Shown one piece after another: positions 1 through 35,786 of a stretch of DNA of 35,786 nucleotides (the first letter of the stretch is position 1; every line of letters begins with the position of its first letter). The notes under the pieces are model-generated. The model did no database searches, was not told the origin of the DNA, and worked only from the letters and a program-made list of their open reading frames with translations. The position numbers and the translations under genes were made by a program. This DNA is from a virus: positions 1 to 35,786 of IMG/VR virus record IMGVR_UViG_3300046007_007724; one strand, given 5' to 3'.

Positions 1-157
1 AGCCTCGGTCATCTGTGTTCCAATTGCTGATTGTAGCTACACCTGATGAATTACCAGCTGTATGATGTAGTACAATTTGTCGTTTTGCAACTTCTTGTTT
101 GAAGTATTGTGCTTCTGCTAATGGAACCTGTTTGATTTTTTTTAAATCTAAACTCAT
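1..157 (-). CDS. N-acetylmuramoyl-L-alanine amidase (endolysin), N-terminal part, cut by window edge
   Basis: Only the first 52 residues are in the window; the gene runs off the left edge. The readable protein begins MSLDLKKIKQVPLAEAQYF and contains the stretch RQIVLHHTAGNSSG. A hydrophobic strand followed by HHTAG is the first zinc-ligand region of the Amidase_2/PGRP fold, which cleaves the amide bond between N-acetylmuramate and L-alanine in peptidoglycan. The start codon overlaps the stop of the upstream holin gene as ATGA, so the two are probably translationally coupled as a lysis cassette. The remaining zinc ligands are outside the window, so enzyme activity is inferred from the first motif and the neighbour. 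Confidence 0.8.
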   Translation of the reverse strand, partial: MSLDLKKIKQVPLAEAQYFKQEVAKRQIVLHHTAGNSSGVATISNWNTDDRG

Positions 158-600
158 AACTCTATTTCTTTTTTGGTTTGACGTTCTCCTTTATGGAAGT
201 CAATTTTATCTAGTATTTGATTTAATAATGGAGATGGTATCCATCCTATCATTGATGCATTTTTCAATGCACTAATTATCTGAAATACGATGAATGGAAT
301 TAATATAGTTTCACTCAACCAACTAGTACCAGCAAATCCTTTTTCTACTAACAATAATACCGTTGTGAATATGATCCAAACAATTGCAGTTCTTAATACT
401 TTGAGTGCTTTAAAGGTTAAAAATCCTTCTCGTTTGATTCCGGCTAATACTCCGAAAAAGCCGTCAAGTAATACAACGGCGATTACGGATAAATATTGTT
501 CATAGTTATTCATTGTTAAATCGTAAAAATATGAACAAACGAATGTGATTGCTGTCGTAAACGAAAATGCTAATAATGGAATGGTTTTCATCTTTGGCAT
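154..600 (-). CDS. Phage holin, Phage_holin_4-like
   Basis: A 148-residue membrane protein with about three to four hydrophobic segments (near residues 6-24, 38-56, 70-86 and 94-112) and a highly charged C-terminus (HKGERQTKKEIEL). The motif DGFFGVLAGIKR after the second segment is typical of the Phage_holin_4 family. Holins open the inner membrane at the end of infection and let the endolysin reach the cell wall. The stop overlaps the ATG of the amidase gene. M4 (MKTIPLL) is an alternative start; neither start has a clear ribosome binding site. Confidence 0.8.
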   Translation of the reverse strand: MPKMKTIPLLAFSFTTAITFVCSYFYDLTMNNYEQYLSVIAVVLLDGFFGVLAGIKREGFLTFKALKVLRTAIVWIIFTTVLLLVEKGFAGTSWLSETILIPFIVFQIISALKNASMIGWIPSPLLNQILDKIDFHKGERQTKKEIEL

Positions 601-614
601 GGTTCTGTGGTTTT

Positions 615-661
615 ATGTAAGTAAACTATATTATCTATGTATAAATATGTATTACTTACAT
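615..661. repeat. 10-bp inverted repeat between glycosyltransferase and holin genes
   Basis: ATGTAAGTAA at 615-624 is perfectly inverted as TTACTTACAT at 652-661, with a 27-base AT-rich loop. It fills most of the 62-base gap in front of the holin. It lacks a GC-rich stem and a clear T-tract, so it does not look like a standard intrinsic terminator. It could be a weak attenuator or a dyad protein-binding site controlling the lysis genes; function is unknown. Confidence 0.5.
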
Positions 662-662
662 T

Positions 663-1418
663 TTACAAGTATTTTAAATTAGTGGTCACATCGTGTTTTA
701 TGTTAGCCCCCCATTTGTATTGTGCATATTGATGACCTGCAATTTCAGCATTTTTTCGTTTTTCACCATTTGTAGATATAGATGCAAAATGATAAAAATG
801 TAAATTCCAATTACGTATCATTTTTAATCCTGATAGTTGGCATTTTAAAAAGAAATCCCAATCAGCTACCATGCCTAATTCATAATTTTCATCCCAGCCG
901 CCAATTCGTATGAAATCTAATTTTGACATAAAGATTGGAAGTGTTGAACCACTTTCTTCTTGTTTATCGCCAGATGCATAGTGATAGTTAAACAACCAAA
1001 ATTTTTCTAAATCAAAAGTAGCAGGTTCTTGACCTAAATCTTCGATTATAAATTGCGAAAACATGCTAGGTATTGGTTCTATTTGATTTGGCGAAATTAC
1101 AGCGCCTTCTTGCCATTCTTCTTCTAATATTGTGTCCCACATATCCGGAAATACGTTATCATCATTCACAATAAGTATCTTGTCATGTTTAGCATTGTAT
1201 ACACCTAGGTTAGTTCCCCTACAAAGACCTTGATTTGTTTCTAAGTTCAAGACATCAATTGATTCAGACCATCGCTCTAAGACTTCTTTATTCAAGTCAT
1301 AGAACCCGTCAACTACTACTATAATCTGATTTTTATTTCGCTGACCTGTAACTGCAGAACGTAAACATAAATCCAACACGTCTGGACTTTTATATGTAGG
1401 TATTATTACTGATATCAT
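663..1418 (-). CDS. Family 2 glycosyltransferase (GT-A fold)
   Basis: A 251-residue protein opening with MISVIIPTYKSPDVLDLCL, the standard start of GT2 enzymes. NDDN at residues 85-88 stands where the metal-binding DxD usually lies, and ADWDFFLKC further on fits the acceptor-side ED/WD motif. GT2 enzymes transfer a sugar from a nucleotide-sugar with inversion. The donor and acceptor cannot be told from sequence. The start overlaps the stop of the upstream RgpF-like gene (ATGA). It is the last gene of the glycan block before the lysis genes. Confidence 0.82.
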   Translation of the reverse strand: MISVIIPTYKSPDVLDLCLRSAVTGQRNKNQIIVVVDGFYDLNKEVLERWSESIDVLNLETNQGLCRGTNLGVYNAKHDKILIVNDDNVFPDMWDTILEEEWQEGAVISPNQIEPIPSMFSQFIIEDLGQEPATFDLEKFWLFNYHYASGDKQEESGSTLPIFMSKLDFIRIGGWDENYELGMVADWDFFLKCQLSGLKMIRNWNLHFYHFASISTNGEKRKNAEIAGHQYAQYKWGANIKHDVTTNLKYL

Positions 1419-2110
1419 ATCGTTAAATATTGACCATTATATGTCTCAACTCCATATCCAATTACTCGTTCAAACCCATGGGCTAATGTTCCGCCTCGAG
1501 AATATCCTTCGGTAAATTCATTATAAAATGTTTCAAGATTTATGTTGTTAAATAATTTGTTTAAATAATTCGTTGTTACGATAAACATGGATCCTGCAAA
1601 AAAACATCCGTGATCGGTAACATTTAAAATCGTATTAACTTTTTCAATTGCAGGAACTGCTTCTATACGATTTGGATGATTATATGATTCTTTAAGTTTG
1701 TTATGAAAATGTGCAGCACTACCTGCCATGTATATATCTGGATTTAATTCCATATAATTAATTACATGTTGAAATTGATTTGTATCATGCAATATACAAT
1801 CAACTAAATCGCGACGCCACCAATCACCCAGGCCTGGCGAATGCAATGATTTTTTACTGTGGAGTTTCACGATATATTTATAGTCTGATAATTGTATTTT
1901 ATCGTATACATACACGAATGGTCCAAAGTCCATACCTCTATTTTCTACTACATATACTTTGTTAGCGTGAAGTTGTATATCAGCTGTATATTCAGTTTCT
2001 TCGTTAATTGAAACATATAAATGCGTTGTAGATGACAATACCGGCAAAATTTTTTCTTTAAATTCTGGCCAAAGATCTTGATAATATAAATGTAATACTA
2101 TTGCTATCAT
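1415..2110 (-). CDS. RgpF-like rhamnan synthesis / glycosyltransferase-associated protein
   Basis: 231 residues. ENRGMDFGPFVYVYD (residues 56-70) and VKLHSKKS (81-88) match the two hallmark motifs of the RgpF (rhamnan synthesis protein F) family, usually NRGxDxxP(F/L) and K(L/I)HTKKS. RgpF proteins act in assembly of rhamnose-containing polysaccharide chains in bacteria. Here it covers only the core of the family, shorter than typical bacterial members. ATGA overlaps tie it to genes on both sides. Activity on rhamnose is not shown by the sequence. Confidence 0.75.
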   Translation of the reverse strand: MIAIVLHLYYQDLWPEFKEKILPVLSSTTHLYVSINEETEYTADIQLHANKVYVVENRGMDFGPFVYVYDKIQLSDYKYIVKLHSKKSLHSPGLGDWWRRDLVDCILHDTNQFQHVINYMELNPDIYMAGSAAHFHNKLKESYNHPNRIEAVPAIEKVNTILNVTDHGCFFAGSMFIVTTNYLNKLFNNINLETFYNEFTEGYSRGGTLAHGFERVIGYGVETYNGQYLTI

Positions 2111-3489
2111 ATAATAAAATTTTCTGTGTGTCGATCATATCCAATATGTGCACAAGCTGTATTTTGTAACATTACTGCTAAATAATTAAATTTCATTGAA
2201 TGTTTAGAACATTCAATTTCATCTCCAAATTCTTGTACTCCATTCGGAAACATGTGTAGATAATCGGATTTTCTACGCAATCCAGGATTCCAACTATATC
2301 CAGTCCACGCGTCACGCCACCATGGAATTTTTTTAAAATTTGTAAAATTTAATGTTGAATATGTTTGATCTTCTGGTTTATGTGGAGTATCATATATATG
2401 TCGTATTTGTATTTGATGTACGTGTTCATGTTCTAATAATATCGATAACGAATCTTCAACTACTGTTGGATTTGCGTCAAATTTCCAATCATCTTCACAA
2501 TGAAATATGTATGGCGAAGACACCGTTGCATATAATTTATCAATTGTACGACATAATCCTAACTTTGGGTTATTTTGAATTATTTTGAATTTATCGCCCC
2601 ATCGTTCTATTAATTGCATATAAACTTCATTATTTCCCGAATCATCTGACATTATGTATTCTTTAAATGGATACTTACAAATATCAAAAAAGCTAGTTAA
2701 TGTTTGTTCTAATAAATCTAAACGATTACATGTTGTTATCACAAATGATACATCATGATGCTGCGTAATTATCGATTGTTTATTTTTATAAAGTTCAGAA
2801 AATTCAGAATATTGTTCATTTTCAGTCATATTATAGTGCCAACCCCATTTACTAGATTTATTTATAGAACTTAATGTTTTTCCATAAGTTGAATTTTTAT
2901 TGTATCGATAATCAAACCCTAAATTTTTATAATGTAATAATTTTAAATCAGTGCCCGTATATATTTGTATATTATCACCAATTGGGTTTGATTCATGTGC
3001 TCCAATTCCATAATTAATATCCGTAACTGTACGAGGGTTGAATATTATACTTTTAGAATAATTTTTACAATATTCGCCTGATGTGACTTGTTCTGTTATT
3101 AATTTTGTATAATCTTCTGGAAAATAATTTGATATCATATTATAACCTGTTGGATAGTATACATCAAATTTTGTTGTAGACAAAAATTCTATTAGATTCT
3201 CATGATATAAAAATTCATCCGAATCAATAACAATTACAAAATCAACATCGTTACCTTTCCAACATGTATTTTTTATTTGAACATAAATATCATCACGTAT
3301 TTCTCCATTCGTAGAATATGAAATAATTTCAGTTTCGCACCCAACAAAGTTATTAATAATATCAATTGTATTATCGGTAGATTCATTATCATAAAATGTA
3401 ATTTTTTGACAAAATCTTGAATAATAATTTAATAAATGAGGCATAATCAATTCCTCATTTTTACAAATTACGTATGCGTGTATTTTCAT
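2107..3489 (-). CDS. Two-domain glycosyltransferase (GT92/GT2-like plus GT2)
   Basis: 460 residues with two separate GT-A-like domains. The first (about 1-235) starts HAYVICKNEELIMPHLLNYY and has IDSDEF at 88-93, as in the glycosyltransferase family 92 / DUF23 group. The second (about 245-460) starts SFVITTCNRLDLLEQTL and has a DxD-type EDDW at 332-335. Two catalytic units in one chain suggest two consecutive sugar additions or one active and one accessory domain. It overlaps both neighbours by ATGA. Codon use is strongly AT-biased like the adjacent genes. Confidence 0.78.
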   Translation of the reverse strand: MKIHAYVICKNEELIMPHLLNYYSRFCQKITFYDNESTDNTIDIINNFVGCETEIISYSTNGEIRDDIYVQIKNTCWKGNDVDFVIVIDSDEFLYHENLIEFLSTTKFDVYYPTGYNMISNYFPEDYTKLITEQVTSGEYCKNYSKSIIFNPRTVTDINYGIGAHESNPIGDNIQIYTGTDLKLLHYKNLGFDYRYNKNSTYGKTLSSINKSSKWGWHYNMTENEQYSEFSELYKNKQSIITQHHDVSFVITTCNRLDLLEQTLTSFFDICKYPFKEYIMSDDSGNNEVYMQLIERWGDKFKIIQNNPKLGLCRTIDKLYATVSSPYIFHCEDDWKFDANPTVVEDSLSILLEHEHVHQIQIRHIYDTPHKPEDQTYSTLNFTNFKKIPWWRDAWTGYSWNPGLRRKSDYLHMFPNGVQEFGDEIECSKHSMKFNYLAVMLQNTACAHIGYDRHTENFII

Positions 3490-4196
3490 ATTATTAATTT
3501 AAAATTTTTATTTACAAATTCTAAGATTCCATCAAAATTATTTTCTCGAGGTAATCTAGGATATATACACACATTTGAAGCTTTTATCGGTAACGTTTCA
3601 ATTAAAAATAAATTAGAAGTTGATACAGTATAAATCTGTTCTGCATTTTCTATTATTTTAGCCCAATCTAACATAGTATAACCGGGAACTTTATTCATAT
3701 ATACTATTTGATAGTTTTCTGGATTATTTAGTTGTATATCTAAAACGCCATCACTCCACATATTATTTACTAGAATATATTTTGAATCACTCACGCACAA
3801 ATTAAATAACGAAGCTTCTCGTTCTAAGTTTCGTATCCAAGTCATCGTTTTCCAAGAATCTAATGATAAATTTACCATTCGATATTTATCTAGCATTGTA
3901 TGAAATTGATCTGAATAATCATGTGGGTGTAGCCCTCTAACAATTGGATTAGCAAATCGCAAAGGTACGTGAATTTCATTTTCAGAGACATGTCCAAAAA
4001 AAGTACTTTCATAAGGAAATTGATATTGAGACCAATCTACAAATTTAATATATGGAAAATATTCTTGTAACCACATAAATTCATTTAATATTGGCCATAT
4101 AATTTCATTTGCACCATTATTATAATAATGTTTTGCAATTGGCTCGCAAAATAAAATATCACCTAAGCCTTGAAATTGATTGAAAACGTATTTCAT
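3486..4196 (-). CDS. GT-B-like (family 9 / heptosyltransferase-like) glycosyltransferase
   Basis: 236 residues. The N-terminus MKYVFNQFQGLGDILFCEPIA carries GLGDILF (10-16), the conserved opening of heptosyltransferase-like GT-B enzymes. A late segment, IIENAEQIYTVSTSNLFLIETL, resembles the donor-site region in which an NDSGxxH-type motif usually sits, here written as VSTSNLFL. It is shorter than typical family 9 enzymes (about 330 residues). Sugar specificity is unknown. It overlaps both neighbours by four bases. Confidence 0.6.
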   Translation of the reverse strand: MKYVFNQFQGLGDILFCEPIAKHYYNNGANEIIWPILNEFMWLQEYFPYIKFVDWSQYQFPYESTFFGHVSENEIHVPLRFANPIVRGLHPHDYSDQFHTMLDKYRMVNLSLDSWKTMTWIRNLEREASLFNLCVSDSKYILVNNMWSDGVLDIQLNNPENYQIVYMNKVPGYTMLDWAKIIENAEQIYTVSTSNLFLIETLPIKASNVCIYPRLPRENNFDGILEFVNKNFKLII

Positions 4197-4684
4197 TGTT
4201 TTTGTCCCATAACCATGAATGCATTATTCAAATCAATTCCTGATTTAAAAATATTTTTAAATCCGTTATCTTTCATATAATCTGCAATGATATCTGGCGT
4301 GAATATATTCACATGTTTTCTGTTATGCCATGGTCTCCAATATGTCTGGGAATAATCAGGTAAATAAAGAAATAAAGTTCCTCCCGATTTCAATTTTAAT
4401 GTCCAATAATCGAGTACGTCAACCCAATTAAGTAAGTGTTCTAAACAATGTGAGCTAAACACATAATCTAAATCAATCCATGGAAAATTTAATGCATCAT
4501 ATTCATTAATTTCTGGATCTACTGCGTATGCGCCTGGATATTTCCATTCTTCTCGGTTACATCCAACATCAACTCCAACACCGGTGCAAACATGTTTGGC
4601 AAATGGTATTGCAAATTGCGCTGCATTTCCTTCTGATTGGAAACTAGGATATAAATTTTCTAAATGTTTTATTGTAGGTATCAT
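4193..4684 (-). CDS. Class I SAM-dependent methyltransferase
   Basis: 163 residues. GVGVDVGC (35-42) is motif I for S-adenosylmethionine, SSHCLEHLLNW (about 77-87) matches the conserved acidic/His motif of Methyltransf_11 proteins, and LKSGGTLFLYLPDY is the strand-4 to strand-5 region. Placed between glycosyltransferase genes with ATGA overlaps on both sides, it most likely methylates a sugar or glycan intermediate. A DNA or protein substrate cannot be excluded. Confidence 0.78.
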   Translation of the reverse strand: MIPTIKHLENLYPSFQSEGNAAQFAIPFAKHVCTGVGVDVGCNREEWKYPGAYAVDPEINEYDALNFPWIDLDYVFSSHCLEHLLNWVDVLDYWTLKLKSGGTLFLYLPDYSQTYWRPWHNRKHVNIFTPDIIADYMKDNGFKNIFKSGIDLNNAFMVMGQKQ

Positions 4685-5307
4685 AATGTTTCGTAAAGAT
4701 TATTTTGACGTTCTTGTTTTGCAATATCTTTAACGTGTATCAATGCAAACTCTTCAATGTCTGCTGGAAGATTTGCTTCAAATTGAAATCCTGTTAAAGT
4801 CTCATGTACACGGCCAGTCCATGTAATCTCCGGAATATTTTTACAAATTCTAGTTTGATAATCCGGATAATTGATACGTTTAAACACATCAACCTGCCAA
4901 CCCCATTTTGCAACATGTTCTTCGGTAATGCCATTAACTCGATTAACACGCGGAACGCGAATCATGTCTGGCTTCGTATTAATTGATAATGCATCAGGCA
5001 AAATTCGCATAAAATAATCCGTAACCATTTCATCTGCATCTAAGAATACAACGTAATCGCCTGTACATAATGATTTCAATTGATTTTTCCAAGCCGCAAA
5101 ATCTCCAGCAAATTTACCTTTATGCCAAGCAAATTCTCCGTTAACGGAATGTGAACGCAAATAGTTTTCAATCTCAGGATCACCATTTGCTTCATCGTAT
5201 AAAACCACAATGTTGTCTTGTGGTCTTTTTGTTTTTAATAACTGTGTAACAAGTCTTTGAATTTCAATGAACTCGTTGCATACAGTAACGGCATAACTTA
5301 TTTTCAT
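4681..5307 (-). CDS. Family 2 glycosyltransferase
   Basis: 208 residues, opening MKISYAVTVCNEFIEIQRLV, with the metal-binding motif FLDADEM (88-94) that is typical of GT2 enzymes of the lipopolysaccharide-core type. The size is that of a bare GT-A catalytic domain without membrane anchor. It is the first gene of a tight ATGA-overlapping run that continues to position 663, and a sigma70-like promoter lies just upstream, so this run is probably one transcription unit. Confidence 0.8.
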   Translation of the reverse strand: MKISYAVTVCNEFIEIQRLVTQLLKTKRPQDNIVVLYDEANGDPEIENYLRSHSVNGEFAWHKGKFAGDFAAWKNQLKSLCTGDYVVFLDADEMVTDYFMRILPDALSINTKPDMIRVPRVNRVNGITEEHVAKWGWQVDVFKRINYPDYQTRICKNIPEITWTGRVHETLTGFQFEANLPADIEEFALIHVKDIAKQERQNNLYETL

Positions 5308-5319
5308 ATCTTTTTATTT

Positions 5320-5348
5320 ATAATAAATATTTAATGATTAATTTCCAA
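5320..5348 (-). promoter_or_regulatory. Sigma70-like promoter for glycosyltransferase run
   Basis: On the minus strand: -35 TTGGAA (5343-5348), 17-bp spacer, -10 TATTAT (5320-5325). The -35 box lies in the last codons of the upstream glycosyltransferase gene. The -10 ends 12 bases before the next ATG, so the 5' leader would be only a few bases. Part of a set of eight similar sites in the window. Confidence 0.45.
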
Positions 5349-6579
5349 CCTTTTGCAATTTAGGCAATTTCAATTCAATTGCTTTTGGTATGCTTTGTAA
5401 TTCAGTGTCTACAATACCAAGTACTTGTTCATACACTGCGGCTACTGCTGTTTTAGTAAATGTTGAATTAACGAAATAACGTTGACGTTTTGCAAGTTCT
5501 AACCACTTTTTATTGTTTTTATATACTTCTTGCATCATTTTTCCAGCATATCCGTAATCAGGAGTAAACCATTTTGCTTCAGCAATTAAAAACTCATTTT
5601 GTGCTGAAGGATGTATCGGAGTCAATTGACCTGGTAATGCACAAATGAAATCTTTCTTTAAGAAATCAGCTTGTCCTGAATAATGTGGTGCAATGATTGG
5701 TTTGCTTGTAGTAGAAAACTCTAATAATGGTCTTCCGAACCCTTCTGCTTTTGTAAATGATATCATAGCTTTAACTTTCTTATGATTATACAAAGCATTC
5801 ATTTCTGCATCAGTTAATTCGCCATGAACCAAATATACGTTTGGCAATTTTGATTTTGCAAACATGTCTCGCAGTTGATTGATTCGATTTTCAATATCCA
5901 TTCGATCCATGATGCTATATGTGGCACCACTTGTTTTTAAAATTAATGCCGGAGCGTTTTTTGTATCTTTGAATGTATTGAAGAAACAATGTAATAATCC
6001 ACCAATGTTTTTTCTATCTTCGCCAGCTTGTCCCGATAACCAATGTCCAACCGATAAAAATGCAAATGATTCGTCAATCATATCCAAATCTGAGATAGTT
6101 TCGGTTACATTTGTATTCGTATATACAGTTTCATCGAAATATTCTGGTATAACCACAATACGTGTTGTTATTGCTTTATTTTTTTGTTTTGATGTGCTTT
6201 CAAATACCGTTTTAGTAAATTCCGATGGAACGATTACTAATTGCATTGCATTAAGATTATCAATCCACGCTTCCGGGCAAACATCGCCTTCGGTTCCTGC
6301 TGTTACTCCAATATTGTATTTTCCAATCGGCTGAAATTCATTTGGAACTGAAATTTGTATCCAAACGTCTGGTTGCTCAGTTAATGGCAACGGAATAATA
6401 CGTAATTGAAAATCTGTTGAAATTGGATATGTCATTGGAGTATGACCCCATGGCAATGATAACAATTTAACGTCCCATTCAGAACCTCGTTGTTCTATAA
6501 TATTTGTTATGACTTCTCGTGCGTGATGTCCGTAACCTGATTGTGTCGCGACTGGCGATGCTATAACTACTTTTCTCAT
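5338..6579 (-). CDS. Family 4 glycosyltransferase (GT-B fold)
   Basis: 413 residues. The N-terminal half has GYGHHAREV (15-23), a donor-loop region common in GT-B enzymes. The C-terminal domain carries LSVGHWLSGQAGEDRKNIGGLL and the diagnostic EGFGRPLLE (279-287), the E-x7-E signature of GT4 retaining glycosyltransferases that binds the nucleotide-sugar. Its start overlaps the stop of the next upstream GT4 gene by one base (6579). The two adjacent GT4 genes are different proteins, not a recent duplicate. Confidence 0.85.
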   Translation of the reverse strand: MRKVVIASPVATQSGYGHHAREVITNIIEQRGSEWDVKLLSLPWGHTPMTYPISTDFQLRIIPLPLTEQPDVWIQISVPNEFQPIGKYNIGVTAGTEGDVCPEAWIDNLNAMQLVIVPSEFTKTVFESTSKQKNKAITTRIVVIPEYFDETVYTNTNVTETISDLDMIDESFAFLSVGHWLSGQAGEDRKNIGGLLHCFFNTFKDTKNAPALILKTSGATYSIMDRMDIENRINQLRDMFAKSKLPNVYLVHGELTDAEMNALYNHKKVKAMISFTKAEGFGRPLLEFSTTSKPIIAPHYSGQADFLKKDFICALPGQLTPIHPSAQNEFLIAEAKWFTPDYGYAGKMMQEVYKNNKKWLELAKRQRYFVNSTFTKTAVAAVYEQVLGIVDTELQSIPKAIELKLPKLQKVGN

Positions 6580-8039
6580 TATTCTACTATTCCTGTTCGT
6601 TCGTAACTTAGTGGTTGTGTTTTTGTTATGGTATATAACGGTCTGTATTCTCTGTTCATTACAAACAAATTGCGATACATGTTAATCATTTTGTTGCCCA
6701 TTTGTTCCGCAGTTAATCCATTACGCAATGACCATTCTCTTCCCTCTTTACCCATATCTTCGCGAAGTGTTTCAGGCGTATTGTACCAATAACGTATTGC
6801 ATCTGCAACATCTTCATAACGAACTCGGTCATCGAAAATATATGGGGTTGCCGGCGAACCTTGCAATGATCTATTACTCGGAAATACTGGTTTTACCCAT
6901 ATTCCATGCAATTTGTATTTGCCGGTATGGTTTGTTGCAAATTCACCATCAAAGCGAATCCATTCATCATTTTCATCAACAAATCCGCATTGATCTTGCA
7001 ATCCACCGGTTACATTGTTAATAATTGGAGTGCCGGCTAACATTGATTCTGTTGAACTTAGTCCCCAACCTTCATTTGATCCGATGTTTATTGTAACATC
7101 AACTACATTGTATAATGCATTAAGTTCCGGTGCTGACATTTTTGCTTCTGAAAACAATACTTTACACTTAGGTGCCAATGTTTTCCAAATTGCACGTAAA
7201 TCAGTACCATTATCGTCAACAACTTGTGTATGCATTAATAAGGCAACGCGATTTTTTTGTTCTTCAGGTAAACGATCAACAAAAGTTTTAAATGCTAATA
7301 TTACATCACCTGGTTGTTTTCTTCGAATATTTCTATTGTTCCAAAATACCACAAAATCGACACCATTTGCACGTTTTACTTGGTCATACATTTTAACGTA
7401 TAATGGATCTGTGTTTGCTAACGGTTTATATACATTATGATTCAATCCATGCGGTACATACCCAGTTAATACTTGGTTCCATTTTTTATCTACCGGTAAT
7501 GAATCACCTTCATCATAATTAATGACACCGAAGCCGTTCTGTTTAAGTACTTCTCTATGTATATTGTCGGATTGTTTGCTAATTCCCATGATCATATCAC
7601 AACTACCATAAAACGGCGCGTTCCACATTGGATACGGTAAATCGTCCCAAATAGAATAATATGTAATTGGAATATTAAATGTTGTTTTTATTTCATGTTC
7701 CAATGCATACAACCAAGTCCAATAACGAGGGTCTGTAAAATGTAATATTGCATCCGGCTGTTCTTGATTTAAAATTGCAAATAGAATGTTCCTATCGCCA
7801 TAACCATTCCATGGAATCAATTTAACTGTTGCATCGACAATTCCAGTTTCTGCAATTACATCTGGCGAAAGATCAAATGCCTTTCCGGCATCTGGGTGAT
7901 TGATTGCTGCTCCCAATTGAACCCAATCAAACTCTTTAACTGTGTTTAAGATAATTTCTTTACTAACGGTACCGATACCAGATGGTAAACGAAAATCATC
8001 ACCTAATAATAGGATTTTTTTCTTTTTTGATAACTCCAT
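6579..8039 (-). CDS. Family 4 glycosyltransferase (GT-B fold)
   Basis: 486 residues. The N-terminus KKILLLGDDFRLPSGIGTVS has the glycine-rich loop of GT-B enzymes. WNNRNIRRKQPGD (233-245) and NEGWGLSSTESMLAG (322-336) form the nucleotide-sugar site with the E-x7-E signature. ATG follows a good ribosome binding site, AAGGAAA. A promoter lies just upstream. The gene probably starts the glycan operon that continues to position 663. Confidence 0.85.
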   Translation of the reverse strand: MELSKKKKILLLGDDFRLPSGIGTVSKEIILNTVKEFDWVQLGAAINHPDAGKAFDLSPDVIAETGIVDATVKLIPWNGYGDRNILFAILNQEQPDAILHFTDPRYWTWLYALEHEIKTTFNIPITYYSIWDDLPYPMWNAPFYGSCDMIMGISKQSDNIHREVLKQNGFGVINYDEGDSLPVDKKWNQVLTGYVPHGLNHNVYKPLANTDPLYVKMYDQVKRANGVDFVVFWNNRNIRRKQPGDVILAFKTFVDRLPEEQKNRVALLMHTQVVDDNGTDLRAIWKTLAPKCKVLFSEAKMSAPELNALYNVVDVTINIGSNEGWGLSSTESMLAGTPIINNVTGGLQDQCGFVDENDEWIRFDGEFATNHTGKYKLHGIWVKPVFPSNRSLQGSPATPYIFDDRVRYEDVADAIRYWYNTPETLREDMGKEGREWSLRNGLTAEQMGNKMINMYRNLFVMNREYRPLYTITKTQPLSYERTGIVE

Positions 8040-8057
8040 GTATTTCCTTATAACTTT

Positions 8058-8086
8058 ATTATAAATATATTATCCTAAAATAACAA
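8058..8086 (-). promoter_or_regulatory. Sigma70-like promoter before GT4 gene
   Basis: Minus strand: -35 TTGTTA (8081-8086), 17-bp spacer, -10 TATAAT (8058-8063). The -35 overlaps the final codons of the SLOG gene. The distance from the -10 to the ATG is 18 bases, which leaves room for the AAGGAAA ribosome binding site. Confidence 0.45.
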
Positions 8087-8474
8087 CCGGTTTTTGTAAT
8101 TTGTTAACATTGGAATATGCCGTTTTCAATACAGGATCCAATTTAGCTTCATTTGACATTATAATCATGTAATCACATCGTTGCGCAATTAATTTCATGC
8201 GATGATGTAATTGACTAAAATGATATGGCTTTCCGTAATAAGCCTCAGGCATTGCTGAATATATATTGTATCCTGAAAATGAAGGATTATATTCTTCATA
8301 TTGAATGCCAAATTCCACTGCATATTTTTTAACCATGTGATTCGCTCCTTCATTTCCGCCTGCTCCTATAACAATTAATTCGGTACCGAATCTGGCTTTA
8401 AGTTGTTGTAAGGTTTCTTGAACTTTTCTTCGGTTTTGCCATCCAGTGTTTCCAATTACTGCAATTTTATTCAT
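8070..8474 (-). CDS. SLOG-domain protein, YspA/DUF2493-like
   Basis: 134 residues forming a compact Rossmann-like domain. IAVIGNTGWQNRRKVQETL at the start and VIGAGGNEGANHMVKKYAVEFGI (about 36-58) match the SLOG pattern GGAxGAD-x2-A-x2-YA found in YspA/DUF2493 proteins. SLOG domains bind nucleotide-derived ligands; some SLOG families are sensors in defence systems and others are nucleosidases or transferases. The usual GAD Asp is Asn here (GAN). Role in this phage unknown. ATGA overlap with the upstream 71-residue gene. Confidence 0.6.
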   Translation of the reverse strand: MNKIAVIGNTGWQNRRKVQETLQQLKARFGTELIVIGAGGNEGANHMVKKYAVEFGIQYEEYNPSFSGYNIYSAMPEAYYGKPYHFSQLHHRMKLIAQRCDYMIIMSNEAKLDPVLKTAYSNVNKLQKPVVILG

Positions 8475-8686
8475 CGTTTTTCATATAAAAATTTAACGCC
8501 TTTTGGATAATACCCATACACCGTACGTAACATGGATTCTAACATTTCGCGGTTCTTTTTATGATTTGGATCGTTGATATCAGTACACAATTTATATTCC
8601 ATTGTTTCCCAACGTTTACCACCCCACGTTTTGTGGTTTTCTATATCAAACTGATATACGTATACATGTTCGTGCGTGTATTTCAT
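8471..8686 (-). CDS. Small protein of unknown function
   Basis: 71 residues, soluble, rich in aromatic and charged residues (MKYTHEHVYVYQFDIENHKTW), with no motif I recognise. It is held between the nuclease gene and the SLOG gene by ATGA overlaps on both sides, so it is very likely a real translated gene in the operon starting at 9639. Confidence 0.65.
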   Translation of the reverse strand: MKYTHEHVYVYQFDIENHKTWGGKRWETMEYKLCTDINDPNHKKNREMLESMLRTVYGYYPKGVKFLYEKR

Positions 8687-9639
8687 TCTCTTATTCTATT
8701 TTCTTTAGGACAACGTTCGTAATCAGTTTTGAATGGACAATATTTACAATTCGATGCACCTCTACCTGCCGTTGCTAAATAAGTGCCCGCTGCATTCTTT
8801 ACACCGTCTTTATCGAAACATTGTTCAACAAATGCATCTATTTGTTTTTGTACTCTTTTTCTAGTTACAGATCCAGCAGATGGTCTTACAATTTGAACGC
8901 GTTTTTGTGGAAACATTGATTCTGCAACAATTTTTCTTTTAACGATAAAAAATTCAACTTCGATGCTATCAACATTGGTACCAAATTGCTTGCTAAAATA
9001 ATTTTTATATGCAATCAATTGAGCCATTTTCAATGCATCGGATTTTGCATTTGCATTCCAACCGCTACGAGATGTTTTTATGTCGTAAATATAAATCTTG
9101 TTGGTTTCTGTATTTCTTATAACCAAATCAATGAATCCATACCAATATACTGATGAATTCGTATCAGATGCTTGTACACAAAGTTCCATTTCAATAGCAA
9201 CTAACTCATAGTTTTTTGTTGAAAAATATTGTTTGCGACGTTTCTTGAACCAATCCAATATAGCAATGCCATCTTCTAAATATTCTGCTAATTGCAAAGG
9301 ATTTGAAAAATGAACACCACCAGACTCAGTTACACATCTTAAGTATTCTTCTCGTAATTTATTTGTAAGAATTGCTTGTAAATCCAATGCATCTGCACGT
9401 TTAACTGATTCGGTATACATCACTGTTAAAAAATATTGCAACGTTTCGTGAAATGCAGTTCCAAACACGGTATCAATGCTTGATTGAAATGGAGCTAAAC
9501 CATCAATGTAGTTTAATTTCCATGATAACGGACATCGTTCGTACAATGACCATTGTGAATACGATATTTTGCGAGGTACTGTAGTAGCATCTGGCATTGA
9601 CAATTTGTATATCGGATTCAGATAATTCCCTTGTTTCAT
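8683..9639 (-). CDS. Cas4/RecB-like PD-(D/E)XK nuclease with iron-sulfur cluster
   Basis: 318 residues. The order of motifs is that of Cas4/AddB/RecB-type exonucleases: ISYSQWSLYERCPLSWKL with Cys36, GTAFHE with His64, GFIDLVI with Asp171, and YDIKTS with Asp186 and Lys188 (the D-x-K catalytic core). A C-terminal NCKYCPF...ERCP cluster has Cys298, Cys301 and Cys310. Cys36 plus the three C-terminal Cys should hold a 4Fe-4S cluster. No CRISPR genes lie nearby, so a role in phage recombination, DNA processing or host DNA degradation is more likely. A terminator and promoter precede it, so it begins a new unit. Confidence 0.85.
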   Translation of the reverse strand: MKQGNYLNPIYKLSMPDATTVPRKISYSQWSLYERCPLSWKLNYIDGLAPFQSSIDTVFGTAFHETLQYFLTVMYTESVKRADALDLQAILTNKLREEYLRCVTESGGVHFSNPLQLAEYLEDGIAILDWFKKRRKQYFSTKNYELVAIEMELCVQASDTNSSVYWYGFIDLVIRNTETNKIYIYDIKTSRSGWNANAKSDALKMAQLIAYKNYFSKQFGTNVDSIEVEFFIVKRKIVAESMFPQKRVQIVRPSAGSVTRKRVQKQIDAFVEQCFDKDGVKNAAGTYLATAGRGASNCKYCPFKTDYERCPKENRIRE

Positions 9640-9644
9640 ACTAT

Positions 9645-9673
9645 ATTATATGAAAAAAACCTATAGAAACCAA
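9645..9673 (-). promoter_or_regulatory. Sigma70-like promoter, apparently leaderless, for Cas4-like gene
   Basis: Minus strand: -35 TTGGTT (9668-9673), 17-bp spacer, -10 TATAAT (9645-9650). The -35 box abuts the T-tract of the terminator. Only five bases separate the -10 from the ATG, so transcription would begin about at the start codon. A 14-bp core (TTTCATATAATATA, minus strand) is identical to that of the promoter at 10859-10887. Confidence 0.55.
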
Positions 9674-9703
9674 AAAAAGCCGCAACATTTCTGCTACGGC
9701 TTT
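9672..9703 (-). terminator. Intrinsic terminator with GAAA tetraloop, after SPFH gene
   Basis: On the minus strand a stem AAAGCCG/CGGCTTT (9676-9682 with 9697-9703) is extended by five more pairs, including G-U, to a 12-bp stem closed by a GAAA tetraloop, and runs straight into a seven-T tract. It lies 26 bases after the stop of the SPFH gene and ends that transcription unit. Confidence 0.9.
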
Positions 9704-9729
9704 GAAAATAAATTAAATTTAGTGGTTGG

Positions 9730-10659
9730 TTACTTTATATTCAAAAAGGTACCACTACCTCCTGCAATTGTGGTTGGCAATTTACCATCCCAAGCCTGTG
9801 CTTTTAAATATTCAATATACATTGGAGTCAATTCGGTTTGCTTCAACTTGATAACTTTTGCTGCAGCTGCCGCATTAATAACTTGCTCCGCACTATCTGC
9901 CCTTGCTACGGCAATTTTGCGTTTTCCATCTGCAATTGCCGTTAATGCTTGTTGCTCAGATGCTTGTGCTTGTTGAATTGATTTTGTTTTAGCAATAATT
10001 GATTCTTGCAATGCTTCCGGAGGCGTTATATTAGTTCTTAATTGTGATACATTGAACCATTTTGATAATCTAATATTACATTCCGTCACAATTGCGGCTT
10101 CAAATGCTTGTCGGTGGTTAAAAATACTATCTACTTCCCATTTATTTGCTTCGTCATTTACTGCACCAATAATTGCATTTTTTAACCAATTTAATTCAAT
10201 TTCTGTGATAGGTTTTCGTAAATTAATAAACATATCACCAATTGCATCTTCTTTTAATGAATAGTTAAATGATGGTTTAATGGTAGCAGGAAATCCACCT
10301 TTAAGAATAACTGTTTGGTCGTCGTATTCAATATGTTGCTGAAATATTGGAAATTCTAATACTTGTTCGGTCCATGTATTATATATAACCCAACCAGTTT
10401 TGTATTGATAACTAGAAACCCCTCGTTGACTGCCGACTAAGTTAACTTTTAATCCTTTGTTACCAGCATCAATTTTTTCAATTGCATATGGTTGAATTCC
10501 AGAAATAAATAAACCTACAATCAAAATGGCAACCGGTTTGATAATTTTACTAAAATCAATATTGGTATCACCATATTTGTCTTTAGTTAACATGCTTGAA
10601 GAAAAAGCCGTTATAACAGCTAATACTGTAAAGATTACAGCAATAATAATTGAAATCAT
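9730..10659 (-). CDS. SPFH / band 7 (prohibitin-like) membrane protein
   Basis: 309 residues. Two hydrophobic segments (about 1-22 and 42-58) anchor the N-terminus. The region after about 65 is the SPFH domain, including TEQVLEFPIFQQHIEYDDQ. A long Ala/Gln-rich helix (about 225-275, AQASEQQALTAIADGKRKIAVA) is the coiled coil by which these proteins form rings. The end, YIEYLKAQAWDGKLPTTIAGG, is prohibitin-like. SPFH rings organise membrane domains and control FtsH protease in bacteria. In a phage it may protect phage proteins or change the membrane; this is inference. Confidence 0.82.
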   Translation of the reverse strand: MISIIIAVIFTVLAVITAFSSSMLTKDKYGDTNIDFSKIIKPVAILIVGLFISGIQPYAIEKIDAGNKGLKVNLVGSQRGVSSYQYKTGWVIYNTWTEQVLEFPIFQQHIEYDDQTVILKGGFPATIKPSFNYSLKEDAIGDMFINLRKPITEIELNWLKNAIIGAVNDEANKWEVDSIFNHRQAFEAAIVTECNIRLSKWFNVSQLRTNITPPEALQESIIAKTKSIQQAQASEQQALTAIADGKRKIAVARADSAEQVINAAAAAKVIKLKQTELTPMYIEYLKAQAWDGKLPTTIAGGSGTFLNIK

Positions 10660-10841
10660 AATTTGTTAGAAATTTGTTTTGAAATTAATTTAATTGTTTC
10701 CCAAGTTAAATACATGATTATAATTGTGCTTGGCCACAATATATAATTTGAAATTTCTCGCGAGATGATATATTCGAAATAAACATACATAATCATCACA
10801 TACGCTATTAAAATAGCAGGTAATCTAATTTTGTCTTTCAT
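10656..10841 (-). CDS. Small membrane protein with two transmembrane segments
   Basis: 61 residues: a basic start (MKDKIRLP), a first hydrophobic helix (about 8-24), a short polar link, a second helix (about 33-48) and a basic tail (KLISKQISNKL). No known family recognised. It overlaps the SPFH gene by ATGA and shares its promoter, so it may be a partner of the SPFH protein in the membrane. Confidence 0.65.
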   Translation of the reverse strand: MKDKIRLPAILIAYVMIMYVYFEYIISREISNYILWPSTIIIMYLTWETIKLISKQISNKL

Positions 10842-10858
10842 TTAATTTATTTTTTTAT

Positions 10859-10887
10859 ATTATATGAAATTATTTTGTAGATTCCAA
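10859..10887 (-). promoter_or_regulatory. Sigma70-like promoter whose -35 lies in a duplicated gene end
   Basis: Minus strand: -35 TTGGAA (10882-10887), 17-bp spacer, -10 TATAAT (10859-10864), 17 bases before the ATG of the small membrane protein. The -35 hexamer is inside the 19-bp copy of the MazG-like gene's 3' end at 10871-10889, so the duplication appears to carry the promoter's upstream half with it. Confidence 0.5.
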
Positions 10888-10889
10888 CC
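10871..10889 (-). repeat. 19-bp direct repeat, relic copy of upstream gene's 3' end
   Basis: Exact copy of 11291-11309, 420 bases away. Read on the minus strand with one more codon base it still encodes R-L-E-S-T-K-stop, the last residues of the MazG-like protein, with Arg CGG in place of AGG and stop TAA in place of TAG. It has no start codon and is not a gene. Together the two copies bracket the small CTS-like gene and its terminator. Confidence 0.85.
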
Positions 10890-10896
10890 GAACAGT

Positions 10897-10925
10897 AAAA
10901 AAGTGCTAACATTTCTGCCAGCACT
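10897..10925 (-). terminator. Intrinsic terminator with GAAA tetraloop
   Basis: Minus-strand stem AGTGCT/AGCACT (10902-10907 with 10920-10925), extended by G-U, G-U, C-G and A-U pairs and closed by GAAA, followed by a six-T tract. The apical part GGCAGAAATGTT is nearly the same as in the terminator at 9672-9703 (AGCAGAAATGTT), although the stem bases differ. It ends transcription after the 101-residue gene. Confidence 0.88.
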
Positions 10926-10937
10926 ATGTATTTAAAA

Positions 10938-11243
10938 TTATTTAATGTATATTGATTTAACGTCGCCATAGTCATCAAATTTAATATTAGTAACAATATA
11001 TTCTATATCATATTTTCTGAAAATATCATTATATTCTGAAATTAAACTTTCTTCATCTAGCATACTAGTATCTATTTCTTGGATATCATTAATTGAATCG
11101 TTTTTATTAATAGATGATAAATAATGTAATAATTTTTCTTCCGATATCCATCCTCGCAATTTATTACTTAATTCATTCAAATTTTTAGTTCCAAATCTAC
11201 GCATATTTTCAGCAAGTAAATTTTTCAGTTTAGTATTTACCAT
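10938..11243 (-). CDS. Small protein with capsid-targeting-like N-terminus, in an inserted cassette
   Basis: 101 residues. It begins MVNTKLKNLLAENMRRFGTKNL; KLKNLLAE matches the N-terminal motif of three other small proteins in this window. The RFGTKNL continuation is one I associate with phage structural or head-packaged proteins. The remainder is acidic, with no recognised domain. Start is supported by AAAGG seven bases upstream. The gene and its own terminator are bracketed by 19-bp direct repeats, and its AT content looks higher than that of the adjacent metabolic genes, so it is probably a later arrival. Function unknown. Confidence 0.7.
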   Translation of the reverse strand: MVNTKLKNLLAENMRRFGTKNLNELSNKLRGWISEEKLLHYLSSINKNDSINDIQEIDTSMLDEESLISEYNDIFRKYDIEYIVTNIKFDDYGDVKSIYIK

Positions 11244-11289
11244 TTTTACCTTTTAATCTTTTATATAAATATATTGCAAAAAAAAAATA

Positions 11290-11559
11290 CTATTTTGTAG
11301 ATTCCAACCTTTCCAACTCTTTTAATGCACGTTGCATATAAAGAATATCATCTAATTTTTCTTCAATGCTGTGTTGTAACCATTCTTTAAGAGAAAGATC
11401 CGTGCGATCCAAGTCGACGCCGTATTTTGCTTTGCCAACTTGAGCTCGAACTATGAATCGGTCAATAATTGAGTCAACGATACTATCCGTTTTTGGTATT
11501 ATTCGGTCGAACTCAGTATACGGAAATCCAGTTTCTGGATTAATTGCAATTTGTGTCAT
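11290..11559 (-). CDS. MazG-like all-alpha nucleotide pyrophosphohydrolase candidate
   Basis: 89 residues, mostly helical. VGKAKYGVDLDRTDLSLKEWLQHSIEEKLDDILYMQRAL follows the pattern of small phage proteins related to MazG/dUTPase-type pyrophosphohydrolases, with the acidic EExxD-like helix EEKLDD (about 67-72) able to bind metal. Likely role: hydrolysis of nucleoside triphosphates or their modified forms. The match is to a pattern, not to complete catalytic motifs. Start has AAAGGAAT upstream, and it overlaps the upstream gene by ATGA. Confidence 0.5.
   Translation of the reverse strand: MTQIAINPETGFPYTEFDRIIPKTDSIVDSIIDRFIVRAQVGKAKYGVDLDRTDLSLKEWLQHSIEEKLDDILYMQRALKELERLESTK
11291..11309 (-). 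repeat. 19-bp direct repeat, copy at genuine 3' end of MazG-like gene
   Basis: Coding copy of the repeat, covering the last residues (R-L-E-S-T-K) of the MazG-like gene. Identical to 10871-10889. See the relic copy for the interpretation as scar of an inserted or duplicated 420-bp unit. Confidence 0.85.
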
Positions 11560-12008
11560 TTTATTCCTTTTAATAATTTCTTTTTTTCTCCTTCACTGTA
11601 TCCATACATCGTAAGTATGCGTTCACATTGCATTTTATCCATTAAATCTAAATAATCTGTAGCTTCTGTTTTGCTAACTTGATAATGTTCGGCAATTTGG
11701 TCGACTAACCCTTTTTCATATTTGTCTTCGGATTTGCCTTTAATGTATTTTGCAAATGCCTTGTTGTTTGGCAATATCTCATGATACAATCGATACGTTT
11801 CCTTAGGCCGTAATAATCCTATTGTATATGTTTGAAATTCATTGATCAATTCAGTTAATTCCATTCTCATTGATAAAAAGCGATTCATCATAAAAGGACT
11901 AAATGCCTTTTGATCCATTTCAGACCATTTCGACCAATCTTTCTTTTTATGAGTTACACCATCGATGAAATCAAACATCGTAGCCGCTTTCTTTTTTTCT
12001 TCTGACAT
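11556..12008 (-). CDS. Clamp loader small subunit, gp62-like
   Basis: 150 residues. FSPFMMNRFLSMRMELTEL (36-54) followed by YRLYHEILPNNKAFAKYIKG is the pattern of T4-type gp62 (yxPFMxNRxLS..., then the KRFxKWxK-like element), the small subunit that pairs with gp44 to load the sliding clamp. It also opens with MFDFIDGVTHKKKDW, as in the family. The gp44-like gene lies close upstream, separated only by two small genes. No ribosome binding site is evident. Confidence 0.72.
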   Translation of the reverse strand: MSEEKKKAATMFDFIDGVTHKKKDWSKWSEMDQKAFSPFMMNRFLSMRMELTELINEFQTYTIGLLRPKETYRLYHEILPNNKAFAKYIKGKSEDKYEKGLVDQIAEHYQVSKTEATDYLDLMDKMQCERILTMYGYSEGEKKKLLKGIK

Positions 12009-12013
12009 ATATT

Positions 12014-12229
12014 TTATAGTTTATATTTTTTACGGTATTGTTCTTCTAATTGTTTACCTAACCCCATTTCTAATATCACAGCATTATCTGGTACGCCTAT
12101 TATTCGTTTTGCATCTAAAATGTCATCAATTGTCTTGTTTCGAAACGATTTCATTTTAGTTTTTGCATTGCTCCTATTCGATGTTTTAAAAACAATCGTA
12201 ACTGTGCTTTTGTGATATTGAATTGACAT
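12014..12229 (-). CDS. Small basic protein of unknown function
   Basis: 71 residues, 13 or more Lys/Arg, including SNRSNAKTKMKSF and a basic C-terminus EQYRKKYKL. The middle, IDDILDAKRIIGVPDNAVILEMGLG, is a helix-strand unit without a family I recognise. Start overlaps the stop of the zinc-ribbon gene by one base. It sits inside the replication operon between clamp loader genes, so a nucleic-acid-related role is plausible but not shown. Confidence 0.6.
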   Translation of the reverse strand: MSIQYHKSTVTIVFKTSNRSNAKTKMKSFRNKTIDDILDAKRIIGVPDNAVILEMGLGKQLEEQYRKKYKL

Positions 12230-12435
12230 TATTTAAGTTTAGTTTTAATTGGTTGGAATTCTGGTGGTATTGCTCCACAATCATCACATCTAAATACTGG
12301 AATCGGCACCATCGTATCTTTGTCTGCACCAGTTAATAATTTAGATACTTTGTTAATTGCCATTACCTGACGAAAATATAATCCATCACATTCAGTGCAT
12401 TGGATTGGTTGCATATCTGCTGCTGTTATACTCAT
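12229..12435 (-). CDS. Small zinc-ribbon protein
   Basis: 68 residues with two CxxC pairs: CTEC (Cys13, Cys16) and CDDC (Cys50, Cys53), spaced as in a zinc ribbon. The linker FRQVMAINKVSKLLTGADKDTM is helical. Such ribbons often bind DNA, RNA polymerase or partner proteins. Overlaps the clamp loader stop by ATGA. Exact function unknown; a transcription or replication adaptor is an inference from position. Confidence 0.65.
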   Translation of the reverse strand: MSITAADMQPIQCTECDGLYFRQVMAINKVSKLLTGADKDTMVPIPVFRCDDCGAIPPEFQPIKTKLK

Positions 12436-13358
12436 ATTTCTCCTAATAAATTTACAAACATGGCCATTATATTGATTTCCTTATCAACCACACTTGCATC
12501 TTTAAATTGTGATTCAGCAATGATTAAAATGCATGGGGCAATGTGTCCATGTGCAAATTCATCTAAGTTATCATATAAAAACGTATACAATGGAGTAAAA
12601 TCTTTAACCTTGCTATCAGCAATACATTGACGAATTTTTGTGAATGCAGATTTCTTATCCGATGAATTTTTCAACATTTCTAATACTTCAGTCATGTAAT
12701 TTGCTTGTATTGCACTAGCTTTATCCAATTGCAATACTCCGTTAACTACAGAAGCTTGTGCTGCGTTTAAGGCTCGTCTGACGTCTGGATATGAAGCATT
12801 GATAATAGCCGCAATATCTTTGATATCATATTTAATTGACTTTTCTTCAAGCACCGTTACCAATCTTTTAGCAACATCCGTTTTATTTGGAGGTGTTATA
12901 GCAAATGTTTGACAACGAGATTGAATTGGGTCAATGATTTTTTCAACATAATTACATGTTAAAATAAAACGAGTTGTTTTGCTATACGTTTCCATTAAAT
13001 TGCGAAGTGCTGCTTGGGCATTTGGCGTCAAATAATCAGCTTCATCCAATATAATAATTTTCCAACGTTTAAAACCTACCGTTGATGCATATCGCTTAAT
13101 TTTATCTCGAACTGCATCCACTGAGTTTTCGTCAGATGCATTGATATACATTAAATCAGCATCAACACTTCCGGCAATAATTTTTGCTAAAGTTGTCTTG
13201 CCAGTACCAGCAGATCCATAGAATAATAAATGAGGAACATCGCCATTTTCGATAAAAATCTTAACTTTTTCGATGATATGTTCGTTACCGATATATCCAT
13301 CTAATGTGCTGGGTCTAAATGATTCAACCCAAAGTGTGTTTTCTGTGTTTCCGTACAT
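12432..13358 (-). CDS. Clamp loader large subunit, gp44/RFC-like AAA+ ATPase
   Basis: 308 residues. Walker A FYGSAGTGKTT (46-56), Walker B IILDEADYL (102-110), sensor 1 FILTCNY (131-137) and the SRC motif QSRC (146-149) are all present in order, as in RFC small subunits and T4 gp44. The protein binds ATP, opens the sliding clamp and places it on primer-template DNA together with the gp62-like subunit. The start ATG lies five bases after the dUTPase stop. Confidence 0.92.
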   Translation of the reverse strand: MYGNTENTLWVESFRPSTLDGYIGNEHIIEKVKIFIENGDVPHLLFYGSAGTGKTTLAKIIAGSVDADLMYINASDENSVDAVRDKIKRYASTVGFKRWKIIILDEADYLTPNAQAALRNLMETYSKTTRFILTCNYVEKIIDPIQSRCQTFAITPPNKTDVAKRLVTVLEEKSIKYDIKDIAAIINASYPDVRRALNAAQASVVNGVLQLDKASAIQANYMTEVLEMLKNSSDKKSAFTKIRQCIADSKVKDFTPLYTFLYDNLDEFAHGHIAPCILIIAESQFKDASVVDKEINIMAMFVNLLGEI

Positions 13359-13363
13359 ATTTT

Positions 13364-13792
13364 TTATTTACCTGTTGAACCAAATCCACCATCGCCACGT
13401 TCTGAATCTGACAATTCATCAACTTCATCAAATTCAATTGATGGATATGGTAATATTATTAATTGACCTACTCGCTCACCTACTTGAAATACTTTGGCAT
13501 TGAGTAATCCGTTAACGGGACGAAATTTAAACATAATTTCACCACGATATCCAGAATCAACGACGCCTACATGATTTGTTAGATATAAGTCTGTTTTGCT
13601 GTTTGACGATCTAGGGAATATTAAACCAACATACCCTACCGGTATTTCAACTGCTAATCCGGTACCGTATACAACATTTCCATATTGATCTTGAGTTGCC
13701 GATACTGCTGTCAAATCCATTCCAGCATCACCCGGCTTTGAATATGCCGGGATAACTGCGTCTACATGTAATTTTTTTATTTTTACTTGCAT
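13364..13792 (-). CDS. dut: dUTPase (trimeric type)
   Basis: 142 residues, the usual length. All five motifs are visible: PGDAGMDL (20-27), PRSS (60-63), NHVGVVDSGYRGE (73-85, with the catalytic Asp), GERVGQLI (105-112) and RGDGGFGSTG (132-141). It converts dUTP to dUMP and pyrophosphate, keeping uracil out of DNA and feeding thymidylate synthesis. It lies inside the clamp/clamp-loader operon, splitting what in T4 is a contiguous 45-44-62 order. Confidence 0.95.
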   Translation of the reverse strand: MQVKIKKLHVDAVIPAYSKPGDAGMDLTAVSATQDQYGNVVYGTGLAVEIPVGYVGLIFPRSSNSKTDLYLTNHVGVVDSGYRGEIMFKFRPVNGLLNAKVFQVGERVGQLIILPYPSIEFDEVDELSDSERGDGGFGSTGK

Positions 13793-13795
13793 ATC

Positions 13796-14506
13796 TTAAT
13801 TCTGTAACATTACTAACCAATAACTAGATTCAAAGTCGCTACCAACGAAGTCAATGCGAGATAATCCGTCAGGAGATACATGTAATTGTCCAGCGTCGCC
13901 ACGATTTGCAACAAGTACTTCTTTCAATTTATCCGCAGAGAAACAAACCGGATCCATATCGCCATTCGTTGTAGTTCCTACCTCAAATGAAATGTTATCC
14001 GAATTAACTGTCGTATAATTAATGATAAATTTAATTACACCACCTTTAACTTGAACTGCAAAGTTTTTCGCATCTGGTAATGCATTTTTTGCTTTGATAA
14101 ATTTGCTAATGAATTCCTCATTAACTGCAATTTGAATTTGATAATCAGGTTCAGCACTAATTGTAGGCACTGACGGAATTACTGTGGTATCTGCCAACAT
14201 GAATGTTGCTTTTGTACTGCCTTCCGAAATTGTCATAGCATAATTTTTACCAGCTGCATCTTTTACGTCAATTGAAATGTTTTCTCCTAACGCACTTAAC
14301 ATTTTGATTAATGCACCGGTATGATTGATTCCTAATGTACCTTTCATGAATGGCTCAGTCATCCATTGAATTTTACCTACTACGGTTTGATCGATGTCAA
14401 TCAATTCACAACCAACACCTTTTTCATTTTCTTTTAAAATGACTGCTTCACAATTACCAGCTAAATAATATCTACTGATAAATGATTGTAATTTACTTTT
14501 TTCCAT
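13796..14506 (-). CDS. DNA polymerase sliding clamp, gp45-like
   Basis: 236 residues from the ATG at 14506, which has AAAGG ten bases upstream. An in-frame TTG at 14581 would add 25 residues, but that stretch overlaps the DpdA-like gene and has no support. The length is close to T4 gp45 (228). The sequence shows the repeated beta-rich halves of a processivity clamp (MEKSKLQSFISRYYLAGNCEAVILKEN at the start, SSYWLVMLQN at the end). The call rests on length, fold-like pattern and the adjoining clamp-loader genes rather than a short catalytic motif. Confidence 0.82.
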   Translation of the reverse strand: MEKSKLQSFISRYYLAGNCEAVILKENEKGVGCELIDIDQTVVGKIQWMTEPFMKGTLGINHTGALIKMLSALGENISIDVKDAAGKNYAMTISEGSTKATFMLADTTVIPSVPTISAEPDYQIQIAVNEEFISKFIKAKNALPDAKNFAVQVKGGVIKFIINYTTVNSDNISFEVGTTTNGDMDPVCFSADKLKEVLVANRGDAGQLHVSPDGLSRIDFVGSDFESSYWLVMLQN

Positions 14507-14519
14507 TTTTTGTAACCTT

Positions 14520-15782
14520 TTAAAATTTAAAGAATTTATTGAAATTTCCGGCATCTGTAGTTGAAATGCTACTTCCGCCAAACTTTTTATATGTTTTAAT
14601 GTATTTTTCGTATGTGTTCAATGCCGCATCAGGATCGCCAAACATTTCATGCAATGATAATATTACATCGTATAAATCTTTTGGTACTACCGTTTCCAAC
14701 AATTCAACGTGACTATCTACCAACGAATTTATGTCTTCTGCAGCACGCACATATAAATGAGTGTTATGAACAACCATTCTAGGCATTGCTTCTTGCGAAT
14801 AACGGTCCAGGCCTGTTGCAGTCTGTCCTCCTAATAATTCGTAAGTGAAATCTTCACAAGCGGGGCATCCAATTGAACAAGGAACATGTTGAGTCAAATC
14901 AATACTAGTAGCATCAGCTCTTCCTTGTTTAATATGATTTTTTCTACGGTATTCTGCATTCTTTGGAAAATATAACTCAGAAAATGTTTGAGTTTTATAA
15001 TTTGTCGAATGCAAATATGTACCAAATACTGGATATTGTCCTGGCGATGAAGAATCCGTTGTAATGTATATTCTATTGCCGGTATGTTGATTCATCAATT
15101 TTTGCAATGTTGCTAAAATAAAGAAATCTGATATTTTGCTAATTCCTAATAAATGGACAAATTCCAATCTAGGATTTTCAAATTCTCTATTTTTTAACAT
15201 TAATGCTACCGCAAACATGAAGTCTACTAATTTTTGAGGACCACCAATCGCCCAACCTTGAAAGTCAAAGTGTTTAAATTTATGATACCACCAAGTATAT
15301 TCATCAGTATTTGAACCTTGCAACATGTTCAAGAATTTCGTTTTACCACTTTGATGTTTTTCAAACCAAGCAAAATTATCGAAACTAATGTCAGCACAAT
15401 GTGCAAATTGATTTCTATATTTATTCTTCGGCGGAATATCTAAATTTGCAGCTACATCGCTGTTTGCTTCCAACCAATGAAAGATTTTTTCTCGTAATTC
15501 ATTGCTATATGGCAATGCACCGGTTGCTACCTGATATCCTCCAGAGTCGCCAAATACCAATACATCTTTTTCTAAACCCAATTGGTCTCGAAAATCCATT
15601 TTTTTATAATGATGTCCCGCAGTAACTAGAAAATATGGGTGTCGCCATTCTTCTGGATATCGAGAATCAAAGAATTTTACGGGGGCACCGCTTTCAAATT
15701 TCATATCCTTCTTAAATGCCGATACCATTGAGCCGGCAGATAAAGATGGAAAATATATGAAACGTTTATTTTGTTCGCTCAT
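14520..15782 (-). CDS. DpdA-like DNA 7-deazaguanine transglycosylase (TGT family)
   Basis: 420 residues. It carries the tRNA-guanine transglycosylase hallmarks: DSGGYQ (79-84) for the first active-site Asp and base recognition, NLDIPP (113-118), GWAIGG (176-181) corresponding to the GGLAxGE loop, and TTDSSSP (241-247) where the nucleophilic Asp lies. Cys302, Cys306 and Cys309 (PCSIGCPACED) form the zinc site. TGTs swap guanine for a 7-deazaguanine; phage DpdA enzymes do this in DNA. FolE, QueD and QueE in the same window, with no sign of tRNA modification genes otherwise, favour the DNA role. A tRNA target is not excluded. Confidence 0.83.
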   Translation of the reverse strand: MSEQNKRFIYFPSLSAGSMVSAFKKDMKFESGAPVKFFDSRYPEEWRHPYFLVTAGHHYKKMDFRDQLGLEKDVLVFGDSGGYQVATGALPYSNELREKIFHWLEANSDVAANLDIPPKNKYRNQFAHCADISFDNFAWFEKHQSGKTKFLNMLQGSNTDEYTWWYHKFKHFDFQGWAIGGPQKLVDFMFAVALMLKNREFENPRLEFVHLLGISKISDFFILATLQKLMNQHTGNRIYITTDSSSPGQYPVFGTYLHSTNYKTQTFSELYFPKNAEYRRKNHIKQGRADATSIDLTQHVPCSIGCPACEDFTYELLGGQTATGLDRYSQEAMPRMVVHNTHLYVRAAEDINSLVDSHVELLETVVPKDLYDVILSLHEMFGDPDAALNTYEKYIKTYKKFGGSSISTTDAGNFNKFFKF

Positions 15783-16797
15783 TGTATTCCTTTAGTTTAT
15801 TAATTAATTGTTTTGCTGAAAAAAAGTTGTTATGTAATTTGCTTACCAATTGTGCAATTGGTTCGGACATATCTCGTTGTTCGTATTCTAATATTGCCTT
15901 TACAACCGAATCGATTGTGTCGGCACGTTTAAACAACGGTTCATACATTTCCGTATAAGATAATCTATTTGGTACTAAAGGACATGCTCCAGCACAAGCA
16001 GATTCATACATTGATATTCCCAATGTTTCTTGATCTGCGAAAGATACTGCAAATTTAGATTTACGAAGCAATTCGTGATATTCTGCTTTGTTTAAATTCA
16101 TCTCCATTGCTACACAAAATTGATAATGACTCAATTCAGGTCGTTTTGCTAATTCTTGAAATAAATCTAATCGTTTCTCTGGAGCAATTCTATGTGGAAA
16201 TACAATAATGTTTTCTTTTTCTGACCATAATTTAGGTGCAATCATCATTTCTGTATATTCCATTGGCCAACCGGTTCTGTCAAATGTCGGATCCAAGAAA
16301 ATATCATATGTTTTACGCATTAAATTAAAATGTGCAACAGTTGCTAACCAATTGTGATTAAATGCAGCGATGAATGCTTGTTCCGTATGTCGTATCCATG
16401 GTTTATCTCCCACGAGACGCCCTAAAAAGTCATTTGGGTCATATGAACCCGCGTGCCATAATCCGTGCGTTACAACAGGAATATTTAGTAATTCACTCAT
16501 GTATTTAACGTTAATGATACCCGGATGCCACGCATCGGTAAATATGATATGGTCTCCAGGCTTAATTCCTCCTTTTGTGAACAATTCAGCTAAACGATGT
16601 ATCTGAGTTGCTTTATACATATTGGTACCACCAAAGTTTAAGAATGCACCTGGAGTTGTAGATTCTGGAATATTGAAATCTCCTTCAATTACTTCCACTT
16701 CGAATCCATTATCTCGAAGCAATGCCGGGACATGCCATTTCCATTCGCAGGTATAACGAGTTGGCACTGCTTCTAAATCTACTAAAAATATTTTCAT
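15766..16797 (-). CDS. GT-B glycosyltransferase next to DpdA-like gene
   Basis: 343 residues from the ATG at 16797 (KIFLVDLEAVPTRY), one base after the stop of the T-fold gene; an ATG at 16821 would add eight residues. The C-terminal half has IVFPHRIAPEKRLDLFQEL and DQETLGISMYESACAG, the E-x7-E donor site of family 4 glycosyltransferases. The start of the DpdA-like gene overlaps its 3' end by 17 bases. It is far from the other glycosyltransferase block, so it may act on modified DNA bases rather than on a cell-surface glycan. Substrate unknown. Confidence 0.75.
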   Translation of the reverse strand: MKIFLVDLEAVPTRYTCEWKWHVPALLRDNGFEVEVIEGDFNIPESTTPGAFLNFGGTNMYKATQIHRLAELFTKGGIKPGDHIIFTDAWHPGIINVKYMSELLNIPVVTHGLWHAGSYDPNDFLGRLVGDKPWIRHTEQAFIAAFNHNWLATVAHFNLMRKTYDIFLDPTFDRTGWPMEYTEMMIAPKLWSEKENIIVFPHRIAPEKRLDLFQELAKRPELSHYQFCVAMEMNLNKAEYHELLRKSKFAVSFADQETLGISMYESACAGACPLVPNRLSYTEMYEPLFKRADTIDSVVKAILEYEQRDMSEPIAQLVSKLHNNFFSAKQLINKLKEYNERTK

Positions 16798-16798
16798 G

Positions 16799-17149
16799 TT
16801 ATCTTTCAATGATTGCTCCATTTTCCATATCTTCCCATACTTCTACTTTGTAAAGCGATGGAAATGATTCTAATAGCCATTCTCCAATCATTTCACACGA
16901 CATCGAACCAAATTCCAATACATTTGTTTCAGCACCACTAAATCCAATTCTAAGTCCTCGCTGTATCTTGCGATTTAATAAAATGAATTCTTCATCTCGG
17001 TCCGTATGCGTTACATTTGCATAACATCGGAATCCAAACATATGTCGATGTCTATCCGATAAAAATGCTACCTCAGGAAAAATGTCTTTAGCATCGGGCC
17101 AATTATGAAACCCTTCAATGCTAAATGTTACTACTACACTATATTTCAT
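16799..17149 (-). CDS. T-fold protein, QueD/6-pyruvoyl-tetrahydropterin synthase-like
   Basis: 116 residues. FSIEGFHNW with His15, LSDRHRHMF with His34 and His36, and a closing VEVWED with Glu106 fit the zinc triad and substrate-binding Glu of the 6-pyruvoyl-tetrahydropterin synthase fold; CEMIGEWLLESFP fits the conserved PTxExLAxWI helix. The usual catalytic Cys and the Asp-His pair are not visible. It is therefore a QueD relative that may bind a pterin or deazaguanine without the normal chemistry. It is co-transcribed with the glycosyltransferase and the DpdA-like gene. Confidence 0.65.
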   Translation of the reverse strand: MKYSVVVTFSIEGFHNWPDAKDIFPEVAFLSDRHRHMFGFRCYANVTHTDRDEEFILLNRKIQRGLRIGFSGAETNVLEFGSMSCEMIGEWLLESFPSLYKVEVWEDMENGAIIER

Positions 17150-17154
17150 ACTAT

Positions 17155-17183
17155 ATTATAAGTAATTTATCTATATTATCCAA
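17155..17183 (-). promoter_or_regulatory. Sigma70-like promoter, apparently leaderless, for T-fold/GT/DpdA unit
   Basis: Minus strand: -35 TTGGAT (17178-17183), 17-bp spacer, -10 TATAAT (17155-17160). The -35 box lies in the last codons and stop of the DNA polymerase gene. Five bases separate the -10 from the ATG. Confidence 0.55.
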
Positions 17184-19692
17184 ATGAAAAGAATTTTTTT
17201 GCGTTATTATTTTCCGGAAAAGCTCCCCAATTCATTGCCGAATAAAAATCATCTAACTTGTTTTGTAGTTCTTGTTTGAATATTTTATTACGATCGATGT
17301 ATTGTTCAACGAATTCAACAGTTTGCGTTGGATCTTCATAACCTCGAAGTGCCATTGTATCCATTCCGTACGGATTATCTCCTAAATATGCCCATTTTAC
17401 TTTTTCTCCATTTTGAATTGGAGTTATGTCTTTTACATTGTGCATATGCAAGAAATCATTGAAATTGATTGCTGCTTTAACGTGTGCTGGAGTTCCTTTT
17501 AAGTATCCGGTAAATGGTTTGCGTCCTTTGATAAATTTTGAAATTTCTTTAACTCCGGAATTTTTCATTACATTCAATATTTGTGAATTTTTCAAACCAG
17601 ATTTGAATTTATGAATCATATCAGAAGTTGTAGTTTTATCGCGTTCTTTAAGAATGTGCCACAATGTTTCTTTCATTATTTTCTTGAAATCTTCTGGAAA
17701 TGATGACCTAACGACATCCAACCCTTTAATATCTAATTTATCCGTAGGTTTACCTTCTTTGAAAATAACCCATTGTGCATATCGTTTTTTTGCAATCCAT
17801 AATCCAGATTTAGCAATGTATTCCTGTTTAATTTGAAAACGATGTGTTTTAGTATTGTGGAATCGGTCTGAATATATATCATACATTGCATTTACTTTGC
17901 GTTGGACTTCTGATGCAATTTCATTAGTACGATCAATCATAAATTGTTCATCAGTTTCATCACAATCCGGATAACGTGCTTTGATTAAAGGCAATGAAGA
18001 ACAAAATGTCGAATCCGTGTCTGTATAGAATGCAAACTCGGACTTCATACCCGTTGCATTGATAAAATGGTCTTGTCCTATTTCTGCGGCATAATGATTG
18101 TTAATTACCTTTGCAGAAAATTTAATTACACTTTGACCCGTTGCTGTAATAGCACCTGCATTATCTAAATCGTGGAATCTAAACGTTTTAAGTCCTAATA
18201 CTCCATAAAATGAGTTAAGCAATACTTTTTGTGTTAACTGCAATGCATCATAAAATTTATACTCTTCAGATCCTACTGCATATTCATCTCGTTTATCTTT
18301 GTATTCAACGCGTTCGTCAAACCATTTTTCAAGAATCGTTGGTAAGAATCCTCGAATGTCTGTGCGATATACTGCTCCGTTACTTGCAACCGTATACGCA
18401 TTATCTTGCAACCAGGTGCGGACATCTTGTGCAAATGTGCCATCTGCAAATGTTACTTGAGTTGCTTCCGGTTTCAATAAGCAAGTCTCATCCCAATTAT
18501 TAATAACAGTAACTTTTGTTTCAGGAGAAATATTTAAACCCATAATGATGCTAGGATACAATGAAGTTAAATCTAAGTCATAAATCCATTTGTATAATCC
18601 GGGAATTGGAGGCATTACATATGCTCCTGCCAACGCATCGGCTTCAGTTTCTTCTTCAACGAAACGAAATCTTTTATTTGGTGCAACTAATCCGTTGCGT
18701 TTTAAATCTACAACTGCAGCTCCATCCAAATACTTAGAGGCATAATATACATCTTCATATGGAACATGTCCTTTGTGACAAATTGTGCGTGCTAATGGTA
18801 TTAATTGAAGTTTTTCATCTAAATCGTGAACTAAATTAACATCGACCATGTTGTATTCAACAAATTTGTTGATATCGGTTGCAAATAATTGATTCAAATC
18901 TCCGTCATATTCAACTTTACCTCGATTCAATTCAAATTTAGCAACGGTGTCTAAACGATAATTAGCAAGTTCCGTATATGTGAATTTTTTATACAATGTT
19001 AAATAATCTAAACTCGAAACTCCAAATATTTTGTATCTTTCGCGATGTTTATTCCATTCAACAATTCCAGCTGGCGACAATTTTTTTATTGCCTGTGCTC
19101 CTAGGATATTTTTAATACGATTAATCAAATATGGAATATCGTAATTATCTGTATTCCATCCGGAAATTACAGTTGGTTTAATTTCTGCAAATATGTTGAT
19201 AAATCGAGTTAACATGGTAGCTTCTGAAGTAAATACTTCTACTACATAACCATCTCCTGCAAAACCCGCACAATTTAATCGACGTTCTTCGTCTAATAGC
19301 AATACGCGTCTATCGTTGTTAAATTTATCGTAATAAGCTATTGATGTAATTCTAGCACGTGCTTCCGTTGCCGTTGAATATCCATTTTCATCTCGTTCAG
19401 TTTCAATATCAAAAAAGAAATCTCTATGTCCTTTTGAAACTAAATCCGATTCATAATACAAATCAATTAATGTACGAACTTCTTCATTAATATCCGATTC
19501 ATATGCAGCTGAATTATCTTTGTGATTGCCATCGACTTTTGTTAATCGGGTTCCATCCAATGATACACATTCTCCGGAATTATTTGGCAAATATGCATAT
19601 GGTTTGAATGGAAACTTTTGGTGTCCTAATTCATCATCCCAAACATGCATTATGCCTGTTTTTTTATCGTAACCTATTGATTGATATGCCAT
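17176..19692 (-). CDS. Family B DNA polymerase with 3'-5' exonuclease, gp43-like
   Basis: 838 residues (T4 gp43 has 898). Exonuclease motifs: FFDIETE (Asp95, Glu97), WNTDNYD (Asn180, Asp185) and YNMVD (Tyr280, Asp284). Polymerase motifs: DLTSLYPS (374-381, motif A), KVLLNSFYG (489-497, motif B) and YTDTDS (556-561, motif C). All catalytic residues are intact, so it should be the proofreading replicase of this phage. The ATG is three bases after the phosphoribosyltransferase stop. Confidence 0.97.
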   Translation of the reverse strand: MAYQSIGYDKKTGIMHVWDDELGHQKFPFKPYAYLPNNSGECVSLDGTRLTKVDGNHKDNSAAYESDINEEVRTLIDLYYESDLVSKGHRDFFFDIETERDENGYSTATEARARITSIAYYDKFNNDRRVLLLDEERRLNCAGFAGDGYVVEVFTSEATMLTRFINIFAEIKPTVISGWNTDNYDIPYLINRIKNILGAQAIKKLSPAGIVEWNKHRERYKIFGVSSLDYLTLYKKFTYTELANYRLDTVAKFELNRGKVEYDGDLNQLFATDINKFVEYNMVDVNLVHDLDEKLQLIPLARTICHKGHVPYEDVYYASKYLDGAAVVDLKRNGLVAPNKRFRFVEEETEADALAGAYVMPPIPGLYKWIYDLDLTSLYPSIIMGLNISPETKVTVINNWDETCLLKPEATQVTFADGTFAQDVRTWLQDNAYTVASNGAVYRTDIRGFLPTILEKWFDERVEYKDKRDEYAVGSEEYKFYDALQLTQKVLLNSFYGVLGLKTFRFHDLDNAGAITATGQSVIKFSAKVINNHYAAEIGQDHFINATGMKSEFAFYTDTDSTFCSSLPLIKARYPDCDETDEQFMIDRTNEIASEVQRKVNAMYDIYSDRFHNTKTHRFQIKQEYIAKSGLWIAKKRYAQWVIFKEGKPTDKLDIKGLDVVRSSFPEDFKKIMKETLWHILKERDKTTTSDMIHKFKSGLKNSQILNVMKNSGVKEISKFIKGRKPFTGYLKGTPAHVKAAINFNDFLHMHNVKDITPIQNGEKVKWAYLGDNPYGMDTMALRGYEDPTQTVEFVEQYIDRNKIFKQELQNKLDDFYSAMNWGAFPENNNAKKFFSFG

Positions 19693-19695
19693 ATT

Positions 19696-20202
19696 TTAAT
19701 TTATTTTATAAATGTCGTGTAATTCTCTTTGTATTCCGTTGTTGTCTAATCCATACCCGTATATAAACTCGTCATCAATATCAAAGCCACAGAAATCAGT
19801 TAAATCTACGCCATTTTTTCGTTTGAATAATGTAACAACTTTTACCTCAGCAGGTTGTCGGCTGTTTATCATGAACAACGCTTCTAAAATTGTTGTTCCG
19901 GTGTCGCAAATATCATCAACTAAATATACTTGTTTTCCACGTAAATCTAATTCCAATTCTTTGAGACATGTAATACCACCGGAGTTATCTTGTCCTTCAT
20001 ATGATTTTAAACGTATAAAATCAATTTCACTTGTAACTCCCATTGCTCTTGTTAAATCTGAAAAGAAATGTATTGAGCCATTTAAAATACAAATCATCAC
20101 CGGAGGCAAACTTGATGCTGTTTTTTTATAATCTTGTGTAATCTGTACAGCAAGTTGCGTTACGCATTTTGCGATTTCGTCTTTCGTAATGAATTTTTCC
20201 AT
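19696..20202 (-). CDS. Hypoxanthine/guanine phosphoribosyltransferase-like enzyme
   Basis: 168 residues. VYLVDDICDTGTT (92-104) is the PRPP-binding motif of type I phosphoribosyltransferases, and the N-terminal region MICILNGSIHFFSDLTRAM with KSYEG is typical of the hypoxanthine-guanine group. It converts a free purine base plus PRPP to the nucleotide, salvaging bases from degraded host DNA. In this context it might also act on deazapurine bases; that is speculation. Its start overlaps the preceding membrane-protein gene by 43 bases. Confidence 0.85.
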   Translation of the reverse strand: MEKFITKDEIAKCVTQLAVQITQDYKKTASSLPPVMICILNGSIHFFSDLTRAMGVTSEIDFIRLKSYEGQDNSGGITCLKELELDLRGKQVYLVDDICDTGTTILEALFMINSRQPAEVKVVTLFKRKNGVDLTDFCGFDIDDEFIYGYGLDNNGIQRELHDIYKIN

Positions 20203-20408
20203 AACCTGTATATTCCAAATAGATTGATTGTTATGATAACTAAACTTAAAACCATATGGCTGATATTTTGAATATGTAAATCATAAACAATCCAACCGAT
20301 ATCGCCTAATATCCAATTAACCATTGCAGTTTTTGTAAAGCCAGTTGCGTTGGTAACATATCCAATTAATACCAACGCAGTGCTTATCCATCCTAATATT
20401 TCTATCAT
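20160..20408 (-). CDS. Small membrane protein with three hydrophobic segments
   Basis: 82 residues with predicted segments at about 3-20, 30-44 and 50-69, then a basic tail (KNSLRKTKSQNA). The GW/GY pattern (ILGWISTALVLIGYVTNATG) resembles small three-helix proteins of the SemiSWEET/CBU_0592 sort, but I cannot assign a family. The start overlaps the GroES-like stop by ATGA and the stop lies inside the phosphoribosyltransferase gene. Confidence 0.6.
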   Translation of the reverse strand: MIEILGWISTALVLIGYVTNATGFTKTAMVNWILGDIGWIVYDLHIQNISHMVLSLVIITINLFGIYRLWKNSLRKTKSQNA

Positions 20409-20704
20409 GGACGCGTATTTATCATTGCAATTTCATGTTCACGAACTAAAACATATTCTCCTGAATTTAACTGCACTTTCTTTTGTGAACCTAAATTTCC
20501 GGAATAAATTTTTACTCGATCTCCGGTTTTTACAGTCATTGGAATTTTATTTCCAGTTTGAGTAAATAAACCGTCGCCTACTGCATAAACATCGCATTCG
20601 ATATAATCATCCAATGAATTCATTATGATAATACCACTTTGAGTTTTATCTTGTTTTTCTAATTCCTTAAGGAGTACTTGATCTCCGATTGGTTTCCAAT
20701 TCAT
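20405..20704 (-). CDS. GroES-like cochaperonin
   Basis: 99 residues. The start WKPIGDQVLLKELEKQDKTQSGIII is the GroES N-terminus plus mobile loop, with SGIII in place of the GGIVL tripeptide that docks to GroEL. VYAVGDGLF and VKTGDRVKI follow, and the end GEYVLVREHEIAMI is the closing strand. No GroEL is seen, so it would work with host GroEL, as T4 gp31 does for capsid folding. Strong ribosome binding site AAAGGAAC nine bases before ATG. Confidence 0.88.
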   Translation of the reverse strand: MNWKPIGDQVLLKELEKQDKTQSGIIIMNSLDDYIECDVYAVGDGLFTQTGNKIPMTVKTGDRVKIYSGNLGSQKKVQLNSGEYVLVREHEIAMINTRP

Positions 20705-20718
20705 AACTTGTTCCTTTT

Positions 20719-20967
20719 TTATTTATTATACATTTGAGTAACTGATTCCGTTGTTATGTTATTACCAACTATGCGACCCGTTACAGTGGATCCGTCAATT
20801 ATAACAACACACGGTACATTTCTTACACCGTATTGTTCACAAGTTGTTTTATTTGTGTCAACATCGATGAATTGTATTGGCAATGTTTGCGATAACATTT
20901 CCATTCTTGGTTTTATTGCTTTGCATGGTCCGCACCATGTTGCTGTGAAATATAAAATTTTCTTCAC
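20719..20967 (-). CDS. Thioredoxin-like protein, GTG start
   Basis: 82 residues, shorter than bacterial thioredoxin (about 105) and lacking its N-terminal strand-helix. YFTATWCGPCKAIKP holds the WCGPC active site (11-15), and VRNVPC the cis-Pro loop. It begins with GTG, well supported by GAGGAG seven bases upstream inside the end of queE. It probably supplies electrons to the class II ribonucleotide reductase encoded further upstream. Confidence 0.9.
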   Translation of the reverse strand: MKKILYFTATWCGPCKAIKPRMEMLSQTLPIQFIDVDTNKTTCEQYGVRNVPCVVIIDGSTVTGRIVGNNITTESVTQMYNK

Positions 20968-20969
20968 GT

Positions 20970-21752
20970 TTAAACTCCTCGTTTTGTATCAAATGCAATG
21001 ATGTGGTCTCTTCCGGTCATGTTATAACCATGTTCCGCACACATATCAAATACAATTGGATACATTTTAATTAATTCATCTCTTGTATCGCCGGCTGGCA
21101 TAATATAAGTTTTTTCTTTCGGTATCAATAATTCTACTCGAAATGCTTCGATTTCTTCAAGGTTTTCCGGTGTTCCATCCCATACTGGCTTATAATGAAA
21201 ATCCGAATGATACATAATCATTTCGCGAGTTGCTTTTTTATTCAATCTGAATTTATTGTGTTGATCTATCATTTTTTGGTCCGTAATAGTTCCTTGTGGA
21301 GTTGGAACTCCTACAACCGGGATACTATTAACAAATTTAGGACTGATGCTAACTAATCCAATTGGATAATCAGTTTCGATAAAATGTGAACCTTCGGTTT
21401 CGATAGTAATAAGAATGTTTCTTTCATGTGCAAAATGTGTCAGTTCATTTACTAATGCAGGATGCATTGTCGGAGAGCCACCCGTTAACATCATTTCATT
21501 GATATGTGGATTTTCGTCGTATATCTTGATAATGTCATTAAACGTAAATACACCTTTTTCCGGATGAATGCTTGTATACCAACTGTCACACCACCCGCCT
21601 TCTCCAAAGAAACAACGATGCGTACAACCTGTAGTTCGAACTGCTATAGTTGGCCTACCAAATCGAGATCCTTCACTTTGTACGCAACGATAAAGTTCTA
21701 CGATTGGCAATGTTTTTGTGTAATCGGTAATTCTTTTAGAATGGGAGGTCAT
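20970..21752 (-). CDS. queE: 7-carboxy-7-deazaguanine synthase (QueE), radical SAM
   Basis: 260 residues. VELYRCVQSEGSRFGRPTIAVR is the QueE N-terminal signature. Cys43, Cys47 and Cys55 (GCTHRCFFGEGGWCDSWY) would bind the 4Fe-4S cluster, with spacing CX3CX7C in place of the common CX3CX2C. LTGGSP (89-94) is the SAM-binding GGE-like motif, and IETEGS follows. It converts 6-carboxy-tetrahydropterin to 7-carboxy-7-deazaguanine. It lies two genes after QueD in the same operon. Its ATG overlaps the end of the preceding gene by 17 bases. Confidence 0.87.
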   Translation of the reverse strand: MTSHSKRITDYTKTLPIVELYRCVQSEGSRFGRPTIAVRTTGCTHRCFFGEGGWCDSWYTSIHPEKGVFTFNDIIKIYDENPHINEMMLTGGSPTMHPALVNELTHFAHERNILITIETEGSHFIETDYPIGLVSISPKFVNSIPVVGVPTPQGTITDQKMIDQHNKFRLNKKATREMIMYHSDFHYKPVWDGTPENLEEIEAFRVELLIPKEKTYIMPAGDTRDELIKMYPIVFDMCAEHGYNMTGRDHIIAFDTKRGV

Positions 21753-22083
21753 CGTATGTTTCTTTCGTTATTAATGTATCAATTTTAGCAGATAATTGTT
21801 TGAATTGAGTTTCTAAATCAACAAGCCTTTGCAATATATCTCCACGAGATGCACTTGATACTTCTGGCTTTGATTCATTTCCGAAATATTCATCTAAGAA
21901 TGATACCGGATATGTAGCTACCATTTTGTATTCTTCGCGAACTAAATGTTCTGGCAAAGGTTCATAAATAATTTTAATGCCTTTTGCTTTTGCTGCATCA
22001 TTTACTTGTTTACCTAAACCGGTTTGTCTGGATGCTTGTCCTCTGTAATCATACAAGGATTTATATTGTTCACTACTGCTCAT
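21736..22083 (-). CDS. Unknown protein with SSB-like C-terminal tip
   Basis: 115 residues from the ATG at 22083 (MSSSEQYKSLYDYRGQ); an in-frame TTG at 22110 would add nine residues but has little support. The first part SLYDYRGQASRQTGLGKQV suggests a small alpha/beta domain; residues about 80-105 (LQRLVDLETQFKQLSAKIDTL) form a coiled coil. It ends YDDLPF, closely like the acidic tip DDDIPF of bacterial SSB that recruits replication and repair proteins. Lies between QueD and QueE; role unknown. Confidence 0.6.
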   Translation of the reverse strand: MSSSEQYKSLYDYRGQASRQTGLGKQVNDAAKAKGIKIIYEPLPEHLVREEYKMVATYPVSFLDEYFGNESKPEVSSASRGDILQRLVDLETQFKQLSAKIDTLITKETYDDLPF

Positions 22084-22549
22084 ATATACTTGAATTATTA
22101 TCGTTTTCAAAACATTCTACTTTGATGCATTTACATCGACCTGCATCTGTTTTTGCTAATACTTCATTGAACTTGTCAAATACCAATTTAGCACACGATT
22201 CGGCACCCATTTTATCTAATACACGAAGTGCACAAATTCCTTCCATGGACATTGTTTGAAACAAATCTAAATATGGGTCATCTTTTTCAATTAGCAACGT
22301 ATGATCCCACATATAATCCATCCAAGATTTTAATCCGTTACCTTTTGGTGCATCTTTAAATCCACCGTAATCAACTATCCAATTCATATCGTCAAGTTGA
22401 TTTTCTTCAATTGGTTCGTTTGATGCAAACCAAACTTTGAATTTCAAAGCATATCCATGTAATAATTCGCAATGAGAATGCGACGCACGCCATTGTCTTA
22501 ATGCTACTGAATAATTTTCGAATCGTTTTGTTGAAATGTATCTTGCCAT
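22073..22549 (-). CDS. queD: 6-carboxy-tetrahydropterin synthase (QueD)
   Basis: 158 residues from the ATG at 22549, which follows AAGGATAAA; an in-frame TTG at 22570 lies inside the upstream gene and is less likely. His24 or His26, Cys27 and His31 (SHSHCELLHGY) cover the zinc and catalytic Cys region; Asp82-His83 (WDHTLL) is the catalytic pair; VECFE near the end holds the substrate Glu. The normal HGH is HGY, so one zinc His is replaced by Tyr. It turns dihydroneopterin triphosphate into 6-carboxy-tetrahydropterin for QueE. Confidence 0.82.
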   Translation of the reverse strand: MARYISTKRFENYSVALRQWRASHSHCELLHGYALKFKVWFASNEPIEENQLDDMNWIVDYGGFKDAPKGNGLKSWMDYMWDHTLLIEKDDPYLDLFQTMSMEGICALRVLDKMGAESCAKLVFDKFNEVLAKTDAGRCKCIKVECFENDNNSSIYEQ

Positions 22550-22550
22550 T

Positions 22551-22961
22551 TTATCCTTCTTTACTATCAAATTTATAATCGTCTGGAGTTGATGTTTGCA
22601 TGTTGCATTTTACTACATTGAAAGTGGTAAATGGACGTGTTACAATTTTTACAATGTCATTGCGTTTTAACATTTCCAATTCCGGACATTCTAATGATAA
22701 CATGATGCGACAACGATTTAACATTGTTGCTGGAATTGATTTCAATAACTCAGGTGTTACTTCCAACGTAACGATATATCGGTCATCTAACATAACTTCT
22801 ATAAGATGCCAATCCGGTTTTGCTGTTAAGTAACTAATACACAGATAAATGTGCGGATATTCATCCCAATTTTCTGGTACCGTAGTTCTTATGAATACCG
22901 AGTCGATATCTGCTAATGGTCCTTCTACTTCTTTGCCGTAAAAATATTCTGCTCCAAACAT
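22551..22961 (-). CDS. Unknown protein, first gene of the queD-queE unit
   Basis: 136 residues, soluble, strand-rich (HIYLCISYLTAKPDWHLIEVMLDDRYIVTLEVTPELL). RCRIMLSLECPELEMLKRNDIVKIV suggests a second beta unit. No catalytic motif or family recognised. It has its own promoter and its stop is one base before the queD start codon, so it is likely made together with QueD and may be a partner or a regulator. Confidence 0.6.
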   Translation of the reverse strand: MFGAEYFYGKEVEGPLADIDSVFIRTTVPENWDEYPHIYLCISYLTAKPDWHLIEVMLDDRYIVTLEVTPELLKSIPATMLNRCRIMLSLECPELEMLKRNDIVKIVTRPFTTFNVVKCNMQTSTPDDYKFDSKEG

Positions 22962-22973
22962 ATGTTTTTATTT

Positions 22974-23001
22974 ATTATATGAAATTAATCAATCATTCCA
23001 A
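22974..23001 (-). promoter_or_regulatory. Sigma70-like promoter for queD-queE unit
   Basis: Minus strand: -35 TTGGAA (22996-23001), 16-bp spacer, -10 TATAAT (22974-22979), with the same TTTCATATAAT core seen at 9645 and 10859. The -35 lies in the last codons of the dehydrogenase gene. Twelve bases separate the -10 from the ATG. Confidence 0.5.
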
Positions 23002-23909
23002 ACCAAAAAGCTACGAATAAATTTCGAATCGCCATTTCTATGCAAAGATTCAGCAAATGCTTGTTTGTAGTCTTTAGCATCATATGCATTTGTCCAAACC
23101 CAATCGACATCTAAAACTCCTTGTTCAATTAGTTCTGGAGTTCGTTTCATTATGATAGGAAATGATTTGGATCTAGGAGATGGAAATGAATATTGTAAAT
23201 TTTTCCATAATGGTTTCCAAAATGTGGTATGTACTGGTTGATTGAATGATGCAGCTAAATATATATGTGCATTATCGTTAGCGACATTTGTTACAAGTTC
23301 GTAATTTTCTTGTTTACCACTTAATTCCAAAATAACGTCATATGTATCGCAAGTGTCAAACGTAACAAATTTAGCGCCAATTCGGTTCCATTGTTCTTCA
23401 TTATGATTTCCAATTACATGAATTGATAACTTTGGCATTATATGTTTAAGATATTGTGCAGCCAAATTCGATACAAACCCAGATCCAACTATTAGAATAC
23501 GTGTCATGTCAGCATGATGATTCCAAAAATATAATATTTGATTTGCAATGTTTACTGAACAAGCAACTGGCTCAATGATGTATTTTGTACTCAATTCTGG
23601 TACTCGAGTTGTATTAGGTTCCGTTGCATAAAAATAAGGAGAGTATGCTAAATCATCTCGCGATGCAACAAAATCACCTACTTTGAATTCCGTTATATCA
23701 GCACCAACTGATAAAACTTCGCCTACTGATTCGTGTCCGAAACAACCGTAAGGAATTTCAATTTTACCGGTGTATTGGTCGATATCACTTCGACAAATTC
23801 CGGTGTATTTAGTTTTAATTAATATTTGATCGGGACGCATTTCGCCTAAATCGAAATCGTAATCATTGATAGTTTCACCTCCGAAACTATGAAATATTTT
23901 TGTTTTCAT
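22989..23909 (-). CDS. Zinc-dependent medium-chain alcohol dehydrogenase-like oxidoreductase
   Basis: 306 residues. TGICRSDIDQYTGKIEIPYGCFGHESVGEVLSVG has the catalytic-zinc ligands Cys39 and His59-Glu60 (GHE) in the GroES-like domain; VGDFVASRDD follows. ILIVGSGFVSNLAAQYL (about 135-151) is the Rossmann NAD(P) site. It lacks the four-Cys structural zinc lobe and is shorter than usual (about 340-350). Probably oxidises or reduces an alcohol/aldehyde. Located between folE and queD and overlapping the Gfo/Idh gene by 23 bases, it may modify a precursor of the DNA base or of a sugar. Substrate unknown. Confidence 0.78.
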   Translation of the reverse strand: MKTKIFHSFGGETINDYDFDLGEMRPDQILIKTKYTGICRSDIDQYTGKIEIPYGCFGHESVGEVLSVGADITEFKVGDFVASRDDLAYSPYFYATEPNTTRVPELSTKYIIEPVACSVNIANQILYFWNHHADMTRILIVGSGFVSNLAAQYLKHIMPKLSIHVIGNHNEEQWNRIGAKFVTFDTCDTYDVILELSGKQENYELVTNVANDNAHIYLAASFNQPVHTTFWKPLWKNLQYSFPSPRSKSFPIIMKRTPELIEQGVLDVDWVWTNAYDAKDYKQAFAESLHRNGDSKFIRSFLVWND

Positions 23910-24828
23910 CTAATATGTCTTTTATGTATGATACGGTTTGGGGTGACTCGGTAAATTCTTCTAATATTTGATGAATTTCAAAGTCATAAATTTGATGTTT
24001 TGCATATGTATCGGAATCTGCTGACATATAATCTTGCAACATGCTTTCATATGCCGATTCGGGACATAAACCCATTTCTAAATCCAAAATGCCATTCGTT
24101 GTATGTATTTTCCATTTAATAATATCAGCATCAATATCAAATTTCCAAGTTGCTATGCATTGTATGGAAATACTGTCAGTTTTGGCTTCAATACAAGCAC
24201 AATCATCTACATCGTAAATACCATTTTCTTGGAAATTACCATATGACGAATCATTTGCAACCGATTCCATATCATATTGCTGATGATGTATTGCAGATAT
24301 AACATGTAATGGCTCATTGCATAATATTTGTGCTGCACTTAATAAATGTGGCATCAAATCGCGAGATACTCCGCCGAATGCTAATGTTTCATTCGTAAAC
24401 CAACTTCCAGCTCCGGGTATTCTATTTTTATTTGCCCAAAACAATTGTATTTTGTTAATGTTTTCACGTGGTATAGAATTTAAAATGTTTCGGTATTGAT
24501 TATTTTTAACCATAAACAATTTAGTCTGTGGAAATGTTTTATAAAAACTTATCCACTCCCATAGATTTGCAAATCCAGGTTTTTCTACTACAATCCTAGG
24601 TACATTGCATTTTGCCATTGTCGTTGCAATTGGTTGATGTGTAAAATTTGGCGTACAAATAATACCCATATCAACTTGAACGTTACGCAATGCATCTTCA
24701 ATTCGAATAAAATCTGGATTCAACGATTTGTTAAAATCTACAGTAATTACATTCCAACCAATAGATTTGCAAACATCGACATACAACTTACCAATACCTA
24801 ATCCAACAATTACTACTGTCTTATGCAT
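23887..24828 (-). CDS. Gfo/Idh/MocA-family oxidoreductase
   Basis: 313 residues. VVIVGLGIGKLYVDV (5-19) is the Rossmann NAD(P)-binding loop, CTPNFTHQPIA (58-68) and VEKPG (81-85) are the hallmark motifs of the Gfo/Idh/MocA family, with Lys83 as catalytic residue. These enzymes oxidise or reduce sugars and related alcohols. It follows folE closely, with AAAGG as ribosome binding site, and overlaps the next gene by 23 bases. A link to sugar-modified bases is possible; sequence alone does not show it. Confidence 0.8.
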   Translation of the reverse strand: MHKTVVIVGLGIGKLYVDVCKSIGWNVITVDFNKSLNPDFIRIEDALRNVQVDMGIICTPNFTHQPIATTMAKCNVPRIVVEKPGFANLWEWISFYKTFPQTKLFMVKNNQYRNILNSIPRENINKIQLFWANKNRIPGAGSWFTNETLAFGGVSRDLMPHLLSAAQILCNEPLHVISAIHHQQYDMESVANDSSYGNFQENGIYDVDDCACIEAKTDSISIQCIATWKFDIDADIIKWKIHTTNGILDLEMGLCPESAYESMLQDYMSADSDTYAKHQIYDFEIHQILEEFTESPQTVSYIKDILDENKNIS

Positions 24829-25525
24829 TGTAACCTTTTATAAATTCGTAAAATTCAAATCGAGTACTAGAATCAGTCATAAATGCACCTGATAACTTTG
24901 CGGTTTTCATTGATGCACCGCGATGCTTTACTCCTCGACATGATACACAATTATGAGTTGCTTCAATCATAACTGCTACGCCTTTATTGTCGGTAATAAG
25001 TTCGTTGATTGCGTGTTGTATTGCTACTGTTAATTGTTCTTGAATTGCACCGCGTCTTCCAAAATGTTCAACTACTCGATTTAATTTACTTAAACCGACT
25101 ACATTGCCATTTTCTGCTGGAATATATGCAATATGAACTAATCCTTCAATTGTTTGATGATGATGACTACACATCGATGTTAATGGAATGCCTCCTTCAA
25201 ACACAATTCCATCATATCCGTCACTAGGGAAAGATGTGATATCAGACATTGGTTCGTAACGACCTTTCCATAAATCATTAACATATGCTTTTGCTACACG
25301 ACGAGGTGTATTATCTGAGTTTGGATCATTTTCCCAAACAACGCCCAATGCTGTTAAAAAATTACCATAATGATGTGCAGCATCGTCGATAATCTCTTGT
25401 TTCTCTACATCAGTTAATCTGGCATCTGGTCCGAACATTATTTGTTTTGTTGCTAATTGTGTTGAGATGCCATTAGCAAAGCCAGATTTAACTAATTCTA
25501 AATTTTTTCTTTGTTCTTTAGTCAT
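24821..25525 (-). CDS. folE: GTP cyclohydrolase I
   Basis: 234 residues. The zinc ligands are visible as Cys119 (TSMCSHHHQ) with the adjacent His residues and Cys193/Cys196 (HNCVSCRGV). VGLSKLNRVVEHFGRR and QEQLT are the conserved core. It turns GTP into dihydroneopterin triphosphate, the first step of 7-deazaguanine synthesis. It is the first gene of its block, with its own promoter, and overlaps the Gfo/Idh gene by eight bases. A folate role is possible, but QueD and QueE downstream make the deazaguanine route more likely. Confidence 0.95.
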   Translation of the reverse strand: MTKEQRKNLELVKSGFANGISTQLATKQIMFGPDARLTDVEKQEIIDDAAHHYGNFLTALGVVWENDPNSDNTPRRVAKAYVNDLWKGRYEPMSDITSFPSDGYDGIVFEGGIPLTSMCSHHHQTIEGLVHIAYIPAENGNVVGLSKLNRVVEHFGRRGAIQEQLTVAIQHAINELITDNKGVAVMIEATHNCVSCRGVKHRGASMKTAKLSGAFMTDSSTRFEFYEFIKGYNA

Positions 25526-25543
25526 AACTTGTTTCTTAATTAT

Positions 25544-25571
25544 ATTATAGGATAATTTATTTAGTTTTCAA
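25544..25571 (-). promoter_or_regulatory. Sigma70-like promoter for folE
   Basis: Minus strand: -35 TTGAAA (25566-25571; 5 of 6 to the sigma70 consensus), 16-bp spacer, -10 TATAAT (25544-25549), 18 bases before the ATG. One of the better matches in the window. Confidence 0.55.
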
Positions 25572-25587
25572 AGATTTATGTAACATA

Positions 25588-26040
25588 TTACATGGTTGGG
25601 TCACCTGGAGTATCTATACCAGATGCATCATATTTTGGTAATTTAACTAAATTTACTTTGATTTGTTGTTCACTTAATGCCCAATTAGCAATTAGTCTAT
25701 GATGCCCGTCATATATTGCCATTTCACCATCGCTAAACTGAACAACATTGATTCTAGGAGCATTTTGTATGTTTGTGATAATTTGTTTTACTTTTTCAGC
25801 TTGTACGTTAGGTTGTGTTATATGAATATCTGCAATATTAACCATTTTAATATGATGTTCGTCTTCATGCCGTTCATATGTAACTATAACTTCATTCCAA
25901 TCATATTTAGACTTGTTAAAAACACCTTCTATATTTTTAGCATCCGCAAAAATTTTACCGGAAGGTAGTTTATCAACTCTAGTATAAGCTAATTCTATTG
26001 ATGAATTTGTTTCCTTTAATAAATTGCGTAGTCGTATCAT
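25588..26040 (-). CDS. CTS-like small protein with ParB-like core and C-terminal tag
   Basis: 150 residues in three parts. Residues 1-10, MIRLRNLLKE, match the N-terminal motif of three other proteins here and resemble capsid-targeting leaders ending in LxE. The core contains INVVQFSDGEMAIYDGHHRL (97-116); DGHHR with the surrounding strands resembles the ParB/sulfiredoxin nucleotide-binding or nuclease fold. Residues 136-150, KYDASGIDTPGDPTM, are shared with the adjacent gene. It lies 33 bases after that gene, and the gap holds a relic of an upstream gene end. Possibly a head-packaged effector; this is inference. Confidence 0.65.
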   Translation of the reverse strand: MIRLRNLLKETNSSIELAYTRVDKLPSGKIFADAKNIEGVFNKSKYDWNEVIVTYERHEDEHHIKMVNIADIHITQPNVQAEKVKQIITNIQNAPRINVVQFSDGEMAIYDGHHRLIANWALSEQQIKVNLVKLPKYDASGIDTPGDPTM

Positions 26041-26041
26041 A

Positions 26042-26080
26042 TTAATAAATATCTTTCAAGGTAGTATTTCCCTTTACATG
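26042..26080 (-). repeat. Relic copy of upstream gene's 3' end (HVKGNTTLKDIY-stop)
   Basis: On the minus strand, out of frame with the preceding gene, this encodes HVKGNTTLKDIY followed by TAA. The intact end of the Cys-rich gene at 26579-26617 encodes HIKGNTILKDIY-TAA. The 39 bases differ at six positions, mostly silent. A TGA lies just upstream in this frame and there is no start codon, so it is a non-coding scar. Both copies are followed by T-ATG-ATT of a MIRL(K/R)NLLKE gene. Confidence 0.8.
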
Positions 26081-26577
26081 TTTGGATCACCTGGCGTGTC
26101 GATGCCCGATGCATCGTATTTCGTTTGTGGTAGTTTAACTACTATTTCATCTCCATTAGTTTCAACTTTAGCACCGGGATAACTATGCTTAACATAACGT
26201 AAATATAAATTTGCTCTAGAACTATTATCAACTGCCCCTTGTTTTTTAACAGGAGTAAATACTAATGTATCAACATCTGGGTGTGTTTTTAAATCTTGTT
26301 TTACTATAGCAATTACAGTTGCCATGATTTTAAATATATCACCTTTATTAGTTTCTATATCATACCGTTCTTGGTCAGGATCTTCTTCATTAGGTACAAA
26401 AAATGAAATTTCTATTTCATTATCTTCATAATTGGTAATATGTACTGAGTATGGGTAATGGGATGTTTCGAAACCATAGTATCTTTCTTCATCATAAGGA
26501 CTTCCGTAGAATTCATATGGAAATGTCTGGGCAGTTGCTTCGCCTATTTCTTTTAATAAATTTTTTAATCGTATCAT
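26074..26577 (-). CDS. CTS-like small protein with shared C-terminal tag, unknown core
   Basis: 167 residues. It opens MIRLKNLLKE and ends KYDASGIDTPGDPNM (153-167), as does the next gene, but the core differs. The core has GDIFKIMATVIAIVKQDLK and DTLVFTPVKKQGAVDNSSRANLYLRYV, a pattern I associate with a conserved but unnamed phage domain. It lies one base after the Cys-rich gene's stop. Probably a head-packaged or effector protein by analogy with T4 internal proteins. Confidence 0.65.
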   Translation of the reverse strand: MIRLKNLLKEIGEATAQTFPYEFYGSPYDEERYYGFETSHYPYSVHITNYEDNEIEISFFVPNEEDPDQERYDIETNKGDIFKIMATVIAIVKQDLKTHPDVDTLVFTPVKKQGAVDNSSRANLYLRYVKHSYPGAKVETNGDEIVVKLPQTKYDASGIDTPGDPNM

Positions 26578-26578
26578 A

Positions 26579-26797
26579 TTAATAAATATCTTTTAAAATA
26601 GTATTACCTTTTATATGATGCGGTTCATATGGACAATGTCTACATCCATTTCCGCAACATTTACCTCTACGTACGTGAAATGATTCCGTAAAAACTCGAT
26701 ATCCATTTTCATAATAAAAGTCTGATGGAAGGAGCTTGTTTCCAAACTCCCTCACAAAGGCTTGTTGTATCCAATCTTTTGATGCAGACACTATCAT
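26579..26797 (-). CDS. Small Cys-rich protein, DUF5522-like
   Basis: 72 residues. YYENGYRVFTESFHVRRGK followed by CCGNGCRHCPYEP holds four Cys (47, 48, 52, 55) likely to bind metal. The pattern G-[YF]-CCG-x-GC-RHCP(Y/F) is that of DUF5522, which I associate with Bacteroidota and some plastid-bearing eukaryotes. Function unknown. Its start overlaps the ribonucleotide reductase stop as TAATG. Its last 12 codons are repeated as a relic at 26042-26080. Confidence 0.7.
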   Translation of the reverse strand: MIVSASKDWIQQAFVREFGNKLLPSDFYYENGYRVFTESFHVRRGKCCGNGCRHCPYEPHHIKGNTILKDIY

Positions 26798-28653
26798 TAT
26801 TTAACCTCACATGCTCCACCTGCACAAGCTAACTCTCCCGATAAATCTGTGTTATCATCAAGTTCAATTACTTGGCTTAAATCAATATTGGTTAATGATT
26901 TTAACATGGATTCATATTGTTCTTGCGTACAATCTTCAAATGGTGCTTGAGTATATGTTCCTCCATCATATGGTAATACTGATAATCCATTATAATGATC
27001 TCTGTTATTCCACATCCATTCTCCTGCCAATTCCCATTCATCTGCTTTAAGTGATACTGTTGCAGATACATTGTGAGTATTGTTTCCGGTTCTATGTCCT
27101 GGTTTAACCCATTCTAAATGTACTTTCTTGATGCGATCTAATAATTGAAAAGGAGATTCTGTTCTTAAGATTGCACCTTCTGGAGCTTTTTGTGGAATTG
27201 AAATAACCGCAGTGTCATGTGGACGAAAATATTCATCTTCAACTAACTCAGGATGATTAATTGACAAATATGTATAAATTGCTTCATTTTTTCCAACTCG
27301 TATTCTTCTAACATAATAATCATTGTGCCAAGCGTGAATGCCTGATGATGTTCCTAATGCTAATGATGTTGTTCCCGCAGGTTTAACTGTGGTAGTACGA
27401 GCTGATTTATTAATACCAATAATATTTGCAACTCTTTCATTTTCTATTTTAACTGCTTTTGCTGCGGCTTTCATATCATATCCCAATACAGTACCAGAAC
27501 CAATACCTGTCATGGATACTCCTATCAATGCATCTTTCTCAGTTGTGCGTTGCCAAATTGGACGTAAATAATGAAAACTAGTATATCCTGCTTGAAGCGT
27601 ACCAATAAATGCTGCAGCACGAACTCTTTCTTCTAAATCTTCTTGTGATTCAATATCTGATGCATTTACTTCACATAAGTTACAGAACTGGAATGGTCGT
27701 AGTGCAATTTCGCAACATGGATTAGTTCCCCAATCTTTATCATTTGTTAAATAGATTCCTGGTTCTCCTGCTCCTGATAATTCAACACGTTTCCATAAAT
27801 CCATGAAAAAGTCTTTTGTTAATTTATGACGCATCAATGTTGCCGAATTATTAGCACGGCCTCTTTGTGGATTAGTTTCCCACCAGTTACCTGACTTACA
27901 TGCAATCATTTCTTCATCATCGGCTGAAAATAAAGATATAAGTGCTGCTCTACGAATGCCGCCTGCTAATACAGCATCCGCAACGTGGCAAACCATATCG
28001 TGTACTTCAATTGGTGAAAGTTTATCGCCATCTTCTTTTGCATCCAAAATACCTTGAAGCTTAATCAAACATTCTTTAAGCGGTTGTGGTCCTGGAGCTT
28101 TTCCTCCTGATGTAACTAAACGTGCTCCTTTGTGACGAATATCAGAAAAATCAAATGCAAATGAAGAACCCCCCGTAAAGTAAGATTTAACTAGAACTTT
28201 AACTGCATCTGCCCATCCTTCAATTGAATCCGCAATTAAATATCTGCGAGTTTTTTTAGGATTTGGTTTGTGAATTTCTGGCAATTGTTCTACGTGGTGT
28301 TTTTGCACTGAATAACCTACACCCGTACCTCCTAATAAAAGAAACATTGCTTCACCAAATGCACGGTGGTCATCGATTGGCAAATACGCACAATTGTAAA
28401 TACGATTAGGAGAAATTTCAATTGGCTTTCCACCAAATTGCAAACTACGCATTGATGGTAATACTTTTTTGTCATATACAAAACGATATGCTGATTCAAT
28501 TTCCGCTTCCAATTGTGGATATTTTTTGATGTGCATTGTTTTGTTTCTTGTAACTAGTTCATCCCAAGTTTCTCGACGATTGAGTTCTGGGAGATATTTC
28601 GCATACTTCATGTATACGGTAATTTCGCTTAAAATTTTGTTGGAAATTTCCAT
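26797..28653 (-). CDS. nrdJ: Ribonucleotide reductase, class II (adenosylcobalamin-dependent)
   Basis: 618 residues. NRIYNCAYLPID (Cys88) and FQFCNLCEVN (Cys324/Cys327) supply the redox Cys pair; NPCCEI (311-316) holds the thiyl-radical Cys313 and Glu315 of the barrel loop. The tail ends ELACAGGACEVK, a CX4C pair that passes electrons from thioredoxin. No ATP-cone-like N-terminus or small subunit gene is seen, and the overall pattern fits the monomeric B12 type. It would supply deoxynucleotides for phage DNA. It follows a terminator. Confidence 0.87.
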   Translation of the reverse strand: MEISNKILSEITVYMKYAKYLPELNRRETWDELVTRNKTMHIKKYPQLEAEIESAYRFVYDKKVLPSMRSLQFGGKPIEISPNRIYNCAYLPIDDHRAFGEAMFLLLGGTGVGYSVQKHHVEQLPEIHKPNPKKTRRYLIADSIEGWADAVKVLVKSYFTGGSSFAFDFSDIRHKGARLVTSGGKAPGPQPLKECLIKLQGILDAKEDGDKLSPIEVHDMVCHVADAVLAGGIRRAALISLFSADDEEMIACKSGNWWETNPQRGRANNSATLMRHKLTKDFFMDLWKRVELSGAGEPGIYLTNDKDWGTNPCCEIALRPFQFCNLCEVNASDIESQEDLEERVRAAAFIGTLQAGYTSFHYLRPIWQRTTEKDALIGVSMTGIGSGTVLGYDMKAAAKAVKIENERVANIIGINKSARTTTVKPAGTTSLALGTSSGIHAWHNDYYVRRIRVGKNEAIYTYLSINHPELVEDEYFRPHDTAVISIPQKAPEGAILRTESPFQLLDRIKKVHLEWVKPGHRTGNNTHNVSATVSLKADEWELAGEWMWNNRDHYNGLSVLPYDGGTYTQAPFEDCTQEQYESMLKSLTNIDLSQVIELDDNTDLSGELACAGGACEVK

Positions 28654-28696
28654 GTTCGTAATCTTGTTTTGTTAAATTTATAAATTGTTTTTAGAT

Positions 28697-28725
28697 AAAA
28701 AAAGGCCGGAATTGCTTCCGAACCT
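28697..28725 (-). terminator. Intrinsic terminator with GCAA tetraloop, after helicase gene
   Basis: Minus-strand stem AGGTTCGGAA / TTCCGGCCT (28703-28725) with two G-U pairs, closed by a GCAA tetraloop and followed by a seven-T tract. It lies 20 bases after the helicase stop and separates the replication block from the ribonucleotide reductase gene. Confidence 0.9.
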
Positions 28726-28745
28726 AATTTTATATAAATATGTTT

Positions 28746-30101
28746 TTATCCTAAAGTTCCACCCAAATCTTTGAATTTTTGTGCTAAATTTTTCTTAATC
28801 ATATTCTCGCCGGTTTTCATTGTTTGAGTAGTTTGTTTTCCTTGAGTTGTTTGCGGTTCAAAGAATTGGAATTGTCCATTATTAGTATTGATTTTACTAG
28901 GCAATGTAATTCCATCCGGGCCGAAACGGTTTTTAATAACGTGTCCTCTACCTGTACCTGACATTTTATCTTCAACTTTTCTAGAAAGTGACATTAAGAA
29001 ATCCGCAACCATCACTTTACCATATGAAGATGCTATTTTGTCAGCTTCGATAATATCTTCTTCCAAAGCAGATCTACCTGCCTGTGAAGCGGTCCAAATA
29101 GGGATGTCGTACTCTCCTGCCATTCCGCGTAATTCTTCATATAATTCTTCAAGTGCTTCATGTTTATCTTTTTTAGCATTAATTTTCAATAAATCACCAT
29201 AATCCACAATTACTAGTTTCGGAGTTTTGCCTAACATGATTGTTTTCTCAAAATGTGCCTTTAAACCTAATACTCCAACCGATTTTGTAGGAAAATACTT
29301 TACAATCAAATCGCCTGGCAATGTATCCATTTTTTCTTGCACCGTATCTTGATGATGTTTTAGAGTCTGTGCATTGATTCCCGTTAATACCGAGTCATAA
29401 CGTTGTCCTACATAATTTTCATTGAGTTCTAATGTATAATGAATAACGGTGTGTCCGGCTTTGATTGCATTTGCTCCAATATTGATAAGCATCCAAGATT
29501 TACCAATACCTGCCGGTGCCATTACAACGCCTAATTCGCCTGGTGCTAATCCTCCATCCATCAAATCATCTACTACATCCCAACCCGTTGTAATGGTATG
29601 TCGCGACGCCTCCGCATATCGAGCCGAAATATTTGCTTTGTAATCCAAACCAATATTAGTGTCAGCACCCGCTTTCATAGCACCGTCAATCTTAGTTTTT
29701 ATCTCGTCGTAGTTACCCATTTTGAGTAAACCAACCGAATCCATAATTGCACGCTTAATTTCTTGATTCTTACAAAATTTAAGAATTTCATCTTTCACAA
29801 AAGAAAGGTCATCGGATTCCATGTATCGGAATACTTCCTTTAATTGTTCTAAGATTGCCGTCTTTAATATGTCATTGTCAATTTCAGTAATTTTAACCTT
29901 AAGTACGTCTTTTGACGGGGGTGTTTTGTATTCTCTGAAGTGAGTAAGAATGATTTCCAATAACCAACTATTTGCATCCGATTCAAAATAGTCTGCTTGT
30001 ATTATATCTGCTATTTGTTGTAGGAATGCTCTGTCCGTAAACATTGCAGCTAAAACTTTTACTTGAAAGCCGTAGCCGTATTCCGATAATTTATCTGTCA
30101 T
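28746..30101 (-). CDS. Replicative DNA helicase, DnaB/gp41-like
   Basis: 451 residues. The N-terminal helical domain (about 1-150) precedes a RecA-like motor: Walker A MAPAGIGKS (194-202), LELNENYVGQRYDSVLTG (the DnaB motif 1a Glu region), Walker B KLVIVDYGDLL (295-305), TASQAGRSALEE (sensor/His-like motif) and the arginine-rich MSLSRKVEDKM near the end. It unwinds DNA at the fork. No primase gene is in the window. An apparently leaderless promoter lies directly upstream. Confidence 0.92.
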   Translation of the reverse strand: MTDKLSEYGYGFQVKVLAAMFTDRAFLQQIADIIQADYFESDANSWLLEIILTHFREYKTPPSKDVLKVKITEIDNDILKTAILEQLKEVFRYMESDDLSFVKDEILKFCKNQEIKRAIMDSVGLLKMGNYDEIKTKIDGAMKAGADTNIGLDYKANISARYAEASRHTITTGWDVVDDLMDGGLAPGELGVVMAPAGIGKSWMLINIGANAIKAGHTVIHYTLELNENYVGQRYDSVLTGINAQTLKHHQDTVQEKMDTLPGDLIVKYFPTKSVGVLGLKAHFEKTIMLGKTPKLVIVDYGDLLKINAKKDKHEALEELYEELRGMAGEYDIPIWTASQAGRSALEEDIIEADKIASSYGKVMVADFLMSLSRKVEDKMSGTGRGHVIKNRFGPDGITLPSKINTNNGQFQFFEPQTTQGKQTTQTMKTGENMIKKNLAQKFKDLGGTLG

Positions 30102-30107
30102 ATAACC

Positions 30108-30135
30108 AATATAATTAAAATATGTTTAAAACCAA
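30108..30135 (-). promoter_or_regulatory. Sigma70-like promoter, apparently leaderless, for helicase gene
   Basis: Minus strand: -35 TTGGTT (30130-30135), 16-bp spacer, -10 TATATT (30108-30113). The gap from -10 to ATG is six bases. The -35 box lies in the 35-base gap just past the exonuclease stop. Confidence 0.4.
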
Positions 30136-30136
30136 A

Positions 30137-31186
30137 TTAAATTTGAGTTTGTTTTGCAAAAGCATTTAATGATAACCATGTATTAGTTAGCCACTCCGGT
30201 AAATTTTTCATGATTGACCACATTTTATCTTCATAAAATAATCTTTGAAATTCGGAACGATTAAGTGAAGGAATTGGTTGTTCTAAAATGCCTCGAATTT
30301 TAGTTGAAGTTTGTGCTGGTATATCTAACAATTTAATGTTCATGAGACGATAATTCTTATCAATCGTTTCATAATTATCCAGAACTTTTTGATGGTTTTT
30401 CGATTCAGTTAACAATTTACATTTGTTTTGTAAATCATCCAATGTGAATTCTTTAACATCTGCCAACTCCGGAAACGTTTTCAATATGGTTTTTGGTCCG
30501 AATCCATCTACTCCTGGAATATTATCTGATGCATCGCCTGTGAAAGTTCGATACACAACATAATTCATCGGATGTACCCCAAATTCTTCAAGCAATGCCG
30601 TTTCATCGTACATTTTCTTTTTAATTGGAGACCAAACTTGAATTGCGGGACTTATTAATTGATAGAAATCTCGGTCCGTTGACACGATTGTCATTTTATT
30701 GCAAACGTCTTGATACATTTCCGCAATATATGCTATGGTATCATCTGCTTCGATACCATCCATTGAAATGAACGTAATTGGCAAGTTATCCAAATATGAA
30801 ATTAATCGACTGAATTGGTGTCGCATTGACTCTTGTTCTTGTTCTAACGTAGTTTCATGATGATCGTGACGTCGTAATTTTGTTTTATTGGCTCTATTGC
30901 CTTTGTAGTCACTGTATATACGTTTTCTTTTTGCAGATCCGCCTTTGCCATCAAATACAATAACACATCTACTAGGACGTAAATCTCTTACAGTTTTTCC
31001 AACCGAATATAAAAATCCAGTTATTCCGCCGATATGGTCGCCATCCTCATTATATGCAGGTGTCGCTCCAAAGCTACGAATAAAAGTGTTCAAGCCGTCA
31101 AACACCATGATATGATCATTTACATTTGACGGACTTGAATGCCTTTCTTGTTGTAACTCTTTAAATAATTTTTGATACTTATTCAT
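30137..31186 (-). CDS. 5'-3' exonuclease / RNase H (FEN family)
   Basis: 349 residues. MVFDGLNT (Asp30), VIVFDGKGGSAKRKRIYSDYK, GIEADDT (144-150), STDRDF (169-174) and TGDASDNIPGVDGFGPKT (217-233, helix-hairpin-helix) are the ordered metal-binding motifs of flap endonuclease-type nucleases such as T4 RNase H and the 5' nuclease of Pol I. It removes RNA primers and flaps at the lagging strand. Start overlaps the recA-like stop by one base. Confidence 0.93.
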   Translation of the reverse strand: MNKYQKLFKELQQERHSSPSNVNDHIMVFDGLNTFIRSFGATPAYNEDGDHIGGITGFLYSVGKTVRDLRPSRCVIVFDGKGGSAKRKRIYSDYKGNRANKTKLRRHDHHETTLEQEQESMRHQFSRLISYLDNLPITFISMDGIEADDTIAYIAEMYQDVCNKMTIVSTDRDFYQLISPAIQVWSPIKKKMYDETALLEEFGVHPMNYVVYRTFTGDASDNIPGVDGFGPKTILKTFPELADVKEFTLDDLQNKCKLLTESKNHQKVLDNYETIDKNYRLMNIKLLDIPAQTSTKIRGILEQPIPSLNRSEFQRLFYEDKMWSIMKNLPEWLTNTWLSLNAFAKQTQI

Positions 31187-32349
31187 TATCCTTCTTCATC
31201 GTAAACTTCATCGGTGATAATTACATCATCAATTCCGCCATCGATTCCTGCTTGATATTTGAAAATGTACGCATCGCAAATTCTTTGATATAACCGTTCT
31301 TTAATTTCTGGGTGTTCAATCACCTTTTCCATAAAGTTTTTTGATTGAAATTTAACTTCGCCATGAACGACTCCGGTTTCGATATCTACATCTTCCAATG
31401 TATAATGTGCTCCAGATTGTTTAACTAAGTCAAATTTCTTCATTGTTTCTAACCAACCTCCATAGTTGTCAATTCCGCTATCATAATAGATTTCGTAATT
31501 TACTTTTCTATGTGGTGGCCCCATTCGATTTTTAACAACTTGAACTTCGGTTTTGCTTCCTACTACTTGTTCAACGCCATTAATTTTCGCTTTAATCATT
31601 CCGGTGTTTTTAAGACGCAATCTAACAGATGCATGGAATGGAATTGCTTTACCACCTGCTGTTGTCCATTGGTCTCCAAATGAAACACCCATTTTAGTAC
31701 GAAGCTGATTGGTAAATATCAAACAAATTCTTTCTCTTGCAATCCAATTGGTTACTTTACGCATTGCCTTGGATAAGATAATTGATTTTGATGTAGCATA
31801 ACCATCTTTATCGTATTCAGCTGACATTTCTATTTTTGTCGATGCACCCATGATTGAATCCACAATAATCGTAACTAAACGATCTTTGTCTGATTTACGT
31901 ACTTGCTCCACAATTGTTTCGATTGTTTCAAATATTTCTTCAACCGTTTCCATTGGAACATACAACATGGTTTTTAAATCAACTCCAATTGCTGTCAAGA
32001 ATTCAGAACTAGTTGCAGCTTCTGTATCAATATAAACTGCTAATCCACCTTTTTTCTGCGTTTCTGCTAAGGTATGTGACGCTAGCAACGATTTACCCGA
32101 TGCTTCTAACCCGGTAATTTCAGTAATCCGCCCGACAGGAAATCCTCCATTAGGGCGGTTTGAGATTGCTAAATCAAGTGAGTCGCATCCTGATGAAATC
32201 CATTCTTTAACGTTGCTAGGAGAATCATCATCCCCATCTAAAAAGAATGCAGTTTTAAGTGCTTGACCTTTAAATTGTTTGTTGATACTGTCTGCTAACG
32301 TGTTTGCTAAACTGTCTTCCAGTTCTGACTTACTTTTTGTTTTAGCCAT
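31186..32349 (-). CDS. RecA/UvsX-like recombinase
   Basis: 387 residues. Walker A GLEASGKS (80-87), YIDTEAA (106-112), Walker B VTIIVDSI (159-166), and FTNQLRTKMGVSFGDQWTTAGGKA (loop 2 and following) match RecA recombinases; the arrangement is closer to bacterial RecA than to T4 UvsX in the Walker A sequence. It forms filaments on single-stranded DNA and drives recombination-dependent replication. The acidic C-terminus (DDVIITDEVYDEEG) is typical. AAGGAG lies just before the ATG. Confidence 0.93.
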   Translation of the reverse strand: MAKTKSKSELEDSLANTLADSINKQFKGQALKTAFFLDGDDDSPSNVKEWISSGCDSLDLAISNRPNGGFPVGRITEITGLEASGKSLLASHTLAETQKKGGLAVYIDTEAATSSEFLTAIGVDLKTMLYVPMETVEEIFETIETIVEQVRKSDKDRLVTIIVDSIMGASTKIEMSAEYDKDGYATSKSIILSKAMRKVTNWIARERICLIFTNQLRTKMGVSFGDQWTTAGGKAIPFHASVRLRLKNTGMIKAKINGVEQVVGSKTEVQVVKNRMGPPHRKVNYEIYYDSGIDNYGGWLETMKKFDLVKQSGAHYTLEDVDIETGVVHGEVKFQSKNFMEKVIEHPEIKERLYQRICDAYIFKYQAGIDGGIDDVIITDEVYDEEG

Positions 32350-32359
32350 TTATAACTCC

Positions 32360-33154
32360 TTACTTGAATAAATCATTAAATGCAGCAGAAACGTCTTCTA
32401 CTTTAGTTGCTGCCGGGGCTGTTGCTTTTGAAGCTTTAGCTGGTGCAGCTGGTGTTGAAGTTTCTTCTTCGGCATCATCTTCGCCTTCTGCTACATCCGA
32501 ATCAGCATTTTCTGGATTCATCCATTCAGTTAATGCTTTTTCCAATTCGTCATAAGTTGGCTCTGGAAATAAATCAGTGATTTGTGGCTGATTCATAATT
32601 TTTTGTGCAATCTCTTTGTCTTCGGTTGCAGGTTGTGTGTTGGGTTTCACACGAATTGATGTTTTTGGATAATTCGCACCTTCTGCTGGTGTAAATTCTA
32701 CATCAATATCACGACCATTCATTAAGTCGGTAATATCACCGTAATCTGGATCTGAAATGATTGATAACAATTCAGTGTAGATTTGTTTTCCGAATCCCCA
32801 GAATTTAACTCCTTCTGATTCTTTTCCACGAACAATAACAGGAACATAAGTTCTCATTTTTGGTTCGATTTTACGACCCATTAACCACTCATCTTTGTCG
32901 CCAGTTTTCTTAAGTTTGTCTGCGAATTCAACGATTGGATCTGCGTTGCCAAATGTAATTGGAGATAACATTGATCTTTTTCCAATGTCATAATGAAAAT
33001 ACAATTCTAAGAACGGATTTTCTTTTCTGTGTACGTAAGGTACGATTCGGATTCTTGTTTTGCCTGATTCAGGTTTCCACAAATTTTGTTTTTTGTCATC
33101 AGCTTTGTTTAACTGATTTAGTTTTGCCTTAATTGCTGTTAAATCTAACGCCAT
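32360..33154 (-). CDS. Single-stranded DNA-binding protein, gp32-like
   Basis: 264 residues. A basic N-terminus (LTAIKAKLNQLNKADDKKQ) precedes an OB-type core with WKPESGKTRIRIVPYVHRKENPFLELYFHY, which matches gp32 homologues. The C-terminal part is acidic and low-complexity (GEDDAEEETSTPAAPAKA) and ends SAAFNDLFK, the partner-binding tail. No Cys is present, so the zinc site of T4 gp32 is missing. AAAGGAAG lies eight bases before ATG. The 108-base AT-rich leader upstream has no clear TATAAT promoter. Confidence 0.85.
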   Translation of the reverse strand: MALDLTAIKAKLNQLNKADDKKQNLWKPESGKTRIRIVPYVHRKENPFLELYFHYDIGKRSMLSPITFGNADPIVEFADKLKKTGDKDEWLMGRKIEPKMRTYVPVIVRGKESEGVKFWGFGKQIYTELLSIISDPDYGDITDLMNGRDIDVEFTPAEGANYPKTSIRVKPNTQPATEDKEIAQKIMNQPQITDLFPEPTYDELEKALTEWMNPENADSDVAEGEDDAEEETSTPAAPAKASKATAPAATKVEDVSAAFNDLFK

Positions 33155-33262
33155 AAGTCTTCCTTTGTTAATTTGTTAATATATACTTGTTTACTTATTA
33201 ATAATAATTAATAAATGGGTTAATTCAAAGTTAATTGTTAAGTTTTTTATTTATTTTTAGTA

Positions 33263-33508
33263 TTAGTCATTTTCAATATCACGTGCAAGTTTTTCGATTG
33301 CTTTGATAATTGGAAAAATTTGACGATTATACATTTGTTGTTTACCAGGTTGTTCAGTGATGTCATCGGCATCATCAGCTGTCATGGTGGTAAGTTCAGC
33401 AACTGCATTTAAAATATGCTGATATACCTTTTTTTCAGAATCTGATAATGGACCTGTTGTTGATGCTTTATATTCGTGTTCTTTAAGAACGTTTTTTAAT
33501 TTAATCAT
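33263..33508 (-). CDS. CTS-like small helical protein
   Basis: 81 residues. MIKLKNVLKEHEYK carries the same N-terminal motif as the genes at 26577, 26040 and 11243. The remainder is helical and acidic (ADDADDITEQ). No domain recognised. A ribosome binding site AAGGAATT precedes the ATG. It could be another head-packaged protein or a scaffold-type protein; function unknown. Confidence 0.65.
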   Translation of the reverse strand: MIKLKNVLKEHEYKASTTGPLSDSEKKVYQHILNAVAELTTMTADDADDITEQPGKQQMYNRQIFPIIKAIEKLARDIEND

Positions 33509-33531
33509 TTAATTCCTTATATAAATAAATA

Positions 33532-33918
33532 TTACTTCCACGAAAATTTCTTGAAAAATACAAGATCAATTACTCGGTAACTATCCGTGTCTGTAAGTAT
33601 AAATGAGTTTTGATACATCGCCCATTCCAATTGGTAAGTTTTATCTAACACTCCGTTGTTTACTGCTCGAATAACTTCATTCAAAGCATTTACTGTATAC
33701 AATGTGTTTGTTTCTTTTTTACGATGTATGCTAATAGTATTCTGTCCGCGTTGAGTTCCTGCATCGGCGTTGTATGTGCAATACAAGTTATCCGTTGCAT
33801 CTGCATTTGCAAATACAAAGATTCTACGTTCTGGTATTATGTAACTTTGTTGTATGTAATCTACAACAATGTTTAAGTCTGATTTATGTGCAAATGTGCA
33901 AAGTAATTGTGTTTTCAA
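33532..33918 (-). CDS. Unknown protein, TTG start coupled to upstream stop
   Basis: 128 residues, starting KTQLLCTFAHKSDLNIVVDYI and containing RRIFVFANADATDNLYCTYN. No family recognised. The start is TTG at 33918, overlapping the upstream stop as TTGA, with GAGGAA at the correct spacing; there is no usable ATG until late in the frame. It ends with a basic-aromatic FFKKFSWK. Confidence 0.65.
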   Translation of the reverse strand: MKTQLLCTFAHKSDLNIVVDYIQQSYIIPERRIFVFANADATDNLYCTYNADAGTQRGQNTISIHRKKETNTLYTVNALNEVIRAVNNGVLDKTYQLEWAMYQNSFILTDTDSYRVIDLVFFKKFSWK

Positions 33919-35159
33919 AGTTCATATTCCTCGGTTATGTCGGTATCTGTCAAATCAATTTTATCCGCACCGATTGCTTTTTCAATAATTCTAATTTTTC
34001 CGGCATCAATAACTACATAACGGAAATCATTTGTAACTCGTATTCTGTCTTTGCGGAAAACTATGAATTGTAAATCTGTTCCGATTATATCATCAACTGC
34101 TTGTTGCAAATCAACATTCAATTCGTTTGGATTTCTTACATATTTTAAACGTCGTAACTCTGCGTTGATATAAGTTACGTCTTGACTTCCATCGTCTATG
34201 GGTTTTATAATAATCGAACCGTCAGGTGTTTTAGTAATAGGTTCAATTGACATTTCAATTGGAGTTGCATTAGGTCCACGAAGAATAACATTGGTATATC
34301 CATCAATTTCGGAATTCAATGCATTGGCTTCGCGATAAAATGAGTCTAAATATTGTTTATCTTTCATGTTTAGATTACCAGCCATGATAAATTGACGTCG
34401 ATTATCTAAATATGCAATTGCTTCTAATAGTGGCTGATCGAAGTATTTGTGAAAATCGAATTTTGGATTTTCAAATGTGCCACGTAATTGGTCAATTCGT
34501 TTCAATGTGGTTACGATTTCATCCCAAAATTTGAATCTAGTAACGCTAGCTTTGGTTCCTAACCGAATTGATTTTGCATTGCCTTTTCCACCGGTATAAT
34601 CTTTGATTTCATATGGACGATTATTCACCGTCATATCAAAGCTTTCGCCTCCACCATTGATTTTTGAATTTTGTATCAATGCAGCTAAAAATATTTCGCC
34701 TTTACCTAAACCTTTTGGTTCCAATCTAAATAAATCCGAACCAATTCCTGTTTGGAAATTTGTTTGATTTAATTGATCTTCGTTGATGTCGCTTTGTGAA
34801 TACAATAAATTAGCAAATTCTGCTGATTGTTCTGGTGTAATTTGATTTAGATATTTTATTGTTATTGCATCTGCTTCTGTTGGCAATAGATTTAAAAATT
34901 GTCGGAATTCTGCAATTTTTCCCGATGCATTTAACGCTTCTATTAGTGATGGATTTTCGATTGATTCTATTTCTATAGATTCCGCAATAATTTGTTTTGC
35001 AGAACCTTTAGCTCGTTCAACAATTTGACGAGCATAATCAGGCGTTACCTTTGCAAATTCTATGATTACTTGATACAATACCTCGTAATCCTTAGGAGTT
35101 GTTGGATAGCCTTTTGGTAATCTATAACACCATTCAGTTAATATTAAATCTATATTCAT
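33915..35159 (-). CDS. Unknown protein with possible PD-(D/E)XK nuclease core
   Basis: 414 residues. The middle, GLGKGEIFLAALIQNSKING then GESFDMTVNNRPYEIKDYTG, has Glu, then Asp, then E-x-K spaced as in restriction-endonuclease-like PD-(D/E)XK folds. The N-terminal half is helical; the C-terminal half has strand-rich elements (VTNDFRYVVIDAGKIRII). It lies directly behind the family A polymerase by ATGA overlap. A nuclease role is a hypothesis from this pattern. Confidence 0.5.
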   Translation of the reverse strand: MNIDLILTEWCYRLPKGYPTTPKDYEVLYQVIIEFAKVTPDYARQIVERAKGSAKQIIAESIEIESIENPSLIEALNASGKIAEFRQFLNLLPTEADAITIKYLNQITPEQSAEFANLLYSQSDINEDQLNQTNFQTGIGSDLFRLEPKGLGKGEIFLAALIQNSKINGGGESFDMTVNNRPYEIKDYTGGKGNAKSIRLGTKASVTRFKFWDEIVTTLKRIDQLRGTFENPKFDFHKYFDQPLLEAIAYLDNRRQFIMAGNLNMKDKQYLDSFYREANALNSEIDGYTNVILRGPNATPIEMSIEPITKTPDGSIIIKPIDDGSQDVTYINAELRRLKYVRNPNELNVDLQQAVDDIIGTDLQFIVFRKDRIRVTNDFRYVVIDAGKIRIIEKAIGADKIDLTDTDITEEYEL

Positions 35160-35786
35160 AATGAGATAGTTTTCATTTTATCATAAATATTGCCAACTTT
35201 TATTTTAACCGGAAAATTGCCTTGTTCTAAAATGTTCTTGATTTCCGGTAATATTTGTTTAGCTTCTGACATTGGCACATCAAAAAGCACCGAGTCGTAT
35301 GTATATAAAATTATCAAAGTTTCATACGGCTTCAATAAGTCCAAAACTAGTCGTAATTTTTGTACAGATACTTCTGTTTCTACTGCCTGCAAATAGTAAT
35401 TAAACAATTTATTTGCTGTCATGGTTTGCAATGTATCCGCAGTTAATGGGCGTTTTACTATGGGTGTTACGATGCGTTTATTGCGTTTCCATTTTGCCCA
35501 CAAATCATAAATAAATTCATTAACTTGTCGAAAGAACGGTATAGACAAAAATTCTGAATCAATACCACCATACAACAATCTAAACGTGATTGCTTTGCTT
35601 TCTTCTCGTTGCGGATCCGTTAATGCATCAACTCCAAAATAAAATCGACCTAAATAATCATGTATTGACGATGTTGGCAATTCATATCCAATTAATCTAG
35701 CAATCAGTCTTACGTGATATGAATCAAAATCCATTTCAACAAGTGCACCGGATTCGTGGCGACTACAAAATGCACTACGTGTGCCA
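35156..35786 (-). CDS. Family A DNA polymerase, C-terminal (palm/fingers) part, cut by window edge
   Basis: The frame is open to the right edge (readable start GTRSAFCSRHESGALVEMDF), so the ATG at 35734 is internal. LVEMDFDSYHVRLIARL matches motif A (DYSQIELR in Pol I), with the catalytic Asp kept and the Glu replaced by His. LTDPQREESKAITFRLLYGG matches motif B (the O helix, with Lys, Phe and Tyr kept). NYYLQAVETEVS matches the Gln motif, and YTYDSVLFDV matches motif C (VHDEVLFEV) as YDS, with catalytic Asp kept. Both catalytic Asp are present, so it may be active. The phage also has a complete family B polymerase. Confidence 0.82.
   Translation of the reverse strand, partial: GTRSAFCSRHESGALVEMDFDSYHVRLIARLIGYELPTSSIHDYLGRFYFGVDALTDPQREESKAITFRLLYGGIDSEFLSIPFFRQVNEFIYDLWAKWKRNKRIVTPIVKRPLTADTLQTMTANKLFNYYLQAVETEVSVQKLRLVLDLLKPYETLIILYTYDSVLFDVPMSEAKQILPEIKNILEQGNFPVKIKVGNIYDKMKTISL

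Follow-up and report, generated by a model that had tools for sequence, protein, structure and literature searches.

Gene content of the window

The window is a linear IMG/VR fragment of 35,786 nt. The genes of the module described below all lie on the minus strand. FolE, QueD, QueE and a DpdA with the fold of a tRNA-guanine transglycosylase (TGT), which had been proposed from the letters of the sequence alone, were all confirmed by profile and homology searches.

FolE (24821–25525), the GTP cyclohydrolase I that converts GTP to H2NTP, matches PF01227 (E=2.1e-44) and phrog_2197 (E=2.2e-61), has the zinc motif CSHHH and is 69% identical to CGPG_00069 of the Cellulophaga phage phiST. The QueD-like 6-carboxytetrahydropterin synthase (22073–22570) was recognized by phrog_2389 ("QueD-like", E=2.2e-31) and TIGR03367 (E=2.7e-5) and is 40% identical to QueD of phiST. 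The residues Cys, Asp-His and Glu are retained, and the HGH motif reads HGY. This open reading frame is listed with a TTG start codon; an internal ATG (MARYISTKRF) is likelier. QueE (20970–21752), the radical-SAM synthase of 7-carboxy-7-deazaguanine (CDG), matches phrog_2076 ("QueE-like", E=1.4e-48), contains the cluster motif CX3CX7C and is 64% identical to CGPG_00070 of phiST. Its match to TIGR03365 has an E value of 5.7e-14, yet stays under the cut-off of that model.

The dpdA gene (14520–15782) lies between the sliding-clamp gene and that of the DNA polymerase. As a single sequence, DpdA gave no Pfam match, no PDB match and no useful PHROG match, and TIGR00432 was reached only with E=0.015. 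A profile of the window protein and its relatives (A5), which does not contain the nt-1 protein, retrieved tRNA-guanine transglycosylases from the PDB (TGTs make up 50 of the 51 matches, the best with E=2.6e-4) and found DpdA2 of Vibrio phage nt-1 with E=2.8e-57. PF01702 is matched by 7 of 31 family members, at best with 3e-8. Invariant in the family are D79-S-G-G-x-Q84, D115, H210-L-G213 and D243, and both catalytic aspartates of the TGTs, that of the DSGGxQ motif (D79) and the later nucleophile (D243), are present. The protein is assigned to the DpdA2 superfamily as a predicted DNA guanine transglycosylase.

Absence of QueC

Within the 35,786 nt no match to PF06508, the QueC family, was found, in agreement with the sequence-only reading. 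Of the preQ0-type gene set FolE-QueD-QueE-QueC-DpdA, the window has FolE, QueD and QueE together with DpdA and lacks QueC. A deazaguanine DNA modification pathway without QueC, as had been suggested, is well supported. Since the window is a linear fragment, it says nothing by itself on whether QueC is encoded elsewhere. PF06508 was also absent from the 33 other IMG/VR records bearing the module (27 to 224 kb; all labelled "linear" and possibly incomplete), and QueC did not exceed the cut-off in the phages PA5oct, ACP17, X1, Phosso and BUCT-ZZ01 (X1 has a sub-threshold match, E=6.6e-4). These results disfavour the earlier suggestion of a queC gene elsewhere in the genome. Mycobacterium phage Bipper, which lacks QueC only, is among the phages discussed as possible CDG carriers (PMC6884629).

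A QueD-fold protein in the place of QueC

Two system-defining genes had not been listed in the sequence-only reading; they encode a protein of 116 aa (16799–17149) and a glycosyltransferase (15766–16821).

The AlphaFold model of the 116-aa protein (pLDDT 93.8) has E. coli QueD (4ntk) as its best PDB match (Foldseek E=1.9e-7; VIA Z=13.1; rmsd 2.0 over 106 residues), and by structure comparison it adopts a T-fold of the QueD/PTPS type. A profile search of the PDB with the 116-aa family gave no match, whereas the predicted fold did. The His triad and the substrate-binding Glu of QueD are kept; the catalytic Cys27 of E. coli QueD aligns with the invariant L30 of the family, and the Asp70/His71 pair is missing. 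The protein is 39% identical to CGPG_00067 of phiST, which is probably DpdL, the CDG decarboxylase. In 2023 Cui et al. reportedly described dCDG and dDG in phage DNA, that of phiST included, and DpdL as CDG decarboxylase. Because of its homology to the phiST gene, the 116-aa protein of the window is probably the CDG decarboxylase DpdL as well.

Among 11 phage genomes with a DpdA of this superfamily, either the 116-aa gene or QueC over cut-off was found, never both. PA5oct, BUCT-ZZ01, ACP17, X1 and Phosso fall on the side of the 116-aa gene, and nt-1, Ps15, pf16, Vibrio 2.275.O, Peetri and PhiXhv-12 on that of QueC. The exchange is also visible between related phages, the gene order being QueC-DpdA-QueE in Ps15 (Menderavirus) versus DpdA-glycosyltransferase-116-aa gene-QueE in ACP17. 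Vibrio D479 counts against this pattern, having a QueC-family match (E=6e-9) alongside a 116-aa gene, though its DpdA is of the other type. Judged by gene content, the 116-aa gene replaces QueC in phages of this DpdA superfamily. As this QueD-fold paralog sits where QueC would act, an unusual inserted base that stems from the carboxy form, one of the options considered previously, is now the favoured one.

The glycosyltransferase is coupled to the DpdA type

The product of the gt gene is predicted to be a module-specific glycosyltransferase of GT-B fold and GT4 type (AlphaFold pLDDT 92.2). In the PDB its fold resembles those of sucrose-phosphate synthase (Z 26.3), BshA (Z 25.1) and tetrahydrobiopterin glucosyltransferase (Z 22.4), with MshA also close. 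Within the family R211 and E273 are invariant and K216 and E265 nearly so, which gives the EX7E-type donor motif with Arg/Lys of a retaining GT4-type enzyme; these conserved residues are typical of active GT-B enzymes. PF00534 is matched by 25 of 37 family members (best E=1.1e-6), the window protein itself remaining under the Pfam cut-off. Even at E<=10 the family profile did not score any other protein of the window, including two other large glycosyltransferases (5338–8039), and therefore does not represent a generic glycosyltransferase signal. Sequence identity with the glycosyltransferases of ACP17, PA5oct, X1, Phosso and BUCT-ZZ01 is low (22–43%).

In the window gt has an overlap of 17 nt with dpdA and one of 23 nt with the 116-aa gene, and in most loci with the glycosyltransferase its gene adjoins or overlaps one of these two on the same strand. 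Of 46 diverse loci that contain the 116-aa gene, 28 also have the glycosyltransferase. A DpdA of the phiST type is present in none of these 28, compared with 17 of the 18 loci lacking the glycosyltransferase (Fisher p=1e-11). On the tree of the 116-aa protein the presence of the glycosyltransferase changes about ten times, five of the changes being forced. In five independent pairs the DpdA type never shifts in the wrong direction; the tree-corrected association consists of these five pairs only, and p<0.05 is out of its reach. The joint switch of glycosyltransferase and DpdA type happened repeatedly along this tree, at least five times. Five phages that combine a DpdA of the DpdA2 superfamily with QueC, namely nt-1, Ps15, pf16, 2.275.O and Peetri, lack the glycosyltransferase. 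A distant relative of it in the Xanthomonas phage PhiXhv-12 adjoins Gat-QueC, another deazaguanine enzyme.

Accessory genes

The gene at 19696–20202 encodes a hypoxanthine/guanine phosphoribosyltransferase-like protein (TIGR01203 E=1e-41, just below cut-off). PA5oct and BUCT-ZZ01 have homologs close to the module, and homologs occur in 9 of 34 loci with the glycosyltransferase versus 2 of 18 without; the enzyme may salvage guanine freed by DpdA. Two further genes encode an MDR/alcohol dehydrogenase-like oxidoreductase (22989–23909; PF08240 E=3.2e-13) and a Gfo/Idh/MocA oxidoreductase (23887–24828; PF01408 E=8.4e-6), the latter overlapping folE by 8 nt. The MocA gene occurs in some relatives only (L046, L048, L058, L100, L156, L167 and L169), and the MDR gene co-occurs with it in the same ones. 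Since this is a minority of the relatives, both were rejected as core genes. A role of the MocA oxidoreductase in sugar tailoring is possible; its match to the MocA protein of PhiXhv-12 is marginal. A PIG-L deacetylase, present only in PhiXhv-12, was rejected as a general partner, and QueF, considered as an alternative tailoring enzyme, exceeded its cut-off only in Vibrio 2.275.O and not in the class with the glycosyltransferase.

Comparison with known systems

Phage phiST resembles the window in having homologs of FolE, QueD, QueE and the 116-aa QueD-fold protein (39–69% identity) and no QueC. The window differs in its DpdA2-superfamily enzyme and its glycosyltransferase; the DpdA of phiST is of another, short type (259 aa), and the phage lacks the glycosyltransferase. 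The DpdA2 pathway of the Vibrio phages nt-1/KVP40 (dPreQ0, dADG, dG+) shares with the window the DpdA superfamily and FolE-QueD-QueE, but nt-1 has QueC (E=5.7e-54) and neither the 116-aa gene nor the glycosyltransferase. The virion DNA of nt-1 carries dPreQ0, dADG and dG+, and the phage has ArcS (PMC6884629). The same trio as in the window, a DpdA2-superfamily enzyme, the glycosyltransferase and the 116-aa protein, is found in Acidovorax phage ACP17, the Pseudomonas jumbo phage PA5oct, Xanthomonas phage X1, Sinorhizobium phage Phosso and Synechococcus phage BUCT-ZZ01, where gene order varies and dpdA of Phosso lies elsewhere in the genome. No nucleoside reports for these five were found in a literature search. 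T4 alpha-glucosyltransferase (1xv5, rank 50 among the PDB matches) and other phage DNA glycosyltransferases share the GT-B fold with the window enzyme, which would likewise act on a base in DNA; its acceptor would be a 7-deazaguanine and not 5-hydroxymethylcytosine.

Proposed pathway and alternatives

On balance we believe that the locus serves the hypermodification of phage DNA and makes, without QueC, a 7-deazaguanine that is probably glycosylated. Going by their known families, FolE, QueD and QueE would convert GTP to CDG. The 116-aa enzyme, which has lost the catalytic triad of QueD and kept the metal- and purine/pterin-binding residues, would then act on CDG at the step of QueC, most likely by decarboxylation to 7-deazaguanine. 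The DpdA2-superfamily transglycosylase, again a member of a known family, would exchange guanine in the phage DNA for the modified base. From its gene association we infer that the glycosyltransferase glycosylates the deazaguanine; its target may be the base already placed in the DNA or the free base still to be inserted, and the sugar may be attached through the carboxylate or through C7. The phosphoribosyltransferase may recycle the freed guanine. Plain decarboxylation of CDG would give a product without a hydroxyl or amine side chain for a standard glycosyltransferase, which speaks against glycosylation and leaves the attachment point unexplained.

The final base could instead be unglycosylated dCDG or dDG, as predicted for phiST, with a glycosyltransferase that hitch-hikes and serves the tail, the capsule or superinfection exclusion. 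Loci of the phiST type manage without the enzyme, FolE, QueE, QueD and the 116-aa protein are as close to their phiST counterparts as given above, and the window encodes several other glycosyltransferases (663–8039). However, hitch-hiking would hardly place gt against the 116-aa gene or dpdA in many unrelated lineages, nor partition it so cleanly by DpdA type, nor leave it out of the QueC-bearing phages with the same DpdA superfamily, and we regard this explanation as rather unlikely.

The insertion of ordinary preQ0, with the QueC activity supplied by the host or by some enzyme that escaped recognition, appears still less probable. Many hosts make preQ0 for their tRNA, and preQ0 is one of several intermediates that nt-1 DpdA2 inserts (PMC6884629). 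But the relatives that use preQ0 bring their own QueC, the 116-aa gene together with this DpdA consistently occurs without it, and a dedicated QueD-fold enzyme would have no point. That the TGT-like enzyme acts on tRNA and not on DNA is highly improbable. Its superfamily and the annotation of the X1 and Ps15 homologs as queuine tRNA-ribosyltransferase point that way; against it stand the location of dpdA next to the clamp and polymerase genes, the lack of QueF over cut-off in the class with the glycosyltransferase, and the inclusion in the superfamily of DpdA2 from nt-1, a phage with dPreQ0, dADG and dG+ in its DNA (PMC6884629).

Implications

Beyond the single locus, it is in our judgement an even question whether a widespread class of phages, comprising an abundant freshwater T4-like group, PA5oct, ACP17 and others, replaces guanine by a glycosylated 7-deazaguanine made in a QueC-free branch, where QueC has given way to a QueD paralog plus a glycosyltransferase of the module's own. 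To our knowledge, the 7-deazaguanines of phages carry small side chains (cyano, amido, aminomethyl, formamidine or carboxy) or none. Our literature search, which covered few subscription papers and preprints and is weak evidence of novelty, found no description of DNA with a glycosylated deazaguanine. The base should be measurable in the five unrelated isolates with the gene trio. If glycosylation holds, the sugar could be attached as a C7 C-glycoside or as a 7-carboxylate ester, either of which would, as far as we know, be new for DNA, and the enzyme would be a new DNA glycosyltransferase for labelling. The analysis points to a function for three families whose members are mostly annotated as hypothetical proteins, and to a possible reason why many phages with a deazaguanine pathway lack QueC. 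A sugar-bearing deazaguanine would extend the strategy of glycosylated DNA known from T4 from pyrimidines to guanine, and many restriction and CRISPR nucleases should be blocked by it.

Deazaguanine genes of the window

The window, a linear IMG/VR virus fragment of 35,786 nt with 33.5% GC, carries essentially every gene on the minus strand. T4-like replication genes were found for a family B DNA polymerase, sliding clamp, clamp loader and DnaB-like helicase, and the T4-like set further comprises a UvsX-like recombinase, single-strand binding protein, dUTPase and ribonucleotide reductase. Three otherwise unlike proteins (25588-26040, 26074-26577 and 33263-33508) have an N-terminal peptide in common (MIRLKNLLKE, MIRLRNLLKE or MIKLKNVLKE), a peptide resembling the sequence that targets T4-style internal head proteins to the capsid; a C-terminal KYDASGIDTPGDP is likewise common to the first two. 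A small Cys-rich protein with the motif CCGNGCRHCPY (26579-26797) resembles DUF5522.

The sequence-only reading had proposed a 7-deazaguanine DNA modification pathway that lacks QueC, and this observation is right. Several profile libraries agree on FolE (24821-25525), QueD (22073-22570) and QueE (20970-21752), which are 69, 40 and 64% identical, respectively, to the proteins of Cellulophaga phage phiST. QueD of the window, phiST, ACP17 and BUCT-ZZ01 reads HGY where E. coli QueD has its zinc-binding HGH, and keeps the catalytic Cys and the Asp–His pair. The cluster motif of the window QueE is CX3CX7C instead of CX3CX2C, likewise in phiST; ACP17 has the canonical motif.

As a single sequence DpdA (14520-15782) was almost undetectable (E=0.015). 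A profile of 31 relatives, built with the genome of Vibrio phage nt-1 left out, matched tRNA-guanine transglycosylases in the PDB and the DpdA2 of nt-1 (E=2.8e-57), bearing out the TGT-like assignment. DSGGxQ and a downstream Asp are invariant in this family. The DNA of nt-1 contains dPreQ0, dADG and dG+ (PMC6884629). Relatives of the window DpdA occur at more than 280 places in viral contigs, the best 80 of these being 73-97% identical. One 224-kb phage contig (L154) has three DpdA-like genes (620-1819, 1967-3208 and 11993-13102) plus a glycosyltransferase (GT) and a 116-aa gene like those described below.

No match to QueC (PF06508) was found in the window. Since the window is a fragment, PF06508 was also looked for in 33 further records of 27 to 224 kb that carry this module, and was found in none. 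The steps up to 7-carboxy-7-deazaguanine (CDG), and DpdA, are of known kinds; the more interesting content is two genes that had gone unnoticed, a QueD paralog and a GT.

The QueD paralog and the glycosyltransferase

The 116-aa ORF (16799-17149) adjoins the module in close relatives and is present in twelve isolates. AlphaFold predicts a confident T-fold (pLDDT 93.8), and its nearest PDB structures belong to QueD/PTPS, with a Foldseek E of 1.9e-7 and a Z of 13.1 (rmsd 2.0 over 106 residues). The HxH pair (H34/H36), the upstream His (H15) and the substrate Glu110 (E106) of E. coli QueD are all conserved, but an invariant Leu stands at the catalytic Cys27 and the Asp70–His71 pair is missing. From sequence and model, binding of a pterin- or purine-like ligand therefore looks possible for this protein, whereas catalysis by the QueD mechanism does not. 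A separate QueD with intact Cys and Asp–His pair is already encoded in the window. The homolog in phiST, CGPG_00067, is 39% identical. This phage reportedly carries dCDG/dDG, the deoxynucleosides of CDG and 7-deazaguanine, and a CDG decarboxylase, DpdL, is said to have been predicted. The 116-aa protein is probably DpdL.

The GT ORF (15766-16821) overlaps both of its neighbours, sharing 17 nt with dpdA and 23 nt with the 116-aa gene. Its predicted structure (pLDDT 92.2) has a GT-B fold of the GT4 type and most resembles sucrose-phosphate synthase, BshA and MshA; tetrahydrobiopterin glucosyltransferase is also matched (Z 22.4). Family members conserve the Arg, Lys and Glu of the active site. 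The GT profile scores with none of the other window proteins, and the only close predicted viral structures are those of ACP17 and one further protein; judged by this specificity and these models, the family is distinct. About eight consecutive genes of this T4-like phage (663-8039) encode glycosyltransferases and one methyltransferase-like protein, and none is matched by the profile.

Co-occurrence across phages

Whole-genome searches over 18 phage records for QueC, GT, the 116-aa gene and DpdA2-superfamily proteins gave three patterns. PA5oct, BUCT-ZZ01, ACP17, X1 and Phosso have DpdA2-superfamily, 116-aa gene and GT, with QueC not over the cut-off. DpdA2-superfamily with QueC, without 116-aa gene and GT, was found in nt-1, Ps15, pf16, Vibrio 2.275.O and Peetri; PhiXhv-12 stands beside these, with QueC and a distant GT. 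The 116-aa gene without DpdA2-superfamily and GT occurs in phiST, MA9V-3, Ahp1, Bakedbeans, RHph_I1_18, D479 and Roos, all except Roos having the short phiST-type DpdA. QueC matches among isolates with the 116-aa gene were limited to Vibrio D479 (E=6e-9) and, below threshold, X1 (about E=7e-4), whereas QueC was over the cut-off in 6/6 DpdA2-superfamily phages without this gene (2.275.O, Peetri, nt-1, Ps15, pf16 and PhiXhv-12).

Among 46 diverse 116-aa loci the phiST-type DpdA was found in none of the 28 with GT and in 17 of the 18 without (Fisher p=1e-11, uncorrected for kinship). The 116-aa protein tree shows about 10 changes in GT presence, at least five on well supported branches. The DpdA type went against the rule in none of five independent pairs, a number with which p<0.05 is unreachable. 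By neighbour clustering the DpdA2-superfamily is the family most consistently tied to the GT class, and no other equals it.

An exchange at one place is seen between Ps15 (QueC–DpdA–QueE) and ACP17 (DpdA–GT–116aa–QueE), which are distant relatives (PMC9025141). Stenotrophomonas phage Ps15 (L173, 3403-5138) also has a myo-inositol-1-phosphate synthase and a phosphoribosyltransferase between FolE and QueC. The cluster of Xanthomonas phage PhiXhv-12 (L171, PV764601, 582-9836) comprises a Leu/Phe-tRNA transferase, GNAT, Gat-QueC, a PIG-L deacetylase, a GT distantly related to that of the window (26% identical) and a MocA oxidoreductase. Gat-QueC is an archaeosine-type enzyme, and the cluster looks like a possible pathway to hypermodified archaeosine (GlcNAc to GlcN to aminoacyl). 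Because the GT relative clusters with Gat-QueC, the association of the GT family with deazaguanine genes extends beyond the QueC-less class.

Proposed pathway

Following established family chemistry, FolE, QueD and QueE would convert GTP via H2NTP and CPH4 to CDG. The 116-aa enzyme may then turn CDG into 7-deazaguanine or another CDG-derived base, which DpdA, by homology, would exchange for guanine in DNA. The gene association and the plausibly active enzyme suggest that the GT glycosylates. A phosphoribosyltransferase (19696-20202) could recycle the released guanine; PA5oct and BUCT-ZZ01 have a similar gene close to the module.

The chemistry of sugar attachment is the weak point of this mechanism. 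As 7-deazaguanine has no hydroxyl, the acceptor would be either the nucleophilic pyrrole carbon C7 or the carboxylate of CDG, unless the 116-aa enzyme is something other than a decarboxylase.

As far as a limited literature search reached, DpdA2-superfamily, QueD paralog and dedicated GT without QueC form an undescribed variant. The combination of these three proteins predicts glycosylated 7-deazaguanine in DNA.

Follow-up and report, generated by a model that had tools for sequence, protein, structure and literature searches.

Phages of the T-even group have a polymorphic internal-protein locus at which packaged proteins are reportedly swapped at a fixed site, as is said to have been described by Repoila et al. 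in 1994. To our knowledge the constant piece at this locus is the leader, and we know of no C-terminal tag common to its products. Encapsulin cargo-loading peptides are short C-terminal peptides that send diverse enzymes into a shell with a phage-capsid-like fold. For T4, one source (PMC9026906) reports that in a ten-residue leader residues 4 and 7 matter for targeting to the prohead core, whereas residues 8 and 10 matter for cutting the leader off; it also states that Asp at position 10 permits targeting and blocks processing, and describes trimming of the C-terminus of Alt by gp21. The T4 proteins Ip1-3 are described in PMC12373910 as lacking homology beyond the leader and as encoded in a genomic hotspot. 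According to PMC5512222, polyvalent proteins of phages and conjugative elements include ART, kinase, GNAT and ParB/sulfiredoxin domains and have been proposed to travel with the DNA.

The window, by which we mean the whole 35,786-nucleotide stretch analyzed, is a 35.8-kb fragment of an uncultured T4-like phage. On its minus strand, genes A (25588..26040, 150 aa) and B (26074..26577, 167 aa), each recognized from its ORF, predicted fold and relatives, lie in tandem between a GTP cyclohydrolase gene (FolE; 24821..25525, minus strand; PHROG E 2.2e-61) and a ribonucleotide reductase gene (26797..28653, minus strand; PHROG E 2.5e-127), which form the two edges of a cassette hotspot; a neighboring 72-aa ORF with the motif CCGNGCRHCPY (26579..26797, minus strand) also belongs to it. 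Both proteins started with MIRL(R/K)NLLKE, read as MIRLRNLLKE in A (26011..26040) and MIRLKNLLKE in B (26548..26577), and ended in KYDASGIDTPGDP(T/N)M, a 15-residue tag with the sequence KYDASGIDTPGDPTM in A (25591..25635) and KYDASGIDTPGDPNM in B (26077..26121), all on the minus strand. The cores between these ends gave no match to each other at E<1. The first-pass annotation had described two adjacent proteins with the same tag, a shared N-terminal leader and unrelated cores, and this description was exact; the window yielded no further copy of the tag beyond these two. Its count of seven silent changes and one replacement across the 15 codons was reproduced by codon comparison (silent at Y, S, G, I, D, T and D; replacement T/N), and at least seven silent among eight changes has P = 1.7e-4 under random change (10 silent sites of 45). 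Three of the first 10 codons also differed, one of them by a replacement (R/K). The shared block started about 30 bases 5' of each ATG, an extension missed in that annotation, and a promoter-like ATATTTATTAAT was situated immediately 5' of the ATG of both gene A (26041..26052, minus strand) and gene B (26578..26589, minus strand). Upstream of gene A we found a remnant that repeats the 3'-terminal part of the 72-aa ORF (GNTTLKDIY and stop; 26042..26071, minus strand), the intact end of which reads GNTILKDIY and stop at 26579-26608; the remnant indicates that duplication of the left end did happen. Elsewhere in the window (5338-8039, minus strand), two adjacent genes matched the same glycosyltransferase PHROG (phrog_2170).

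Each of the two proteins was modeled as a single domain plus a leader helix. For the predicted structure of the gene A core, the best Foldseek match was sulfiredoxin (E 1.2e-4), followed by Noc and ParB, and VIA gave Z 8.5 with an rmsd of 2.5 over 75 residues. DGHHR was invariant in 10 aligned sequences, and its GHHR is what we take to be the motif of the ParB/sulfiredoxin superfamily. Judged by its model, the core meets the test for this superfamily through fold and G-x-x-R motif, in agreement with the ParB-like label that it had been given from the sequence. Most of the 50 VIA matches listed for the gene B core were acetyltransferases (best Z 8.7, rmsd 3.4, 104 aligned), with no Foldseek match at E<=0.001, RNase E domains among the top ranks and no Pfam GNAT match. 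The alignment from which B was modeled mixed two of the core clusters described below, CL3 and CL7, for which hhalign on trimmed cores gave 1.2% and no link. A GNAT-like fold is predicted for B with weaker support than the fold of A. The tag was disordered in both models (pLDDT about 44), as expected of a binding peptide.

A first scan with gene A returned 25 loci; 10 of them aligned across the core, the other 15 solely in the C-terminal part. Degenerate scans for the tag in viral contigs returned 45, 51 and 14 stretches, a few of them chance matches. We translated 50 ORF ends and dropped seven shorter than 55 residues, leaving 43 tagged ORFs, some of them near-identical variants. Once head and tail were trimmed off, the cores formed 13 clusters (blastp E<1e-3); the best blastp E across clusters was 0.026, and the best hhalign probability over all 78 cluster pairs was 16.8%. 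The tag therefore ends 13 core clusters without detectable similarity and is not restricted to full-length homologues; such a restriction would have refuted the first-pass reading of the tag, which this check left standing. Core types were the ParB/sulfiredoxin-like type of A, the B core, a GNAT (one cluster, Pfam E 3.5e-7), a match to ART-PolyVal (CL9, E 2.5e-6, 28.8 bits, below the curated cut-off of 31.2), kinase-like proteins assigned by eye from HGDN and DF motifs, ART-like proteins also assigned by eye, and unnamed cores. Most cores stayed unnamed in PHROG and Pfam scans, not every cluster having been scanned in both. The leader was present in 37 of the 43 tagged ORFs by a loose rule and in 30 by a strict one. 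Among the six without a visible leader, L041 and L075 are truncated versions of other ORFs, one breaks off at the end of its locus and shows its leader in L244, L013 breaks off at the contig end, L073 has its leader in another frame and L069 has an unusual start. Cultured phages gave no match to A, to B or to a tag-bearing piece of 24 residues (for the tag piece, none at E up to 10), and the tag pattern had 0 hits in the GTDB genome collection. GNAT-type cargo (L023, L024, L043 and L062) had Asp at leader position 10 (MIRLQDILFDD). Where tags had alanine at position 4, the codon was always GCA, mostly inside the palindrome GATGCATC, with variation at neighboring silent sites; GCA accounts for 59% of alanine codons genome-wide.

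The leader MIRL(R/K)NLLKE fitted the key positions of T4 IPIII (positions 4 and 7 hydrophobic, an L at 8, where the rule takes L/I, and an E at 10), and T4 MKTYQEFIAE also fitted all four; under the T4 rule given in PMC9026906, the capsid-targeting-like leader of gene A is predicted to be cut after E10. Gene starts that satisfied a slightly looser form of this rule numbered 7, 7, 7, 3, 2, 7 and 13 across seven records, where 0.28-0.48 per record would be expected. These counts include tagged genes, and the 3 and 2 belong to two records without the tag, G006 (covered for 160,000 of 166,276 bases) and G007; in the five tag-bearing records tested, enrichment was 15-28-fold. A Peptidase_S77 prohead protease (PF03420) was present in 10 of 10 long related records, six of which bear the tag. 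The window record had 0 matches to PF03420 and no prohead protease was found in it; as this record is a fragment, what is known of protease and capsid comes from relatives alone. Major capsid proteins of seven related records carried ...QLV(K/I/T)E, by eye like T4 FLTE, the region being unaligned. In the cultured Microcystis phage Mel-JY01, found through its 69.7% identical reductase, only three ORFs fitted the strict leader pattern, all within 2.6 kb after the reductase gene, and the phage had neither the tag nor the prohead-side motif described below. We are confident, if short of certain, that these proteins are leader-directed head cargo. A and B are assigned to a predicted cargo family of the T4 internal-protein kind on the basis of leader, protease of the relatives, core diversity and hotspot, their presence in virions being inferred.

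Similar cores also occurred without the tag. Eight of 14 matches to the B core family were untagged (five with a leader, one cut short and two without a typical leader), as were five of eight matches to cluster CL7, and in G006 and its relatives a core 89% identical to B had the leader MINLLDIIKE and no tag. Since the same cores can have the leader and be untagged, it is the leader that stays constant in the cargo, with the tag as an addition. Some leader proteins ended in shorter variants of the tag, ...FDWTGIKDK or ...YDASGVSDAMN. The first-pass annotation had seen in the shared ends a delivery frame; what stands of this is the leader, supported by its fit to the T4 capsid-targeting rule and by the T4-type protease of relatives, and what has to be revised is the place of the tag, an addition to the frame and not its essence, with packaging still inferred. 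An untagged leader protein that is kinase-like by eye was present in all five tag-bearing records read whole (G001, 101480-102025; G002, 45633-46190; G003, 107621-108163; G005, 127505-128050; G009, 33157-33699), and its G005 copy matched the tagged kinase-like cluster (E 1.6e-5). Nine ORFs whose remainders are unlike by eye open with a different and longer leader, ...LLAENMRRFGTKNLNE (window 10938-11243, minus strand; L040, L041, L064, L067, L133, L136, L137 and L039); these are perhaps another class of leader cargo.

The reductase, the 72-aa ORF or FolE lay within 2.6 kb of 33 of the 43 tagged ORFs. The other 10 showed no hotspot marker, for some of them with a short flank, and in record G009 four tagged genes were close together with no marker recognized nearby. 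L053, with a ParB-like core, and L058 had flanks that were 92% identical upstream and 100% identical downstream over 100 bases, and their tags were identical in DNA from the fifth codon to the end and for the 100 bases beyond, whereas their cores were 45% identical, below the shuffled background of 58%. Both 100-nt flanks reached at least 75% in 17 of 681 pairs from different clusters (near-duplicate ORFs included). In L008, L056/L064 and L074, two cores were fused with a remnant TKYDAS between them. Unrelated cores between near-identical flanks, together with the fusions, mean that cores have been exchanged in place with the constant ends taking part in crossovers, and the DNA of the tag, too, acts as a crossover arm in recent core swaps. 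Recent duplication of the tag within one genome was considered and rejected, as same-contig tag pairs differed at 7-10 bases (five contigs), near the mean of 10.9 over all tag pairs. The word ATATTTAT was the most enriched upstream word in four of five related records and joint top in the fifth (G001, G002, G003, G005 and G009; shuffles preserved single-base content only). In the intergenic upstream DNA of G001, ATATTTAT(A) occurred in 24 of 41 segments against 1.65 expected, mainly on one strand. Going by its distribution, ATATTTAT(A) is probably a main phage promoter element; it differs from the TATAAATA of T4. No such word was found within 80 bases upstream of seven capsid genes, so evidence that it is a late promoter is lacking.

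Pooled over 39 tags, pN/pS was 0.19 with pS at silent sites of 0.66; with one tag per cluster the ratio was 0.22 (0.19-0.27), and pS ranged from 0.66 to 0.69 across tag sets. Neutral simulation gave 0.99, the lowest of 200 runs being 0.60. Because one scan pattern constrained the peptide at codon 6 and beyond, and two others constrained codons 3-10, the pooled ratio is too low at those codons, and two less constrained measures carry more weight. In tags from the scan constrained from codon 6, codons 1-5 had a pN/pS of 0.33, or 0.48 with one tag per cluster, and in ParB-like relatives found mainly by their core (a subset fetched with six patterns, one of them inside the tag) the ratio was 0.17 for the tag versus 0.41 for the core. 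Seven tags without hotspot markers nearby gave 0.36. Silent and replacement tag codons in tandem pairs were 7/1 in the window, 7/0 in L007, 5/2 in L015, 4/3 in L051 and 1/5 in L010, where the pair joins two tag flavors. The earlier inference that selection keeps the peptide survives correction for search bias; overall, codon comparison indicates purifying selection on the tag peptide that nonetheless tolerates some replacements.

The first half of the tag, (Y/F)D(W/A)(S/T)G(I/V), occurred 11 times in 1,226 predicted proteins from seven records, against 0.09 in shuffles. Nine of these occurrences were at the C-termini of leader proteins and two lay in the product of the gene immediately 5' of the protease gene, within the portal-to-protease gene stretch; no other protein among the 1,226 had the motif. 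The upstream-of-protease protein starts with MKTFLQQIEEAF, which by eye closely resembles a T4 leader, and found no match in a cultured-phage search. We obtained 51 distinct relatives of it from 74 loci (the best 80 of at least 224 were taken, six of the 80 lacked an intact ORF, and two of those six show the motif). YDWSG(I/V) was exact in 17 of the 51 and the motif was absent from 34; where present it was part of a conserved VEYDWSG(I/V)K, most of the 20 preceding residues varying. In the seven tag-bearing records for which this protein is known, the prohead-side motif was present in G001 and G005 and missing from G002, G003, G009, G021 and G022, while five incomplete records with the prohead-side motif (G012, G014, G015, G019 and G020) gave no tag match. 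Tag and prohead-side motif were compared only as a short word. Their sharing of this word points to a common partner inside the prohead, and we tentatively suggest, from sequence alone, that the tag is a docking motif of the prohead, a suggestion that could well be wrong. Still more doubtful is a complete two-ended head-cargo address, made of a cleaved N-terminal leader and a C-terminal peptide copying a prohead-core docking motif YD(W/A)(S/T)G(I/V). A C-terminal protease cleavage site, as in T4 Alt, was rejected for the tag, which has no L/I-x-E site. T4 was also rejected as the source of the motif: two T4 stretches (42 kb, six frames) gave one match, FDATGVN, which ends gp29 (baseplate hub/tail length protein; NC_000866 118878-120650). 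No relative of gp29 or of three other T4 tail proteins was found among the seven records, which makes this match uninformative; it may be chance.

We postulate that each gene is a self-contained cargo cassette in which a promoter-like word precedes a protein made up of a T4-type leader, an effector core that can be exchanged and a short, disordered peptide at the C-terminus. Docking of the protein onto the prohead core would most likely be the task of the leader, a gp21-type protease would cut after Glu, and the effector would then be packed with the DNA and injected. Within this scheme the C-terminal peptide would most likely be a second prohead docking motif, because its first half recurs in the upstream-of-protease protein of some relatives, and cores would be swapped in place by recombination between constant ends, mostly at the RNR-folE hotspot. 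The data establish the frame with its many unrelated cores, the constraint on the tag, core swaps between constant flanks and the motif in common with the prohead-side protein, whereas packaging, cleavage, injection and docking by the tag are inferred without virion proteomics. Taken as a whole, leader-addressed head-cargo cassettes with swappable cores and the tag as docking motif are an explanation that we lean toward only slightly.

If A and B were diverged duplicates of one gene with ends that happen to be best conserved, their tandem arrangement and the remnant of the 72-aa ORF before A would be accounted for. The predicted folds differ, however, the 13 clusters do not align, and G006 and its relatives combine the core of B with a different leader and no tag; ordinary paralogy is extremely improbable, and as far as these comparisons can tell the shared ends of A and B are not due to it. 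Alternatively, the tag may have no function as a peptide, its DNA being retained as a homology arm by the recombination of cassettes through it. The unrelated cores of L053 and L058 running into identical DNA from the fifth tag codon fit such an arm, as do L027/L010 and L016/L021, with tags one base apart and similar flanks, and the fusions and, by eye, one deletion (L039) that join at the tag sequence. Yet silent sites of the tag have diverged while pN/pS stays well below its neutral value, in the less-biased measures and in tags without hotspot markers too, and the motif recurs inside a non-cargo protein, which leaves an arm without peptide function unlikely.

Short, disordered, acidic C-terminal peptides are common binding motifs or degradation signals, and the tag might act after injection or before packaging, as an anchor, a stabilizer or a means of inactivity in the producing cell, unrelated to the prohead. 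The T4 leader alone suffices for packaging according to PMC9026906, so the tag may do something else, and the prohead-side motif is absent from five of the seven tag-bearing records examined. Such a role has to be reconciled with a tag found on many enzyme types and with a first half that, in seven proteomes, occurs elsewhere only in the protein next to the protease; we consider it rather unlikely but worth keeping in view. The likeness of the leader could itself be coincidental and the proteins unpackaged cytoplasmic accessories, given that ten amphipathic residues at the start make a weak pattern and that no proteomics are available. This is improbable in view of the excess of leader-like gene starts in the five tag-bearing records, the agreement of A and B with all key T4 positions and the T4-type protease in every long relative.

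A single short peptide yielded 13 core clusters, several without any database family match. Should leader-addressed cassettes with a docking tag prove true, the leader-tag frame would be a readable label for phage-injected proteins and a way to list virion-delivered effectors of uncultured and environmental phages from sequence alone; it would show how phages exchange effectors without breaking delivery and would add a second address for loading heads. A search of the literature, limited to titles and the starts of abstracts, found no shared C-terminal tag on T4-type head cargo, and a two-ended address, if true, would include a C-terminal signal for loading cargo into a T4-type head, of which we know no earlier example. 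Like T4 IPI, IPII, IPIII and Alt, the window family has the key positions of the ten-residue leader, with gp21 cleavage in T4 and predicted cleavage here, and as with the T4 internal proteins its mature cores are unrelated and situated in a genomic hotspot, with a T4-type prohead protease in relatives. In contrast, IPI, IPII and IPIII end differently and share no C-terminal peptide, whereas the window family has its 15-residue tag and a promoter-like word. The cargo classes (ART-like, GNAT, kinase-like and ParB-like) match effectors expected in phage heads. Polyvalent proteins are multidomain chains, whereas the window family consists mostly of single domains in separate cassettes with common ends; A and B are not chains of several effectors, the longer relatives being the two-core fusions and perhaps the 370-aa L068 protein. 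Compared with encapsulin cargo-loading peptides, to which no sequence relation is implied, the C-terminal peptide here is combined with an N-terminal leader that is predicted to be cleaved.
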